Shown here piece by piece: positions 1 to 64,000 of a stretch of DNA of 64,000 nt. This DNA comes from Bacteroidota bacterium (GTDB lineage Bacteria > Bacteroidota > Bacteroidia > AKYH767-A > 2013-40CM-41-45): positions 198,443 through 262,442 of the forward strand of contig QQVM01000017.1 of NCBI GenBank assembly GCA_003389385.1. The letters run 5' to 3'. The position numbers were made by a program, and so were the translations under genes. Each line of letters starts with the position of its first letter. Within the stretch, counting starts at the first letter, position 1. The notes beneath the pieces were generated by a model. That model worked only from the letters and a program-made list of their open reading frames with translations. It had not been told where the DNA came from and ran no database searches.

Positions 1-3000
1 ATACTGCGTGTGGAAACAGTACAACAATTGGCCCTTGTGATATAAATGCAAATTCCGGTTTAAATCTTGTATCTTACCTGTGGTCTCCTGGGGGAGCAAC
101 AACCGCACAAATTACAGTTAGTCCGACTTCTACCACCACTTACACTTTAACTACCCATGTTAATTCACCTCCCGCTACGGCCTCTTGTGATGTGATAAGT
201 ACCTACATAGTAAATGTGAGTGGTGGTATTTCTGTGAACATTACTCCGAGCAATCCAGTGTTGACATGTTCAAATAGTTCAATCACTCTCAATGCAGGAA
301 GCGGATTCACAAGTTATCAATGGTCAGGCCCGATTTCAGGAAGCTCTCAAACACTTAACGTTAATTTGCCTGGCGTTTATACAGTAATTGTTACATCGCC
401 TACTTGCACTTCAAGTGCGAGTGTTACAGTTTTACAAAACAATTCATCGCCTTCGATTTCAATTTCATCCAGTTCAAATGATATTTGTAGTGGACAAAAC
501 ACTGGTGTAATACTTACCGCTGATTGTCCTGATTGCAATTCTTTCATATGGAATTTATCTGGAATCCAGAATCAACAGATTACTGTTTATCCAACTACAT
601 CAACAACTTATACGGTTACAGGTATAGCAGCCAATGGGTGTACATCTAGCGCATCAACTACAATTTCTGTATTTCCTTCGGGACTTACAACACCACAAAT
701 TGTTGGCTCTACTTCTAACTGCGCCTCTGCACCAAATGCAACATTTCAATACATCAATGCAAATTGGCTTTCACAATATGATGGATATTATAATTGGACA
801 TTATTCAATTCTTCCGGAGGTGATATAAGTTCTGCATTAGGTTATCCTACAAGTACAAATGAAATTGTTGAAATACATTGGCCAAATCCTAACCAGAGCG
901 GAATATTAGTTTTGAACTTTGGTTTACCAGGGTGTCAAAAGTCTGATACAATTTACATTCAAGAATGTTGCGAGGAAGGTATAACTCAAGTCTTCTATGA
1001 TGGAAATACTGTGGATGATATGACTTCTGGGAATTCTATTACAGCTAATGATATTGTCATTAACGGCACATTCATTATTAACAGAGATTTTGCTTTTATC
1101 AATTGTCGTGATATTAGCTTTGCACCTGGCGCCAGACTATTAGTTAAATCCGGAATTGTTCTTACTATTGAGAATTCTGTATTAAGGCCCTTTGTTGAAT
1201 GTTGTAAAATGTGGAAGGGCATTTACGTTGAAACTAATGGCAAAATACTTTTTACTGGAAATGAAATACATCAGGCTGAACATGCAATTCATGTAGTGGA
1301 TAAATGCTCCTTTCTTATAAGAGATTCTGAATTTAAAAATAATTATGTTGGAATGTATGCAGGTGATATTGGCACTACGAGTGTAACCGGGTTAATTGAG
1401 AATACAAGATTTACTTCGATGCCATATAACTGTGAACCGGGTTTAGGTCAATATTATTATAATTTTGTAGACAGGTATCTTGGACAAAAAACAGCTACCG
1501 GAAATCGCCCATTTGCCGGAATAGAATTAAAAAATGTTTCTTATATAAGAATAGGTAATTCTTTAAATACACCAACTGGAAATATTAATTTTGATAATCT
1601 TTCAAACGGTATACTATCTGATAATTCAAATGTTTATATTGATAATTGTACATTTGACAAAATACTTCCTGTTTGGAATTATTCTAACTCATTGTTGAAC
1701 GTGAACGGATGCGCTGTTCGTTCAAACAGAAGTACAATTAATTTTACCGGCCTGGGTGGTTTATCTACATCTCCTCATACTATTAAAGAATGTCAATATG
1801 GAGTGGCATTATTATCCTTGTCTACAGGGCTAGTTCGGCAAGTTCATACGAATCCACTAACCAGATATGGGATATATGTTCGCTTTTCTAGAGATGTTCA
1901 AATTTTGAATAATTGTATCAATGCAATGTTCAAAGGAATATATACATACAATAATCCTAATATTAAATTGAACATTGAAGAAAACAAAATCAGTTTGAAT
2001 CCATTTATAAGCGGAGGTTCTTGTATTGAATTTTCGGAAAGAGCAACGCCTGCATCCAGAGTTGTTTATAAAAATCAGCTATTTGCTAATAAAGGAAATT
2101 ACGGAATCTATAGCAATGGCACACGAGCTTCATTGATCCAGGAGAATTATATTCAAACAACCAATGCAAGAATAAATTCTGGAATTCATGCAGTAGGCTC
2201 TCCATTTAATGTCTATAAGTGTAATATTTTAGAATCAATCAATACCGGAAACAGAAACGGTAATTATGGAATTAATATTAGTTTGAGCACTGGATCTGAA
2301 GTTTCATGCAATTCTACCGATGAAAATGGATATGGAATAAGGTTTAATGGCCCGTGTGCTAATACAAGGTTACAGGGTAATGAAATTTATAATCATAACA
2401 CAGGGCTTTATTTAGCTTATGATGCGAACATTGGGCAGCAATATAACAAAGGAAATAGGTGGCTCGGGACTTATACAAACTACGGTGCTTTCTTGTCTAA
2501 TATAGATAATTTTAGAGCATTTTTGAATAGGTTCAGTATTAATCCAGTGTGTTCAGGTTGCATTACTTCTAATAATGGTGTTCCATTCGGATGGTTTCTG
2601 TCTAATTCAAATGATTATTTTACTTGCATTGATTCATCAACTTGTCAGTTAAATTCTGAATTCTTAAGTACTATTACAAACGAAGATATTCTCGTTGCGA
2701 GTGATTCCAGTTTCGGTCAACAGTTTGAACAGACTACCAACTACTACATGAAAAGGTATTTATACGATAAAATCAGGGAAAACCCTGAATTCATGGCTAA
2801 TGTTCCGATTCTGCAATCCTTTTACAATCAAAATATATTAAATTCAGTTGGTTTGTATTCCCAGTTAGAAATTGAAATAACTGATGCATTGAAATGGGAA
2901 TCAACTTATCTCAACGTGTACAATACAAATGTCTTCAATATTTCATCATTTACGTTAAGAATTCATGAACTGGATAGTTTGATAGAACATGATTCCAGCC

Positions 3001-3641
3001 TTAAACCTGAACGCGATTCACTGATTTCTCTTGTTGAACAATTGATGGTAAGCAATGAAAACTTGTTGCAAGACATACTACTTATTCAGGAGTACAAACT
3101 TAATAACGTTGAAATAGAAAATGAAACAATTCCGGTTTCTGAATTGTATGAGTCCAACGAACAAATTGTGAATGAAATTTATTTAAATACATTGGCAAAG
3201 GATGAATATTATCTAAATTCAGATCAAAAACAGCAACTCGAGTCAATTATAGTTCAATGTCCCTTTGCAGGTGGCCCGGCCGTATATACAGCATTGATGT
3301 TATACCAGATGATTAACGATTCCATCATCATGGATGAAGATTTAACTTGTCCTACCTTCGGAATTGCACCACGGCATGGTCGCAAAATTTCAAATGAAGT
3401 TGTTGTTTATCCAAATCCAACAAATTCATCAATTTTCATTAAAAATTTATCCAATTTAGAGAATGCTAGTAAATTGCTTATATTTGATACTTACGGAAAA
3501 TTGTTAGGAGATATTGAATTGCCACTTGATGTAGACGTATATGAAATCCATTTAAATGATCTATCTCCGTCTATTTATTATTATAGAATCATGAATGATA
3601 ACTCTATTTTAAAATCAGATAAAATTGTTTTAATTCGATAG
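1..3641 (+). CDS. Large T9SS-secreted protein, 5' end outside window
   Basis: The frame is open from base 3, and the text before the first Met (192) continues the same Ser/Thr-rich Ig-like repeats, so the gene starts upstream of the window. Visible order: several Ig/PKD-like beta-sandwich repeats rich in Ser, Thr and Cys; a long right-handed beta-helix-like stretch (roughly residues 290-740 counted from 192) with Asn-rich turns; a helical acidic part; and a C-terminal T9SS type A sorting domain in the last 75 residues, beginning VVVYPNPTNSSIFI and ending in a basic VLIR. It is likely exported by the type IX system and surface-anchored or released. The beta-helix suggests binding or cleavage of a polysaccharide, but I see no catalytic motif. 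It lies 7 bp before the next T9SS gene and is probably co-transcribed with it. Confidence 0.85.
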   Translation, partial: TACGNSTTIGPCDINANSGLNLVSYLWSPGGATTAQITVSPTSTTTYTLTTHVNSPPATASCDVISTYIVNVSGGISVNITPSNPVLTCSNSSITLNAGSGFTSYQWSGPISGSSQTLNVNLPGVYTVIVTSPTCTSSASVTVLQNNSSPSISISSSSNDICSGQNTGVILTADCPDCNSFIWNLSGIQNQQITVYPTTSTTYTVTGIAANGCTSSASTTISVFPSGLTTPQIVGSTSNCASAPNATFQYINANWLSQYDGYYNWTLFNSSGGDISSALGYPTSTNEIVEIHWPNPNQSGILVLNFGLPGCQKSDTIYIQECCEEGITQVFYDGNTVDDMTSGNSITANDIVINGTFIINRDFAFINCRDISFAPGARLLVKSGIVLTIENSVLRPFVECCKMWKGIYVETNGKILFTGNEIHQAEHAIHVVDKCSFLIRDSEFKNNYVGMYAGDIGTTSVTGLIENTRFTSMPYNCEPGLGQYYYNFVDRYLGQKTATGNRPFAGIELKNVSYIRIGNSLNTPTGNINFDNLSNGILSDNSNVYIDNCTFDKILPVWNYSNSLLNVNGCAVRSNRSTINFTGLGGLSTSPHTIKECQYGVALLSLSTGLVRQVHTNPLTRYGIYVRFSRDVQILNNCINAMFKGIYTYNNPNIKLNIEENKISLNPFISGGSCIEFSERATPASRVVYKNQLFANKGNYGIYSNGTRASLIQENYIQTTNARINSGIHAVGSPFNVYKCNILESINTGNRNGNYGINISLSTGSEVSCNSTDENGYGIRFNGPCANTRLQGNEIYNHNTGLYLAYDANIGQQYNKGNRWLGTYTNYGAFLSNIDNFRAFLNRFSINPVCSGCITSNNGVPFGWFLSNSNDYFTCIDSSTCQLNSEFLSTITNEDILVASDSSFGQQFEQTTNYYMKRYLYDKIRENPEFMANVPILQSFYNQNILNSVGLYSQLEIEITDALKWESTYLNVYNTNVFNISSFTLRIHELDSLIEHDSSLKPERDSLISLVEQLMVSNENLLQDILLIQEYKLNNVEIENETIPVSELYESNEQIVNEIYLNTLAKDEYYLNSDQKQQLESIIVQCPFAGGPAVYTALMLYQMINDSIIMDEDLTCPTFGIAPRHGRKISNEVVVYPNPTNSSIFIKNLSNLENASKLLIFDTYGKLLGDIELPLDVDVYEIHLNDLSPSIYYYRIMNDNSILKSDKIVLIR

Positions 3642-3648
3642 AACAGAA

Positions 3649-5151
3649 ATGATTTCAATTCAATTGTTTCGCAATTTCCGTAGGATATTGATCTTCATTT
3701 TGTCATTATTCCCAACGGTGGTGAGTTGTCAGGTGCATAGTCTTATTTGGCCGCTTTGTGACTATTTAGGAAATCCACCAAATATGAAGATGAATATGAA
3801 TTTTTCTTCCGGTAATTTGGTGATAGATACTGTATACAGACCTTCAGGCTTTGTTCTAACTAATTCAGCAATCTCAGATTCAACCGGTCAATTATTGTTT
3901 TATACCAATGGATGTTTTATAGCCAATGCTTTGAATGATACTATGCCGGATGGGGATGGAATGAGTACAACTCCATGTGGTGATCAGAATTGTGGCTATG
4001 GGACAAACATTGTGCTGCAAAGTACTTTGGCTATTCCTGATCCTGGAAATTTATCTCAGTATTACATATTCCATGAGACCTGTGAACATTCGACCCAATT
4101 GCATCCGTGGAATTTATTATATAGCAAAGTCGATCTTTCACTTCAGGGCGGCTTAGGGGCAGTCACACATAAAAACACTGATATATTATCACAGGTGTTG
4201 GATGGTGGAATACTCACAGGAACCAGGCATGGAAATGGCAGAGATTGGTGGGTGATGGTGCATGGCCATAATACAGATGAATATATACGCTTTTTAGTAA
4301 CTCCTGAAGGGGTACAAGGACCGTTCAGACAAAATATAGGACCTATTATATGGAATGATGCAAGAGGTAATTCAAAATTTTCACCTGATGGAACCCTTTT
4401 TGCTACTAGTACTTTCCAGGCTGATGTGAGATTGTTTAATTTTGATCGCTGTACAGGATTGTTGAGTAATATGCGGTATTACGATACGCATGATTCTATT
4501 TTTATTGCATGTTTAGAGTTTTCGGCCAGCTCACGCTTTTTATACCTCAGTGCTCAGCCTGCTTTAATGCAATTTGATCTATTAAATTCACCATCTACAT
4601 TAGTGCCAACTATCATTGACAGGGTGGATGGTTTTCTAGCACCGGATACATGCTATTTCTTTGTTCCGCAGCTCGCACCTGATAATAAAATTTATATTTC
4701 TTCCTGGTCTGGTAGTTATGCTATGCATACTATTGGTAGTCCGGACAGTGCTGGTCAGGCCTGTCAATTTGTACAACATAGCATATTGCTGCCTTGTATT
4801 AATTCGGGTACTGTACCAAATTTAATAAACTACAAACTGGGTGCCCTTCCGGGTAGTTCTTGTGATAGTTTGACGACAGATATCACAGAAGTTATTAAAA
4901 ACAAGACTGGTTTTACTATTTCTCCCAATCCAATCAGTAATCAAATTAATATTCATAAGTTATACGAACTGGTAAATGAAAAGACTTATCATATAAGTAT
5001 TCTTAATTCTCAGGGTCAAGTTTTGTTTGAGAAAACCTTATTTCAAAATGAAAGTTCCATCCCTGCAAACTTTCTAAAGGCAGGTGTATATGTTTTACAG
5101 ATCAAGACAAGTAAAGGTGTGTTTTCGGAAAGGTTTGTGAAATTGGATTAG
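3649..5151 (+). CDS. T9SS-secreted beta-propeller-like protein
   Basis: This is a 500-residue protein with an N-terminal signal peptide (basic start, then a hydrophobic stretch ending near VVSCQ). The body contains propeller-like repeats (for example SKFSPDGTLFATSTF and QLAPDNKIYISSW), as in WD40/YVTN-type surface proteins. The C-terminus is a T9SS sorting domain starting FTISPNPISNQINI and ending with a GVYVLQI motif and FVKLD. No enzymatic residues are recognisable. It starts 7 bp after the previous stop, so the two probably form one operon of secreted cargo. The exact ligand or function is unknown. Confidence 0.8.
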   Translation: MISIQLFRNFRRILIFILSLFPTVVSCQVHSLIWPLCDYLGNPPNMKMNMNFSSGNLVIDTVYRPSGFVLTNSAISDSTGQLLFYTNGCFIANALNDTMPDGDGMSTTPCGDQNCGYGTNIVLQSTLAIPDPGNLSQYYIFHETCEHSTQLHPWNLLYSKVDLSLQGGLGAVTHKNTDILSQVLDGGILTGTRHGNGRDWWVMVHGHNTDEYIRFLVTPEGVQGPFRQNIGPIIWNDARGNSKFSPDGTLFATSTFQADVRLFNFDRCTGLLSNMRYYDTHDSIFIACLEFSASSRFLYLSAQPALMQFDLLNSPSTLVPTIIDRVDGFLAPDTCYFFVPQLAPDNKIYISSWSGSYAMHTIGSPDSAGQACQFVQHSILLPCINSGTVPNLINYKLGALPGSSCDSLTTDITEVIKNKTGFTISPNPISNQINIHKLYELVNEKTYHISILNSQGQVLFEKTLFQNESSIPANFLKAGVYVLQIKTSKGVFSERFVKLD

Positions 5152-5455
5152 AGGGGTAGTTATAAATTTACTTTTTCAAATCTTTCACAATTTTCCTTGG
5201 ACAACTTTTTACCACAAAGTTTGATTCTTGACTCAATTTATTATTACAATGAATTGCAACTTTTTCTCGACACATTCCAGTCTGATCAAACGAAATGTAA
5301 TTCCCTTACTTTTAATTCCTGTAGTTTTACCATATCACCGGTATGTAGCAAATCCTTGTTCTTTTCAACAGTTTAAAAAAGAGTTGAACGTTCGTGCTTT
5401 TTTCTGAAGCACGCCGTTACAGTACAGTCGTTGAGAAATCAATGTTTAGTTTTTT
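5152..5455. other. Intergenic gap with one perfect hairpin
   Basis: No convincing gene is present. The region is AT-rich and contains one perfect 7-bp inverted repeat at 5393-5399 / 5407-5413 (CGTGCTT / AAGCACG, 7-nt loop) with no T-tract after it, so it is not a typical terminator. Gene content and codon style change across this gap from secreted cargo to accessory genes, but I see no comM sequence or att repeat here. Confidence 0.5.
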
Positions 5456-5458
5456 TTG

Positions 5459-6331
5459 ATGGTAAGTATAAGTTATGTATTACATTTAATATTAATAATT
5501 TCACTTTTGATAAATCATAAAAAAATGAACCATACTCCACCAATTATAATTGAGAATAAAAACAAAACCGTTGCTTATTATTCCTCTAGTACCCCTAACA
5601 ACCTTATATTGTTTGTGCATGGATTTAGTGGTAAAAGCACTGGAACATGGAATGATTTTCCTTCTTTAATTCACGAGCATAATGAGTTCGCGCACTCAGA
5701 TATTATTTTTTATGGTTATAAAAGTGTCCGCTGGCAGGCAAACTATAGTGCTATGTCATTCAAGCAATTTTTACTCACTCACACGCAAACTAATTTGCCA
5801 GAAAGGACACGCCTAAGCAATTTAAATCTACCAAATAATTTTTCATATAATAGAATTATTCTTGTCGCACATTCATTGGGAGCTATTGTAGTGAGAAGAG
5901 CCATGCTTTTTGTAAAAGGTCAATATAACAGCCACCCGCTTCTTAACAATATCCGAATGGTTCTCTTTGCTCCAGCACATAGAGGCACATTGATAAATGA
6001 TAGTCTAGTCAGTGTTTTACCAAATATGGTACAAATTGTTGCCACATTAGGCTTGTTAGCTGTTCCTGTTATTAAAAATCTTCAACCAGATTCAGGAACA
6101 ATTCAGGATTTAATAATTGATACAAAAATTCATAGAGATAATAATGAAGGTGATTTTACTATTGCACGAAAAGTAATTTGGGCTGAAAAGGAATGGGTAG
6201 TCTGTCAAGACAGATTTGATCCGAATGAACAACCAATTATTCAAACAAACACAAATCATCTTTCCGTATGTAAACCAGTTAACGGAACTTATGATTTTCC
6301 AATTGAATATGTTATTCAAGAATTAATTTAA
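5459..6331 (+). CDS. Alpha/beta hydrolase, PGAP1/DUF676-like lipase family
   Basis: About 290 residues with a serine-hydrolase fold: LILFVHGFSGKSTGTW (oxyanion region) and a nucleophile elbow ILVAHSLGAIVVRRA, in which the usual G-x-S-x-G has Ala at the first position, followed by VLFAPAHRGT. This resembles PGAP1-like or DUF676 esterases that act on lipids or acyl esters. I chose the ATG at 5459 over the TTG three bases earlier. That start gives a hydrophobic N-terminal helix that could be a membrane anchor; an internal ATG at 5525 would give a cytosolic form. It is followed after 14 bp by an unknown gene in the same direction, so the two probably act together. A defence or effector role is possible from context only. 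Confidence 0.65.
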   Translation: MVSISYVLHLILIISLLINHKKMNHTPPIIIENKNKTVAYYSSSTPNNLILFVHGFSGKSTGTWNDFPSLIHEHNEFAHSDIIFYGYKSVRWQANYSAMSFKQFLLTHTQTNLPERTRLSNLNLPNNFSYNRIILVAHSLGAIVVRRAMLFVKGQYNSHPLLNNIRMVLFAPAHRGTLINDSLVSVLPNMVQIVATLGLLAVPVIKNLQPDSGTIQDLIIDTKIHRDNNEGDFTIARKVIWAEKEWVVCQDRFDPNEQPIIQTNTNHLSVCKPVNGTYDFPIEYVIQELI

Positions 6332-6345
6332 AAATTTATTAAACA

Positions 6346-7350
6346 ATGGATAAAGACTATAATCTCAGGATTTTAATAACTCAATTCCGTAATAAAGGAC
6401 CAGCGGCGAAAGGATTCCGTAGCTTGAACAAACTAATAAAAGATAAAAACACTAAATATTTAGAAAGATTATTACGTAATCACCGTGATAATCCAATCAC
6501 GTCTTGGGAAGAAATAGAGTTTCGAGACAATGTTGACTACTTATTAGAATTTTATAGTATTCTTTTTGTAGCAATAATAGCTGGATATATTGACAAGTTT
6601 TTGCCTGAGAAGTTGAGGCATGAAATTATTGATAATTTAAGTAATGAAGTAGTGAAAAAATATTACAAAGAATATTATCCATTGCCGTTGCTGCCTGTTT
6701 TTTTAAAATACCTTGTTCCTGAAAAAGTTACTTTCAAGTTAATCCAAAATTATGAGAATAATATGGAGAAAATCTTATTTGAGAAATTTTTACTTATAAA
6801 TTATGACATTAGAAACGATGAAGAAATAAATGATTTTCTTTGGTTTTTAGATGATGGATTAATCAATGATTATGATGCTGATGATGTAGTAAACCTTTTA
6901 AAGGATAGAAAAAAGATTATAAGTGCTTTGTCAAAAAGCGACGATGAAGGCACATTGAAATCTGTAATCACTGGATTCATTAAATATCTCAATTTTTTAA
7001 ATAGTTATTCAAGATTACTAAAGCAATGTGAAATATATCCATATTTGTACACATCTTTTTATCACTTTCAGGGATATTGGTTTTTTAGATTAACAAAGAA
7101 ATTTGGAAATGTGATTTCTAAAGGTCTCGATAACATTAATTATAGTCTTGAAAACTTTTCGGGAGATGAATTCAATGAAAAATTTGTTCCAAAAGAAAAC
7201 AGTCCTATTCGTGATCAATTTATTTCAAATTTTAGCTATGAAAAATGGAAAGAAAAAAGCAAAAAAGAAATATTGGAAACTGAACAAAATATCAACTATT
7301 TAAAACACGCCCAAATACGCTTGTCAAAGTTAGAAACTGCATTCTTATAA
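6346..7350 (+). CDS. Unknown 334-residue protein paired with the hydrolase
   Basis: I do not recognise a family. The protein is highly charged, Lys/Asp/Asn-rich and apparently mostly helical, with no signal peptide and no clear transmembrane segment. One hydrophobic stretch, YSILFVAIIAGYIDKFL (near residue 72), could be a buried helix. It starts 14 bp after the lipase-like gene and is very AT-rich like it, so the two form a likely two-gene unit. Possible roles include an immunity protein, a partner or a sensor for the hydrolase, but nothing in the sequence decides among them. Confidence 0.6.
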   Translation: MDKDYNLRILITQFRNKGPAAKGFRSLNKLIKDKNTKYLERLLRNHRDNPITSWEEIEFRDNVDYLLEFYSILFVAIIAGYIDKFLPEKLRHEIIDNLSNEVVKKYYKEYYPLPLLPVFLKYLVPEKVTFKLIQNYENNMEKILFEKFLLINYDIRNDEEINDFLWFLDDGLINDYDADDVVNLLKDRKKIISALSKSDDEGTLKSVITGFIKYLNFLNSYSRLLKQCEIYPYLYTSFYHFQGYWFFRLTKKFGNVISKGLDNINYSLENFSGDEFNEKFVPKENSPIRDQFISNFSYEKWKEKSKKEILETEQNINYLKHAQIRLSKLETAFL

Positions 7351-7879
7351 TTGTCATATTTATTATGAACTCAAAAGGAGATCTCAGGATTTTCAATTAC
7401 TGTAAATAAGAACCGTAAGAATTTTTCAGGATGAAACATAGTCTTTAAAAATATCTCAAAGGTAAATCTAAAATAAATGCAAAGTCCCGTATTTGTACGG
7501 GAATTTATTTGGAGAAAATATAATAATATTGCATAAGTATATTTACCAATAGTGACAATACTCCGTCAAATGTTGAACATGGTCATATAATAGTAAAAGT
7601 TAAACATGGAAAGCGGATTTGTTCTTCGTTGATTAATTATGATGCAACAATTAACTTAGAAAATGTGGGAAAGAGATTATTCTTTCTGATTATTCAAATT
7701 CTTACAGATAATAAATCAGAAGTTCGTAAAGTGATTGTTGAATGATAAATTATGTGAACATGATTTTAAATACTCCGGGTTCTATAGTTAAAATCCGGGC
7801 TATGCATTATTTAATCGATAATATTGTTTATTTAAAGTCGAGAAATCGATAAAATTCAGACTACAAAATTATAAATAAT
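7351..7879. other. Gene-poor AT-rich stretch with a coding remnant
   Basis: A 529-bp stretch without an intact gene. The only protein-like signal is an open frame at about 7527-7745 without a usable start. The rest is AT-rich with an inverted motif near 7484-7502 (tCCCGTattTGTACGGGa, imperfect). It probably represents a decayed gene plus the regulatory region of the downstream STING-like gene. Confidence 0.45.
7527..7745 (+). pseudogene. Possible 3' remnant of an unknown gene
   Basis: This frame is open from just after a TAA to a TGA at 7743-7745 and reads like a real beta-rich C-terminus (EHGHIIVKVKHGKRICSS, then KSEVRKVIVE before the stop). It has no ATG and no upstream continuation. It could be a truncated leftover of a deleted gene or chance coding in AT-rich DNA; its family is not recognised. 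Confidence 0.25.
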
Positions 7880-8476
7880 ATGGAGTACTTGACCGCTGGA
7901 ATTGCAATTGCCTCAAAAGTAATTGATAAGTATTTTAATAATAATAATAGGAAACCAAATTCTGAAGAGGACCTGTTAGCCGTCGGTTTGGCATATGGTT
8001 ACTTTTATAATTTTCTTGAGCCGCTTTCAACAGTGCTTAGAGCAAATGGAGAATTAAAGCTTGTCGATAAAGAGAATGAACCCAACCCACATATTTTTAG
8101 TCAATCTAATTTGAGAATTCAGATTATAATTCCGAAACGATTAGATGGTAATGCCTTTGATGCATGTAATGCAGAATTTGGCAAAGCAGAATTTAAGAGA
8201 AATTATTATTCAAATGAAAACAAACGAATGTACGGACTTAATTATAATGTTTCGAACAAAGGAAGTACTATAAACATAATAGACCTTGCTCGCCCTATTA
8301 TGGCTGCAAAGCATTTCTACGAAAATATTTTAAAGTACCAAACGGGTATGTTTGATGAGAAATGGCTGAAAATTCAACAAGCAGAAAAAATTGCATTTAT
8401 AGAAACAATAAAAAAGTCACAAGAAAGAGGGTACGGTACTTTATTGAATCAAATCAGTTTTGTCGAGATTGGGTAA
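7880..8476 (+). CDS. Stand-alone STING-like domain protein
   Basis: A 198-residue protein. After a short hydrophobic/amphipathic N-terminus (about 20 residues), it shows a pattern I associate with prokaryotic STING domains: LAVGLAYGYFYNFLEPLS (dimer helix, near residues 33-50), a central strand RIQIIIPKRL, then YGLNYNVSNKGSTINIIDLARPIMA, comparable to the lid and ligand loop of STING, and a final helix-strand KSQERGYGTLLNQISFVEI. Bacterial STINGs bind cyclic dinucleotides and are usually fused to TIR or transmembrane effectors next to a cyclase. Here there is no TIR, no clear transmembrane pair and no CD-NTase nearby, so it would be an orphan or would use an unlinked partner. The assignment rests on remembered motif shape only. 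Confidence 0.45.
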   Translation: MEYLTAGIAIASKVIDKYFNNNNRKPNSEEDLLAVGLAYGYFYNFLEPLSTVLRANGELKLVDKENEPNPHIFSQSNLRIQIIIPKRLDGNAFDACNAEFGKAEFKRNYYSNENKRMYGLNYNVSNKGSTINIIDLARPIMAAKHFYENILKYQTGMFDEKWLKIQQAEKIAFIETIKKSQERGYGTLLNQISFVEIG

Positions 8477-8587
8477 AATCAAGTGGGGTCCCCCATTCGG
8501 TACTTACAATAAAATTGAACCAGAATTGAACAAACATATGGAGGTGATTATGACATCCCCCAAAAAAACTGAATTTGAGCTATTAAG

Positions 8588-9487
8588 ATGAAATTCGCAA
8601 TATCAGAGACAGGACAAAAACTTCAAGCACATCCCAAAGGAAGAGCATTTTGTGCCAACTGCAAATCAGTTGTGATTGCCAAGTGTGGTGACTTTAATAT
8701 CTGGCATTGGGCACATGAAAGTTCGATTGACTGTGATAGTTGGAACTATGAACCTAAAACTGATTGGCATGAAAAATGGCAGAAACTTTTTGGCGATGAT
8801 CAGTCTGAAATTTCTGTACAACATGGCAATGAATGTCATCGTGCTGACATCTTAACCAATGATGGCTTGGCAATAGAAATTCAGAATTCTCCGATTTCTC
8901 CGGCGGATATCTATGCAAGAGAAAAATTTTACGATAAGATGATTTGGGTAATTAACTCAAAAGCGTTTAAACACAACTTGATTCTCAAAGAATATTCATC
9001 TGATACTGGAAAAGAAATTTGGTTTCGATGGGTCAGACCATATCCACCTGATAGTGATTTGTCATTTGCTGTTGTTATTCCTGACGATGATGATAACGAC
9101 CAAATACTTCAAGCTGTAAAACAATGTGAGTTTACAAAAGCATTTGATAAGGAACAAAACATACATTTCTGGACTATCAAGAAATACACTTTTCAACAAA
9201 GTTTACCAAAAGAAATCTTCAATGCTTTTACTTCTTACTTGCTTGATAAAAAGTTGCAGCATAATCTGGACGACAGAATTAGTTACAAGTCGAAATTCAG
9301 GTGGTTACATCTACGCAAGATTTGGACTACGGCAACTAAACCAAAATTTATTGACTTGAACAACGGTTATTTATTTTATATAAAGACATTGCATGAAAAT
9401 GGCAATGGCTTTGGAATGATAATATCACAGTGGAGATTTTTAAAGAAATACAGAGTAGAGAAAACGAACAACACGAATTCAAACTGA
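8588..9487 (+). CDS. CoiA-like nuclease
   Basis: A 299-residue protein resembling the competence CoiA family. It has an N-terminal zinc-finger-like part (CANCKSVVIAKCG followed by WHWAHES) and then a PD-(D/E)xK-type nuclease core: HRADILTNDGLAIEIQNSP, with the D and the E-x-Q expected of the active site, then DIYAREKFYDKMIWVI. CoiA-like proteins process DNA in competence and are also common in mobile elements. A 17-codon ORF (8538-8591) ends with its TGA overlapping this ATG, suggesting translational coupling to a leader or a remnant. The C-terminal half is basic and uncharacterised. Confidence 0.7.
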   Translation: MKFAISETGQKLQAHPKGRAFCANCKSVVIAKCGDFNIWHWAHESSIDCDSWNYEPKTDWHEKWQKLFGDDQSEISVQHGNECHRADILTNDGLAIEIQNSPISPADIYAREKFYDKMIWVINSKAFKHNLILKEYSSDTGKEIWFRWVRPYPPDSDLSFAVVIPDDDDNDQILQAVKQCEFTKAFDKEQNIHFWTIKKYTFQQSLPKEIFNAFTSYLLDKKLQHNLDDRISYKSKFRWLHLRKIWTTATKPKFIDLNNGYLFYIKTLHENGNGFGMIISQWRFLKKYRVEKTNNTNSN

Positions 9488-9557
9488 CAGCTTCAAAACT
9501 ATTCTGGAATATACTTCAGAAGGAATAGAAAAAATAATGAGACAGATTAGTTTTATC

Positions 9558-10037
9558 TTACTCCAAATTTGTAAGCTTTATTAATCCGTTTTCAGCAAAG
9601 GAATATTGCGACTCCTTCGTGATAATGAGATGATCCAATACGGTAATCTCTAAGAGCTTTCCTCCTTCAATCAATTTATTCGTGAGAGCTATATCCGACT
9701 GGCTTGGTTCTGTGTTTCCAGACGGATGATTGTGTGCCAGAATAATAGATGATGCAACTGACTTGAGCGCAATGGCAAAGATAATTCTCGGATCGCAAAC
9801 GGTTCCCGTAATACCGCCTTCGGCTACTTTCATCCAACCGAGTAGTCGATTGGCTCGATTTAGAAAGAGAATATAAAACTCTTCTCGAAGCTCTATTGTA
9901 TCTGTATTCCAGACTTCCCGGAATAGAGCTTCTGCATCTCTTGCGCAAGTGACATTTCTACGGTCTTTACTCTTCACTTTACTCGAATACTTCACAGTGA
10001 TTTCTGCTAAGTTTGAAGTTGGGATGTTTTCTTTCAT
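9558..10037 (-). CDS. radC: RadC-like JAB-domain protein
   Basis: A 159-residue protein of the RadC family with the JAB/MPN metal motif (ILAHNHPSGNTEPSQSD), as is typical of the short RadC copies carried by mobile elements in Bacteroidota. The frame stays open a further 204 bp upstream to 10241, but that extension is low-complexity and unlike RadC, so I take the start at MKENIPTSNLAEI (10037). Its function in mobile elements is not settled; it is often linked to antirestriction or recombination genes. It is transcribed in the same direction as the VirD4-like ATPase upstream. Confidence 0.8.
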   Translation of the reverse strand: MKENIPTSNLAEITVKYSSKVKSKDRRNVTCARDAEALFREVWNTDTIELREEFYILFLNRANRLLGWMKVAEGGITGTVCDPRIIFAIALKSVASSIILAHNHPSGNTEPSQSDIALTNKLIEGGKLLEITVLDHLIITKESQYSFAENGLIKLTNLE

Positions 10038-10320
10038 ATGTGTTCGTTTTGATTCATTCGCTCTTGAAAGCGGAAAACCAGTGAGGAAATCCAAATGGAA
10101 ATTGGAATAAGAAATGTGAAACCTTTCCTTATGCCGAGAAAACATTTGGAATCCTGAAAGGTACTTTCGAGATGAAAGTGTCCGAATTATGGCCGCACAT
10201 TTGCAATGAATCAAATGAACCAAATGAAAAGAATCAGGCATTAGTTTGTTAGGTGAAAAGTGTCTGTTCCGTTTTCCTTGCTTCAGGCTTTACTTTTTTC
10301 ACTATAGTTTTAGACATTCT

Positions 10321-11565
10321 TCACCCATACTTATTTCTCGAAGCATTAACAACATTTTCTTTGTATGAAACATTTGATCGTTCCACTTTTTTAGTGGTTG
10401 CACTAAACGGTTTAGATGTCGATCCGTCTATCATGAGTTTTATATACATGCTGTGCTTTGGAAGATTGACAAAGTCTTTTTCAGAGAATAATGGTGCGAA
10501 TTCATGGACTAAATATCTTGCATCTTCTGCACCTACTCTAAATGAAATCATTGTTCCCACATTTCCGAACACTGCGGATCGGATTGTCTCACTCAATTGA
10601 TTTATATATTGGTGAGCAATGAATATTGACAATCCATACTTCCTTGACTCAGAAAGTATACTTGCCACAGATGAAGTCAGGAATGTTTGTGCTTCGTCAA
10701 TAAAAAGGAAAAATGGTTTTCTATCATGTGCATTCATTCTTGCTCTATGGAGAGTTGCAAGTTGGAAACTTGAAATGAGCATGCTGCCGAGTATTGCCGT
10801 TGCGTCTTCGCCGATGAGACCTTTTGAGAGGTTTGCTATAAATATCTTTCTTTCCTCTATAATTTCTTGCATTGAAAAGCTTCGCTTCTTCTGTTCAAGA
10901 ATGCACTTCAGCGGTTTGCAAGTAAGGAATATTCCCATCTTGTTTAGGATCGGTGAGATGATTTCATTTCGCATCGGCGTGCTAAACTTTTCAAATTCAT
11001 TTTTCCAGAATGAAAGTGTGTCATTATTACTCAACTGACTAAGAATTAGTTCTCGGTATTCCTGAATTGTGAGAAGTTTTTGGATGTCGAGGAGTGTTCC
11101 ATTTCCATATTCTAAAAGTGTAATGAGGCACCACTTCAAGATATACTCTAATCTCGGCCCCCATGAGTCCATCCAGATCTTTTTGAATGTTGAAATCAGT
11201 CCTGAGGCAACGAGGTGATGGTATTCAACATTGATGCCAAACAGTGGATTATATGCAATTGGAAGATCTGTGTCAGCTGCATTGAAATATATTACATCAT
11301 GTATTCTATGTTTCGGAACATAGTTTAAAATATCATCTGAAATGTCTCCGTGCGGATCTATTATAGCACATCCCTTACCTTTTTGGATGTCAGAGATAGC
11401 CATGTTTTCAAGCAGCGTAGTTTTACCTACTCCTGTTTTTCCTATTACATAGATGTGTCCAAGCCTGTCGTTGTCTTTAATGCCAAATGACTTCTTTTCA
11501 TTTCGCCAATCTGTTATACCTATGGGGGTGATCTGATCAGAATCATGGTTGTTTTTCATGCTCAC
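10321..11565 (-). CDS. VirD4/TraD-like DNA-transfer ATPase
   Basis: A 414-residue P-loop ATPase. It has a Walker A motif GKTGVGKTT (residues 42-50), a conserved IIDPHGDISDDIL after strand 2, a Walker B motif FFLFIDEAQTF near residue 285, and a C-terminal SMYIKLMIDG segment with the TraM-recognition flavour of coupling proteins. Enzymes of this family pump DNA during conjugation or mobilisation, but this one has no N-terminal transmembrane helices, so it may act with a membrane partner or in DNA segregation. No relaxase or mating-pore genes are visible in the window. It marks this region as a transferable element. Confidence 0.75.
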   Translation of the reverse strand: MSMKNNHDSDQITPIGITDWRNEKKSFGIKDNDRLGHIYVIGKTGVGKTTLLENMAISDIQKGKGCAIIDPHGDISDDILNYVPKHRIHDVIYFNAADTDLPIAYNPLFGINVEYHHLVASGLISTFKKIWMDSWGPRLEYILKWCLITLLEYGNGTLLDIQKLLTIQEYRELILSQLSNNDTLSFWKNEFEKFSTPMRNEIISPILNKMGIFLTCKPLKCILEQKKRSFSMQEIIEERKIFIANLSKGLIGEDATAILGSMLISSFQLATLHRARMNAHDRKPFFLFIDEAQTFLTSSVASILSESRKYGLSIFIAHQYINQLSETIRSAVFGNVGTMISFRVGAEDARYLVHEFAPLFSEKDFVNLPKHSMYIKLMIDGSTSKPFSATTKKVERSNVSYKENVVNASRNKYG

Positions 11566-11672
11566 TAATGATACGAAGTTTGGATCAATATATAAGGCAG
11601 GTTAACTTTGTTAAATACTAAATTTATCCTCCCTATTTAAAACTTCATAAAATTGCGAAACTGTATTTAACA

Positions 11673-11831
11673 ATGGAGAAAATGAATGATACAATCCAAC
11701 ATGTAAAGAAGTTACAAGAATGCCTTGTCACTGAGAGAACCGATAATCAGCTTGATGATGAAGATCTGAACAAGGCTATTGACTCATTGATCGATATATT
11801 TCTTGATAACTACTTTTCGAAGTACAAATGA
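11673..11831 (+). CDS. Small acidic protein coupled to serine recombinase
   Basis: A 52-residue ORF whose TGA overlaps the recombinase ATG (ATGA at 11828-11831), so translation is probably coupled. Its C-terminal part, DEDLNKAIDSLIDIFLDNY, closely matches the small ORF at 13811-13933 (DEAIDLLIDIFLDNY). This shared acidic/amphipathic helix supports a real gene. The role is unknown; a recombinase partner, a directionality factor or a regulator is possible by position alone. Confidence 0.6.
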   Translation: MEKMNDTIQHVKKLQECLVTERTDNQLDDEDLNKAIDSLIDIFLDNYFSKYK

Positions 11832-13456
11832 CAAATTCCCCTCTTAAAAAAGCAATAATTTATTGCCGAGTATCCTCTGATCGTCAAAAGTCTGAGGGTC
11901 ACGGTTTGGAAAGCCAAGAACATCGTTGTGTCCAATTTGCCAAAGAGAGAGGCTATGTGGTCGAAAAAACATTTGCTGATTCATATTCTGGTGGTGGAGA
12001 TTTTATGAGGCGTCCGGCCATGAAAGAAGTACTGTGTTTTTTAGATGATCATCCGATAGAATCTTATGTCATTATCTTCGATGACTTAAAGCGATTCGCA
12101 AGAGACACAATCTTCCACTGGAATTTGCGAAGTGCGCTACAGGCAAGAAACGCAAAACCCTTGTGTCTTAACTACAATTTCGATGAATCTCCAGAAGGTG
12201 TATTTGTTGAAACTATTTTTGCAGCACAGAATCAACTAGAGCGAGAACAAAACCGACGTCAAGTTATTCAAAAGATGAAGGCAAGGTTAGAAAAAGGCTA
12301 TTGGCCCTTCAATGCTCCAATTGGATACATTTGGAAAAAGGATTCAATACATGGCAAAATCCTGATACAAAGTAAGGAAGGACAGGTTATTAAGGAAGCT
12401 CTTGAAGGGTTTGCTTATGGACGGTTTGAAACACAACGAGCAGTTCAAGCTTTCTTAGAAGAGAAAGCCATTCGAAATGGAAAATATATTTACCTCACAT
12501 TTATAAGAGATATTCTTGAACGAATATTGTATGCTGGATACGTAGAGTTTCCAGCTTGGAACATTTCTCGTCGAAGAGGAGTGCACGAGCCACTTATCAG
12601 CTTAGAAACTTATAACAAAATTCAATCAAAGTTACATGGAAGTTCAAAACGCCCGAATACGAAAAATATCCGAGAGGATTTTCCGCTCCGGGGATTTGTC
12701 CACTGTTCTTTGTGTAGGAAGCCCTATACTGCTAACTGGAGCACTGGCAGATTGAAGAAGTATCCGTTTTATAGGTGCCATCATAAAGAATGCCAACTAT
12801 TCGGCAAGAGCATCCGACGAGATGATATTGATAAAAAATTTGAAAATATTCTTAAAACCATTATGCCTGTGTGCGGACTGACTCCGTATGCTAAAGAACG
12901 ATTTCAGACTAGATGGACAGCCAAAACGGAACAGATGAAAACTAAAATAACAATTGTTGAGAAGGAAGTCATAGCTGTTGAAAAACAGATCAATGATTTA
13001 GCGAACAGAGTCCCTCAAGTCCACAGTTCAGTTGCTACAATTTACGAAAGAAACATTCAGAAACTGGTTAACCAGAAGATTGAATTGGAAGATAAACTGA
13101 AACAATCTAATGCGATACATTCCGAGAATGTTGAAACCGCATTTGATGCATTTACACAATTCATAAAAAACCCTTATGACACCTGGGTAAAAGGAACTTT
13201 ATCAATCAGGAAACTGCTCTTAAAAATTCTTTTTGAAACGCCTTTGGTATATGATAAGTTTTTAGGTTTTGAAACCGCCAAACTACGTTACAACGTAAAG
13301 GTTTTTAAGCAATTTGTATCCCCTTATTCTGCTGATGTGGACGCCATCAGTAATTCTGAGAACAGTCCAATTCCAGAAAAGGATATTGATTGGGATCTCT
13401 TTGAAAAGGAAATTATTCAGTCGGCTCTATTAATAAAATCTGCACAATCCCCATAG
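11828..13456 (+). CDS. Large serine recombinase
   Basis: A 542-residue protein: N-terminal resolvase/invertase catalytic domain with the active Ser in YCRVSSDRQKSEGHGLESQ, the conserved Arg region FDDLKRFARD, a recombinase domain around residues 160-280, a zinc ribbon (CSLCRKP...RCHHKEC, near 294-330), a coiled coil (about 365-450) and a charged C-terminus containing DIDWDLFEKEI. It catalyses integration, excision or inversion through a phosphoserine intermediate. Its start is coupled to the small acidic ORF, and an XRE regulator follows. A decayed copy of its 3' end lies at 16921-17016. Confidence 0.92.
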   Translation: MTNSPLKKAIIYCRVSSDRQKSEGHGLESQEHRCVQFAKERGYVVEKTFADSYSGGGDFMRRPAMKEVLCFLDDHPIESYVIIFDDLKRFARDTIFHWNLRSALQARNAKPLCLNYNFDESPEGVFVETIFAAQNQLEREQNRRQVIQKMKARLEKGYWPFNAPIGYIWKKDSIHGKILIQSKEGQVIKEALEGFAYGRFETQRAVQAFLEEKAIRNGKYIYLTFIRDILERILYAGYVEFPAWNISRRRGVHEPLISLETYNKIQSKLHGSSKRPNTKNIREDFPLRGFVHCSLCRKPYTANWSTGRLKKYPFYRCHHKECQLFGKSIRRDDIDKKFENILKTIMPVCGLTPYAKERFQTRWTAKTEQMKTKITIVEKEVIAVEKQINDLANRVPQVHSSVATIYERNIQKLVNQKIELEDKLKQSNAIHSENVETAFDAFTQFIKNPYDTWVKGTLSIRKLLLKILFETPLVYDKFLGFETAKLRYNVKVFKQFVSPYSADVDAISNSENSPIPEKDIDWDLFEKEIIQSALLIKSAQSP

Positions 13457-13520
13457 CTTTCCTTTTCTAGCAAATATCCTTGCCTTATATCTAGAATTAG
13501 TAATTGATACCCTAATCTAT

Positions 13521-13769
13521 ATGGACTACAAACCATTTATACAAAACAATAACTTAAAAAAGTTCCGAACTGAGAAAGGTTTACTGCAAAAGCAGGTTGC
13601 GGCTATGCTTGGACTCAAGAGCGATGTACGTGTCATTCGCTGGGAGAAAGGTCAAGCTATTCCGAGCCTTATCAATTTAATGAAGCTTTCTAAAATATAT
13701 GGAGTGCTTCCTCATAAGCTATATAGTCAAGTATACGACAACGTGGTGGTTGTTAACTTATCCAAATAA
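13521..13769 (+). CDS. XRE-type helix-turn-helix regulator
   Basis: An 82-residue DNA-binding protein with a single Cro/C1-type HTH: LKKFRTEKGLLQKQVAAMLG, then a recognition-helix region with VRVIRWEKGQAIPSLINLMK. No effector domain is present. It lies 64 bp after the recombinase in the same direction and probably regulates it or the neighbouring accessory genes. Confidence 0.85.
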   Translation: MDYKPFIQNNNLKKFRTEKGLLQKQVAAMLGLKSDVRVIRWEKGQAIPSLINLMKLSKIYGVLPHKLYSQVYDNVVVVNLSK

Positions 13770-13810
13770 TCAGACTTTAGATTAAATGATCATTCAGGTA
13801 ATGTTCCTGT

Positions 13811-13933
13811 ATGAATGATGAAAATGACAAGGAACAAAGAGAAGAGATAATTGAAGATCCTGAATTTGATGAGGCTATTGATTTGCTGATTGATATTTTT
13901 TTAGATAATTACATACGAAAATGGATAGCTTAA
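13811..13933 (+). CDS. Second small acidic protein, paralogue of the 11673 ORF
   Basis: A 40-residue ORF whose second half (FDEAIDLLIDIFLDNYIRKW) matches the C-terminus of the 52-residue ORF at 11673-11831, which is coupled to a serine recombinase. Here the recombinase that should follow is missing: four bases after this stop begins the 3' end of an opposite-strand SEC-C gene. I infer that it is the surviving first gene of a second recombinase module. Confidence 0.5.
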   Translation: MNDENDKEQREEIIEDPEFDEAIDLLIDIFLDNYIRKWIA

Positions 13934-13936
13934 GAA

Positions 13937-15412
13937 TCATTGTCCATGACACTTTTTATATTTTTTTCTACTCCCACATGGGCAAGGGTCGTTTCGGCCT
14001 ACCTTTTTGCTTGTTTGCATCTTTTTTGGTTCTGGATATTCTGTTTCCTTTCTGAGAATTTGGGTAGGATTGATTAGAATTTTTAATTCTCTCTGATCAA
14101 TTCGTGCCTGCTCCTCAATTTCCGAATCCCAATTTTTACAGTCGAAGTAGAGTAGGTCTTCGGATCTTTTTGGATCAAGTCCAGTCTCCGTAGCGAAGCC
14201 GAGAATATGTTTTATCGAAGGATTCATCAATCTTGCAACCATGCATGACTTCTGGAGGAAAGACTCTCTGACCCTACGATATTCTTCATGCGATTTCCCT
14301 AAATGAGTTGGGAAAAGGAGTAAAACATAATGTAGTCCTTCCATTGCAACTGAAGGAACAATGCGGATCATCCTCTGGTTTGGTTGAGTTTTAGATAACA
14401 TCTCATGAATTGCAATTGAGAGCAACCTACGCATAAACCTATTCTCACTTGCCATAACTCTAAGCGATTGTTCAGTTCCAGTAATGCCATGAGATGAATT
14501 CTTGTATGCAGTTCCATGTGTTGCATGGTGAGCAAACTTCTCAATTATCTTATCCCATGAATAGCTTATTTCATCGGCTTTTTTTCTAGCTTTCCTTTCG
14601 GGACTTTTTAAAAAATCATCCCATTCGCCTTCAGTATAGGCAATTCCATCAATAGGTCTACCGTCCTTTGCTAGTGGAAGTACAAAGTCATGTTCACCAG
14701 TTTCTTCGTTGAGATCTTTAAGAAATCGTACCAACAATTCTTCCTCACCAGGTGATATAACCATAATGCCTGAGCGTAAATATTTTTCTCGCTTCTTAAT
14801 GTAATCAGTAAAATCAGCAATTGTGTCCCTTTCATTAAGTAGAATATCTAAAGTTGTATCATCGAGAACATGGACAAATGTCTTGGACGGATCTATGTCA
14901 CCAATTGCGAACGGTGTCGTATGGTTATCAAGACCAGAAATTGGCGAATGATACATCATACTACCGCTTCCTCCATGAAACTTTTCACAAGCCATAGATC
15001 CACCGTGAGCCACGAGAATTAAATGAATTGATGTCTTGTCTGAAATAGTAATTGGAAACGGAAGAGGTTGTGTACATTTGGGATTAAGAAAAATCCTTTC
15101 TGGAAACTGTTTTATCCATCTTTCTGCACCCCATAATTGGTTTGCCGAATTCTGGACCGTACGTTTAAACCATCTGCGCCAGTCAACTTCAATTTTACCT
15201 GAATCAGGAAAAACACAGCTCTTATCTGAGAAGATTAGTATTTCATTACCAAATACCACTAACAAATCGCAAAGTTCTGTACCTGGCTGTCGGTAGACAT
15301 TTGGGAAGCTCCACAGTGACAAGAAAGTTCTTTCGCAAAGTTCATTTAGGTATTTCTCAGAGGTGGTATAACCTTCTCCTTTCTTAAAAATTGCTTGTTC
15401 AGGATTACTCAT
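13937..15412 (-). CDS. Nuclease-like protein with C-terminal SEC-C zinc motif
   Basis: A 491-residue protein. Near residues 25-60 the pattern GTELCDLLVVFGNEILIFSDKS resembles the D...E-x-K core of NERD/PD-(D/E)xK nucleases, with Ser-Asp-Lys in place of the usual E-x-K. The last 20 residues form a SEC-C zinc motif (RNDPCPCGSRKKYKKCHG), as found at the end of SecA and in many accessory proteins. The middle is unrecognised. It is convergent with the small ORF upstream and follows Shedu on the same strand after 137 bp, so the two may be a defence pair. A DNA- or RNA-targeting role is inferred, not shown. Confidence 0.55.
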   Translation of the reverse strand: MSNPEQAIFKKGEGYTTSEKYLNELCERTFLSLWSFPNVYRQPGTELCDLLVVFGNEILIFSDKSCVFPDSGKIEVDWRRWFKRTVQNSANQLWGAERWIKQFPERIFLNPKCTQPLPFPITISDKTSIHLILVAHGGSMACEKFHGGSGSMMYHSPISGLDNHTTPFAIGDIDPSKTFVHVLDDTTLDILLNERDTIADFTDYIKKREKYLRSGIMVISPGEEELLVRFLKDLNEETGEHDFVLPLAKDGRPIDGIAYTEGEWDDFLKSPERKARKKADEISYSWDKIIEKFAHHATHGTAYKNSSHGITGTEQSLRVMASENRFMRRLLSIAIHEMLSKTQPNQRMIRIVPSVAMEGLHYVLLLFPTHLGKSHEEYRRVRESFLQKSCMVARLMNPSIKHILGFATETGLDPKRSEDLLYFDCKNWDSEIEEQARIDQRELKILINPTQILRKETEYPEPKKMQTSKKVGRNDPCPCGSRKKYKKCHGQ

Positions 15413-15549
15413 GTTTGCAGTATATACGCAAATGTACTTAATTTACACTGCAAAAAAGAGGAACAATTTAAAAGCCAGAGTACTATACCTTAACGAATTT
15501 CAATAATAAGGTGAATGCATATAAGTAGTGAGTAATAGAAATAAAATAT

Positions 15550-16788
15550 CTAGACCTTTTTGATTTTACCGGTCAAAACTTTCCTGAGTACATGCAATTT
15601 TGATAGTAATTCATCAAACGAAACTATGTCAACATTTTTTTGATTAGCTCGATAAAGCTCAAAACATTTTGCTTGTTCTTTAGTCAATTGAGATTTGTTC
15701 CCAATAACTAAAAGCGACCGAGGATCAAAAGCGCTTTGATTTTTACCAAATTCAGTTAAGAAAATATTCTTTTGATCTAGACATTGATTAAGTCCTCCTG
15801 ATAGTTCATCTGAAAGAGAGAAAACATCAGGATCTCTATACGCCTTTTTCTTAAGAAGGACTGCTCCCGGTGTCTTTATCTCCAATAAGGCAAAATTATC
15901 TTGAAATCCATTTTGAAATAAGAAGTCAACAATTCTCCCTTCATCATTCTGAAGAGTTTTCCCTCCTACATAAGCTTTTCCTTTAAAGAGGATCACTTGA
16001 AATGGAAACAAGTGATTAAGAGTCCAGGTATGTTCTTGAAAATATTTTTGCCATTCCTCTTCATCTTTAGGGCGAGTTTTTAATAACCGTTCAAATTCAG
16101 AAATGATATCATCAAGATAACGAATATCCAGCCTCTCTTTTGTTTTAAGAATATATTCAGTAGACTTGATTGTGGTTGTATCAATACTACCCATCATATC
16201 AGCAATAATCTGCAAATCTGAATCATTCAATTTTGAAAAAGAGGAATAATTTCCAATAAAATTTTGGAACTCACCAGATGTCAATTCTCTGGGTCGGCGT
16301 CTATATTTTTTATTGATGTCGGCCAATCCATTTCTGATGATAACTTTTCTCGTTTCATCACTTGTAGTTTTGTTCTTTTCAATAGCTCTCAAGATCTTTA
16401 GCAGATCATTCCAATTGAAAGTAATAGTGGTAGTACTAAATGTAGTTTTTCCGGCTTTCGAAATGATTATTTTTGAGAATTTCTTAAATTCTCTTTGAAG
16501 AAGAGAAAAAAAGTTTTTAGCCCTGGTACTTTTAAATCCGTACGGAGATTTAGATTTGAAATCTTTTGGAAGACTAGCTTCCGTTTTCCAACCACGGAAT
16601 TCGATTTCCTTTATTCTCTTTGGTTTTAGTTCATTCGTATTTCTATTAAAACTGAAAGGATAGTGAACAATAATGCCCTTTGCCAAATGCAATTTTTTTG
16701 ATACGCCTAATGGCTTTTCGTTTGCATCATAAAAGTGGAACTTTTTTATTCCATTTTTGTCTGTAGTGAGTTTATCTTCCATTTGCAT
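15550..16788 (-). CDS. sduA: Shedu-type antiphage nuclease (DUF4263)
   Basis: A 412-residue protein whose C-terminal half matches Shedu SduA. It has an EEEWQKYFQEHTWTLNHLFP motif (near 245), then GRIVDFLFQNG and FALLEIKTPGAVLL, giving the PD-(D/E)xK active site (D, then E-x-K), and further on SLSDELSGGLNQCLDQ, typical of the family. Shedu is a single-gene defence system with nickase/endonuclease activity. The N-terminal half is variable, as expected for its sensor part. A start at the second Met (16782) is equally possible. It sits between remnants of a recombinase module. Confidence 0.8.
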   Translation of the reverse strand: MQMEDKLTTDKNGIKKFHFYDANEKPLGVSKKLHLAKGIIVHYPFSFNRNTNELKPKRIKEIEFRGWKTEASLPKDFKSKSPYGFKSTRAKNFFSLLQREFKKFSKIIISKAGKTTFSTTTITFNWNDLLKILRAIEKNKTTSDETRKVIIRNGLADINKKYRRRPRELTSGEFQNFIGNYSSFSKLNDSDLQIIADMMGSIDTTTIKSTEYILKTKERLDIRYLDDIISEFERLLKTRPKDEEEWQKYFQEHTWTLNHLFPFQVILFKGKAYVGGKTLQNDEGRIVDFLFQNGFQDNFALLEIKTPGAVLLKKKAYRDPDVFSLSDELSGGLNQCLDQKNIFLTEFGKNQSAFDPRSLLVIGNKSQLTKEQAKCFELYRANQKNVDIVSFDELLSKLHVLRKVLTGKIKKV

Positions 16789-16920
16789 AAAAGTATGTAA
16801 TTTAGCTCAGATCCAAATTTCTTTTCCGATTATTAACATAAGCAATGTACCCATATATTGGTACTTGGCCAACCTTAGCAAGTTATCAAAAACACTTTGC
16901 TAACTAACCAGTGACTACTA

Positions 16921-17016
16921 GATGTGAACATTATCAGCAATAATTAGAACTGTCTAATTCCAAAAATAGATATTGATTGGGAACATTTTGAAAAGGAAAT
17001 AATCAAGTCGAAATAA
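16921..17016 (+). pseudogene. Decayed 3' end of a serine recombinase
   Basis: Bases 16921-17016 align codon by codon with the end of the recombinase gene at 11828-13456. Translation gives DVNIISNN, a TAG stop, then NCLIPKIDIDWEHFEKEIIK, against DVDAISNSENSPIPEKDIDW and FEKEIIQ in the intact gene. The internal TAG replaces a GAG. The similarity fades upstream, so only the last 30 codons or so remain. It records a second, now destroyed, recombinase. Confidence 0.75.
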
Positions 17017-17075
17017 TTATTACAAACGGGACGTTATTCTCCGACAGGATTGTATTAAATGAACGATTGCAGACT

Positions 17076-17822
17076 CTATAATAGTCCTATTAATTTTCCG
17101 ATCAACATTACAATTAATCCGCCAATAACAGTAACTATCAATGTGACAATCGGATTATCCTTCAGCTCACCCCGAATTGCCATATTCAACAAGTAAAATA
17201 TTTTCAATGGTCTTTTCGGTTTTATCCAAAGTCCAGTGGGTTCACTGTAAAATTTATATGAAATTATTGCCGCAATCGCCATTGCTAATAAGTCTACTGA
17301 GATATGCCATTCGAATCGAAACATCAAAAGTCCCTTACCTTTTGATACGAAGGCGACTAATTCTAGTAAAAGTAATACGATTGAAAAGATTCCACCTGAT
17401 AACCAAGAGGCCCATGTTTTAGATTTTACATCCTTAGTCAGGTATTCGTTGTAATATCCAAATAATGAATATAAACGAGCGGGATCGGGAGATTGAATAT
17501 AGAGTTGTGGTGGTTCACTTTGGCCATTAGGAAAAGTATCGTCATTAAAAACTGCATTCGAATTTATATTAACAAATAACACTTTGATTGATTCGTTCCT
17601 TTCTGTGTTAAATGCCTCTAGAATTAAGCTTGGATAGTTTCTATCTCTGTTCAATAATTCCGTAATTGATATAGTGCTTTCGCTTAAGGGAACCTTATTT
17701 ATCGGCAACTTTATAGTAATTGTTGCAAAGCCAGCTTGCTCCAATTGCGATGCGAAAGTGACAAAATAATCCCTTGAATAAAATTTTCTTACCCCTAAGC
17801 TTTGTCTTTTTGAAAACATCAT
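17076..17822 (-). CDS. Unknown protein with C-terminal membrane helices
   Basis: A 248-residue protein. The first 120 residues look soluble and mixed alpha/beta. These are followed by about three hydrophobic segments: near 142-165 (WLSGGIFSIVLLLLELVAF), 175-195 (ISVDLLAMAIAAIISYKFY) and a last one at 225-247 (VTLIVTVIGGLIVMLIGKLI). No family is recognised. It sits alone on the minus strand between the recombinase remnant and an XRE gene. Its AT-rich composition fits the accessory region. Confidence 0.55.
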   Translation of the reverse strand: MMFSKRQSLGVRKFYSRDYFVTFASQLEQAGFATITIKLPINKVPLSESTISITELLNRDRNYPSLILEAFNTERNESIKVLFVNINSNAVFNDDTFPNGQSEPPQLYIQSPDPARLYSLFGYYNEYLTKDVKSKTWASWLSGGIFSIVLLLLELVAFVSKGKGLLMFRFEWHISVDLLAMAIAAIISYKFYSEPTGLWIKPKRPLKIFYLLNMAIRGELKDNPIVTLIVTVIGGLIVMLIGKLIGLL

Positions 17823-17976
17823 TTTTAAAGTTAGCTAATTTAAAATACTACATTTTAGATCTAAAGCTATTCACATACCTGTGGAAGAATTACCCGAGAG
17901 TTATCCACATAATTTGCTAAATATAGCAATTTTTACTCCCTTTTGTAAAGGTCTTGACAAGGGTATCGTTTATAAC

Positions 17977-18252
17977 ATGGAACAATTAGGTCGATCGTTT
18001 CCAAAACTTAAATACCGCCGGAAAGAGATGCGCTATTCGCAAGCACAGGTTGCAGATAGGCTCGGGCTTAAAGGCTCTGCACTCATTTCATTATGGGAAC
18101 GCGGGATTAGAAAGCCCAATTATCATAACATGATGCGACTATCCGCAATTCTCCATAGGCTCGTAAACGATTTGTTTGAGGAAGATTATCTTGAAGCGAA
18201 ACGTGAGCAAGCAGAATATGATGCAAAGCATGGATTGAATATCCGGAAGTGA
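17977..18252 (+). CDS. XRE-type helix-turn-helix regulator
   Basis: A 91-residue protein from the ATG at 17977. The frame stays open from 17881, but the added residues do not look like the family. The HTH reads RRKEMRYSQAQVADRLGLKG then ALISLWERGIRKPNYHNMMR, a Cro/C1-type domain, followed by an acidic tail (DLFEEDYLEAKREQAEYDAK). It probably controls the downstream element genes (18411 onward), before which there are AACG-rich repeats. Confidence 0.8.
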   Translation: MEQLGRSFPKLKYRRKEMRYSQAQVADRLGLKGSALISLWERGIRKPNYHNMMRLSAILHRLVNDLFEEDYLEAKREQAEYDAKHGLNIRK

Positions 18253-18330
18253 AGCTTTCTGAGTCCTAGGTTCTCGCAGTAGAGCTCGGTATTTTGTATT
18301 AATAATTAAATGAAGCTTGAAATATTTTAT

Positions 18331-18368
18331 AACGAACGTTAACGATTAATAATATAAACGAACGAACG
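18331..18368. repeat. AACG-rich direct repeats, possible operator or iterons
   Basis: AACGAACG occurs at 18331-18338, followed by a GTTAACG half, and AACG is repeated three times at 18357-18368. The array lies 43 bp before the 18411 ORF and downstream of an XRE gene, so it may bind that regulator or serve as iterons. It is too short to decide. Confidence 0.35.
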
Positions 18369-18410
18369 CAAGAAGAATTACCCACAATTCTTTCTGTAAA
18401 TAATAAATTT

Positions 18411-18641
18411 ATGCTTGATAAACAAAAACCCCTTGCCTATGAACTGGCTGATACTTTAAATGATCAGGAGTCATTGGCACTATACATATCTTTTACTCAG
18501 ACTTATCAGGAGGAATTCCTAAAGAAGACACTCCTTAAAGTAATGTCAATACCAGACAACAAAATCAAAAGGTCGCGCGGTGCATTATTCACCTATTTAG
18601 TGACACACCATGGTAAAGCTTCCCGTAATCCTCGGAATTAG
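18411..18641 (+). CDS. Small element-borne protein of unknown function
   Basis: A 76-residue basic, helical protein. The segment EEFLKKTLLKVMSIPDNKIKRS suggests a small RNA/DNA-associated protein, but no family is certain. It overlaps the start of the RuvC-like gene by 32 bp in another frame, an arrangement that argues for co-translation and supports both genes. Confidence 0.55.
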   Translation: MLDKQKPLAYELADTLNDQESLALYISFTQTYQEEFLKKTLLKVMSIPDNKIKRSRGALFTYLVTHHGKASRNPRN

Positions 18642-19140
18642 TCCTGGGACCCGTCTAATGGGTATTGCCATTCTTCGGAAAGAAAAACTCTCCATATGGG
18701 AGATAAAAACGTTTAAAGGTCATTGGAATGAAGGAAAACTAAAAGACATCCTATTCCGTGTAAACGAAATAATTGACCGATATGAAGTAACACACATCTG
18801 CCTGAAAAGATCATCTAAAAATCAAACTTCAGAAGGTTTATCCAAACTGATTAGTGAAATTACTTTTTTAAGTAAACGAAAGAAGCTTGTAATAAATCAG
18901 TATGACCTTCAAGATCTGAAATCTTTGTTCACAGACAATTATAAGTTCACAAAACAAAGCATGTTTCGAGCACTTGCCGAGCAGAATCCGTTTCTTCATG
19001 AACAGTACAATAGAGAATTGAAACTCAGTGTCCCGTATTACGAAAAGATGTTCGAAGCGATCATTTCAGTTCTTCTTTACAGGAAAATGCACCCACCACA
19101 AGGTTTAATCGTTTCTCCCTTTTCACCTCTTTACTATTGA
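18610..19140 (+). CDS. RuvC-like RNase H-fold protein
   Basis: A 176-residue protein beginning VILGISPGTRLMGIAILR, closely parallel to the RuvC signature G-x-D-P-G-T-R-x-x-G-x-G, but with Ser in place of the first catalytic Asp. A second strand with VTHICLKRSS and a C-terminal YYEKMFEAIISVLLY helix fit the RNase H fold, again with the acidic positions altered. It may be a structure-specific DNA-binding protein rather than an active resolvase. It belongs to the mobile-element module with the preceding small gene. Confidence 0.6.
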   Translation: MVKLPVILGISPGTRLMGIAILRKEKLSIWEIKTFKGHWNEGKLKDILFRVNEIIDRYEVTHICLKRSSKNQTSEGLSKLISEITFLSKRKKLVINQYDLQDLKSLFTDNYKFTKQSMFRALAEQNPFLHEQYNRELKLSVPYYEKMFEAIISVLLYRKMHPPQGLIVSPFSPLYY

Positions 19141-19296
19141 GGGTTTGCATATAAATTCAAATTGAATATAGCGCAGAAACAAGTAGTGAAGGTGAAGGTA
19201 TTCATTTGAGGTATGGATAGAAAATACTTTTTGTCTTGCTTCTTGGAAAGTAATGGATACAGGGCCAAATAACAATAGCAACTCTGAGGAGAAATA

Positions 19297-19521
19297 TTAT
19301 TTTCTTTTCCGTTCTGCAGCATGGAGCTTGGCATGTTCACTCCTTGTCATGATGACAAGATTGCTTTTCCTGAAATTTGCTTTGTTTCCATCCTTATGGT
19401 GAACGACCATATTATTGTAAATTTTGCCACCGACCATTTTCGCAGCTACTGATCGATGCACTAACCCATCGTTATCGTCCCAACGAGGATAACCATTTTT
19501 GTCTAAGTGAAAATTTCCCAT
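19297..19521 (-). CDS. HNH homing-type endonuclease
   Basis: A 74-residue protein with a compact HNH motif: VVHHKDGNKANFRKSNLVIM followed by RSEHAKLHA (His-His, Asn and His ligands), as in small phage or element HNH enzymes. The N-terminal NGYPRWDDNDGLVHRSVA resembles the N-terminal part of the same family. It is a monocistronic gene preceded on its own strand by a long hairpin. Confidence 0.8.
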   Translation of the reverse strand: MGNFHLDKNGYPRWDDNDGLVHRSVAAKMVGGKIYNNMVVHHKDGNKANFRKSNLVIMTRSEHAKLHAAERKRK

Positions 19522-19545
19522 TACCGCAATGATTAGAAATTCAAT

Positions 19546-19576
19546 ATGATCCTCGGATTCGTTTCCTGAGGATCAT
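19546..19576. terminator. 9-bp inverted repeat upstream of HNH
   Basis: ATGATCCTC (19546-19554) pairs with GAGGATCAT (19568-19576), with further pairing inside (GGA/TCC). On the plus strand it is followed by TTTTC, so it could terminate plus-strand transcription; alternatively it is an operator for the HNH gene. Confidence 0.4.
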
Positions 19577-19776
19577 TTTCTTTCAAGGTCAATTCTTGAT
19601 TGTTCAGCAGAGGCTTCACAAGTCAATTCAAATATACGAATCAATTAGTTCAAATTGGAACTCAATTGACCTAAAGTTTTCCACACTTCTTTGCGAACAA
19701 GGAAAATTTACCTGACTATTCCACAGTTTCGCTCAACTATATGCTTTGTATAGAACTTCTTTAAAAACTTAAAAAA

Positions 19777-20691
19777 ATGAAAACAAACAACAGACCTCGA
19801 CCAGATGTCTATAAAATGGTCACTGAAAGAATTATTTCTGCACTTGAAAAAGGTGTCGTGCCTTGGCAACAGCCTTGGAGAAATTCAGGGCTACCGCAAA
19901 ATCTCATTACGGGGAAAGTGTATCGCGGAATCAACCTATGGCTCCTCCTGTCCCTAGGTTACAGCCGGAATTTCTTCCTTTCTGAAAAGCAACTCGAAGC
20001 CATTGGCGGCAAAGTCAAAGAAGGCGAGAAAGCGAACATCATCGTGTTCTGGAAACAGATCACAATCGATGATCCGGACACAACCGAAACGAAAGACTAT
20101 CCGTTCCTCAGATACTACCGAGTGTTCAATGTCGAGCAGTGCGAAGGCATTCCGGAAGACAAACTTTCCAAGGTTGACGAAACCATACACAATGACATCG
20201 TTTCCTGCGAAGACGTGTACGAGCAAATGCCGAAGAAGCCAAAGCTTCAGCACAAAGGCGACAAAGCGTTCTATAATCCGCTACTTGATTTCATTAACAT
20301 GCCGGCGAAAACCCAATTTCCGAAAATCGAAGATTATTACTCTGTGCTCTTTCATGAATTGATACATAGCACCGGACACCTTTCGAGGTTGAACAGGAAG
20401 GAACTTCTTAATATGAGTGAGTTCGGTTCAGAACCCTATTCGATTGAAGAACTTGTAGCTGAAATCGGTTGCTGTTTTCTGAAGACTGTTGTCGGGATTG
20501 GCAATAACGATCTCGAAAACAACACCGCATACATCGATGGTTGGCTGAAGAGTTTGAAGAACGATCACAAGTTCATCGTCTTCGCATCTTCTCAGGCGCA
20601 GAAAGCGACTGACTACATTCTCAACACATGTATTCAAAAAGAGGATGAGTCTATCACAGAAACTGATGGCGGAAATGATAGTACGTTTTAA
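19777..20691 (+). CDS. ArdC-like antirestriction protein
   Basis: A 304-residue protein. The N-terminal domain (DVYKMVTERIISALEKGVVPWQQPW and YRGINLWLLL) is the ssDNA-binding ArdC N-domain. The C-terminal part contains a zincin site, VLFHELIHSTGHLSR (HExxH), with downstream EELVAEIGCCF supplying the third ligand. ArdC proteins protect incoming single-stranded element DNA from restriction. It is less AT-rich than the flanking genes (especially 19900-20300), suggesting a different origin. It is followed by a good terminator. Confidence 0.88.
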   Translation: MKTNNRPRPDVYKMVTERIISALEKGVVPWQQPWRNSGLPQNLITGKVYRGINLWLLLSLGYSRNFFLSEKQLEAIGGKVKEGEKANIIVFWKQITIDDPDTTETKDYPFLRYYRVFNVEQCEGIPEDKLSKVDETIHNDIVSCEDVYEQMPKKPKLQHKGDKAFYNPLLDFINMPAKTQFPKIEDYYSVLFHELIHSTGHLSRLNRKELLNMSEFGSEPYSIEELVAEIGCCFLKTVVGIGNNDLENNTAYIDGWLKSLKNDHKFIVFASSQAQKATDYILNTCIQKEDESITETDGGNDSTF

Positions 20692-20696
20692 ATTTT

Positions 20697-20724
20697 AGAC
20701 CTGGCATTTTATGCTAGGTCTTTT
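20697..20724 (+). terminator. Rho-independent terminator after ArdC
   Basis: An 11-bp stem (AGACCTGGCAT / ATGCTAGGTCT, one G-T pair) with a TTT loop is followed by TTTT. It closes the ArdC unit and separates it from the convergent MetRS gene. Confidence 0.75.
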
Positions 20725-20775
20725 ACTAATGAAGAATGCTCTCATAATCACACTTTATTCTATTGATTCTCAAAG

Positions 20776-22482
20776 TCATTTTACATGTGTTTCACCTTTG
20801 AGTTTTTGAATTTGAAATTCTATTTCCTCATCTTCAATTTTTCTAAACAATATCTCAGGTGTAGGTAATAGGGTACCGGAACTTAGCAAATTAAACTTAC
20901 CGCAGTAATCCCATTGAAAGTTTGTCGTCTGTGTTCCTATTAAAAAACTTAATTTATTAGCTGTACGAGGTAAAAATGGATTTATATAATAAGCAATGTT
21001 GGCAATCGCTTGAAGACAAATGTGCAAACAGTTGTCAATTATTACCCGATTATTATTTTCTTCATTAATAGACTTTGCCAAAATCCATGGAGATACATCC
21101 TGAAGAAATTTATTGCCTTTTCGACTTAGTTCAATTATATCAAAAAGAGCATTTTTAAATTTAAAAAGCTCAATATTGGATTCAACAATTTTCTTTGTAT
21201 TAACAATTTCCTCCATAATGACACGGTCTTCCGATGATAATGTATCCTCAGAGAAAACCGGAACTTTACCGTTGCAGAATTTTTGAGTTAGGATTAGAGT
21301 TCGATGAATAAAATTACCAAAAGTTGCAACTAGTTCATTATTGTTTCTATCTTGAAAGTCCTTCCAAGTAAAATCGAAATCTTTTGTTTCAGGGCTGTTA
21401 CTGCACAGAATAAACCTTAATACATCTTCAGAGTCTTTAAAATCCTGAATAAAATCATCTACCCAAACAGCCCAATTTCGTGAGGTTGATACCTTCTTTC
21501 CTTCAATGTTCAAGAATTCATTCGCAGGAATGTTGTCAGGTAATATAAAATTACCATAGGACTTTAACATTGCTGGGAAAATTATACAGTGAAATACAAT
21601 ATTATCCTTACCAACAAAATGAATTAACTTAGTATCTTTTTGCTTCCAGTATTTTTCCCAATTATCTGTAAGTTCCTTTGTTGCACTAATATATCCGATA
21701 GGTGCTTCAAACCAGACATACAATACCTTACCAATTGCATCTTCAAGCGGAACTGGAACTCCCCAATCACTATCTCTAGTTATTGATCTTGGCTGCAATC
21801 CCTGATCAAGCCAACTCTTGCATTGGTTATAAACATTAATTTTCCACTTATCTTTTTTATCTACTAAAATCCAATCCCTTAGCCAACTTTCAAATTTATT
21901 CAAAGGAAAAAACCAGTGTTTGGTTTTCTTTTTAATAGGTGTTGAATTGGTTAATGCACTTTTCGGGTTTATTAATTGCTCTGGCGATAATGTGTTTCCG
22001 CATTTTTCACATTGATCGCCATATGCATTGTCATATTGACAAAATGGACAGACCCCAATTATATATCGGTCTGCTAAATAGATACTTTTTTCAACATCAT
22101 AAAATTGTTCAGTTTCCTTTTCTTCAAATACATTTTTCTCATATAATCTTAAAAAAAAATCTTGCGAAGTTTTACGATGAATTTCACTTGTCGTGCGTGA
22201 AAAAATATCAAAAGAAATATCTATATTCTCAAAAGACTTTTTTAAAGTTGAATGAAACAAATCGACTACATTTTGCGATGTAGTATTTTCTCGAATTGCC
22301 CGAATTGTAATTGGCACTCCGTGCTCATCGCTACCGCAAATGAACTTTACATCTCTATCACGAGATCGCAAGTATCTTACATAAATATCCGCAGGTAAAT
22401 AACATCCAGCTAAATGACCTATGTGTAATGGCCCGTTAGCATACGGCAGTGCGGCAGTGATTAAATATCTTTTATATTCCAT
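20776..22482 (-). CDS. metG: Methionyl-tRNA synthetase paralogue, short form, RiPP-cluster linked
   Basis: A 568-residue class I synthetase. It has a HIGH motif at 20-23 (GPLHIGHLAG), a connective peptide with an intact zinc knuckle (Cys 145, 148, 158, 161), WFEAPIGYISATKE in the Met pocket region, KVSTS at 330-334 in the KMSKS position, and an anticodon-binding helical domain to the end. It would charge tRNA-Met. Bacteroidota housekeeping MetRS usually carries a C-terminal tRNA-binding domain and is over 650 residues long; this one stops before it. It lies 45 bp after the HExxH gene in the same direction and shares its very low GC. I infer a dedicated role: self-resistance against a product that hits MetRS, or supply of a Met-derived group. 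A plain acquired duplicate is the alternative. Confidence 0.88.
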   Translation of the reverse strand: MEYKRYLITAALPYANGPLHIGHLAGCYLPADIYVRYLRSRDRDVKFICGSDEHGVPITIRAIRENTTSQNVVDLFHSTLKKSFENIDISFDIFSRTTSEIHRKTSQDFFLRLYEKNVFEEKETEQFYDVEKSIYLADRYIIGVCPFCQYDNAYGDQCEKCGNTLSPEQLINPKSALTNSTPIKKKTKHWFFPLNKFESWLRDWILVDKKDKWKINVYNQCKSWLDQGLQPRSITRDSDWGVPVPLEDAIGKVLYVWFEAPIGYISATKELTDNWEKYWKQKDTKLIHFVGKDNIVFHCIIFPAMLKSYGNFILPDNIPANEFLNIEGKKVSTSRNWAVWVDDFIQDFKDSEDVLRFILCSNSPETKDFDFTWKDFQDRNNNELVATFGNFIHRTLILTQKFCNGKVPVFSEDTLSSEDRVIMEEIVNTKKIVESNIELFKFKNALFDIIELSRKGNKFLQDVSPWILAKSINEENNNRVIIDNCLHICLQAIANIAYYINPFLPRTANKLSFLIGTQTTNFQWDYCGKFNLLSSGTLLPTPEILFRKIEDEEIEFQIQKLKGETHVK

Positions 22483-22527
22483 AATTATTCAAATATGACA
22501 TCAACACATATTAATGTCAAGTGTATG

Positions 22528-23478
22528 TTATGTTAACTTATTAGAATTTGTGAATAACTCATGATTGTATTCGATTGATTGATTGGCGATATTGTATTTG
22601 TTTACAAAAATATTTTTTCTATAGCTATGAGTTTTTGATGTATTTAAAATAAAATTATAGATGGACTTTCCCTTTTGCGTGTAGAAATTTCCTGTAATTT
22701 CTGGAATTGTTTCCTCGAGTCGAAATGAAGACAACGCTAGCCTTCCCAATATTTCGTGTCGCAGATTTTTATCATTCATCAGTTTTGAATTATACATTCT
22801 TGTAAAGAATAAAACTATTCTAGATAATACATAACTTGCATGAATTACATGATACAGACCGCGCTTCTCCATTCTAAATGGAGAATTGAAAACTTCTTTG
22901 AATGGGTCAATTTTAAAATATTCATCTATGTCGAACAATATATAGTTTAAAGAAATATGAGAAATCTCATGAAGTAAATGTTCGCAATAAAACATGATAG
23001 ATTCATTATCTTTTCTTGGTTTTAAAAATATTAATCCAGGAGCTTCAATACATGTAAACGCAATAATGTTTTTTCCACTAATAAAAGTAATCGCGTCAAG
23101 ACATAATTTTAATTCAGTAAAACGGGAATATTTTTTAAAATAAAAAAAGGATTTTTTCAGATTCTTTAAATTTCCGACCGAAGGAGCAACGATTCTAATT
23201 TTATTATATGGTGCAGCTAACGTATCTCCTATAAGATAATCAATTAATTTGTTCGACTTTAGAATAATCGAAATATCTTTAGAATGTACCGTAAATGTTG
23301 ATTCTATTAGTCGATCAATTGAAGTTACCCTACTTCTGTAATGTAAATATGAAGTTCGAAACCATAATGGTTTGGTATTTAAATTGTTAGGCGAAATATC
23401 ATTTATGAAACATTCAATTGTCGAACAAAATTCCTTCTTACTTTTTCGAAGTTCCGTGATTGGTGGGAAAATATTCAC
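22528..23478 (-). CDS. HExxH putative peptide beta-hydroxylase
   Basis: A 316-residue protein. The motif CEHLLHEISHISLN (His170, Glu171, His174) with downstream NSPFRMEKRGLYHVIHASYV fits the HEXXH-domain family found beside RiPP precursors, now described as 2-oxoglutarate-dependent peptide hydroxylases. The start is a GTG at 23478, 25 bp after the stop of the 43-residue peptide ORF. No signal peptide is present. Neighbours are a YcaO, an E1-like enzyme and a short peptide, which supports action on a ribosomal peptide. The protein is more diverged than typical actinobacterial members, so the substrate residue cannot be predicted. Confidence 0.72.
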   Translation of the reverse strand: MNIFPPITELRKSKKEFCSTIECFINDISPNNLNTKPLWFRTSYLHYRSRVTSIDRLIESTFTVHSKDISIILKSNKLIDYLIGDTLAAPYNKIRIVAPSVGNLKNLKKSFFYFKKYSRFTELKLCLDAITFISGKNIIAFTCIEAPGLIFLKPRKDNESIMFYCEHLLHEISHISLNYILFDIDEYFKIDPFKEVFNSPFRMEKRGLYHVIHASYVLSRIVLFFTRMYNSKLMNDKNLRHEILGRLALSSFRLEETIPEITGNFYTQKGKSIYNFILNTSKTHSYRKNIFVNKYNIANQSIEYNHELFTNSNKLT

Positions 23479-23503
23479 TATTGCTAACTATTAAAGCTAA
23501 CAT

Positions 23504-23635
23504 TTATGACGAATATTCGGTCTGCATTAGTGCGCCAAATTTTTTTAACTGTTCTGGCTTTAAAATCTTAATCTTAGATGCTGAATTAGACTTTTTAGCA
23601 CCCACTTTCTTGTTGTTTTTTGCTGTCTTTTTCAT
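23504..23635 (-). CDS. Candidate RiPP precursor peptide, 43 residues
   Basis: An ORF of 43 residues, ATG at 23635, TAA at 23504-23506. The N-terminal half is Lys-rich (MKKTAKNNKKVGAKK). A leader-like helix KILKPEQLKKFGA is followed by a short tail LMQTEYSS. The layout resembles Bacteroidota RiPP leaders (xLxxEQLKxxxGG/GA), so cleavage after GA would leave an 8-residue core. The core holds Thr and two Ser for YcaO chemistry and Gln, Glu and Tyr as possible hydroxylation sites. It is the first gene of the minus-strand operon and lies 31 bp from the divergent E1 start. It is missed by length cut-offs and also lies antisense to a spurious extension of the E1 frame. Confidence 0.65.
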   Translation of the reverse strand: MKKTAKNNKKVGAKKSNSASKIKILKPEQLKKFGALMQTEYSS

Positions 23636-23666
23636 TTTATTGCATTTTATCAAATATACGAAAATA

Positions 23667-24716
23667 ATGAATCAGGAAACACTTACAGAGAAAAAGTTAA
23701 AGGACAGTGTCCAGTTATTTTTTAAAGACATGGCGCCTATCTTAATAGACTCTGTATCAAAAAAATATATCAAATTAGAGTCTTGTAAATCAAAAATAAA
23801 TTTTGAAAGAAGTATTTTGTTTCTAAAGAATCCTTCAGGAATTCCAATTACTTCAAGTGTACATCGTTTAGTAGTTCATCTTTTGAAAAGAATTCCCAAA
23901 AGTTTTTTTGTAGACTATGTAGCTCATAAGGGAAAATCTTCTCCACAAACTGCAAATTATTTTAAAATACAATCAATTGTAGGAAGTGAGAAGTTGACAC
24001 AGGATAAGTTGAAAAAGATTGAAGAAAAAAAAATTGCAATTTTAGGCGTTGGTAGTTTGGGATGTCATATTGTGCAACATTTAATCTGTCTTGGCCACAA
24101 AAATTTAACATTAATAGATTATGATATTGTCGAACAAAACAATTTAAATAGGCAGATACTTTATTCATTCAAAGATATAGGTAAAAAGAAAATTCTCGCT
24201 GCAAAAGATACTATTAATTTATACAACAAAAATATTACAGTTAACACTGTATTCCTTAAAGTAAAATCGGTAAGCCAACTTTCTAATATCATTAAAAAGT
24301 ATTCTATAGAGTTTTTGTTTTTAACTGCTGATGAGCCTGCTGGCATTATTTGCTCTATATGCGCCCAATCATGCAAGGATAACTTAATTCCGTGGACGCG
24401 AATCAATAGAATTGGACATGGACCAATTTGGGAACTGAACGAATCGTGTGCAAACTGTCATTACTTATCTTCAAAAGAAAAAGTGAAAAATTATTATAAG
24501 CCATTGAACAATGTAATAAACAAATCTCAAGGAGTATTTAATTATGATATTTCATTTAAAGTCAGTATTCTGATAAGAGACTACATCAATTATGTATTAA
24601 ATTTTCGTTTATTAAGAAATAAATATTGTTATTGCAATTTATCGTCAAATAGTATTAATTCATTGATAAGATATACCAATGTTAAAAACAATAAAAAATG
24701 TCCTTGTAAAAATTGA
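23667..24716 (+). CDS. E1/ThiF-like adenylating enzyme of a RiPP pathway
   Basis: A 349-residue protein from the ATG at 23667. The N-terminal 115 residues may include a peptide-recognition (RRE-like) part. The E1 core has GVGSLG (residues 127-132, ATP-binding), DYDIVEQNNLNRQ (151-163, Mg/adenylate binding) and zinc ligands CANC (261-264) plus CPC (345-347). Such proteins adenylate a C-terminus or act as the partner of YcaO in azoline formation. It overlaps YcaO by 38 bp, so the two are probably co-translated. The frame runs open to 23460, but that stretch is antisense to the precursor ORF and not protein-like. An MccB-type nucleotide-peptide reaction is another option. Confidence 0.8.
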   Translation: MNQETLTEKKLKDSVQLFFKDMAPILIDSVSKKYIKLESCKSKINFERSILFLKNPSGIPITSSVHRLVVHLLKRIPKSFFVDYVAHKGKSSPQTANYFKIQSIVGSEKLTQDKLKKIEEKKIAILGVGSLGCHIVQHLICLGHKNLTLIDYDIVEQNNLNRQILYSFKDIGKKKILAAKDTINLYNKNITVNTVFLKVKSVSQLSNIIKKYSIEFLFLTADEPAGIICSICAQSCKDNLIPWTRINRIGHGPIWELNESCANCHYLSSKEKVKNYYKPLNNVINKSQGVFNYDISFKVSILIRDYINYVLNFRLLRNKYCYCNLSSNSINSLIRYTNVKNNKKCPCKN

Positions 24717-25764
24717 TGGCATAAATTTGATCATTAATGTTAATTATTTTGGAAAAAATAGTCATGGCTTGTATCTATCAAAATGCGGATTTTCTAGTAA
24801 TAATAAAGTGACAATTTGTTGTGGTTTTTCAACCAATATTTATGAATCGATCGAAAAATGCATATCTGAGTTTTGCGAAAGATATTTATTATTATTTGAA
24901 AGTAACAAAGTTAAATTTCAATTAAAAAAAATACCGAGATTTTTACAACCTAATGAATATAATTTAAATGAAACATTTGAAGTTATTACAAAGTACCCAA
25001 GTCGAAGCGAATGGTTAATTCCAAAAAGATTATTTAATCCATACGCAGATGGGAATAAAATAATTGACGGAACTGGGTTCGCAGCGCACGTTGATTTTGA
25101 CTCCGCAATCATTCATGCATTATCGGAGATTTATGAAAGACACTGCGTAGGTGTTTTATGGGATAACGGAAAGTGTATAATAAAAAAGAAAATGAATATT
25201 AATAATGCTCAAATAACTAATACTTATTTTACAAATAATCTAAAATTAGAAATATATGAAATTATTCTAAATGATAAAATACCGATGAGTTGCTATATTG
25301 CGATAACTATTGATGACGAAAATAGATGTTATTTTGGTTCCGCCGCTAGTACAAGAATTAACTCTGCCATTCTTTCTGCTATTTATGAATCACTAACTAT
25401 GTATATTAATGTTAAGGATACTTGGATTGGAGATCAAAACCTACATGGACGTATTAAGGAACTTTGGGAGGTTTGTAATAACAAGAGTAATATACAATAT
25501 ACATTTCTTACCAACAAGGCGTCATCAAATGATCAGCCTAAACTGATAAAAAAAAATAAAACAGATATTACAGCTAAGGAAATTTTAGATTCATTTAATA
25601 CGACATTCAAAGGTGTGTATTATAAAGATATGGGTAAAGTATCTAATAGATATGTTGTGAAATATATAGTTCCAAAAGCCTATATTAGATATCCTTTTGG
25701 TTTTAAATCCTCGAAGATAAAATGGAATACTAAAGAGAACCCACTTACCTATCCATTTGGATAA
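24679..25764 (+). CDS. YcaO-domain enzyme
   Basis: A 361-residue YcaO protein. ATP-binding motifs: ESIEKCISEFCERYLL (SEFCER 63-68), GTGFAAHVDFDSAIIHALSE then IYERH (131-155), and FGSAASTRINSAILSAIYES (about 219-238). The C-terminus ENPLTYPFG fits the proline-rich tail common in azoline-forming YcaOs, so the gene is complete. YcaO enzymes use ATP to activate backbone amides and make azolines, thioamides or amidines. In the third motif, where E-x-x-Q is common, I see E-S-L-T. The 38-bp overlap with the E1-like gene indicates a joint cyclodehydratase-like complex acting on the nearby peptide. Confidence 0.85.
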   Translation: MLKTIKNVLVKIDGINLIINVNYFGKNSHGLYLSKCGFSSNNKVTICCGFSTNIYESIEKCISEFCERYLLLFESNKVKFQLKKIPRFLQPNEYNLNETFEVITKYPSRSEWLIPKRLFNPYADGNKIIDGTGFAAHVDFDSAIIHALSEIYERHCVGVLWDNGKCIIKKKMNINNAQITNTYFTNNLKLEIYEIILNDKIPMSCYIAITIDDENRCYFGSAASTRINSAILSAIYESLTMYINVKDTWIGDQNLHGRIKELWEVCNNKSNIQYTFLTNKASSNDQPKLIKKNKTDITAKEILDSFNTTFKGVYYKDMGKVSNRYVVKYIVPKAYIRYPFGFKSSKIKWNTKENPLTYPFG

Positions 25765-25789
25765 AAACTTTTGACTCCGGAAACCAGAG

Positions 25790-26140
25790 CCTTCAGCTGT
25801 GGGTAGGTTTTTGCGGTAAGCAAAAAAGCTCGCCGGCAATAGGATCGAAGAGAAACGGAGATCCGTCTGCGAGTGCTCATTGAGGTGTGAGGAGCTGCGG
25901 GGTGTCAAACCCCGCCCGAACTATGTAGAGTGCGAGAGAATGGCGCACAGGAAGCTACACGAGGCTGTGGGATATCGGGTAAGCCGAAGCCGAAAGGAGC
26001 CGCACCGGCGAGCCAAATAGAGAGCGACTGATCCAGCCTTGTGTGAGTCTTTCAGGATGCCTGTAAGACGTGATCAGGAGCAGACACGAACAGGTCGAGC
26101 ACCCTTTGAGGGGTGATTACCCGCGAAGACCTGGAGTGGA
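25790..26140 (+). ncRNA. GC-rich structured block, group II intron-like or unknown RNA
   Basis: This block is far more GC-rich than both neighbours and has no plausible ORF. Hairpins: GCGGGG/CCCCGC (25897-25915), GTGCG/CGCAC (25930-25948), a 9-bp stem GTCTTtCAGG/CCTGtAAGAC (26047-26069), and a nested stem CAGGTC/GACCTG (26091-26133) enclosing CACCC/GGGTG. Phrases such as GGGGTGTCAAACCCCG followed by CCCGAAC, and GGTAAGCCGAAGCCGAAAGG, recall domain I of bacterial group II introns. No reverse transcriptase and no domain V motif were found. It could be a truncated intron or a novel RNA. Confidence 0.45.
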
Positions 26141-26231
26141 TACCTTGTTTCCGGGTACAATTATATTTTTATCTATCTTGTTTTTTAACTATTTTGTCAG
26201 GTCAACATTGTTCATATTAACATCAAAAAAC

Positions 26232-27581
26232 ATGGAATTAACTTCAGTCAATAATATCACCGAGTTAAAGAATCAAATCAGAGATAAAATTGGTGGTATT
26301 AATAAATCTGCATTCACCACTGATAAATTCGGTAGCGAGCAAGAATACACTTACAAGGGATTAATAGGCGGTGCGGATGCTCTGTTATCAGATATTGGAG
26401 CACTGGTAAAAACGCCTGAGAAATTTATACGCTTGTCATCCTATGAAGACCGTCAATCATTAATTCAACAGTTAGTGAATGTTAAGAATTCTATTGATGA
26501 CCCTTCAGCATTGGTCGGATACATTGAAACACTCAAGAGTTACCTCAGACCTTTTAATGTTAGATATACTAAAGACCGTTACATTGAATTCGACAAACAG
26601 ACAGATATCATTTTCAAAAAAAAGGTGGAAATAGAAGAGGCGGCTGAAGGAATTACCACATTGAAAAAGGAGATGGAAGATAAGAAACTAATAGTTGATG
26701 CTTTGGTAGTTGATTTAGAGGCAAAAGTTAAAAATGTTGAAGAAAAGAATACAAACTTGCAATCACTCATTGAAAAACAAAATGCAAGCATAGAGGAAAA
26801 TCAGACAAAACTTGATGATCTCGATGAATTGAAAATTGGAATAAACGAAATCAACAAAAGTGCTAATCTTTCCTTTACCGAAATAAAATCCAATGAAAAG
26901 CTTGTTGACTCGTTTGTCAAACGAGTGCAAACAAGAGAAACACAAATCGATAAAATTGAAAATCAAACTACAGATTATCTTACTAAACTAAAAGAGTTTC
27001 AAAATGAAAGGATTGCGCTTCTAGATGAAGCACAAAAATTAATTGATTCGGCCAAACTCGCTTTAAATTATAAAACTGCTGAAGGACTTAGTGCGTCTTT
27101 TAAATCCCAATATGATGAACAATTAAAAGCAAAGCCTTGGATATGGATCGTAATAGCTGGCCTCTGTCTTGCGACCACTATAGGATTAGGTATTTGGATT
27201 TTATTGGAGCGTACCGATGTTGGCGTGATTATTGGAAGAATTACGCTTTTGCCTTTACCAATAGCCGGTGCATTATTCTGCGCTAACCAATATGTTAAGC
27301 GTCATAATATCATTCAAGATTATGCATATAAGCTAGCTTTGGCAAAATCAATTGTCGGTTTTTCTGAGCAATTAAAAAACAGTACTGAAAAAAGCTCTGA
27401 AGAGTATGTAACTTACATTAAGAGAGTGCTTGAAGAAATTCATCAAGATCCACTTCGAAAAAGAACTAAAAATGAAAGCAGAATAAGTTCACTTGAAGAA
27501 AAAGAGAAAGAACATGCATTATCATTAAAATCGCTTTCGGAAACTGTTGGCAATCTCTTTAAGAGAAAATTCGAGGAATAA
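26232..27581 (+). CDS. Coiled-coil protein with two C-terminal-half membrane helices
   Basis: 449 residues from the ATG at 26232; the frame is open back to 26070, but that part lies inside the structured RNA block. Residues about 110-280 form a long Lys/Glu-rich coiled coil, followed by two hydrophobic segments (PWIWIVIAGLCLATTIGLGI then IITLL-like and LPLPIAGALFCANQYV) and a second helical region. No family is certain. It lies 21 bp before the serine integrase and may be an element-encoded membrane or envelope factor. Confidence 0.6.
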   Translation: MELTSVNNITELKNQIRDKIGGINKSAFTTDKFGSEQEYTYKGLIGGADALLSDIGALVKTPEKFIRLSSYEDRQSLIQQLVNVKNSIDDPSALVGYIETLKSYLRPFNVRYTKDRYIEFDKQTDIIFKKKVEIEEAAEGITTLKKEMEDKKLIVDALVVDLEAKVKNVEEKNTNLQSLIEKQNASIEENQTKLDDLDELKIGINEINKSANLSFTEIKSNEKLVDSFVKRVQTRETQIDKIENQTTDYLTKLKEFQNERIALLDEAQKLIDSAKLALNYKTAEGLSASFKSQYDEQLKAKPWIWIVIAGLCLATTIGLGIWILLERTDVGVIIGRITLLPLPIAGALFCANQYVKRHNIIQDYAYKLALAKSIVGFSEQLKNSTEKSSEEYVTYIKRVLEEIHQDPLRKRTKNESRISSLEEKEKEHALSLKSLSETVGNLFKRKFEE

Positions 27582-27602
27582 CTGATCGAATATTTTACTA
27601 AC

Positions 27603-29048
27603 ATGAAAGATAAAAAAGTCGGCATTTGGATTCGAGTTTCTACTGAGTTTCAGGTAAAGGATGACAGTCCCGAACATCACGAAAAGCGGGCTCGCTCCTA
27701 TGCAGAAGCTAAAGGTTGGAATATTGTTGAACTATACAAACTTGATGCTGTAAGCGGAAAATCTGTTATGGATCATCCAGAGGCCAAACGAATGCTTAAA
27801 GATGTTCGCGCAGGAAGAATTACAGGCCTCATTTTTTCAAAGTTGGCACGACTTGCAAGAAACACGAAGGAACTACTTGAGTTCTCTGAAATTTTCCGTG
27901 CATATGATGCAGACCTTATTTCTCTTTCTGAGAGTATTGACACCAGTTCTTCTGCCGGGAGATTATTTTACACAATGATCGCAGCACTTTCAGAATGGGA
28001 GCGGTCTGAAATCGCAGAGCGGGTTGCCGCATCTGTTCCTATTCGTGCCAAACTCGGAAAATCTCTTGGTGGTGCAGCGCCGTTTGGATATAGATGGGAA
28101 GGAAAGAACCTGTTCATAGAAGAGAAAGAAGCACAGGTGAGAAAAATAATTTATGAACTTTTTATTGAACACAAACGTAAAGCTACAGTCGCAGATATAC
28201 TCAACAGGAAGGGGTACCGAACTCGAAATGGTTCAGAATTTTCTGACACAACCATTGGCCGACTCCTTCGTGATCCAGTAGCTAAAGGACTCCGAAGAGC
28301 AAACTATACAAAAAGTCTTGGGGAGAACAAAAAGTGGGAAATGAAACCCAAAGAGGATTGGGTGATGATCACCTGCCCTGCTATTATTGATGAAGCTACT
28401 TGGGATTCATGCAATGCAATCTTAGACAGTCAAGAAGTCAAGCGGAATCAACCAACAAGAAAATCAGCACATCTTTTTTCTGGAATTCTACTTTGTTCTT
28501 GTGGTGGCAAAATGTATGTCCCTACTCGGGTGACAAAATACATGTGTTCAAGATGTAAAAAAACAAATATTATGATTGATGACATTGAATCAATCTATTA
28601 CGAAAACCTCAAATCTTTTATTCTCGGCAAAGACGATATAGCGATATTAAATGCAAGATCAAAGAATGAAATTGATTCAAAAAACCAAGAGTTAGTTGTC
28701 CTTGGTATTGAAAAAAATAATATTCGTCAAGAAATGGATAAACTAGTACTACTCCATAACAAGGATCAACTTCCTACGGAAAGGTTTGGTGAATACTATA
28801 CTCCACTGAACCTTCGACTTAAGCAATGCGAGGACAGCATATTAGATATTGAAAGTCAGCTTGACTATATCAAGCATCAGCAATTAAATGGAGAATACAT
28901 CCTAGAAAATGCTGATTCTTTATACAAAAGCTGGCCAAAACTTTCCATTGAATCCCGTCGAAAAGTGGTCGAAGAGCTGACGGAGTCTATAATTATATCT
29001 AATGATGAAATTTATATAAAGTTTCATTTTACGCCAAATTCCTATTAA
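27603..29048 (+). CDS. Large serine integrase at the comM junction
   Basis: A 481-residue serine recombinase: catalytic domain with WIRVSTEFQVKDDSPEHHEK (active Ser), SKLARLARNTKELLEF, and GRLFYTMIAALSEWERSEIA on the long helix; recombinase domain about 165-260; zinc ribbon LCSCGGKMYVPTRVTKYMC then SRC; coiled coil; C-terminal helix. Its stop is 25 bp before the comM fragment, the expected place for an integrase that targets comM and sits beside its own attachment site. It is probably the enzyme that inserted this element. Confidence 0.92.
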   Translation: MKDKKVGIWIRVSTEFQVKDDSPEHHEKRARSYAEAKGWNIVELYKLDAVSGKSVMDHPEAKRMLKDVRAGRITGLIFSKLARLARNTKELLEFSEIFRAYDADLISLSESIDTSSSAGRLFYTMIAALSEWERSEIAERVAASVPIRAKLGKSLGGAAPFGYRWEGKNLFIEEKEAQVRKIIYELFIEHKRKATVADILNRKGYRTRNGSEFSDTTIGRLLRDPVAKGLRRANYTKSLGENKKWEMKPKEDWVMITCPAIIDEATWDSCNAILDSQEVKRNQPTRKSAHLFSGILLCSCGGKMYVPTRVTKYMCSRCKKTNIMIDDIESIYYENLKSFILGKDDIAILNARSKNEIDSKNQELVVLGIEKNNIRQEMDKLVLLHNKDQLPTERFGEYYTPLNLRLKQCEDSILDIESQLDYIKHQQLNGEYILENADSLYKSWPKLSIESRRKVVEELTESIIISNDEIYIKFHFTPNSY

Positions 29049-29082
29049 ATAAATATGCAAACAACCCCACACATCCATGTCC
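29049..29082. other. Probable right attachment junction (attR) in comM
   Basis: Between the integrase stop and recognisable ComM coding, the element sequence AACAACCCCACACAT passes into CCATGTCCATGCGG, the codons for the conserved N-P-C-P-C-G of ComM. The Asn codon of that motif is altered (CAT in place of AAT/AAC), so the crossover lies at about 29072-29080. The matching left site is not in the window. Confidence 0.65.
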
Positions 29083-29563
29083 ATGCGGTTATTACAATCA
29101 CCCTGATAAGAATTGCGTATGCGCACCGGGAGTTGTTCAGAAATATCTCAACAAAGTTTCCGGTCCTTTGCTTGACAGGATTGACATTCATGTAGAAGTC
29201 ACTCCTGTCGCTTTCCGTGAACTCAGCACAGCTTCCACTGGTGAAAAAAGTGAGTCGATTCGTAAAAGGGTGGTAGAGGCAAGAAATATTCAGGCAGGCA
29301 GGTTCGGCGATGACGCAGGAGTTTACTGCAATGCGCAAATGAGTTCGAAAATATTACGCGAAATATGCCACATTCCTGAGGAAGGAAAAACATTATTGAA
29401 AACTGCTATGGAAAGACTGGGTCTCAGCGCACGCGCGTATGACCGGATTTTAAAAGTTGCAAGAACTATTGCCGATTTAGCCGGTTCCGATAAGATTCTG
29501 ACAGAACATCTGGCAGAAGCGATTCAGTACCGCAGCCTTGACAGGGAAGGATGGGCGGGATGA
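29073..29563 (+). pseudogene. comM: 3' fragment of comM (Mg-chelatase-like ATPase), cut by the element
   Basis: The last ~163 codons of comM/yifB. The reading starts PCPCGYYNHPDKNCVCAPG, then VQKYLNKVSGPLLDRIDIHV, and ends LSARAYDRILKVARTIADLA...AIQYRSLDREGW, all typical of the C-terminal half. The ATPase core with Walker A is missing, and the normal start lies in the absent 5' half. ComM is a branch-migration helicase active in natural transformation, so insertion here should lower that function. Internal ATGs could start a short product, but there is no reason to think it is functional. Confidence 0.88.
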
Positions 29564-29570
29564 CTGTTAT

Positions 29571-30179
29571 TTATTCAGCCCATTTGATTGTACAGCCGAT
29601 TGCTTTAGTCTGACTCAGCGGAACAGTTTTGTTTTCGAGCAGTGCATCCACAGCATCTTCAACATAGCGAATGCTCACATTCTCTTCCTCTTCGGTGTTG
29701 TTGTCGATCGCGCCGATGTAACGCACGATTAGTTTTTCATTCTGCTTATTCAGCACAAATACGTGCGGTGTTCGTGTTGCTCCGAACGATTTGGCGATTT
29801 CCTGGCTTTCGTCTCTAAGATATGGGAAATTGAATTTTTTCTCTTTAGCTCTGAGCACCATGTTCTCAAAAGAATCTCCGGGAACTTTCTTTACATCATT
29901 CGGATTGATAGCTATCACAGGAAAACCTTTTGAGGCATATTTGTCTTGCAGTTTGATGATTCTGTCTTCATAAGCTACTGAGAACGGACAATGATTGCAT
30001 GTGAAAATCACAATGAATCCCTTTGCCTTGTCATAATCAGCCAGTGAAACAAATTTTCCGTCAATATTCTTGAGTTTAAAATCACGGGCTTCGTCATTTA
30101 CCTGATAGGCAATTAGCGAAGCAGAGCTGAATATGGCAATTAATAATAATGCCAGTCGTATGGATGTCACTTTTTTCAT
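29571..30179 (-). CDS. Exported thioredoxin-like protein (AhpC/redoxin fold)
   Basis: A 202-residue protein with a signal peptide (residues 1-24). The redoxin domain has IVIFTCNHCPFSVAYEDRII, a CxxC-type CNHC site, and later FGATRTPHVFVLNKQNEKLI with the cis-Pro region. Related proteins are periplasmic peroxiredoxin- or thioredoxin-like reductants. It is convergent with comM, 7 bp from the comM stop, so it belonged to the original core context. Confidence 0.82.
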   Translation of the reverse strand: MKKVTSIRLALLLIAIFSSASLIAYQVNDEARDFKLKNIDGKFVSLADYDKAKGFIVIFTCNHCPFSVAYEDRIIKLQDKYASKGFPVIAINPNDVKKVPGDSFENMVLRAKEKKFNFPYLRDESQEIAKSFGATRTPHVFVLNKQNEKLIVRYIGAIDNNTEEEENVSIRYVEDAVDALLENKTVPLSQTKAIGCTIKWAE

Positions 30180-30245
30180 AATGCTATATTTTCGAATTGT
30201 CTGAATTTAATTTATATGCGAATGATCTTGAATGTCTGTATATAA

Positions 30246-30737
30246 TTATTGAATATTATCGACTATCAAAGTAAACAATTCTTCTTCACTGATTTTTCCT
30301 TCTTTGAAAAATACAGATTTCCCTTGACGAAATACGGCTGTTGCAGGTATTGCACCGCTCCATTCATTGTTCACCTGACTAATCCAGGTATTAGGGTCCG
30401 CATCAGTGAATCTCCACACATGCGATTGAATTTCATGCTTCTTTAAAAAAGGGATTACTGTATTCTCCACTTTTGATTTGAAATCCAGATTTACCAGGAT
30501 AATCTTTACATTGTTTCTCTGGAACTCTATGTTTGCTTTTTCAAAGGAGGGTAGCTCTTCTATACAAGGCTTGCACCAGGTTGCCCAAAAGTTGAAGATG
30601 AGTAAAGTATCTCCGGCTATTTCAACATTTTTCTTCCACTCATTAAAGCTGATTGTTCGGATTTCTTGTCCGGAAAGGAAAGCCGGTATAAGGAGTATTA
30701 ATGCCAACGCGAAAGTTAATTCCTTGCTTTTCATCAT
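30246..30737 (-). CDS. TlpA-like periplasmic thiol-disulfide oxidoreductase
   Basis: About 163 residues from an internal Met (30737, MMKSKEL), which places a proper signal peptide (ALALILLIPAFLSG) at the N-terminus; the frame opens nine codons earlier. Active site: FNFWATWCKPCIEELPSFEK (WCxxC), with cis-Pro in GAIPATAVFRQG. It probably reduces periplasmic protein thiols. It follows the same direction as the redoxin gene after 66 bp. Confidence 0.85.
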   Translation of the reverse strand: MMKSKELTFALALILLIPAFLSGQEIRTISFNEWKKNVEIAGDTLLIFNFWATWCKPCIEELPSFEKANIEFQRNNVKIILVNLDFKSKVENTVIPFLKKHEIQSHVWRFTDADPNTWISQVNNEWSGAIPATAVFRQGKSVFFKEGKISEEELFTLIVDNIQ

Positions 30738-30850
30738 TTTTGGATTTGATCTTCCATACAACAAGTTAAGAATATATACTGAGTTTTCTTTTTGATTCGC
30801 TATATGTCTGAATCATTTGGCATAGAATCACTTCTGGAATTGGCTCTCGC

Positions 30851-30880
30851 TTGTATAGATATGATTATTCTCTATATTTG
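30851..30880 (+). promoter_or_regulatory. Bacteroidota-type promoter for the POT transporter
   Basis: TTG at 30851-30853, 19-bp spacer, TATATTTG at 30873-30880 (matches TAnnTTTG), ending 24 bp before the ATG at 30905. Spacing and sequence fit the -33/-7 consensus of this phylum. Confidence 0.6.
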
Positions 30881-30904
30881 GCCGCCTCTCCTTATTAACG
30901 AAAT

Positions 30905-32389
30905 ATGAAAAAAGAAATTACACTCGAAGAAATTCAATCATTTAAAGGTAAGTATCCCAGGCAGCTTTGGTATTTGTTTGCCATTGAAATGTGGGAACGC
31001 TTTTGCTTTTACGGTATGCGCGGCATGCTGGCTGTATTTATGGTTAGTCAGCTTATGATGCCGGATGATGTGGCCAACCTTCAATATGGTGCCACACAGG
31101 CTTTCGTGTATGCTTTTACATTCATCGGTGGTCTCTTTGCCGATAAAATTCTGGGATTTAGAAAGTCACTCGTATGGGGAGGATTATTGATGATAACCGG
31201 ATCTTTGATTCTTGCATTTGATCCGAAAACATTTTTCTTTATCGGAATCAGCTTCACCATCATCGGAACAGGATTTTTCAAGCCAAATATCAGTACGATG
31301 GTAGGCGCACTTTATCCTGCAGGCGACTCGAGGCGGGATGCGGGGTTTTCACTGTTCTACTCCGGAATCAATATCGGCGCCTTACTTGGAGGTTACATTT
31401 GCATCACGGTAGCTAAAAACTACAGCTGGAACCTTGCCTTCGGCTTCGCGGCAATTGTGATGACCATAAGCTTGATTACTTTCCTTCTGACAAAAAAGTC
31501 ATTTGGACCGATCGGACAATCCCCCTTGCTGGATAAAAAGAGTCCGATTACCCGCAAATGGTATGAAGCGGCAGTTTATCTCGGGTCCCTGATCGTTGTG
31601 CCATTCATCATCATCATGGTGTCCAAAACAGAATACACTGATTACTTTATGTATACGATCGGGCCGGCAACGCTCATCTATCTTATATATGAGATGAGCA
31701 AATGTGGCCGGGATGAAGTGAAGAAACTAATGGCTGCCATGGTCTTTATCTTCTTCTCAATTTTGTTCTGGGCATTTTTTGAACAGAGCGGAGGATCGCT
31801 CAGCTTGTTCGCAGCAAACAACCTTGACGATAAAATTCTCGGTATCACTTTTGATCCTAACGGAGTAAACAATGCCAGCAACGCCTTTTTTGTAATTGTA
31901 TTCGCACCACTGCTCGGATTGCTCTGGGTATGGCTCAGCAAGCGAAAAGCAGAACCGAATACCGTGGTAAAGTTTGGCTTGGGTTTCCTGTTTCTGGCTC
32001 TCTCATTCTATGTATTCTACTTCACTCGTTTCTTTGCAAACGCTCAGGGCATGACTTCCCTGGAGATATTTACACTTGCATATCTCATCATCACTTTTGG
32101 TGAGCTTTGCCTTTCACCGATTGGATTATCCATTATGACTAAGCTTTCACCGGCAAGACTGCAGGGAGTGATGATGGGAATGTGGTTTCTTGCCAGCGCT
32201 TACGGGCAATATGTAGCAGGAATTCTCGGAGCAGGCATGAGCAGTCCGAAGGAGAACGCTTCCCTGATGGATAAGCTGATGTCCTATACAGCGGGTTACC
32301 AGCAACTGGCGATCTATGCATTGATTGCAGGAGTGATTCTGATTGCAATTTCTCCCTGGGTTAAGAAGTTAATGCAGGATGTGAAATAA
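30905..32389 (+). CDS. POT-family proton-coupled oligopeptide transporter
   Basis: A 494-residue multi-pass membrane protein. The EMWERFCFYGMRGMLAVF segment near residue 27 carries the ExxERFxYY-type proton motif of POT/PTR2 transporters, followed by GGLFADKILGFRKS and GTGFFKPNISTMVGALY (PTR2 signature). Twelve or more transmembrane helices are visible. It imports di- and tripeptides driven by protons. Length is normal. A TAnnTTTG promoter lies upstream and a bidirectional terminator follows. Confidence 0.92.
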   Translation: MKKEITLEEIQSFKGKYPRQLWYLFAIEMWERFCFYGMRGMLAVFMVSQLMMPDDVANLQYGATQAFVYAFTFIGGLFADKILGFRKSLVWGGLLMITGSLILAFDPKTFFFIGISFTIIGTGFFKPNISTMVGALYPAGDSRRDAGFSLFYSGINIGALLGGYICITVAKNYSWNLAFGFAAIVMTISLITFLLTKKSFGPIGQSPLLDKKSPITRKWYEAAVYLGSLIVVPFIIIMVSKTEYTDYFMYTIGPATLIYLIYEMSKCGRDEVKKLMAAMVFIFFSILFWAFFEQSGGSLSLFAANNLDDKILGITFDPNGVNNASNAFFVIVFAPLLGLLWVWLSKRKAEPNTVVKFGLGFLFLALSFYVFYFTRFFANAQGMTSLEIFTLAYLIITFGELCLSPIGLSIMTKLSPARLQGVMMGMWFLASAYGQYVAGILGAGMSSPKENASLMDKLMSYTAGYQQLAIYALIAGVILIAISPWVKKLMQDVK

Positions 32390-32413
32390 ATTGATTCAGA
32401 GAATTTCAAAAGT

Positions 32414-32442
32414 AAAAAAGGCAGCCATCAGCTGCCTTTTTT
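32414..32442. terminator. Bidirectional terminator between POT transporter and secA
   Basis: AAAAAAGGCAGC / GCTGCCTTTTTT with a 5-nt loop. The A-tract and T-tract on either side let it end both converging genes. Confidence 0.88.
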
Positions 32443-32454
32443 ATTTCTGCTCAT

Positions 32455-35400
32455 TTATGCATTTGCGCCGTGGCAGTTCTTGTACTTCTTGCCACTGCCG
32501 CAGGGACAAGGTTCATTTCGTCCGATCTTTTGTTCAACTCTCACAGGTTGAATCTTCGGTTGTGCAGGAGCTCCCTGTGGCATCCCTTGTTCATGCCCTG
32601 CACTTGATGCATCCGCTTTGCTGGCGCTTATATTTTTAAGGTCGTTCTTTGGCAAAGGTCTTGCTTCGCGAACCTCGTCTGCGTTTTGCTGAGGAATCAC
32701 TGCCTTGAAAAGAAAAGAAATAATATCTCTGTTGACTTTGCCTATCATCTGCCTGAACAGTTCGAACGATTCAAACTTATAGATGAGCAAAGGATCTTTC
32801 TGTTCGTAGACGGCGCCTTGAACGGATTGTTTGAGATCGTCGAGTTCCCGAAGGTGTTCTTTCCATGCGTCGTCAATCAATGCAGCAGTAATTAGTCTTT
32901 CAAAAGCGTTTTGCACTTCTCTTCCCTGTGAATCGATCGCTTTCTTCACATTTACAACCACCTGGATGCCTTTTTTTCCGTCAGTGAAAGGAACTACAAT
33001 ATTCTGGATGGTCGCTCCCTGTTTTTCATTTACTTCTTTGAAGAAAGGAAATGTTCTTTCAATCAGTGTATTGGTTTTGTTTCGGTAGTACCGACGTGCT
33101 TCTTCAAATACTTTATCAGAGAGTTTTTCAATTTTATCATTCAGGAATTCCTGTTCTGATACAGGTGATTCGATTGACAAAACTCTCATCAGATCCTGCT
33201 GGAATGCTTCGAAGTCGCGGTTCTCCTGATGCTGCGATACGATGGCTTCACTTGTTTCGAGCATCATGTTGCTGATGTCGATGCTTAGGCGCTCTCCGTA
33301 AATTGCATGACGGCGCTTGGTGTAAATAACCTCACGCTGGGAATTCATCACGTCATCGTATTCAATCAGCCTTTTCCTGATGCCGAAATTGTTTTCCTCC
33401 ACTTTTCTCTGGGCTCTTTCAATGGAAGAAGTGATCATGCTGTGCTGGATGACTTCTCCTTCTTCAATACCCATGCGATCCATCAGTTTAACTATCCGGT
33501 CGGAACCGAAAACTCTCATCAGATCGTCTTCCAGCGAAACATAGAATTGAGATGATCCCGGATCACCCTGACGGCCAGCCCTTCCTCGTAACTGACGGTC
33601 AACCCTCCTTGATTCATGTTTCTCCGTACCAATGATGGCTAGACCGCCTGCGTCTTTTACGCCCGGCCCAAGTTTGATATCGGTACCACGGCCTGCCATG
33701 TTTGTGGCAATGGTAACGGTGCCGGCGAATCCGGCCTCAGCAACAATCTGGGCTTCTTTCTGGTGCAGCTTCGCGTTAAGTACATTGTGCCTGATGTTGC
33801 GGAGTTTGAGCATCCTGCTGAGTAACTCCGAAATTTCCACTGAGGTAGTACCCACCAGTACAGGTCTGCCCGATTTAACCAATGCCTCAATTTCTTCTAT
33901 GACAGCATTGTACTTCTCTCTTTTTGATTTGTAAACTTTGTCTTCCTCATCTTTCCTCACTATTGGCTTGTTGGTCGGAATGCTGACAACATCAAGCTTA
34001 TAAATAGTCCAGAACTCCTGTGCTTCTGTCTCCGCAGTACCTGTCATGCCCGCAAGTTTATGGTACAACCGGAAATAATTCTGCAGAGTGATCGTTGCAT
34101 AAGTTTGTGTAGCAGCTTCGACCTTCACATTCTCTTTCGCTTCAATCGCCTGATGCAGTCCGTCTGAATATCGCCTTCCTTCCATTACCCTTCCGGTCTG
34201 TTCGTCTACGATTTTAATTTTCCCGTCAACGATAATATACTCTACATCTTTTTCGAAAAGCGTGTATGCTTTTAATAGCTGGTTAACCGTGTGAATTCGT
34301 TCTGACTTTATTGCATAATCACGCATCAGCTCGTCTTTCATGGATTGAGTTTCTTCCGGGCTTCTTCCGGACTTCTCAATCTCTGCCATCGCAGTTCCCA
34401 CATCTGGAAGGACAAAAAAGTTTTTGTCTTCCGTGGTCTTCGACATCAACTCAATACCTTTTTCCGTGAGTTCAATGTTGTTATTCTTCTCGTCGATTAC
34501 AAAATACAGAGTGGCATCAGCCTTATGCATCTCTTTCTGCTGATCCTGCAGGTAGAAGTTTTCCGTTTTCTGCATGAGAGCTCTTACTCCGGGCTCTCCA
34601 AGCAATTTAATCAGAGCCTTGTTCTTCGGTAAACCTCTGTGAGCCCTGAAAAGCGCAAGCCCTGCCTCATCTTCCTTTTTTTCCGATAAAAGTTTTTTAG
34701 CGTCAGACACCAGAGTTGTTATATAATCACGCTGCGTTTTTACAAGCAGATCAACTTTGGGCTTATATACATCAAACTCCTGGTGATCTCCTTTGGGAGT
34801 AGGACCTGAAATAATGAGAGGAGTTCTCGCATCATCAATCAACACAGAGTCAACCTCGTCGACAATTGCGAAGTGGTGTCCGCGCTGAACCATGTCCTCT
34901 ACGTTTCTTGCCATGTTATCACGCAAGTAATCGAATCCGAATTCATTGTTTGTTCCGTAGGTGATGTCAGAGAGATATGCGTTTCTCCTTGCCGCTGAGT
35001 TGGGTTCATGCTTGTCGATGCAGTCGACAGTAAGACCAAGAAATTCGAATATCGGACCATTCCATTCGGAGTCCCTTTTGGCTAGGTAATCATTCACAGT
35101 CACTACATGGACACCTCTGCCTGCCAGCGCGTTCAGGTAAATGGGAAGGGTAGCTACAAGAGTCTTACCTTCACCTGTTGCCATCTCGGCGATTTTTCCC
35201 TGATGCAATACAGATCCGCCAATGAGCTGCACATCATAGTGCACCATATTCCAGGTAATCGTGTTGCCGGCTGCGAGCCATGAATTTTTGTAGGTAACCT
35301 GATCCCCGCTGATTGAAATATTATCCCTCACAGGCGCAAGGTTTCTGTCTATGTCCTTTGCAGTGGCGCTAATGCTTTCATTAGCTGTAAATCTTCTTGC

Positions 35401-35766
35401 GGTTTCTCTTACCACAGCGAATGCCTCAGGAAGGAGTTCAGTCAGAATTTCTTCTGTCTGCTTGTTGCGCTCTTTTTTCAACTGATCTACCTTTCGGTAG
35501 ATGTCTTCTTTGGTATGAAGATCCATTTCAGGATCAGCTTCCGCCTCCTTCTCCAGATCGGAAATTTGTTTTTCAGTATCCTGAATGTATTCTGAAATAC
35601 GCGCTTTGAATTCCTGAGTCTTATTTCTTAATTGATCATTGCTCAGTTCCCTGATCTTCTGATATTCCTCAATAACTTTTATGGCAATCGGCCCCAACTC
35701 CTTCAGGTCTTTCTCACTTTTACTGCCAAAAATTTTGGTAATCGCTTTATTTAAGATTCCTAACAT
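32455..35766 (-). CDS. secA: Preprotein translocase ATPase SecA
   Basis: 1103 residues, the long form of this phylum. Motifs: [19 protein letters not shown] (Walker A), [20 protein letters not shown] (DEAD region), [20 protein letters not shown] (motif V) and [20 protein letters not shown] (motif VI), then the helical scaffold and a C-terminal SEC-C zinc motif ([18 protein letters not shown]). It drives Sec-dependent protein export at the inner membrane and feeds T9SS cargo to the periplasm. It is a core single-copy gene with no irregularities. Confidence 0.97.
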
Positions 35767-35887
35767 ATTGGACTCCGGTTAATTTTCCGGGCTGACAAAA
35801 GTACTCTTTATTTGTAAGATAATAAATCTTTGATAATGAGTTGTGTCTGTATTCGTTGCGCTGAGTTTGAGCGGGCTTTAAAAAAAT

Positions 35888-35913
35888 AAAGCCGCCTTTT
35901 TAGGGGCGGCTTT
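35888..35913. terminator. Terminator after the minus-strand T9SS gene
   Basis: AAAGCCGCC / GGCGGCTTT with an 8-nt loop, A and T tracts on both sides. It serves the 35932 gene on the minus strand. Confidence 0.8.
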
Positions 35914-35931
35914 TACTTTTCTGAATTCAGA

Positions 35932-37518
35932 TTATTGTTTAATAAATGTTTGCTGGCGATTTGTCCTATCGGACTTGATGTTCAACTGGTACATTCCCTT
36001 TGCAAGGTCGCCAATGTTAAGTGTTTTGCTGTTGCCCTCCGTCCAGAAGTTTTCCATTACAATTCGACCTGACAAATCTCTCAGGATAATTTTTCCGTTT
36101 TGCACACCACCGGGAATTTCGAGGCTGATCATGTCCCTTCCGGGATTTGGATAAATACTGAATCCTGCAAGAACCTGACGCTCTTCTGTTTCGCTGGTAA
36201 AGCAATTGCTGATGAACTGATTGATGTAATTTCTGACATTGAACGTGAGCGGGAATTCACCCATGAAAATCTGTGTAGGAGTCGAGCCGCTTCCGTCGGT
36301 CATGATTGTGCTATTGCGCGTAAATGACATGGGCATTTCAAAACATCCGCTAGTTCCGTTGAGATCGGTTCTGATAAGGTATGCTTCACCAAGTGGATCT
36401 GAAGAGCCGATTGTCAATCCGCCAATTGCAAATCCATTGTTCGATTGTACCACTTTGTAAGATTCGTTTGAAGAGATCACTTCACCATATCCCATAGACC
36501 AAAGCAAAGTTCCGAGTGAATCAATTTCCATCAAAGTCATTTGATTAAGCACATTGCCCGGGTTTCCGATGTTAGAATAACCAGAAACGATAAAATTGCC
36601 GTTAGATTTCTGTATGACTGAATTGGCCCTGTCGTATTGTGCCATGCCATAGTTATAAACCCAGACAATGTTTCCGCTGCCATCGAGTCTTAATACGCAC
36701 TGGTCTGCGCTGCCTGCAGTATTGGTTTCAGACGTGCCTACTAAGATGTAGCCGCCATCACGCGTTGATTTGATGTCGAAAGCAACATCGGCATTGGTAG
36801 TACCGTAGTATTTTGTCCACTGAACGATACCCATGCTGTCCATTTTTGTGACAAACATATCGTCCAGATTTCCTGAGATGGAGTTGAATGAAGTTCCTGC
36901 GGCTATGTATCCTCCGTCTGGAGTTTTATCTGCCGAATAATATACGTTCGAAAATATGGAACTGTTGATGTAACTCCATTCCTGGTTTCCTACTGAATCG
37001 ATCTTGAATGCCAGAGCGGATTTTGGAACAGCTCCGAAACTTTGGGTCGCTCCGAAAATCACATAACCCCCATCGTTTGCTTTAAGAATGCGAAAAGCTT
37101 CATCATGGTTGCTTCCTCCAATGGATTTTTGCCAGTAGATGAAACCGGTGTCATCAATTTTAATGATGTTTATGTCCATGTGTGTAGGGTTCAGAGGAGA
37201 ACTGTAAGTGATTCCTGCAAGCACATAGCCGTCAAATGTGGGTGCCAGATCATTCATCCAGTCGTCCTTTGATCCTGAAAGTCGTGTAGACCATATGAGA
37301 TTCCCTTCAAAATCGGTTCTGTATACGGCCACATCGGAGCTGTCTGTCATGTTTGGACCTGTGCCTCCAACCAGACAGAATCCACCATCAGGAGTGCTGA
37401 CAAATGAGTTGGCGTAATCTATGTCCATGGAGCCATAGATTTTCTGAAATTTTAATTGCGCAGCGCTTTCCGTCTGAATTAGCAATCCAGCGGCAATAAT
37501 TAGTAACAGTTTTTTCAT
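35932..37518 (-). CDS. T9SS-secreted beta-propeller-like protein
   Basis: 528 residues from the ATG at 37518, which begins a clear signal peptide (MKKLLLIIAAGLLIQTESAA). The body has about eight repeats of the form TPDGGFCLVGGT...I-W (for example TRDGGYILVGTSETN), as in delta-60/propeller surface proteins of Bacteroidota. The C-terminus is a T9SS type A domain (FSIYPNPGRDMISLE ... KGMYQLNI). It is secreted and probably surface-attached; no enzymatic motif is seen. Confidence 0.85.
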   Translation of the reverse strand: MKKLLLIIAAGLLIQTESAAQLKFQKIYGSMDIDYANSFVSTPDGGFCLVGGTGPNMTDSSDVAVYRTDFEGNLIWSTRLSGSKDDWMNDLAPTFDGYVLAGITYSSPLNPTHMDINIIKIDDTGFIYWQKSIGGSNHDEAFRILKANDGGYVIFGATQSFGAVPKSALAFKIDSVGNQEWSYINSSIFSNVYYSADKTPDGGYIAAGTSFNSISGNLDDMFVTKMDSMGIVQWTKYYGTTNADVAFDIKSTRDGGYILVGTSETNTAGSADQCVLRLDGSGNIVWVYNYGMAQYDRANSVIQKSNGNFIVSGYSNIGNPGNVLNQMTLMEIDSLGTLLWSMGYGEVISSNESYKVVQSNNGFAIGGLTIGSSDPLGEAYLIRTDLNGTSGCFEMPMSFTRNSTIMTDGSGSTPTQIFMGEFPLTFNVRNYINQFISNCFTSETEERQVLAGFSIYPNPGRDMISLEIPGGVQNGKIILRDLSGRIVMENFWTEGNSKTLNIGDLAKGMYQLNIKSDRTNRQQTFIKQ

Positions 37519-37645
37519 GAGTAGATGATTTCCTGTTTCAAAGGTAAAATATTCTGACAAGAATGAAAGTTGGAACAGTTAAGGCAATGCCTTTTAATAG
37601 TCCGTAATGACCCGGACAATTTGCAGCTTTCCTCATAATTAAAAA

Positions 37646-37867
37646 TCAGTATTCGTCTTCGTTGAAAAAGAAGTCGTCCTTGGTTGGATAATCAGGCCAG
37701 ATTTCCTCGATGCTTTCATAAGCTTCGCCTTCATCTTCAAGTTCCTGGAGGTTTTCAATCACTTCCAACGGTGCACCTGAGCGAATTCCGTAGTCGATCA
37801 GCTCGTCCTTAGTGGCGGGCCAGGGTGCATCTTCAAGGTGTTGTGCCAGTTCTAAAGTCCAGTACAT
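37646..37867 (-). CDS. DUF2795 small acidic protein
   Basis: A 73-residue protein, MYWTLELAQHLEDAPWPATK then DELIDYGIRSGAPLEVIENL, followed by an acidic tail. It matches the DUF2795-type proteins conserved in this phylum, whose function is unknown. Monocistronic. Confidence 0.8.
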   Translation of the reverse strand: MYWTLELAQHLEDAPWPATKDELIDYGIRSGAPLEVIENLQELEDEGEAYESIEEIWPDYPTKDDFFFNEDEY

Positions 37868-37986
37868 AGTATTCGAAATATTTACCCGGGGTAATGTTAC
37901 AAGGGTGGCAAAAGTATAAAAATTATAATCAAAAAAACTAATTTTTTTCAGGCCTTTTCTTACTGATTTCCAATCCGGGAGATTCT

Positions 37987-38535
37987 TCAGAATCTGGCTT
38001 CCCAGGGTCTTTCAGTAGCATTCAGCTCATTTGCCAGGTATCTGGAGAGTACAAAAAAATAGTCGGAGAGCCTGTTTAGGTATTTGATGATGATTGCTTC
38101 CGCACTTTCCTGCTCAGACAGACTGACAACCAGTCTCTCGGCTCTCCTGCAAACACAACGGGTGATGTGACATCTGGAAACCGCCTCATGTCCTCCCGGA
38201 AGAACGAAAGACCTCATTTCCGGAAGGCTTTTGTCCATAATGTCCATCTGATTCTCAAGAGTTGTAATGTCTTGTTCTGTGATTTCCGGAAGCTTCATTT
38301 TAGATTTTTCGGGATCAGCGGCCAGATGTGATCCGATTGTAAACAGACGGTCCTGTATTTGCATCAGAAAATCTGTGTGTTTTTTAACACCGTCATGATC
38401 TCGCAGATATCCAACCCAGCTGTTTAACTCATCAACCGTTCCGTAGGTTTCTATCCTCAAATGACTTTTACTGACTCTTGTTCCTCCTATGAGGGAAGTC
38501 TGTCCCTCGTCACCTTTTTTCGTATATATTTTCAT
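37987..38535 (-). CDS. PduO-type cob(I)alamin adenosyltransferase
   Basis: A 182-residue protein with the N-terminal phosphate loop YTKKGDEGQTSLIGGTRVSK and the helix TRCVCRRAERLVVSL, both typical of ATP:corrinoid adenosyltransferases. It makes adenosylcobalamin from ATP and reduced cobalamin. It lies 18 bp downstream of an ABC ATPase gene on the same strand. Confidence 0.92.
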   Translation of the reverse strand: MKIYTKKGDEGQTSLIGGTRVSKSHLRIETYGTVDELNSWVGYLRDHDGVKKHTDFLMQIQDRLFTIGSHLAADPEKSKMKLPEITEQDITTLENQMDIMDKSLPEMRSFVLPGGHEAVSRCHITRCVCRRAERLVVSLSEQESAEAIIIKYLNRLSDYFFVLSRYLANELNATERPWEARF

Positions 38536-38553
38536 GTGAATGCTGATTATTAA

Positions 38554-39237
38554 TCAGGATCGGGCGCTATCGGATTCCACCAATCCGTCCCTGAGCCTCA
38601 CAATCCTGTGGGCGTGCCGCGCAATGTCTTCTTCATGAGTGACAAGAATGATTGTATTTCCCTTCTTATGTATTTCTTCAAAAAGAATCATGATTTCTTC
38701 CGAAGTTTTTGAGTCGAGATTTCCAGTAGGTTCATCTGCAAGAATTATTGATGGATTGTTTACCAGGGCCCTCGCGACAGCTACTCTCTGACGCTGCCCG
38801 CCACTGAGTTCATTTGGACGGTGCGTCATCCGGTCTCCCAGTCCTACTTCAGTCAGGGTTTTTCGTGCAAGCTCATGTCGCGTTTCTTTTTTCACGCCTG
38901 CATAGACAAGAGGCAATGCCACATTGTCAAGAGCTGTACTTCTGGGAATCAAATTGAAGGTCTGAAAAATGAAACCGATTTCTTTATTGCGAATAGTAGC
39001 CAGCTCATTCTCAGTCATGCGGCTTACTTCTTTTCCGTTGAGACGATATTCACCGCCGGTAGGCGTATCCAGACATCCGATCACATTCATGAGAGTCGAC
39101 TTCCCTGATCCTGAAGCACCCATTAGCGCAATGTATTCGCCTTTTTCAATGTCGAGTGAAATCGACTGAAGCGCTTTCACCGTTTCAGTTCCAAGTTTGT
39201 AATGACGGGAAATATTCCTGAGTTCGAGTAGAGGCAT
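38554..39237 (-). CDS. MacB/LolD-type ABC transporter ATPase
   Basis: A 227-residue ATPase: Walker [12 protein letters not shown], signature [15 protein letters not shown], Walker [13 protein letters not shown], and H-loop [15 protein letters not shown]. It resembles ATPases of the MacB/LolD branch, which power extracytoplasmic lipoprotein or efflux mechanics. No permease is adjacent, so its partner is elsewhere. Confidence 0.92.
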
Positions 39238-39286
39238 GAATGCTTTCTTAGCCCGTAAATGTAATTGATTAATTGTTACTGAAATG

Positions 39287-40072
39287 TTAGAATTTCAAAA
39301 CAAAGTCCTGCTTAGGAATTCCTTTTCTGAAAAAAACCAGGCCCATGTGATACAGATCAATGCTCACAGAAATTTTTTCATTTGCTTTGATTTCTTTCCA
39401 GGCTTTTTCCATCTGAGGGCTCCAGTAAATATCGTCAAAGACAAAAACAGATTCTTCATCAACATAATTCAGGCAAGTGTGAAAATATTTCATCGTTGAT
39501 TCGTAACGATGGTTGCCATCAAACAACACAAAATCCAGCTGCTTGAGATCACGGCAAGCCTCTTCAAGGGTGGAACCGAATTCACCCACGCGGAGTTCTA
39601 TGTTGGATGCGCCCAGTCGAGAAAAGTTTTTCGCGGCTAAATTTGCTGTTTCCGGACAGCCTTCCAGGGTAATGAGTTTTGCGTTTTTATCAGGAAGGGC
39701 CATGTAAAGCGTTGTGATCCCTAGAGAGGTCCCGAGTTCGAGGATGCCCCTAGGCTTAAAATGATTCACCAGCCTCGACAGTAATGCTCCGTATTTTTTT
39801 CCTTGAACAAAGTGAGAAGCGATATAGCGAACGCTTAATTTTCTTCGACTGTTTTTTTTTCCACCAGTACCGAAGTCGCGAACATCTATGACTGTATTGT
39901 CAAGCAACATTTTTGAACGAAGCGATTCCACATCCAGATGAAAATAAAAAGGGGTCTTATCTCGAATCACTGTATTGTAAAGCTCAAACACAAAAGGGGA
40001 ATGGACGCTGTTCGGACTGCCTGATAATAACCTGTATTGCAGCAGTCTGCCGGCAGAAAAGATTTTATTCAT
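39287..40072 (-). CDS. Class I SAM-dependent methyltransferase
   Basis: A 261-residue protein with motif [19 protein letters not shown], an acidic strand-2 end ([10 protein letters not shown]), and [19 protein letters not shown] at motif III/IV, similar to O-methyltransferase family 3. The substrate is unknown. It is divergent from enolase. Confidence 0.82.
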
Positions 40073-40152
40073 AAGGCGAAGATAAAATTTTGAGAAATGC
40101 GTTATTTTAATTCAGAAAGATTGACTGAATTTATAATTTTGACCCTTCTTAA

Positions 40153-41448
<1,296 letters not shown>

Positions 41449-41488
41449 TCAATTGAAACAATAATATTTAGGACCTGTTACTTGGATA

Positions 41489-41752
41489 ATGGATCAGGAA
41501 ACGCTTGACAAACTTGCTACCGGGGAGTATTCGATTTCTCCGAGAAGTGGTCGTTTGCGTAAGCGAATCCGCAAAAAAAAGAAGAAGTCCTTTTTCTCAA
41601 AAAGAAAGGTGAAAAAGGTCTTAAATACTGCTTTGTGGATTGTGCTCATCGTGGCTTTTCTTACCAGCCTTATTATAGTTTTCCCTGAGTTGGATATTAC
41701 TTCTGATAACAAGAAAAATAATCAGGAAAAATTGATGAAATACAGGAGGTAA
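41489..41752 (+). CDS. Small basic single-pass membrane protein
   Basis: 87 residues: an N-terminal basic cluster (RLRKRIRKKKKKSFFSKRK), then one membrane helix (LNTALWIVLIVAFLTSLIIV), then a short acidic/basic tail. It starts 41 bp after enolase, where many Bacteroidota have the divisome protein FtsB/DivIC, but it lacks the coiled coil of that family. Function unknown. Confidence 0.7.
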   Translation: MDQETLDKLATGEYSISPRSGRLRKRIRKKKKKSFFSKRKVKKVLNTALWIVLIVAFLTSLIIVFPELDITSDNKKNNQEKLMKYRR

Positions 41753-41800
41753 ATGCTAAATTTAGAGCCTTCAATTAATCACCTCTTACTTTAATCAGCA

Positions 41801-43120
41801 GTGAAGAACGATAAATTAAAAGAAAAATTCGCCCAGGTTGCCCTTCCAATGGCCGCAGAAATCAAGGATTTTGTGAAGGAAAACGGAAGTCATGTAATCG
41901 GACAGTACACGATCGAGCAAGTTTACAGTGGAATGAAGGGCATGATCGGAATGGTCACCGAAACCAGTAAACTTGATCCTGAAGAAGGCATCCGTTTCCG
42001 AGGATACAGCATTCCAGAGCTGAGACAGCAATTGCCGAAAGCAGTAGGTGACGGTGAACCGCTGCCAGAAGGGATTTTTTATCTGATGCTGATAGGAGAA
42101 ATGCCTACAGATGATGACGTGCATTACGTAAGCAATGCATGGGCAAGAAGAAGCAATGTTCCTAAATATGTTTTTGACATGCTGGACACATTGCCGCTGA
42201 GTATGCATCCAATGACCCAGTTCAGCATGGCAATCACTGCTATGCAAAAAGAAAGCAACTTTGCTGCTGCATACAGAAAAGGGCTGAACAAAAAAGAATA
42301 CTGGGATCCGATGTATGAGGATGTAATGAACCTCATTGCAAGGCTTCCAAGAGTGGCGGCATACATCTACAGACGACTTTATAAAGATGGTGTGCACATC
42401 GAGCCGGATCCCAAACTGGACTGGGCAGCAAATTTCGCACATATGCTCGGTTACGACGATTATGACATGAAGCGTCTTATGCGTTTGTATCTGACAATTC
42501 ATGCTGACCATGAAGGTGGAAACGTTTCTGCTCACAGCACTCACCTTGTTGGTTCAGCGCTAAGCGATGCATACCTGTCTTTTGCTGCAGGAATGAATGG
42601 GCTTGCAGGTCCTCTTCACGGACTGGCAAATCAGGAAGTGGTGCGCTGGATCATGGATCTTCGCGATTATTACGACGGAGTTGTTCCAACCAGAGATCAG
42701 ATTCATGAATATGTAGTGAAAACCATCGGTGAAGGAAAAGTGGTTCCTGGTTACGGACATGCTGTCCTGCGCAAAACTGATCCAAGATTCACCGCGCAGA
42801 TGGAGTTCGCGAAAAAATATATGCCGGATGATGTGAATTGTAAAATTGTTCACATGGTTTATGATGTGGTACCTGAAATTCTCTCCGGCATCAAAAAAAT
42901 TAAAAACCCATGGCCGAATGTGGACGCTCATTCAGGAGCTTTGCTGATACACTACGGTATGACTGAATACGATTTCTATACTGTGCTCTTCGGTGTAAGC
43001 CGTTCACTCGGTGTGCTTGCTTCCCTGCTTTGGGACAGGGCGCTGGGACATCCGATTGAAAGACCTGGTTCAGTCACGACAGAGTGGATGAAAAGTCAGG
43101 TAGCTAAAGCGCATGTTTAA
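41801..43120 (+). CDS. gltA: Citrate synthase
   Basis: A 439-residue synthase starting at GTG (41801). Key sites: SAHSTHLVGSALSDAYLSFA, GMNGLAGPLHGLANQEVV (catalytic His) and VVPGYGHAVLRKTDPRF (His and the Asp/Arg pair). It resembles the larger eukaryote-like citrate synthases. It condenses oxaloacetate and acetyl-CoA. A perfect terminator follows. Confidence 0.95.
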   Translation: MKNDKLKEKFAQVALPMAAEIKDFVKENGSHVIGQYTIEQVYSGMKGMIGMVTETSKLDPEEGIRFRGYSIPELRQQLPKAVGDGEPLPEGIFYLMLIGEMPTDDDVHYVSNAWARRSNVPKYVFDMLDTLPLSMHPMTQFSMAITAMQKESNFAAAYRKGLNKKEYWDPMYEDVMNLIARLPRVAAYIYRRLYKDGVHIEPDPKLDWAANFAHMLGYDDYDMKRLMRLYLTIHADHEGGNVSAHSTHLVGSALSDAYLSFAAGMNGLAGPLHGLANQEVVRWIMDLRDYYDGVVPTRDQIHEYVVKTIGEGKVVPGYGHAVLRKTDPRFTAQMEFAKKYMPDDVNCKIVHMVYDVVPEILSGIKKIKNPWPNVDAHSGALLIHYGMTEYDFYTVLFGVSRSLGVLASLLWDRALGHPIERPGSVTTEWMKSQVAKAHV

Positions 43121-43142
43121 TCAGAATTAAAAATAAATCAAT

Positions 43143-43169
43143 GAGGAGCAGAAATGCTCCTCTTTTTTT
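43143..43169. terminator. Terminator after citrate synthase
   Basis: GAGGAGC / GCTCCTC with a 6-nt loop, then T7. It lies between the converging citrate synthase and Nudix genes. Confidence 0.9.
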
Positions 43170-43803
43170 ACCAGCCCACTTCGTAAAGAACTGATTTGAA
43201 TTCGCTCAGGATCATGGCTGTGGCACCCCAAACGGTGTATCCGTTCACATTAAAGTAAGGCGTCACAATTCCGAGGCCATTACTCAGCCGTATTTCTTTT
43301 TCATGTACACGCCTTTCATCCATCAACAATTCCAGATCAAGGGGAATGACTTTCACGACTTCCTTTCTGTCCGGTATAAAAAGCGGCCTTCCTTTGAGCA
43401 TTCCAATGTGAGGGTAAACCAGGAAGTTGCTGGGAGGGATGTAGAGTTCTGTCAGCTTGCCGATAAGTTTTATTCTGTCGGAATCAACTCCGATTTCTTC
43501 CTTGGTCTCCCTCAACGCAGTGTTTATCAAATTTTCATCCGCAGGCTCAAAGCGGCCTCCGGGCAAAGCGACCTGTCCACTGTGAATTCCTGTATTGTCC
43601 GGTCTTAGAATCAAAGGAATTTTCACTCTCTCTTCTTCTTCATAAAGCAAAATCATCACAGAGCCCCACTTCGCATCGGCAGGCACTTTGTAGCGGGCAA
43701 GATTCAGTTTTCTCTCGGCATGTGCCATGCGAAATTGTGCATCCTTCCCGGGAAGAGGAAGCGCGAGGCGATGCTTGAGGATTTTATCAAGCTTGCTGAT
43801 CAT
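43168..43803 (-). CDS. Nudix hydrolase, CoA pyrophosphatase-like
   Basis: A 211-residue protein with a full Nudix box (GGRFEPADENLINTALRETK then EEIGV) and the preceding HSGQVALPGG, typical of NudL/CoA diphosphatases. It overlaps the start of the neighbouring gene by 4 bp (ATGA), so it is translationally coupled to the ABC exporter upstream. Confidence 0.9.
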   Translation of the reverse strand: MISKLDKILKHRLALPLPGKDAQFRMAHAERKLNLARYKVPADAKWGSVMILLYEEEERVKIPLILRPDNTGIHSGQVALPGGRFEPADENLINTALRETKEEIGVDSDRIKLIGKLTELYIPPSNFLVYPHIGMLKGRPLFIPDRKEVVKVIPLDLELLMDERRVHEKEIRLSNGLGIVTPYFNVNGYTVWGATAMILSEFKSVLYEVGW

Positions 43804-45626
43804 GAACTGATTGCTTTTTCTTTGAATTGTCCCATGGATCCGTTTTCGTGATCACTGAGTTTTCTCTCGCCAATCTGTTGTCTCCACATGGCGTAATAAA
43901 GACCTTTTTGTTCAAGCAGTCTGCTGTGCGATCCGCTCTCAGTAATTTTTCCTTTTTCAAGAACATAGATTCTGTCGGCATGCATGATGGTACTCAGTCT
44001 GTGAGCAATCATGAAAGTCAGATGCTCCTTCTTACCTGATAAACTGCGGATTGTTGCAGTAATTTCTTCTTCTGTGATTGAATCAAGCGCGCTGGTCGCT
44101 TCGTCAAATACAAGGATGTTAGGATTTCTGAGCAAAGCTCTGGCAATGGAGAGCCTTTGCTTTTCTCCTCCTGAAACTTTTACTCCGCCTTCGCCAATAA
44201 CAGTGTCAAGACCTTTGTCGGCTCTGTCCAGTAAACTTTGACAGGAGGCCTGCCTGAGAACCTCCATGCATTCTTCGTCGGTGGCTTTCGGATTAACAAA
44301 AATCAGATTCTCCCTGATGCTGCCGCTGAATAGTTGCGTATCCTGAGTGACAAATCCGATTTGTTGCCTTAGTTCGTTCCTGTCAATGTCAAGGTTGGAA
44401 ATATTATTGTACAATATTCTCCCCATGTGAGGGTCATAAAGACCCACAAGAAGTTTTACCAGAGTTGTCTTTCCTGCTCCGGATGGCCCTACAAATGCCA
44501 CAGTCTCTCCTTTCCTCACCTTGAATGATATATCGTCCACGGCATATTGTCTTGAACTTTGATGCTTAAAACTTACTGATTCAAATTCCAATTCCTGAAT
44601 TGCTCCTGTCACTGACGGATTTCTTGCCTTTCTTTCTGCAGGCGTGGAAAGTATTTCCTGGAATTTCTGAAGCGATACCTGTGTTTCTCTGTATATGGCA
44701 ATGACATTTCCCAACTCTTGCAGCGGGCCGAAAATGAAAAAGCTGTAAAACATAAGAGTCATCAGCTTTCCGGGAGTAATCTGATCATGAAATACAAGAT
44801 AGTAGAGAAGGAAGAGAAAACATGTACGTAAGAAATTCACTGTTGTGCCTTGCACAAAACTCAGACTTCGGATGAAGCGTACCTTTTTCAGTTCAAGTCC
44901 GAGAATCTTTACAGTGGTTGCATTGAGCCTTCCCACTTCCTGATCTGCAAGCCCCAGGCTCTTCACCAGCTCAATGTTACGAAGGGATTCAGTGGTCGAT
45001 CCGGCAAGAGAAGTTGTTTCGCCCAGAATTTGTTTTGAAACTTTCTTGATGTTTCTGCTAAGCAGATTACTAACAAGCCCGAGTACAGGAACTGTCAGAA
45101 GAAATACAGGAGCAATGATCCAGTTGATGCTGAAAGAATACCAGATCACGAAAATCAAACCAACACCGGTCTGGAACACAACACTGATGAACGCCTGTAT
45201 AAATCTTTCAGAATCGCTTCTGACTTTCTGCAATTTGCCAAGTGTTTCACCGCTGCGCTGGTCTTCAAACACCTCATAAGGAAGTTCGAGCGAATGCCTG
45301 ATGCCGTCGGTGTACATTCTCGCTCCGGTCTTTTGAACCACCACGCTGGTAAAATAATCCTGAAAATTTTTTGCGATTCTGGAAACCATGGCCACTCCCA
45401 TTGATGCAAGCAACAGCAGAACAAGGTCGCCAATGAAATCTTTTGTCGGATCATTCTGATAGTCGCTCACATGAACACCAAAACGATCCAGCATAATGCC
45501 TGCAATCATGGGATCCAGCAGTGAAAAAGTCTGGTTTATGGCAGCCAGGAGCAAGGCAAGGGCCGCTGTGCCTTTATAGTTTTTTAAATAGGAAAGAAGG
45601 ATTTGCATTGGCGCAAAGGTACTCAT
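43800..45626 (-). CDS. MsbA-like ABC exporter (fused permease-ATPase)
   Basis: 608 residues: six transmembrane helices in the first ~320 residues, then an ATPase with GPSGAGKTTLVKLL (Walker A), VSGGEKQRLSIARALL (signature) and ILVFDEATSALD (Walker B). It works as a homodimer exporting lipids or drugs; the substrate is not determinable. It may extend beyond MsbA-type lipid A flipping. Confidence 0.92.
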   Translation of the reverse strand: MSTFAPMQILLSYLKNYKGTAALALLLAAINQTFSLLDPMIAGIMLDRFGVHVSDYQNDPTKDFIGDLVLLLLASMGVAMVSRIAKNFQDYFTSVVVQKTGARMYTDGIRHSLELPYEVFEDQRSGETLGKLQKVRSDSERFIQAFISVVFQTGVGLIFVIWYSFSINWIIAPVFLLTVPVLGLVSNLLSRNIKKVSKQILGETTSLAGSTTESLRNIELVKSLGLADQEVGRLNATTVKILGLELKKVRFIRSLSFVQGTTVNFLRTCFLFLLYYLVFHDQITPGKLMTLMFYSFFIFGPLQELGNVIAIYRETQVSLQKFQEILSTPAERKARNPSVTGAIQELEFESVSFKHQSSRQYAVDDISFKVRKGETVAFVGPSGAGKTTLVKLLVGLYDPHMGRILYNNISNLDIDRNELRQQIGFVTQDTQLFSGSIRENLIFVNPKATDEECMEVLRQASCQSLLDRADKGLDTVIGEGGVKVSGGEKQRLSIARALLRNPNILVFDEATSALDSITEEEITATIRSLSGKKEHLTFMIAHRLSTIMHADRIYVLEKGKITESGSHSRLLEQKGLYYAMWRQQIGERKLSDHENGSMGQFKEKAISS

Positions 45627-45706
45627 TAATAAAAATCCATCTATACAGCCCGAATCTGGCGGCCAGATGAGTTTCCGCGGATGTTGAAAAATTATCTGCT
45701 TAACAA

Positions 45707-45736
45707 TTTGTTTGTGATTTCTCCGTTTTAATTTTG
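45707..45736 (+). promoter_or_regulatory. Bacteroidota-type promoter
   Basis: TTTG at 45707-45710, 18-bp spacer, TAATTTTG at 45729-45736, 15 bp before the ATG at 45752. Confidence 0.55.
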
Positions 45737-45751
45737 TAAAAAAACAAAAAC

Positions 45752-46303
45752 ATGAAACTCTTCACCGCCTTCACCCTCATTATTTTTTCCAGCTTTAAGT
45801 TGAGTGCCCAACACATGGTCACGTTGCGCAGCGGAGAAAAATTGCATGGTGAAGTGATCTCTGTTCAAAACGGAGTTCTTGAATTGTCATACAAAGGCAA
45901 TATGATGAAGTTGAAACTCAATGAAATTTACAGCATCAACTTCGCAGAGTCTGAAGCGGCTAAAGCCGGCTCTGGAATGGATTCCAAAGCAGCAGAAGTT
46001 CGTGAAGTAGGGGAGAAGCAGGTTACTGCCGGATCTTATAATGTCAGATATAAAGTAGCCGACCGTGTAATCACAAAAGCTCCCCGGATCGACAATCTTA
46101 CACAGGACAAAGGGACTGTCGTGGTCAATATTACCATCGATAAGTACGGCCATGTGAAAACCGCTGTACCCGGAGCACCCGGAACCAGCACTCAGAACGA
46201 ATACCTCCACACCAAAGCGAAGCAGGCAGCAGAAAGTGCTTTGTTCAATAACGTTCCTACCGCCCCGCTTGAGCAAAAAGGATACATGATTATTGTTTTC
46301 TGA
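45752..46303 (+). CDS. Exported protein with TonB C-terminal-like domain
   Basis: 183 residues with a signal peptide (LFTAFTLIIFSSFKLSAQ), then a small SH3-like strand region (LRSGEKLHGEVISVQNGVLE) and a C-terminal part TVVVNITIDKYGHVKTAVPG resembling the TonB C-terminal fold, but with no transmembrane anchor of TonB. Probably periplasmic; function unknown. Confidence 0.7.
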   Translation: MKLFTAFTLIIFSSFKLSAQHMVTLRSGEKLHGEVISVQNGVLELSYKGNMMKLKLNEIYSINFAESEAAKAGSGMDSKAAEVREVGEKQVTAGSYNVRYKVADRVITKAPRIDNLTQDKGTVVVNITIDKYGHVKTAVPGAPGTSTQNEYLHTKAKQAAESALFNNVPTAPLEQKGYMIIVF

Positions 46304-46370
46304 GAGGATTTTCTAAAACCTAGTCTGATTTGCCCTTGCTCATCTGCATGTGAATATGTATTATGTTAAC

Positions 46371-47447
46371 ATGGAGAATGATTATCATACAAACAAACTG
46401 CTGAAGGGCAGGGGAGCGCAGTTTAATCCGCGCAATCAATTCTCTCAACAGGAAAGGGTTGCACTTCATATCGAGGGACTCGATGAGCCTGTCGAAAGGG
46501 CAAGGCCTACCAATTTTTATTTTGAATATCCCAGAAAGATTGTTAACCGAACTGACAGTCCGGATATTCCTTTAGATTATTCTTCCAATCCATACCAGGG
46601 ATGCGAACATGGCTGTGTCTATTGCTATGCCCGGAACACACATCCCTACTGGGGTTTCAGTGCCGGGACTGATTTTGAATCGGAGATAATGCTGAAGCCC
46701 GATGCGCCTGCCTTGCTGGAGAAAGAACTCAGTAAAGAATCATGGAAGGTCGGGCCGATCATGATTTCAGGTAATACAGACTGTTATCAGCCTGCTGAAA
46801 AAAAGTATAAACTTACACGCAGGATGCTGGAAGTTCTTCTGAAGTTCGGTAATCCTGCAGGAGTCATCACCAAGAATCAACTGATTCTGAGAGACCTTGA
46901 TATATTGAAGGAAATGGCCGCAAAAAATTTAGTGCACGTCATGATCAGTATCACTACACTCGATGAAGACCTGAGAAGAAAACTTGAGCCAAGAACCACC
47001 ACAGCTGCAAACAGGCTTCGAACCATGGAAGTGCTGTCCAATGCAGGTGTTCCCTGCGGTGTGATGACAGCTCCGATTATTCCCGGGCTGAATAGTCATG
47101 AGATCCCTTCCATTATCGAAGCGGCATCTTCAGCAGGAGCGCTCACAGCTGGGATGACGATTGTTCGCCTGAACGGCGCAGTTGCTGAAGTATTCAGTGA
47201 TTGGATTAAAACGGCATATCCTGACCGTGCAGAGAAAGTGCTGAATCAAATCGCGGAATGCCATGGCGGTTCTCTCGGCGATTCCAGATTTAAATTGAGA
47301 ATGACAGGGCAGGGAAAAATAGCAGGAATGATCAGGGACTTGTTCAGGAATTCGGTGCAGAAATTCCTGGGTGACAAAACCATGCCGCCCTATGATCTGA
47401 ATCACTTTCGCATCCCTGAATCGAAAACGCAACTCAGTTTGTTTTAG
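46371..47447 (+). CDS. PA0069/SplB-like radical SAM protein
   Basis: About 358 residues from MENDYHTNKL (46371); seven codons earlier there is another ATG. It has a radical SAM cluster CEHGCVYCYA (CxxxCxxC) after NPYQG, then ISGNTDCYQPAEKKYKLTR and GAVAEVF further on. It belongs to the PA0069/Rv2578c group, whose reaction is not known. Confidence 0.88.
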   Translation: MENDYHTNKLLKGRGAQFNPRNQFSQQERVALHIEGLDEPVERARPTNFYFEYPRKIVNRTDSPDIPLDYSSNPYQGCEHGCVYCYARNTHPYWGFSAGTDFESEIMLKPDAPALLEKELSKESWKVGPIMISGNTDCYQPAEKKYKLTRRMLEVLLKFGNPAGVITKNQLILRDLDILKEMAAKNLVHVMISITTLDEDLRRKLEPRTTTAANRLRTMEVLSNAGVPCGVMTAPIIPGLNSHEIPSIIEAASSAGALTAGMTIVRLNGAVAEVFSDWIKTAYPDRAEKVLNQIAECHGGSLGDSRFKLRMTGQGKIAGMIRDLFRNSVQKFLGDKTMPPYDLNHFRIPESKTQLSLF

Positions 47448-47477
47448 TAAGCATATTGTAAGTCGATTCTGAATTTG

Positions 47478-48593
47478 TCAGTTGATTGCAGCAGGTGTGG
47501 CATATTCACTGAGAACATCCAGCTGTGCACTCACATCTTTTTCCCATCTCAGTTGCTCATGCGGAATAAGTCCGTGCTGCGTTTCCATGTCGTACAACTG
47601 CTGGGCGAGCTGGTAATCCTGCCAAGCCTTGTCAAAGAGATCCCTGATTTCCTTGTCTGAATTAAACAGGCTGAGCTTCGCATTCATTACAGCTTTTCTG
47701 AGTTGACGAATGTAAAGCTCGCAGATATCAAAATGCAATTGCTCATGTGCAAGCAGGCCGGGCTCCTTTTTATCTGCCTTCACCCAGGAACTCTTTTTTG
47801 TAAAGCAGGGATATATCTGAAGATGAAGCATCAGCGTAGCGTCCTGGTATTGCGGTGTGACTCTGAAGGTGAACATGCAGTTGGATTGTGCAGAATAAGG
47901 CGATGTGTCGTCAGCTTTTCCCTTGAAGTCATCCCATTTTAATTTGTATTCTGATGACCATCTGATTGTATCAGCATTCATATTGGTGAAGTGATTTTTG
48001 TTATCGAACACCGCTTTCACATTTTTACAAAATTGATGCTGATCCGGATTCTCATTGATGAATTCATTGAATCCTTCCAGTAGTCTGCGCAATACATCCA
48101 TTGCAAGCTTTTCGGGCAAACCTGAAGGGATGCCGTTGGCCACGTAATTTGGCTTTCCCTTGCTTTCATATACCAGGATTTCCTGTCCTTCAGCCTTTCT
48201 GATGATTGAGAGATGCACATCCAGACTCAGAGAGTGTCGTGCCGGACTTCCTTCATCAGTAAACTGAAACTTCTCAACTCTGAGAATGAAAGGAACTGTG
48301 CTGCTGTCCTGCTTCATGGAAGCATTGATATACTTCATGTATTCGTTTTCAATGCCTTCGTGAAACACGACGTTCGATAACTTCTGAGTCTCAGGATGAA
48401 AAGCCTTTCCGTGGTTTAGTTTGGTTTTTCTGGCATCTTCCACTTTGATGATGTGGAATTTCTCAGGAGTAAGCGACCATTCGCTGTCTTTCAAGCTAAT
48501 GTTATAATCCTGAGCGATGACAAAGCCGGTTTGAACCATCATAGAGATGCACAATAGTATGCTGAAATTTGACTTGATATATTTTTGAATCAT
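47478..48593 (-). CDS. DUF922-like exported protein with HExxH motif
   Basis: About 371 residues from the internal Met at 48593, which gives a signal sequence (NFSILLCISMMVQTGFVIA); the frame is open 75 bp upstream. The segment SEYKLKWDDFKG begins a DUF922-like domain, and LLAHEQLHFDICELYIRQLR carries a HExxH zinc site. It is possibly a periplasmic metalloprotease. It is divergent from rmuC. Confidence 0.75.
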   Translation of the reverse strand: MIQKYIKSNFSILLCISMMVQTGFVIAQDYNISLKDSEWSLTPEKFHIIKVEDARKTKLNHGKAFHPETQKLSNVVFHEGIENEYMKYINASMKQDSSTVPFILRVEKFQFTDEGSPARHSLSLDVHLSIIRKAEGQEILVYESKGKPNYVANGIPSGLPEKLAMDVLRRLLEGFNEFINENPDQHQFCKNVKAVFDNKNHFTNMNADTIRWSSEYKLKWDDFKGKADDTSPYSAQSNCMFTFRVTPQYQDATLMLHLQIYPCFTKKSSWVKADKKEPGLLAHEQLHFDICELYIRQLRKAVMNAKLSLFNSDKEIRDLFDKAWQDYQLAQQLYDMETQHGLIPHEQLRWEKDVSAQLDVLSEYATPAAIN

Positions 48594-48704
48594 GCGATAT
48601 ATTCGGCTATAAATTTTTATTTTCACAAATCTGTGAAAGTATGAGTATATATAACGGTTTTCCCGCAAACTTAATTTGTAATTTTACAACAAGGAAAGAA
48701 TAAA

Positions 48705-50039
48705 ATGGAATTTATTTTAATCATTACGGGTTTATTAGCCGGCTTTCTGTTTGCCTGGCTGTTTTTTCAAAGATCTTCTTCTCTCAAAGCAAGGGATTTG
48801 GAAGATAAGAACAATGTCATGATGCAGGACAATGCGAGTCTGAATGCCCGCCTTTCTTCTGTATCAGAGCAACTTTCGATGTCAGACTCAAAGCTTGAGA
48901 ATTCCAGAGCAGAGATTCTCAAAATCAGCGCCGAGCTCAGCAAAGCTAGGACGGAGAATGAGCATTACGAATCGCGCCTGCTCGAGCAGAAGGCAGAAAT
49001 CGAAAAGATCCAGGAAAAATTCAAAGCTGAATTTGAAAATCTTGCAGCAAAAATCCTTGAAGAAAAAAGTAAGAAATTCACTGAGCAAAACCGGGAGAAT
49101 CTTGACATCATATTAAATCCCCTGAAAGAAAAGATTCAGCTGTTTGAACAGAAAGTCGAAAGTGCCTACAAGACTGAATCCGCTGAGCGGAATACACTCA
49201 AAGGAGAAATTAAAAATCTGATTGAGCTGAATAAGCAAATCAGCGAAGAAGCTAATAATCTGGCAAGGGCTCTCAAAGGAGATACGAAGAAGCAGGGCAA
49301 CTGGGGAGAGTTTATTCTGGAAAAAATTCTCGAGAGATCCGGACTCATCAAGGACCACGAGTATAAGGTGCAGGATTCGACCAGCAATGACGAGGGACAC
49401 CGCATTCAGCCGGATGTGGTGGTTTATCTGCCAGATGAGAAACACCTGATTGTTGACTCTAAGGTATCACTGACTGCATACGAAGCCTTGGTAAATGCCG
49501 AAACAGAAGAGGACAGAAAGCAATATTTAACAGAGCATCTGAACTCGGTGAAGAATCATATACGCATGCTGAGCGAGAAAAATTATCAGGGAGCATCGAA
49601 GTATACCAGTCCGGATTTTGTCCTCATGTTCATGCCAATTGAGTCTTCATTCAGTGTCGCCATTCAGGCCGACAATGAACTCTTCGCCTATGCATGGGAC
49701 CGTAAAATTGTAATCGTCAGTCCAACTACACTGCTTGCCACGCTGAGAACAATTGCCTCTCTGTGGAAGCAGGAAAAGCAGACAAGGAACGCTCTTGAAA
49801 TTGCAAGACTTGGAGGCGCGCTTTATGACAAGTTCAGCAATTTCGTCAATGACCTTATTGATGTGGGAAAGAAAATGGATGCTGCCAAGTCAAGTTACTC
49901 AGATGCCATGAATAAGCTGAGCAGCGGTTCCGGAAACATTATTAAAAGAGTGGAGGACTTGAAAAAACTTGGCGCGAAAACATCCAAAGATTTACCTGCT
50001 GCAATGATAGAAAGAGCTGAGGAAAATTCTGAAATATGA
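48705..50039 (+). CDS. rmuC: RmuC-family DNA recombination protein
   Basis: 444 residues: an N-terminal membrane helix (LIITGLLAGFLFAWLFF), a long coiled coil (about 30-165), and the RmuC domain with KKQGNWGEFILEKILERSGL, QPDVVVYLPDEKHLIVDSKV and MFMPIESSF. Implicated in limiting rearrangements at inverted repeats, with a nuclease-like core. The following lipoprotein gene overlaps it by 4 bp. Confidence 0.93.
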   Translation: MEFILIITGLLAGFLFAWLFFQRSSSLKARDLEDKNNVMMQDNASLNARLSSVSEQLSMSDSKLENSRAEILKISAELSKARTENEHYESRLLEQKAEIEKIQEKFKAEFENLAAKILEEKSKKFTEQNRENLDIILNPLKEKIQLFEQKVESAYKTESAERNTLKGEIKNLIELNKQISEEANNLARALKGDTKKQGNWGEFILEKILERSGLIKDHEYKVQDSTSNDEGHRIQPDVVVYLPDEKHLIVDSKVSLTAYEALVNAETEEDRKQYLTEHLNSVKNHIRMLSEKNYQGASKYTSPDFVLMFMPIESSFSVAIQADNELFAYAWDRKIVIVSPTTLLATLRTIASLWKQEKQTRNALEIARLGGALYDKFSNFVNDLIDVGKKMDAAKSSYSDAMNKLSSGSGNIIKRVEDLKKLGAKTSKDLPAAMIERAEENSEI

Positions 50040-51298
50040 TTAAGCGACTCATTCCTGTATTGATATTAATAGCTGCCGGTCTTGCATCCTGCATTATCTC
50101 AAAGGACATCTCTGTACAGAACCTTTCAGAATTGTACCGGCCGACGGAAAAAGCATTTCATCCGCAAATTGAAGTGTTTCATCAGAATGATTCTTTGTCG
50201 AGGGTCTTTGTTAAATTTCATCCTGATGAATTGCTGTATGTCAGGCAGGCTGACAATGAGTACTGGTCTGAGCTGAGAGTAAACCTGCGTCTTTTACAGT
50301 CTTATGAAAGTCCAAAAGTGCTTGATACCGCTTCCTGCTCTTTCAGATTTCACATACAGGAAAAAGGCAGAGAAAGAATATTGTTCTGTGATTTTCCGGT
50401 AACGAACAAAGGGCAGCTGCTCCTGGAAGTTTTTCTCAACGATGTAAATAAAAACTTAAGTGAGAACTTCTACTATAACTTTGATAATCTGAACAGCCAG
50501 TCGAAGCAGAATTTTCTTGTTACAGACAGAAGAGGAATTCCGCTATTTAAAAATTATGTGGAGCAGAATGACTCCGTCATGATATTTTCAAACGACACTT
50601 CAAGGAAGCTCGCATTTGCCCGCTATTATTACCGCAACTTCCCATTGCCTCCTCCTCCTTTCAGTTTTGAGGTGAGAGAATCCTTCGATTATAAAGTCGA
50701 CTCTATGTTCTTTATTTCCATTAATGACAGCATACCGCTATCATTTCCTGCGGAGGGATTTTATCATATCCAAACGGACACCACTGTAAAAGACGGGTAT
50801 ACACTTTTCAGGCATTCGGCCGGATTTCCTGCAGTGAACAGGACCGATAAGATGCTGGAGTCGATACGATATCTGACTACGAAAAGAGAGTTTGAGGAAG
50901 TGATGAACAATCCCAGTCCTAGAAAAGCGATTGATGAATTCTGGTACAGGAGAGGCGGGAATGAGGAGAAATCGAAAACACTCATCCGGAAATATTATAC
51001 ACGAGTGCAAGATGCGAACAGGCATTTCAGTTCTTTTGTAGAAGGATGGAAGACCGACCGGGGTATGATATTTATTATTTTCGGTTCACCCAATACGGTA
51101 TATAGAAGCTCCAATTCAGAAAACTGGATCTATGGCAGTCCGAACAGCGCTCTGGCCTTGAACTTCTTTTTTACCAAGGCCAACAATCCATTTTCAGATA
51201 ATGACTTTGTGCTCTCAAGAGCTCCGGTCTACGAGCCACACTGGTACCGTGCGGTGGAAGTTTGGCGACAGGGGAGAGCGTATAATAGTTTGTATTGA
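50036..51298 (+). CDS. GWxTD-domain lipoprotein
   Basis: 420 residues with a lipobox (AAGLASC near residue 19). The C-terminal quarter contains FVEGWKTDRGMIFIIFGSPN, the GWxTD motif, and ENWIYG typical of this family. It is probably anchored in the periplasm or outer membrane. Function unknown. Translational coupling (ATGA) with rmuC. Confidence 0.88.
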   Translation: MIKRLIPVLILIAAGLASCIISKDISVQNLSELYRPTEKAFHPQIEVFHQNDSLSRVFVKFHPDELLYVRQADNEYWSELRVNLRLLQSYESPKVLDTASCSFRFHIQEKGRERILFCDFPVTNKGQLLLEVFLNDVNKNLSENFYYNFDNLNSQSKQNFLVTDRRGIPLFKNYVEQNDSVMIFSNDTSRKLAFARYYYRNFPLPPPPFSFEVRESFDYKVDSMFFISINDSIPLSFPAEGFYHIQTDTTVKDGYTLFRHSAGFPAVNRTDKMLESIRYLTTKREFEEVMNNPSPRKAIDEFWYRRGGNEEKSKTLIRKYYTRVQDANRHFSSFVEGWKTDRGMIFIIFGSPNTVYRSSNSENWIYGSPNSALALNFFFTKANNPFSDNDFVLSRAPVYEPHWYRAVEVWRQGRAYNSLY

Positions 51299-51731
51299 TT
51301 CAAAAAATCCTGATTATTCTACATGGATCCTCTCTGGGATTTACACATTAAAATAATCTCTATTGTGTTCCCTTTTTCAAAATACTTCTGCTAACGCCGC
51401 GACTCGATCCCCGAAGGGGATCAACATCAATAGAAAAGTGAATATTAAAAAAAAACAAGCCCGAAGGGCTTGAATATGTTTTTCATCGGGGTCTGAAATT
51501 GTAAGGGTTGTTCGGAGGGAATCAGCATTCGCATTTGTGTTCCGCACAAGATTCTGTTTATTTAGTGTAAAAATCTGTAAATTGGATAAAATACATTTTT
51601 TAACTACCTTAAAAATAAAATTACTTGCACAAAATAAAAGTAGCTTCCCATTATTTAAAACTTTACATTAATTAAAATTCAGACAAATATTGCCTTTCAG
51701 ATTTTACAATTACTTTACATAAAATTTTAAA
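51299..51731. other. Intergenic gap with two GAA-loop hairpins
   Basis: No gene in 433 bp. Two perfect hairpins share the core CCCGAAGGG: GATCCCC-GAA-GGGGATC (51406-51422) and CAAGCCC-GAA-GGGCTTG (51456-51472). The remaining sequence to 51731 is AT-rich and holds the promoter region of the next gene. The hairpins may be decayed repeats or terminators of the preceding operon. Confidence 0.55.
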
Positions 51732-53855
51732 ATGAAAAAACTGTTACTTTTAATCGTATTTGTAATTTTAGAAGTTAATTTAATTGCCCAATCAACTTTT
51801 CTTACAAGATTAAGTTTTAATTACGGTGGTATTTATTCACATTACCCGGCAGATACAATCTTACACATAAAAGAATTGTCCACTACAAACTTTGGTTCAG
51901 TTTATATTAATATAGCCAGCGCTAATGCAAAGAGCAATATTTATAAAATTGAAAATAATGGAAACTTCCTATGGACTGCACCCCATTATGGTTATCTGGG
52001 ACCTATTACCAGGAATAGATTAAGCGGATTAAAAGCCACACCAGATGGCGGATGTATTTATTCAAATAATCTGGAGTCCTTCGCATCATATCATTACAAA
52101 CGTTCGGAGATATACAAATTTGGTCGATTTGGTCAACAGGAATATTCATGGACATTGCCTCAATATTCACCTGTTCCGAATATATATCTACAGGAGACCT
52201 TTGATATAGCCGTTTTACCCAATGGATACGCGTGTCTGGCAGAAGACTCTCTTTATATCATCAATTCAATCAACTCTAGCATAAGATCATTGAATTTTAA
52301 AGGGCCTGGAAAGATATATGGCTTTCAGAATGGTGATATGTTTATTGTTTCTCCAACATTTAAAGGTAGAATTGATAATAATGGAAATGTTTTATATAGT
52401 TTGTTTGGAAAAATCTACAATAGAGATAGTACATTTTTTGTACATACAGGAGATACATTGTTTCAACTAGACTCACAAAATGGGTTGTATGTTAATCCAA
52501 TTTATTTTCCTGCTGCAGGTTTAACAAATGTACTTATGCAAAAGGACGGAGGTTGGTTGCGATACAGTGATTTTGATATTATTAAGTATGATAATGTAGG
52601 AATTCAAAAATGGAGTAAACATCTGCATCTTCCAGTTTTTGGTGTAAGTTTAATTACTGAATTAGATACAAATTATTTGCTTACCGGCGGTACATTTCTA
52701 AGCCAGATTTATGATTGGTTTGGAATGAATCGTAATTATTCAGCTTTTGTGTTTAGTATTGATTCGCTTGGGAACAGCATAATGGATTCTGTATCTGCGA
52801 TGACATCCGGAGACGCTAACGATGATAATTTTTTCGAAGGATCCGATGCCTTGTATGTTGCATTGGCACAAGGATCTACTGGGCCAGTAAGAAAAAATAG
52901 TCTTTCATCAAGTTCTTATGATTCAAATATTGTTGCAGAAATTGGAATTGATTTTCCAAATTCATTTCTGATGGGAGCAAATCATATGCAAAGTGATGCC
53001 AATGGCAACGGCATTGTTGACTCAATTGATATTAACAAGACTCTTTTATATGGTAATAGATATCCTAGAACAACTCCCTGAAGACTTCAAGCGCAGAATT
53101 CAAGTGTAAGTATTAATCAGGCAGGTGTGCCTTTTTTATATGTCCGACCTGATAGAGATACTGTGAATACTGGTGATACTGTCAGATACTTTTTTATAGC
53201 AGGAGACAATAATCTTAAAGTAGATTCGGTATTTGGATTTTACTATTACTTCGAGACAGATTACTTCAAAATCCGAGTTCAAAAAAGCGTACCATTGGAA
53301 AGTGATCTGGGCACTATTCCCCGTCTCATACATCAATCTGTAAATTCACTTTATCCTCCGGGATATGGTGACTATTTTATTAATTTATTAATAGCAAGAA
53401 AAGATCAGGATAATTCATATTTGTTTAGCGACACAATTGGTTATGCAGAAATTCTCGTTGTTGATTCTTCAGGAGTTAATAACAACTATTATCCTGGTTT
53501 GCGTGATGTAAAAGCAATAACAGCCGGAGGATATCCGATAAGTCTGAATGTGAGCATCTCGCCAATTCATATAATTTCATATTCAAATTCTACCGGTATT
53601 ATCAATAATGATTTTAATCCGCCAAATATTTTTCCAAATCCATTTAGTGACGAGCTAGGTATCTCTCATTTGCCAATAGAAGAGGTTTCGATCAAAATTT
53701 ATAGTCTGGAAGGGAAAGTCATTTATTCAAATGTGACCCATTCAATTTCAAAAATTAAAATTGATCTCAGGGAAGAATCGGAAGGAATGTATGTGCTTGA
53801 AATTCGGAATAGTCAGAATCAAACACATAGAAAAAAAATAATTAAAACAAATTGA
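51732..53855 (+). pseudogene. T9SS-secreted dockerin-like protein split by an in-frame stop
   Basis: A single 708-codon frame broken by TGA at 53079-53081. Before the stop there is a signal peptide (LLLLIVFVILEVNLIAQ), a propeller-like body, and two Ca-binding-like repeats (GDANDDNFFEGSDALYVAL and SDANGNGIVDSIDINKTLL). After it, in the same frame, come RLQAQNSSVSINQ, a cohesin-like part and a T9SS sorting domain (NIFPNPFSDELGI ... MYVLEIRNSQ). TGG (Trp) to TGA would be a one-base change. It is either a fresh pseudogene or an assembly error; the first half alone would lack the secretion signal of T9SS. Confidence 0.8.
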
Positions 53856-54025
53856 AAGAATTATAGGACAACATGATCCATTGAACTAATTATTTACAAC
53901 TAATGTTTAACGCACACAAATTGCATTACTATACGTTTTTATGATTTAATACTTCTAAGAAATGGCATCCTTTATCCTGGCTTTTGTCTCTTATTCCCAA
54001 GTAGCTTTTCTTATCTTTGCCAGGT

Positions 54026-54811
54026 ATGAACTCAAGAAGGCCATTTCGACATTCAGAAACACCGAGAGAAGACAACCAAATGATCTATGGCTTACGCCCG
54101 GTCATGGAAGCGCTTGAGGCAGGAAAGGAAATTGAGAGAATTTTTCTGGGCAGGACTGCCCGTGGCCCTTTGATGATGGAGCTGAGAAAAGCACTGAAAG
54201 AAAGAGGGATTGTCTGGCAGGAAGTGCCGACTGAAAAGCTTAACAAGTTCACCAGAAGCAATCACCAGGATGTGGTGTGTTTCATTTCACCAGTTATTTA
54301 TCATTCCCTGGCCGGCCTGATTCCGGCATTGTATGAAAAAGGACTTGTTCCCCTCATTCTGGTTCTTGACAGGATTACGGATGTACGGAATTTCGGAGCT
54401 ATAGCAAGAACCGCCGAATGCGCGGGTGTTCATGCAATCGTGATACCTGCAAAAAATGCTGCACAGGTAAGCGCCGATGCGATTCGTACTTCCGCAGGCG
54501 CATTGAATACACTGCCCGTTTGCCGCGAGAATAATTTGAAATCCGCAATTCGCTTTCTTCAGGAAAGCGGACTGAAAGCAGTTGCCGCCACCGAGAAGGC
54601 TTCAGGTTTTCATCATGAAGCGGAACTCAGCGTCCCTCTCGCAATCATCATGGGCTCAGAGGAAGATGGCATCTCCGATGAGCTGATCAAAGTAAGCGAT
54701 GTGCTGGTCAGGATTCCAATGCATGGCAAAGTCTCTTCCCTGAATGTTTCTGTGGCGGCAGGTGTGATGATCTATGAAGCCCTGCGCCAAAGATCCCTGA
54801 ACTCCGACTGA
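54026..54811 (+). CDS. rlmB: 23S rRNA 2'-O-methyltransferase RlmB-type (SPOUT)
   Basis: About 261 residues from the ATG at 54026 (the frame begins at a TTG nine bases earlier; a start at 54080, MIYGLRPV, is also plausible). Motifs: IYGLRPVMEALEAG, LDRITDVRNFGAIARTAE, IMGSEEDGISDELIKVSD and VSSLNVSVAAGVMIYEAL, the knotted SPOUT signatures. It methylates a ribose of the large-subunit rRNA. TATCTTTG at 54012-54019 is a possible -7 site but lies very close to the first start. Confidence 0.9.
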   Translation: MNSRRPFRHSETPREDNQMIYGLRPVMEALEAGKEIERIFLGRTARGPLMMELRKALKERGIVWQEVPTEKLNKFTRSNHQDVVCFISPVIYHSLAGLIPALYEKGLVPLILVLDRITDVRNFGAIARTAECAGVHAIVIPAKNAAQVSADAIRTSAGALNTLPVCRENNLKSAIRFLQESGLKAVAATEKASGFHHEAELSVPLAIIMGSEEDGISDELIKVSDVLVRIPMHGKVSSLNVSVAAGVMIYEALRQRSLNSD

Positions 54812-54820
54812 CACACGCAT

Positions 54821-56752
54821 ATGATGAAAAGCGTGAATAATTCTGATACCTGGATCGAGAAGTTGTTTCTTATCCTCATCCTTCTTGCAGCAGCGGCTTT
54901 TCGGATTCCTGCCGCAATGAACCTCTCTCTATCCAATGATGAACTGAGCGCTTTAAACACCGCATGGATTGAGCCACTCTCACAGATGATACGACAGGGT
55001 GTGTATATCGATGTGCATCCGGCCGGACTTCAGGTCTTCCTGCATTACTATGTCCGGCTTATTGGCGATGATCCCTTTATTTTTCGCCTGCCCTTTGTTC
55101 TTGCAGGCTTGTTTTCAGTTTTCTTGATTTACATCATAGGTAAAAAATGGTTTGGCAGCTATACCGGTTTGCTGGCAGCTGCATTTTTTTCGGTTTTCCA
55201 ATACGCCATTTTGTATTCTTTGTTTGCAAGGCCTTACAGCATGGGACTTATGTTCTCGCTTTTATCGGCATACGCTTGGTCTCACATTATTCTTAACGTA
55301 AGTGAAAGTAAAGTAAGATTGAAGTGGTGGATACTTTTCGTATTGTCCATGCTGGCATGTACTCACATCCATTATTTTTCTCTGGTCTTCGCCGCTTCTC
55401 TGGGAATTCTCGGAATGTTCCTGGTGAAGAAGAAGGAATATCCATTCTATATTTTATCCGGATTAATCATTCTTGCAGGAATTATTCCCGAGGTAAAAGT
55501 GTTCTACGAACAGCTGAAGGATGGTGACATCGGGGGCTGGTTGCCTTATCCTGAGTCTGATTTCATTTTGCAATTCATGTTCAATTCAGTGAACGATTCT
55601 CATTTGATTCTCATATTAATTTACTTTCTTTTAATTCCCGGATTGATTTCCGCTTTTTACCTGAAAGCATTCGGCCGCTACCATTTTTTTGCGCTTTATC
55701 TTTTTTTATTTTCTTTTTTACTGGCATATCTGTATTCAATATTAAGGCATCCTGTAATACAGTACAGCACACTCTTCTTTACATTTCCATTTTTACTGCT
55801 GCTTGTTTCTGATATGATTGTCCTTGTCTCGCGCAGTAGATTATACCGGTCTGTTGTCATGATCATTGTTCTTGCTGCCGGAGCATCAAGCACTTTGGAT
55901 GGAAAAGGCTTGTTCACTAAAACACACTATGGTGTCTTTGAAGATGTAGCGGATAAAATTTCTGAATGGGAGAATGAAAAAGGCAAGGAGAATGTGTTGG
56001 TTCTGGTGAATGTGATTAATCCTGCCTACATGAATTATTACCTTGACAGAATTGGAGGAGATGTAAACGTGGACTTCTGGAAGGTTGAAGGCCCAGGAGA
56101 TTTATTAAAACTGAAAATATCACTGGAGAAAAGCGAAAGCAAATATTTTTGTGTGGCCTGGTCTAACAGTAAATTCCCGCCTGAAATTCTGAACATAAGC
56201 CGGCATTATTTTCCGAATCTGTCAGATAAAAAACTGTTTTTTAATTCTGCAGCTTATCTCTTTTCGAAATCTGCTTCATCAACCGATGCTGCGCCATTAT
56301 TGATCCGGAGATACAATCATATCCATTCTTCCTGGATGAAAATACAATCAGATGAGAGCAACAATGAAACCGATTCAGCATTCACAGCGGTTAATGAAAC
56401 TGAATTTATCTTAGGCTACAAGGAAAAAATCGGATCACTTTCTCTATCACCGTTTAATGTATTTCACGCTGTTGCTGAGTTTAACCTGCCGGATACAACT
56501 GCTGAAGTAAATCTTGTTGTATCGATAGATTCCCTGGGTATTCCGGTAGATTACCACTCATTTCGCCTGGAGGATTTTAACCATGAACCCGGCACCTGGC
56601 AACATATTTTTCTATCCAGATTTATACGAAATGAATTTCCTGAAGATTATGAATTAAATGTCTACTTCTGGAATAAAACTGCAGCTGCTTTTAATGTGAG
56701 AAAATTTGAAATCCGCCTGGAAGAAGCAGATGACCCTTACATATCGCGATAG
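54821..56752 (+). CDS. PMT/ArnT-like membrane glycosyltransferase
   Basis: 643 residues, many hydrophobic helices in the first ~370, with LSNDELSALNT near the start (acidic motif in the first periplasmic loop, as in GT39/GT83) and DVHPAGLQVFLHYY. The C-terminal 250 residues form a soluble domain. It probably transfers a sugar from a polyprenyl phosphate to a protein or lipid. It begins 9 bp after rlmB. Confidence 0.8.
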   Translation: MMKSVNNSDTWIEKLFLILILLAAAAFRIPAAMNLSLSNDELSALNTAWIEPLSQMIRQGVYIDVHPAGLQVFLHYYVRLIGDDPFIFRLPFVLAGLFSVFLIYIIGKKWFGSYTGLLAAAFFSVFQYAILYSLFARPYSMGLMFSLLSAYAWSHIILNVSESKVRLKWWILFVLSMLACTHIHYFSLVFAASLGILGMFLVKKKEYPFYILSGLIILAGIIPEVKVFYEQLKDGDIGGWLPYPESDFILQFMFNSVNDSHLILILIYFLLIPGLISAFYLKAFGRYHFFALYLFLFSFLLAYLYSILRHPVIQYSTLFFTFPFLLLLVSDMIVLVSRSRLYRSVVMIIVLAAGASSTLDGKGLFTKTHYGVFEDVADKISEWENEKGKENVLVLVNVINPAYMNYYLDRIGGDVNVDFWKVEGPGDLLKLKISLEKSESKYFCVAWSNSKFPPEILNISRHYFPNLSDKKLFFNSAAYLFSKSASSTDAAPLLIRRYNHIHSSWMKIQSDESNNETDSAFTAVNETEFILGYKEKIGSLSLSPFNVFHAVAEFNLPDTTAEVNLVVSIDSLGIPVDYHSFRLEDFNHEPGTWQHIFLSRFIRNEFPEDYELNVYFWNKTAAAFNVRKFEIRLEEADDPYISR

Positions 56753-56755
56753 CGA

Positions 56756-58678
56756 TTATTCTTCCACTACAGCTCCTCCCTTGTACACCTGCTTTTTATA
56801 TTTTCTTGAAGGTGATGGTATCATTTCTCCCAATCCGAGCTTTGGCCAGATTGCGTCAATTCTCTCTATGGTTTCATCATTAGATACAAGAATGTTGGGC
56901 CAATCTCTTTGAAAATCGTCAAGCTCTTTTGTTTTTCTCGTGCCGTCAAAGCAAACATGCGCGCCAGATCCATTCTTTCCCTGAACAATAAAATGATCAC
57001 GCTTTGGATCGGCATTATTGGTAAATCTCCAAACTGCATCGGCAATGTCAGAGACATCCACATTGCTTTCAAGGAAGATGACAGCTTTTGCATTTTTCAT
57101 CCATTCATGCTGAAAGATTTTTTCGGAAAGTTCTTTTACATGTCCGGGTTTATTCTTTTCAATACTGATAAATACCAGCGGAATATCATTTTCTGTTAAA
57201 CGCGCATTCACCTGCCGGATTTCAGGATATAGCTGCATCAATTGCTCATATTCACTCGTTTTGGTTTTTTCCGCACTGTTAACCTTGCCTGATCTGCCGG
57301 CCAGTTCTTCTTCTGTTTTAACAGTCGCATCAATTCCCATCTTGCCTCCGAATGCCATTACGCTGCAACTGTGATCCAATACATCCACCGGTCCTTGTGT
57401 GATGTAAATGTCATGTGCAGGATCGAAATTGGCGCTGATGTGTTTTGCCACTTCATCAGCATTGTGAATGTTTACATCCCCGCTAACAATGATCATGAAC
57501 TTGGTGAACATCATCTGACCAGCGCCCCAGAGACTGTGCATGACTTTGCTTGCCTGTCCCGGATAATCTTTCTTGATCTTCACGATCACCAGGTTGTGAA
57601 ACACACCTTCCACAGGCAAAATCATGTCTTCAATTTCAGGCACCATGGTCATCTTGATCGGAACTAGAAAAATTCTTTCCGTCGCTTTTCCAATCCAGGC
57701 ATCTTCCTGCGGAGGAATTCCCACAATCGTTGCAGGATATACAGCATCTTTTCTGTGAGTGATGCAGGTGATATGAAAGCGGGGATAATAATCAGCAAGG
57801 GAATAATAACCTGTATGATCACCGAAAGGTCCTTCAAGAATAAATTCTTCATTCGGATCAATATATCCTTCAATGATGATGTCTGCATCCGCAGGCACCT
57901 GTACATCCTGCGTAAGGCATTGCACCATATCCACACGTTTTTTTCTGAGGAAGCCTGCGAGTATATATTCATCCACACCGTCGGGCAGCGGAGCACTTGA
58001 ACAATAAGAGTAAGCAGGATCGCCACCTAGTGAAATGGCGACAGGCATCAGCTCTCCGCGGCGTTTGTATTCGTTAAAATGACGTGCGCTGACTTTATGT
58101 CTGTGCCAATGCATGGCAGTTAATGTCGGACCGAAAACCTGCATGCGGTATAGGCCCACATTTCGGATTCCGGTGATTGGATCTTTGGTGTGAATTACTG
58201 GCAAAGTGAGGAAAGGTCCTCCGTCTTCAGGCCAGCATTTTAATACCGGAAGTTTAGTCACATCCGGTTTCACCATCACAACCTGCTGGCATTCACCGCG
58301 GCCTGAAACAACCCTCGGCATCCAGGATGCAATGGAACCCAAACGCGGAAGCATTTTCAGTTTCTCCACCCAGCTTTCCTTAGGTGAGGTAAGTTCTTTA
58401 AACATGCTCTCCATTTCCTTCGCGATGTCATCCAGGTTTTTTACGCCAAGCGCCATCGCGATTCTCTTCTCGGTACCCATCGAGTTAATCAGCAAAGGGA
58501 AATCGTATCCGGTGTTTTCAAAAAGGAGAGCGGGTCCATTAACTTTGGAAACACGGTCGGTGACTTCGGTTATTTCAAGATGCGGATTTACATATTCCTT
58601 TATTCTTACCAGCTCTCCTGCGGCTTCAAGTGTTTTAATCCAGTGTTGTGTGTTTCTGTACATCTGTGCTTCTCTCAA
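56756..58678 (-). CDS. UbiD-family decarboxylase
   Basis: 640 residues. Contains NVGLYRMQVFGPTLTAMHWH, a SLGGDPAYSYCSSAPLPDGV strand, EFILEGPFGDHTGYYSLADY and HNADEVAKHISANFDPAHDI, all typical of UbiD prenylated-FMN decarboxylases. In this phylum the likely role is menaquinone biosynthesis. An alternative start is five codons in (58663). No UbiX is visible. Confidence 0.92.
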   Translation of the reverse strand: MREAQMYRNTQHWIKTLEAAGELVRIKEYVNPHLEITEVTDRVSKVNGPALLFENTGYDFPLLINSMGTEKRIAMALGVKNLDDIAKEMESMFKELTSPKESWVEKLKMLPRLGSIASWMPRVVSGRGECQQVVMVKPDVTKLPVLKCWPEDGGPFLTLPVIHTKDPITGIRNVGLYRMQVFGPTLTAMHWHRHKVSARHFNEYKRRGELMPVAISLGGDPAYSYCSSAPLPDGVDEYILAGFLRKKRVDMVQCLTQDVQVPADADIIIEGYIDPNEEFILEGPFGDHTGYYSLADYYPRFHITCITHRKDAVYPATIVGIPPQEDAWIGKATERIFLVPIKMTMVPEIEDMILPVEGVFHNLVIVKIKKDYPGQASKVMHSLWGAGQMMFTKFMIIVSGDVNIHNADEVAKHISANFDPAHDIYITQGPVDVLDHSCSVMAFGGKMGIDATVKTEEELAGRSGKVNSAEKTKTSEYEQLMQLYPEIRQVNARLTENDIPLVFISIEKNKPGHVKELSEKIFQHEWMKNAKAVIFLESNVDVSDIADAVWRFTNNADPKRDHFIVQGKNGSGAHVCFDGTRKTKELDDFQRDWPNILVSNDETIERIDAIWPKLGLGEMIPSPSRKYKKQVYKGGAVVEE

Positions 58679-58768
58679 TTATGCATGTAAAGTTACAAAG
58701 AATGAACCATTTTGTTTTTAATGGAATTCAAAGGATTATAGAATTCATCCCAATGTCACCTGTTATAA

Positions 58769-59503
58769 TTAATGCAGATTGTCACTCATTATTTTATATA
58801 CTTTTTCTTTGAGTTGTGGAACATCCGTTTCGCTCATGCCTTTTGTTTCAATTATGGATGACCATGTGCAATGAATTTTTCCGGGTTTCAGTTCTATCGG
58901 TCGAAGAGGAGAAAGCAGTTCTCCGCTGTTCTTTATGGTAAGTACTGCAATAGGGACCTGTGACTGAATCGCTAATCTGAATGCTCCGTCATGAAAGGGC
59001 AGAAGGTTATCAGTTCTTCTGTTCCTTGTGCCTTCCGGACAAATAAAAACGGAGATTCCTTCATTAAGTGATGACATCATGTTTTCCATACTTCTTGCTC
59101 TGGCTTTTTTATCTGACCGATTCACGCTGATGTAAAGCTTACGGATCACGAAACCCATTATTGGAATTTTAGTCAGCTCTTCCTTCGCCAGAAAACGGAT
59201 AGTGTTGGGAGCAACCAGGGCATATGCCGGAATGTCAAGCTGGCTTTGATGATTGCAAACAAAAACATAAACCTTTTTCGGATCTGGCCTGTGTGTGCCC
59301 TTAATGTTCAGCCGGATTCCAAAAAAGAAAAAGAGTGTCCATGCCCAGGGTCTTGAAATATACTGATGAGCGATGTGTGGAGCTTTTTTATCGCTTGCAA
59401 GGATGAACGTGATGTAATATGCCGTACCTGCAAGAACCAATGTGACGATGAATACGATCAAGGCCCAGATGCCAAATAAACTTCGAGCTATTCTGTGAAT
59501 CAC
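58769..59503 (-). CDS. plsC: 1-acyl-sn-glycerol-3-phosphate acyltransferase
   Basis: 244 residues with an N-terminal membrane helix, the catalytic CNHQSQLDIP (NHxxxxD) near residue 83, and FICPEGTRNRRTDNLLPFHD. It makes phosphatidic acid from lysophosphatidic acid. Length and motifs are normal. Confidence 0.9.
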   Translation of the reverse strand: MIHRIARSLFGIWALIVFIVTLVLAGTAYYITFILASDKKAPHIAHQYISRPWAWTLFFFFGIRLNIKGTHRPDPKKVYVFVCNHQSQLDIPAYALVAPNTIRFLAKEELTKIPIMGFVIRKLYISVNRSDKKARARSMENMMSSLNEGISVFICPEGTRNRRTDNLLPFHDGAFRLAIQSQVPIAVLTIKNSGELLSPLRPIELKPGKIHCTWSSIIETKGMSETDVPQLKEKVYKIMSDNLH

Positions 59504-59734
59504 TTTTCTGAATTTCGGGCAAACATAAACATTCAGGGAGAGAATATTTTTTAAAGTCAGGATGCCTGATACCTGGGTGGTTCTGTCAGGATAGTGTAAT
59601 TAGTGCTCTTCATGATTCGATAGTTAGGAATATGCTTGTAAATTATTGATATGGTGCAATTTCTATCCGATTTTATCTTTTGTTTTCCCATTATTTTTCA
59701 GTTTCTTTATCTGTTCAAAACATGTTTATTCTAA

Positions 59735-62700
59735 ATGAAAAAGATCTACAACTCACTGCGGATTGCGATTCTTTCCTTATTGTTTGCTCCATCAATTATG
59801 TTGGCCATTCATCCTGAAATTACTCCCGGAAAACTATTGTTGAAATCGGGAACACAGAACACGATGCATAACTTTTCAGAATCGATGAAGCAAAGTCTTG
59901 ATGTTTCTGAAATGCATAATGGACGATATTACAGAATCATTCAATTCAACAAATTGCCTGATGACAAAGCTAAGTCTGAAATGGAAAAAGCAGGCCTGAA
60001 TTTTCTGGCCTACATTCCACATTATGCTTACATAGTTTCGATTCCTGAGTGGTTTGATCTTTCGAAGCTGATATCATATCAGCCGCGCACTATTCTTCAA
60101 TATTTGCCTGCATACAAATCAAGTCCTGCTGTTCTTCATAATAACATCCCGGATCATGCTATTTCAGTTGATGGAAAAGCGGAACTAAAACTCATGTATT
60201 TTTCTGATGCTGATCTATCCTTGATTTTTTCTGAACTGAGAAAATTAAATGTCAATATTTCTGAGATTCATGAAAATGTTTCCTTGGCACATGTTATTGT
60301 TCCCAGGAAATCCATCCAGGCTCTTCTTGCATTACCGTTTGTGTTCTATCTTGAAGAAAAAGATATCAAGCCAGAGCCGGATGATACAAAAGGAAAAAGT
60401 TTGCACCGAAGCAATGTGATCAACAGTGAAATGCCTATGGGCCGCCATTATAATGGAGATGGAGTGAGCATTTCACTCGCAGACGACGGTGCGGTTGGAC
60501 CGCACATCGACTTCACCGGACGAATCACACAATTCATGACAAGCAACGGAGGTTCACACGGAGATATGACGGCAGGAATTGCCTGCGGCGCCGGTAATCT
60601 TGATCCTACCAAGCGAGGCATGGCTGACGGAGCGCACATTTACATTCATGATATAAATGCAGGCGCTGATGGCTATGACCATATTCATAACTCTGTGAAT
60701 TTTTACAATAACTACGGAATAGTTATTACATCCACCAGCTATAGTCAGAGCTGCAACAATTACAATACTTATTCCAGCCTGGGTGACCAGCTCATCAGGC
60801 AAAATCCTCAATTCAGCTTTGTGTTTTCCGCAGGGAACCGCGGACAGAATGATTGCGGTTACGGAGCCGGCGCACCCTATGGAACAATCACAGGCGGATT
60901 TAAACAAGGTAAGAACGTAATTGCCGTTGGTAATCTGGATGCAAACGGATTGGTAGACAATACCAGCAGTCGTGGTCCTTCAATGGATGGCAGAGTGAAA
61001 CCGGACATTTGTGCAAACGGAAAGGATCAAAACAGCACTGCGGCAAATAATACCTATCAAGTTGGCGGTGGAACCAGTGCCGCATGCCCTGGTATTGCCG
61101 GTATAAGCGCGCAGTTGTACCAGGCATACAAAGAACTTAACTCAGGTCAGGAACCTGAGTCCGGATTAATTAAAGCTGCAATGATGAATTCTGCAGAAGA
61201 TCTGGGTAATCCTCAGGTGGATTTCACATATGGATGGGGAAGAGTAAATGCCCTTAGAGCTGTTGAAACCCTTGAGCAAAATCACTATTTGCTGGATTCA
61301 GTTAGTTTGGCTGAAACAAATTCTCATATTATAAATGTTCCTGCAGGTACAACTCAGCTGAAGTGTATGGTATACTGGATTGACAGAGAAGGAGCTCCTG
61401 CTGCGAACCCGGCGCTGGTGAATGATCTTGATATGTATCTTCTTGATGTTTCTTCCGACACCAGCCGTCCATGGATTCTGGATCCAACTCCGACTGTGCC
61501 TGCACTGACTGCCTTTGCAGTCAGAGGCATAGACAGACTGAATAATGTAGAGCAGGTTACCCTGGATAATCCCGCAGCCGGCAATTACACAGTCAATGTA
61601 AATGGCTTCAATGTGCCCTTCGGTCCCCAACGTTACTATCTTGTTTGGGAATTCAGAACCGGTGAACTTATTATGACCTATCCTAACGGAGGTGAAGGAT
61701 TTGTGCCGGGTGAGTTTGAACTGTTACGTTGGGATGCACAGGGAAACAGCGGAACATTTACACTGCATTACTCAGTGGATAACGGCACAAACTGGACTCA
61801 GATTGTGGCTGGTGTCCCGGCCAATACTCGCCAGTACAACTGGCTTGTTCCATCTGCAATTAATTCAGACAGAGTGCTTGTAAGAGTGACACGCGGAGTG
61901 GTAAGCGATGTAGCTGATGCTCCGATAGCCATCCTCGGTCTTCCTGCAAACATCAACATCGATTTTACTTGCGCCACTCAAATGAGATTAAGCTGGTCTG
62001 CTGTGACCGGTGCAAGTTCTTATGAAGTGAGCATGCTCGGAACCAAGTACATGGATTCTCTTGTTACAACAACTTCACTCTCTCGTGTGCTTCCAATCGC
62101 GGATACTGTATCCACATGGTTTAGTGTGCGCGCAATCGGACCTTTCGGTGGGAAGGGTAGAAGGGCAAATGCGATCAGAAAGACCCCTGGTGTGCAGAAT
62201 TGCAGTTTCGCAAATGATCTTGCCTTGCTTTCAATTCAGAGCCCGCTTGCCGGTACGCTCATTGCCTGCCAGAACCTGATCAGTGTGCCTGTTTCTCTTT
62301 ATATCAGAAATGTAGGTATCAATCCGGCTACTGCTTTTAATATTCAGTACACAATGAATGGAGGATCACCGGTAGTACAGACATACAATGACACAATTGC
62401 TCCGGGAGACAGCTTGCTGTTCACTTTCCCGGCTGGTGTCAATCTTTCTACGCCAGGTACTTATTCTTTTGCCATCTCGATAAATTATACTTTGGATGGT
62501 AACACAAGTAATAATAGTCAGATACTCACAGTGCTTTCTCAGATGACAGCAGTAACTCCGATTACGGAAGACTTTGAAGGCGTTTTTCCTCCAGCTGGAT
62601 GGAAAAATGTTCAGTCCGGAACAAGTTTCGCATGGGCTGCAAAGAGTGGTATAATGGGTAGTGGTGGAGGAATCACAACAGCTGCATGGTTCAACAACTT

Positions 62701-63352
62701 CGGGTATAACAATCCGGGTGCAAAAGATTACCTGTCCACTTTCCTTTTCGATATGGATGGAATATCTGATGGCGTCGTAAGTTTTGATGTAGCCTATTCT
62801 CAGTTCCTCACTTCCAATGACGGACTTAGTCTTGAAGTTTCCACCGACTGTGAATCAACCTACATTCCGACGTCCTATTCCAGGTCCGGTTCAACTCTTG
62901 CGACAGTCGCTCCGGTGAATAATCAGTGGCAGCCAATAAATCCGTCTGACTGGAGAAGAGATTCAGTCGATCTGTCGGCATTTGCGAATACCTTATTATT
63001 CTTGCGTTTTGTAAATACAAACGATTTCGGAAACAGCATATACCTAGATAATGTAAACATTCGAAGCAGGACACTCGGTTTTAATGGTGAATTTGTTTCA
63101 CCGGCAAGTGTACGCTTGTTCCCAAATCCTTCTGCCGGATTATTCAACGTCGAATTTCAAAATGCGAAATCAGAAAATGTAAGCTTCGAGGTATTTGATA
63201 TGCAGTCAAGACTCGTTTGGAAAGTTGAAAAAATGTCTGAGAATGGTAATGCATCTGCTGTGATAGATCTTTCTTCAAACGGAAAAGGTTATTACAGTCT
63301 TCGGGTGGTGTCAGGAGAAAAATCTTATTTCCTCAAGCTAATCGTCTTATAA
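59735..63352 (+). CDS. Large T9SS-secreted subtilisin-like serine protease
   Basis: 1205 residues: a signal peptide, a propeptide (about 25-215), an S8 catalytic domain with VSISLADDGAVGPHIDF (Asp), NGGSHGDMTAGIACGAGN (His) and GGGTSAACPGIAG (Ser), the oxyanion Asn near FSAGNRGQ, then a P-domain/beta region, a fibronectin III-like and CARDB-like part, a MAM/concanavalin-like domain (EDFEGVFPPAGWKN ...), and a T9SS sorting domain (VRLFPNPSAGLFNV ... YFLKLIVL). An extracellular protease exported by type IX secretion. Confidence 0.93.
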   Translation: MKKIYNSLRIAILSLLFAPSIMLAIHPEITPGKLLLKSGTQNTMHNFSESMKQSLDVSEMHNGRYYRIIQFNKLPDDKAKSEMEKAGLNFLAYIPHYAYIVSIPEWFDLSKLISYQPRTILQYLPAYKSSPAVLHNNIPDHAISVDGKAELKLMYFSDADLSLIFSELRKLNVNISEIHENVSLAHVIVPRKSIQALLALPFVFYLEEKDIKPEPDDTKGKSLHRSNVINSEMPMGRHYNGDGVSISLADDGAVGPHIDFTGRITQFMTSNGGSHGDMTAGIACGAGNLDPTKRGMADGAHIYIHDINAGADGYDHIHNSVNFYNNYGIVITSTSYSQSCNNYNTYSSLGDQLIRQNPQFSFVFSAGNRGQNDCGYGAGAPYGTITGGFKQGKNVIAVGNLDANGLVDNTSSRGPSMDGRVKPDICANGKDQNSTAANNTYQVGGGTSAACPGIAGISAQLYQAYKELNSGQEPESGLIKAAMMNSAEDLGNPQVDFTYGWGRVNALRAVETLEQNHYLLDSVSLAETNSHIINVPAGTTQLKCMVYWIDREGAPAANPALVNDLDMYLLDVSSDTSRPWILDPTPTVPALTAFAVRGIDRLNNVEQVTLDNPAAGNYTVNVNGFNVPFGPQRYYLVWEFRTGELIMTYPNGGEGFVPGEFELLRWDAQGNSGTFTLHYSVDNGTNWTQIVAGVPANTRQYNWLVPSAINSDRVLVRVTRGVVSDVADAPIAILGLPANINIDFTCATQMRLSWSAVTGASSYEVSMLGTKYMDSLVTTTSLSRVLPIADTVSTWFSVRAIGPFGGKGRRANAIRKTPGVQNCSFANDLALLSIQSPLAGTLIACQNLISVPVSLYIRNVGINPATAFNIQYTMNGGSPVVQTYNDTIAPGDSLLFTFPAGVNLSTPGTYSFAISINYTLDGNTSNNSQILTVLSQMTAVTPITEDFEGVFPPAGWKNVQSGTSFAWAAKSGIMGSGGGITTAAWFNNFGYNNPGAKDYLSTFLFDMDGISDGVVSFDVAYSQFLTSNDGLSLEVSTDCESTYIPTSYSRSGSTLATVAPVNNQWQPINPSDWRRDSVDLSAFANTLLFLRFVNTNDFGNSIYLDNVNIRSRTLGFNGEFVSPASVRLFPNPSAGLFNVEFQNAKSENVSFEVFDMQSRLVWKVEKMSENGNASAVIDLSSNGKGYYSLRVVSGEKSYFLKLIVL

Positions 63353-63373
63353 ATACAAGTGATTTAAAAAATG

Positions 63374-63402
63374 AAAAGGAGGAAGCCGGGCTTCTTCCTT
63401 TT
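63374..63402. terminator. Bidirectional terminator after the subtilase
   Basis: AAAAGGAGGAAGC / GCTTCTTCCTTTT (one G-T pair, 3-nt loop) with further T bases. Serves the subtilase and the convergent DUF4442 gene. Confidence 0.88.
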
Positions 63403-63403
63403 T

Positions 63404-63916
63404 TTATTTATCTGTCCTGACTTTATTCCATTTTTTAATTTGCCAGTTGACTTCGCAAGTACAGATGTGAGATCCTGCTTTGTCGTGCATTTCTATGACC
63501 TGTTTGTACATCACAGCATCGGAACTTTCAAGACGAGCTAAAATCATCTCCTTCGCGTCTTTTTCACTCATCGACACTTCTGCGCTTACGTTCATCCTTC
63601 CCTGGTAATGATATGTCATATGAAGGTCTTTCATGATAAACCTAAGCTGATCACTTCGCAGAGAGTTTAACATTGCAATTCCTCCCGTGAATTCTCCTAC
63701 TGCAGCAAGTGCACAAGCATGCAGTCCGCCAAGGTGATTGAGGTTTTTTTTCTTATACGGGAGAATTGTGCGCACTTTTTCATGCCCGACCTCAATTATT
63801 TTTAGTCCATGGGGTTTATTGAACGGAATCTTATGTCTGAGAATAATGTTCAATAGCCATAACTTCCATTTCGATTGACCGGAGTCATTCAAGAGGCTGA
63901 ATATGTCAGATTTCAT
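63404..63916 (-). CDS. DUF4442 hotdog-fold protein
   Basis: 170 residues. The body GLHACALAAVGEFTGGIAML and RMNVSAEVSMSEKDAKEMIL match hotdog thioesterase-like proteins of the DUF4442 group. Probable acyl-CoA thioesterase activity, unproven. The gene is complete; the 84 bp to the window end hold nothing recognisable. Confidence 0.82.
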   Translation of the reverse strand: MKSDIFSLLNDSGQSKWKLWLLNIILRHKIPFNKPHGLKIIEVGHEKVRTILPYKKKNLNHLGGLHACALAAVGEFTGGIAMLNSLRSDQLRFIMKDLHMTYHYQGRMNVSAEVSMSEKDAKEMILARLESSDAVMYKQVIEMHDKAGSHICTCEVNWQIKKWNKVRTDK

Positions 63917-64000
63917 ATGGGAAATATTATGCCCTAGTAAGAATTCATTTGCTTCAATTCATTGTATGCGATGAAATATCCCCTGATAAAATCAGCAACA

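Follow-up and report, generated by a model that had tools for sequence, protein, structure and literature searches.

Five tightly packed, low-GC genes on an island of approximately 42 kb in a Bacteroidota genome encode a candidate precursor peptide, an HExxH protein, a ThiF/E1-like enzyme, a YcaO protein and a foreign methionyl-tRNA synthetase (MetRS), the host having a separate MetRS of its own. The cluster is most likely a genuine RiPP pathway. There is about an even chance that it is a compact pathway whose product inhibits MetRS and in which the foreign MetRS confers self-resistance. A peptide pathway with a product concerning MetRS had been proposed in a preliminary description of this DNA, and this part of the proposal is still the best reading.

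Organization of the Gene Cluster

Within the window (the whole stretch of 64,000 nucleotides that was analyzed), the ORF listing contained five ORFs between 20776 and 25764, whose strands and spacings, and the overlap of 38 bp, are as previously described. As shown in Table 1, the genes for the peptide, the HExxH protein and MetRS are co-directional, the gaps between them being 25 and 45 bp. The AT-rich character ascribed to the region was borne out by a GC content of 28–33% across the five cluster genes, compared to 44% in one host gene outside the island. Family profiles revealed no exporter among the five genes, in agreement with the preliminary description. An Rfam scan of positions 1–40000 of the window yielded nothing above threshold; two sub-threshold matches were located in 25700–26300.

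Table 1. Features of the cluster and of the right end of the island (positions in the window).
Feature	Position	Strand	Description
MetRS, accessory	20776..22482	(-)	568 aa; PF09334 1.7e-153; NF001100 661.5 bits vs. cut-off 587
Gap 5' of MetRS gene	22483..22527	(-)	45 bp; promoter-like match and 6-bp inverted repeat
HExxH protein	22528..23478	(-)	316 aa; GTG start; HEISH motif; TIGR04267 4e-7
Candidate precursor peptide	23504..23635	(-)	43 aa; shuffle test and codon score
Divergent spacer	23636..23666	.	31 bp between the ATGs of the peptide and E1 genes; TAnnTTTG match TATATTTG inside
ThiF/E1-like adenylyltransferase	23667..24716	(+)	349 aa; PDB matches, hhalign, invariant columns
YcaO protein	24679..25764	(+)	361 aa; overlaps E1 gene by 38 bp (24679–24716); PF02624 3.7e-15; TIGR03604 46.1 bits
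Large serine recombinase, presumed integrase	27603..29048	(+)	Resolvase and Recombinase domains
comM 3' part	29049..29563	(+)	PF13335 7.9e-37; split by island

The location in a mobile element, also claimed previously, was supported by the comM gene, which is split by the island. Its 5' part (G000:C1:184925-185425) lies approximately 42 kb to the left of the 3' part, PF01078 was matched in two pieces across the split gene, and the 5' part ends with SSMNP while the 3' part resumes with PCPCGYY. The presumed integrase gene lies at the right end of the island, which was apparently inserted into comM by this large serine integrase.

The cargo of the island is a patchwork that includes the defence-type genes STING and Shedu. 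Eight ORFs scanned in its left part included no exporter and one trypsin-like/endonuclease protein. The host genome gave no match to a C39 peptidase (0/1).

Candidate Precursor Peptide

The frame of the peptide lies in an ORF starting with TTG (23504–23653, minus strand), in which the ATG at 23635 gives 43 residues. The N-terminal half is rich in Lys and Asn, the C-terminus reads FGALMQTEYSS, and no Cys is present; the peptide ends in SS, not in Asn as the microcin C precursor does.

When the 188-bp gap was subjected to dinucleotide shuffling, ATG ORFs with a length of 43 aa or more arose on the minus strand in 22 of 2000 cases, and on either strand in 61 of 2000. The peptide frame had the highest codon score of all six frames (0.218 per codon), and one antisense frame was also stop-free across the region, with a score of 0.098. 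Taken together, the shuffle counts and codon scores indicate that the peptide ORF is more than chance, the chance level being 1–3%, but not proven. The TAnnTTTG match TATATTTG lies upstream of the peptide at 23651–23658 (minus strand), this motif being at chance level in the window (68 observed vs. 68.9 expected).

E1-like Enzyme and YcaO Protein

The E1 ORF was listed from the TTG at 23460, and the ATG at 23667 was taken as its start. The protein matched ThiF (PF00899, 5.4e-28). In a sequence search of the PDB, its nearest RiPP structures were PaaA (8.6e-15), which ranked at the top with eukaryotic E1s close behind, and MccB (1.6e-13). Alignment by hhalign to a profile built from eight of eleven plasmid E1s gave a probability of 99.8 over residues 97–347, the catalytic part of the protein. 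The adenylation residues are kept at 17 of 20 columns invariant in these eight plasmid E1s, the exceptions being a Ser replacing Gly in GVGSLG, an Ile replacing Trp and a gap at a Pro; CxxC and a C-terminal CxC are also present. About 95 residues precede the core, likewise in the plasmid relatives, and no profile for a leader-binding domain (RRE) matched this N-terminal part. Judged by the kept adenylation residues, E1 looks like an adenylyltransferase of the MccB/PaaA kind and not like a mere docking partner.

E1 relatives were distant, approximately 27–41% identical over parts of the protein. Plasmid relatives were located in mcc-like operons, where E1 is followed by an MFS transporter, and neither YcaO nor MetRS was recognised beside the E1 relatives in the PLSDB gene table, which is incomplete. 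Phage matches comprised four partial records. An E1 tree was built from 14 sequences, two of them judged non-RiPP, and its branching is weak evidence; the nearest E1s in it (L060 and L062) were rejected as kin with a YcaO cluster, no YcaO being found among the neighbours tested. AlphaFold models of E1 and the HExxH protein were unusable (mean pLDDT 33).

In an alignment with a TOMM-type YcaO, the ATP-binding glutamates of the YcaO protein were kept (E64xxE67R, E150xxE153R and E237). Its score for TIGR03604 was below the curated cut-off of 219.25 bits; the YcaO of another genome (G207) also fell below it with 174.4 bits, and failure at this cut-off is weak evidence. No PxP motif occurs within the last 30 residues, which end with NPLTYPFG, while the YcaO of G207 ends with PHPFP. 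The C-terminal PxP is tied to azoline formation in the accessible part of PMC7136475. No solved structure matched the YcaO protein at E up to 0.1.

Since the E1 adenylation site is of the MccB/PaaA kind and the YcaO protein is without PxP, the azoline chemistry suggested in the preliminary description appears weakened as a reading of this cluster; as the sole activity it was demoted to a rival explanation.

HExxH Protein

The HExxH protein scored 30.2 bits against TIGR04267, below the curated cut-off of 40. Besides its own genome, three distant relatives (22–27% identity) were obtained, two of which exceed this cut-off, and H170, H174, R206 and H213 are invariant between all three and the cluster protein. 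Solved structures gave no match at E up to 1. The protein is a probable distant aKG-HExxH relative, predicted to be an aKG-dependent peptide hydroxylase or oxidative cleaver.

Inspection of the ORF lists by eye placed the relatives beside an arginase-like gene (G617, on a contig of only 3.4 kb), an ABC transporter together with a methyltransferase/PqqD-like gene (G729), and a radical SAM gene (G736). In the same inspection, no YcaO, E1 or MetRS was seen near any of them.

Accessory MetRS

The MetRS of the cluster had been described as short, and it indeed lacks the C-terminal (Trbp111-like) domain; the HIGH and KVSTS motifs are present. The longer MetRS of the host, encoded elsewhere in the genome, is 60% identical to it. 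An alignment and tree (n = 30 aligned; the host MetRS plus the best 29 loci from the genomes matched) placed the accessory copy on a long branch, where it groups at a support of 0.98 with three MetRS from another family, f7, and the host MetRS in another clade. The accessory copy deviates at 17 near-invariant columns of this alignment, none of which could be tied to resistance. The f7 grouping, the long branch and the kept motifs suggest that it is a functional import and not a duplicate undergoing decay.

Before the MetRS gene, a sigma-70-like match (10/12) was located at 22520–22492; such matches numbered 29 across the region compared to 30.2 expected, so this one is weak. An inverted repeat, TGACAT-12 nt-ATGTCA, was noticed by eye in the same 45-bp gap. 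The MetRS gene may have its own promoter, and given this possibility and the patchwork island, it could be an unrelated neighbour. A second, divergent aaRS copy with catalytic motifs was found beside biosynthetic genes, an arrangement that looks like putative target-duplication self-resistance.

Ten other genomes besides G491 also list two MetRS matches and may carry extra copies; G491 was the one opened. Its second accessory MetRS was rejected by eye as the product of an apparent mixed assembly, both copies adjoining a similar LD-carboxypeptidase-like gene. Of three plasmid records with MetRS matches of 55–58%, two are annotated as a 679-aa metG in ordinary surroundings, and the third carries no annotation.

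Search for Related Clusters

No sister cluster was found in any genome, plasmid or viral search with the cluster proteins, and the link to MetRS is therefore a single case. No close YcaO relative was obtained from 42 genomes of the order, 395 of the phylum and 394 of family f7, where one weak match (6.5e-4) was obtained besides the own genome, with no YcaO-like ORF around it. The HExxH query, which gave the three distant relatives described above, covered 2 genomes of the genus, 395 of the class and 395 of the phylum.

YcaO scans of genome contigs returned none with A2 and four with A1. The A1-scan matches L064 and L067 were rejected as sisters by eye, their contexts being other ones, and L065 and L066 were rejected on the basis of a Pantoea eucrina plasmid for which an annotation exists. 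Viral contigs yielded none with YcaO, HExxH, MetRS or E1. In plasmids, YcaO had no match at 1e-5 and HExxH none at 0.01; five weak YcaO matches appeared at E up to 5.

Proposed Pathway and Alternative Explanations

The sequences show the genes, their families and catalytic motifs, the foreign origin of the accessory MetRS and a host MetRS elsewhere in the genome. From these we infer the following chemistry in all its steps, together with the target and the resistance. The 43-residue peptide would be made first. E1 would bind it and adenylate a carboxylate, that of Glu40 or of the C-terminal Ser43, as MccB, PaaA, GrcB and IndF do on their own peptides, and a nearby nucleophile or nucleotide would then be joined. 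The YcaO protein would make a second ATP-dependent backbone change, and the HExxH enzyme would hydroxylate a residue or cut the backbone oxidatively near Met37-Gln38. Trimming by host peptidases would leave a small peptide that mimics methionine or methionyl-AMP, and the accessory MetRS, as a less sensitive enzyme, would keep Met-tRNA supplied.

The tight packing of the five low-GC genes counts for this reading, as does the presence of YcaO and HExxH, both RiPP tailoring families. Extra aaRS copies are established as self-immunity, e.g., for agrocin 84 and LeuRS, in the accessible part of PMC5059758. Counting against it are the single case of the MetRS link, the sub-cut-off HExxH score, the peptide ORF that could be chance at the 1–3% level, the unmatched N-terminal part of E1, and the lack of an exporter in the cluster and of a C39 peptidase in the host. 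A more specific version, a ribosomal Trojan horse with a methionine-derived warhead, is quite unlikely: the HExxH enzyme would cut oxidatively beside Met37, E1 and YcaO would build a methionyl-adenylate mimic, the first natural MetRS inhibitor, and the foreign MetRS would serve as immunity.

An ordinary azoline pathway is considered rather unlikely. In it, E1 would serve for docking only, YcaO would cyclodehydrate Thr39/Ser42/Ser43, hydroxylation would fall to the HExxH protein, and MetRS would be a passenger of the island with no part in the pathway. Azoline clusters typically contain E1-YcaO pairs, whose ThiF/E1 partners are docking proteins (PMC7136475 and PMC12150305, accessible parts), the YcaO protein is of SagD kind with ExxER motifs common to TOMM-type YcaO, and the island cargo is diverse. 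The missing PxP, the kept adenylation residues of an E1 whose nearest RiPP structures are PaaA and MccB, the absence of a dehydrogenase from the cluster, and the short distance (45 bp) that separates the HExxH gene from the MetRS gene on the same strand argue otherwise. It is also unlikely that MetRS is free-standing cargo, providing resistance or backup against another MetRS inhibitor or attack and adjoining the RiPP cluster by accident. Against this, MetRS shares the compact low-GC block and the direction of the peptide and HExxH genes. In addition, a PADLOC scan of three cluster proteins (MetRS not included) matched only E1, by generic E1-E2 models. The defence-type genes of the island and the weak possible promoter are consistent with such cargo, and the accessible part of a review warns that bacteria may gain an inhibitor-insensitive MetRS2 by gene transfer (PMC7916415).

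It is very unlikely that MetRS is itself biosynthetic, with the product being built or extended from the methionyl-AMP or Met-tRNA that it supplies. Its catalytic motifs are present, and tRNA-dependent peptide extension occurs in RiPP pathways; however, no other cluster gene matches an aminoacyl-tRNA-using ligase family, and Met-tRNA would already be available from the MetRS of the host. It is highly improbable that the genes form a module for ubiquitin-like conjugation or defence instead of a RiPP pathway, in which E1 and an HExxH protease would target a protein of the host or of a phage. The E1-E2 defence models match E1 (best 6.7e-16), and STING and Shedu lie on the island, but the five genes include no E2 or ubiquitin-like protein, the YcaO and aKG-HExxH families are RiPP enzymes, and PaaA heads the structure ranking for E1, albeit with eukaryotic E1s close behind.

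Comparison with Known Systems and Significance

In self-resistance by aaRS target duplication, the producer carries a second, divergent aaRS, as in the cluster; besides LeuRS for agrocin 84, such cases are SerRS for albomycin and ThrRS for obafluorin. The products of these three cases are, to our knowledge, not RiPPs. Among titles and opening lines of abstracts in the literature, neither a natural MetRS inhibitor nor a MetRS case of such self-resistance was found. The MetRS inhibitors discussed in the accessible part of PMC7916415 are developed compounds, e.g., REP8839 and CRS3123.

Like the cluster, the microcin C and pantocin pathways (MccB, PaaA) combine a short precursor with a RiPP E1 that has adenylation residues (PMC12250964, accessible part), and the target of microcin C is an aaRS, namely AspRS (PMC9239234, likewise in part). 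In contrast to them, the cluster has an extra YcaO and HExxH protein, no MFS exporter, a peptide ending in SS and an E1 with an unrecognised N-terminal clamp, and MetRS replaces their degrading or acetylating immunity proteins.

The lactazolicin D1-X2 pair, likened here by enzyme type and not by sequence, is a similarly unusual combination of a YcaO without PxP and a ThiF/MccB/PaaA-like protein; it is auxiliary to a standard azole machinery and a Cys-rich precursor (PMC7136475, accessible part), whereas the present pair forms a stand-alone set with HExxH and MetRS, and its peptide has no Cys. The aKG-HExxH RiPP enzymes PflC/PosC and PesO also represent TIGR04267-kind proteins in peptide clusters, where they are paired with MNIO, nitroreductase or AS-like enzymes (PMC12636437 and PMC13060819, accessible parts); the present HExxH protein, by comparison, scores under the cut-off of this family. 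Neither ThiF nor YcaO appears in the accessible part of PMC13060819.

The combination of an active ThiF-type adenylyltransferase with YcaO was excluded beforehand by one genome-mining study, according to the accessible part of PMC12150305. If the favoured reading is true, the cluster would provide an active ThiF-type adenylyltransferase working with YcaO. MetRS is a drug target, and a cluster whose self-resistance copy identifies it as the target would offer a genetically encoded, easily varied inhibitor together with a ready assay.

Cluster Organization and Candidate Precursor Peptide

The five-gene cluster very probably encodes a RiPP pathway. The ORF listing reproduced the preliminary description in strands, overlap and spacing (see table), with 31 bp separating the ATG of the E1-like gene from that of the peptide gene. 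The GC content of the cluster genes was 28–33%, compared with 35–44% in three other genes of the island and 44% in one host gene.

The peptide ORF was somewhat better than chance. A minus-strand ATG ORF of its length arose in 22 of 2000 dinucleotide shuffles of the 188-bp gap, and its frame had the top codon-usage score among the six, with the other cluster genes as reference; one antisense frame was likewise open across the ORF. The N-terminal half is rich in Lys and Asn and looks like a leader, with the short C-terminal FGALMQTEYSS as the apparent core of this candidate peptide.

Features of the cluster, its island and related loci
Feature	Location	Details
Two proteins with T9SS sorting tails	window 192–5151	one with a beta-helix; apparently within the island
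Prokaryotic STING-domain protein	window 7880–8476	PF20300, 3.3e-15
Second large serine recombinase	window 11828–13456	inside the island
Shedu SduA C-terminal domain protein	window 15550–16788	PF14082, 3.2e-18
Peptide, HExxH and MetRS genes, in this order	minus strand	gaps of 25 and 45 bp
E1 and YcaO genes	plus strand	38 bp overlap
GC-rich, structured segment	window 25765–26170	406 nt, directly 3' of the YcaO gene
comM, 5' part	G000:C1:184925–185425	source genome's contig beyond the window
comM, 3' part	window, from ~29050	
Trypsin-like peptidase and DNA/RNA non-specific endonuclease domains in one protein	L016:10663–12600	left part of the island
HExxH gene adjoining an arginase-like gene	L013:1438–3413	by eye; cut by contig end
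HExxH gene, then methyltransferase/PqqD-like, hydrolase, aldo-keto-reductase-like and peptidase-ABC transporter genes	L012:3529–11850	by eye

Predicted Modification Enzymes

The YcaO is a divergent SagD-type protein (PF02624, 3.7e-15; TIGR03604, 46.1 bits). ATP-binding ExxER motifs were present in the alignment, and the C-terminal PxP, which has been tied to azoline formation (PMC7136475), was absent. In lactazolicin clusters, a PxP-less YcaO occurs with a ThiF/MccB/PaaA-like protein to which no settled role is assigned (PMC7136475); this pair is the closest precedent found for the E1/YcaO pair of the window. The Bacteroidales YcaO ItfB forms a C-terminal amidine, and a survey of Bacteroidales RiPP clusters makes no mention of tRNA or HExxH (PMC10352776). 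YcaO was rare in the host class, occurring in 2 of 198 genomes at E ≤ 1e-5, the source genome counted.

The E1 protein is likely an active adenylating enzyme. When solved-structure sequences were searched, PaaA of pantocin A ranked first (8.6e-15), followed by eukaryotic E1s from 2.2e-14 and MccB of microcin C7 (1.6e-13), the latter giving the longest aligned stretch among these structures. Plasmid matches included ThiF-family proteins of 361–368 aa whose genes precede one for an MFS transporter, in an order resembling mccB–mccC. Residues 97–347 aligned to a profile of eight plasmid E1s with 28% identity and a probability of 99.8; both cysteine pairs fell within this alignment, and 17 of the 20 columns invariant in the eight were kept. 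In azoline clusters the ThiF/E1 partner serves for docking (PMC7136475, PMC12150305), a role to which the window E1 does not seem to be confined. Speaking against this view, for the first ~95 residues no leader-binding profile match was obtained among the profiles tried.

The HExxH protein matched TIGR04267 at 4e-7, scoring under the family cut-off, which was exceeded by two of three distant relatives; H170, H174, R206 and H213 were common to all four proteins. Members of the aKG-HExxH family have been reported to hydroxylate peptide residues (PMC13060819), and others to cleave the backbone oxidatively, leaving an amide (PMC12636437). By analogy, the window protein may catalyze either reaction. 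Two loci of distant relatives in other genomes were also inspected: L012 appears to be another peptide cluster, as yet uncharacterised, and L013 is possibly another RiPP cluster.

Genomic Setting

The mobile-element setting proposed earlier was supported. T9SS sorting domains and the closest named MetRS suggest that the organism belongs to the Bacteroidota. Host comM is interrupted: its 5' part ends in MNP and its 3' part restarts with PCPCGYY downstream of a large serine recombinase at the right end of the island, which places ~42 kb within that motif. Further island genes encode CoiA, RadC, TrwB-like coupling proteins, ArdC and a two-component pair. Given the split comM and the surrounding genes, the cluster appears to travel as cargo on an integrative element. 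The second serine recombinase is perhaps an older or nested insertion.

The segment 3' of YcaO had a fold z-score of −2.86, with an equally stable fold in 1 of 100 shuffles. No Rfam family matched above threshold (two matches were sub-threshold), and an intron or non-coding RNA remnant is possible.

Rarity of the Cluster and Possible Role of the Second MetRS

No cluster of the same make-up was found in YcaO searches of 42, 395 and 394 genomes, in HExxH searches of 2, 395 and 395 genomes (the sets partly overlap), in 72,556 plasmid records queried with both proteins, or in two scans of genome_contigs and four of viral_contigs, which rely on short exact patterns. Among the literature matches listed (open-licence; title and start of abstract), neither such a cluster nor a natural MetRS inhibitor was described. 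Since the cluster is known as a single case, an association of peptide and MetRS by selection cannot be shown.

The host carries another MetRS, a 692-aa frame on a different contig with 60% identity to the cluster copy. In an alignment with 30 references (this host copy and the 29 best loci from the MetRS genome search), the cluster MetRS retained the HIGH and KxSTS motifs and lacked the C-terminal domain of the references. It deviated at 17 near-invariant columns, none of which we could link to resistance. Short MetRS occur elsewhere too, with a few others below 620 aa among the genome matches. In the tree of 31 sequences, the cluster MetRS, on a long branch, formed a group (support 0.98) with three family f7 MetRS, and the host MetRS was placed apart. 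Judging from sequence, the cluster copy is probably an import that arrived in working form.

The cluster MetRS may, less probably, be free-standing cargo of the island or have a biosynthetic role. Self-resistance is classically signalled by an additional aminoacyl-tRNA synthetase encoded next to biosynthetic genes, agrocin 84 being one example (PMC5059758), and we lean slightly towards self-resistance to the pathway product for the cluster MetRS. Every step beyond gene content is one that we infer. The whole reading, a RiPP pathway whose product would act against MetRS and whose accessory MetRS would protect the producer, has an even chance of being correct.
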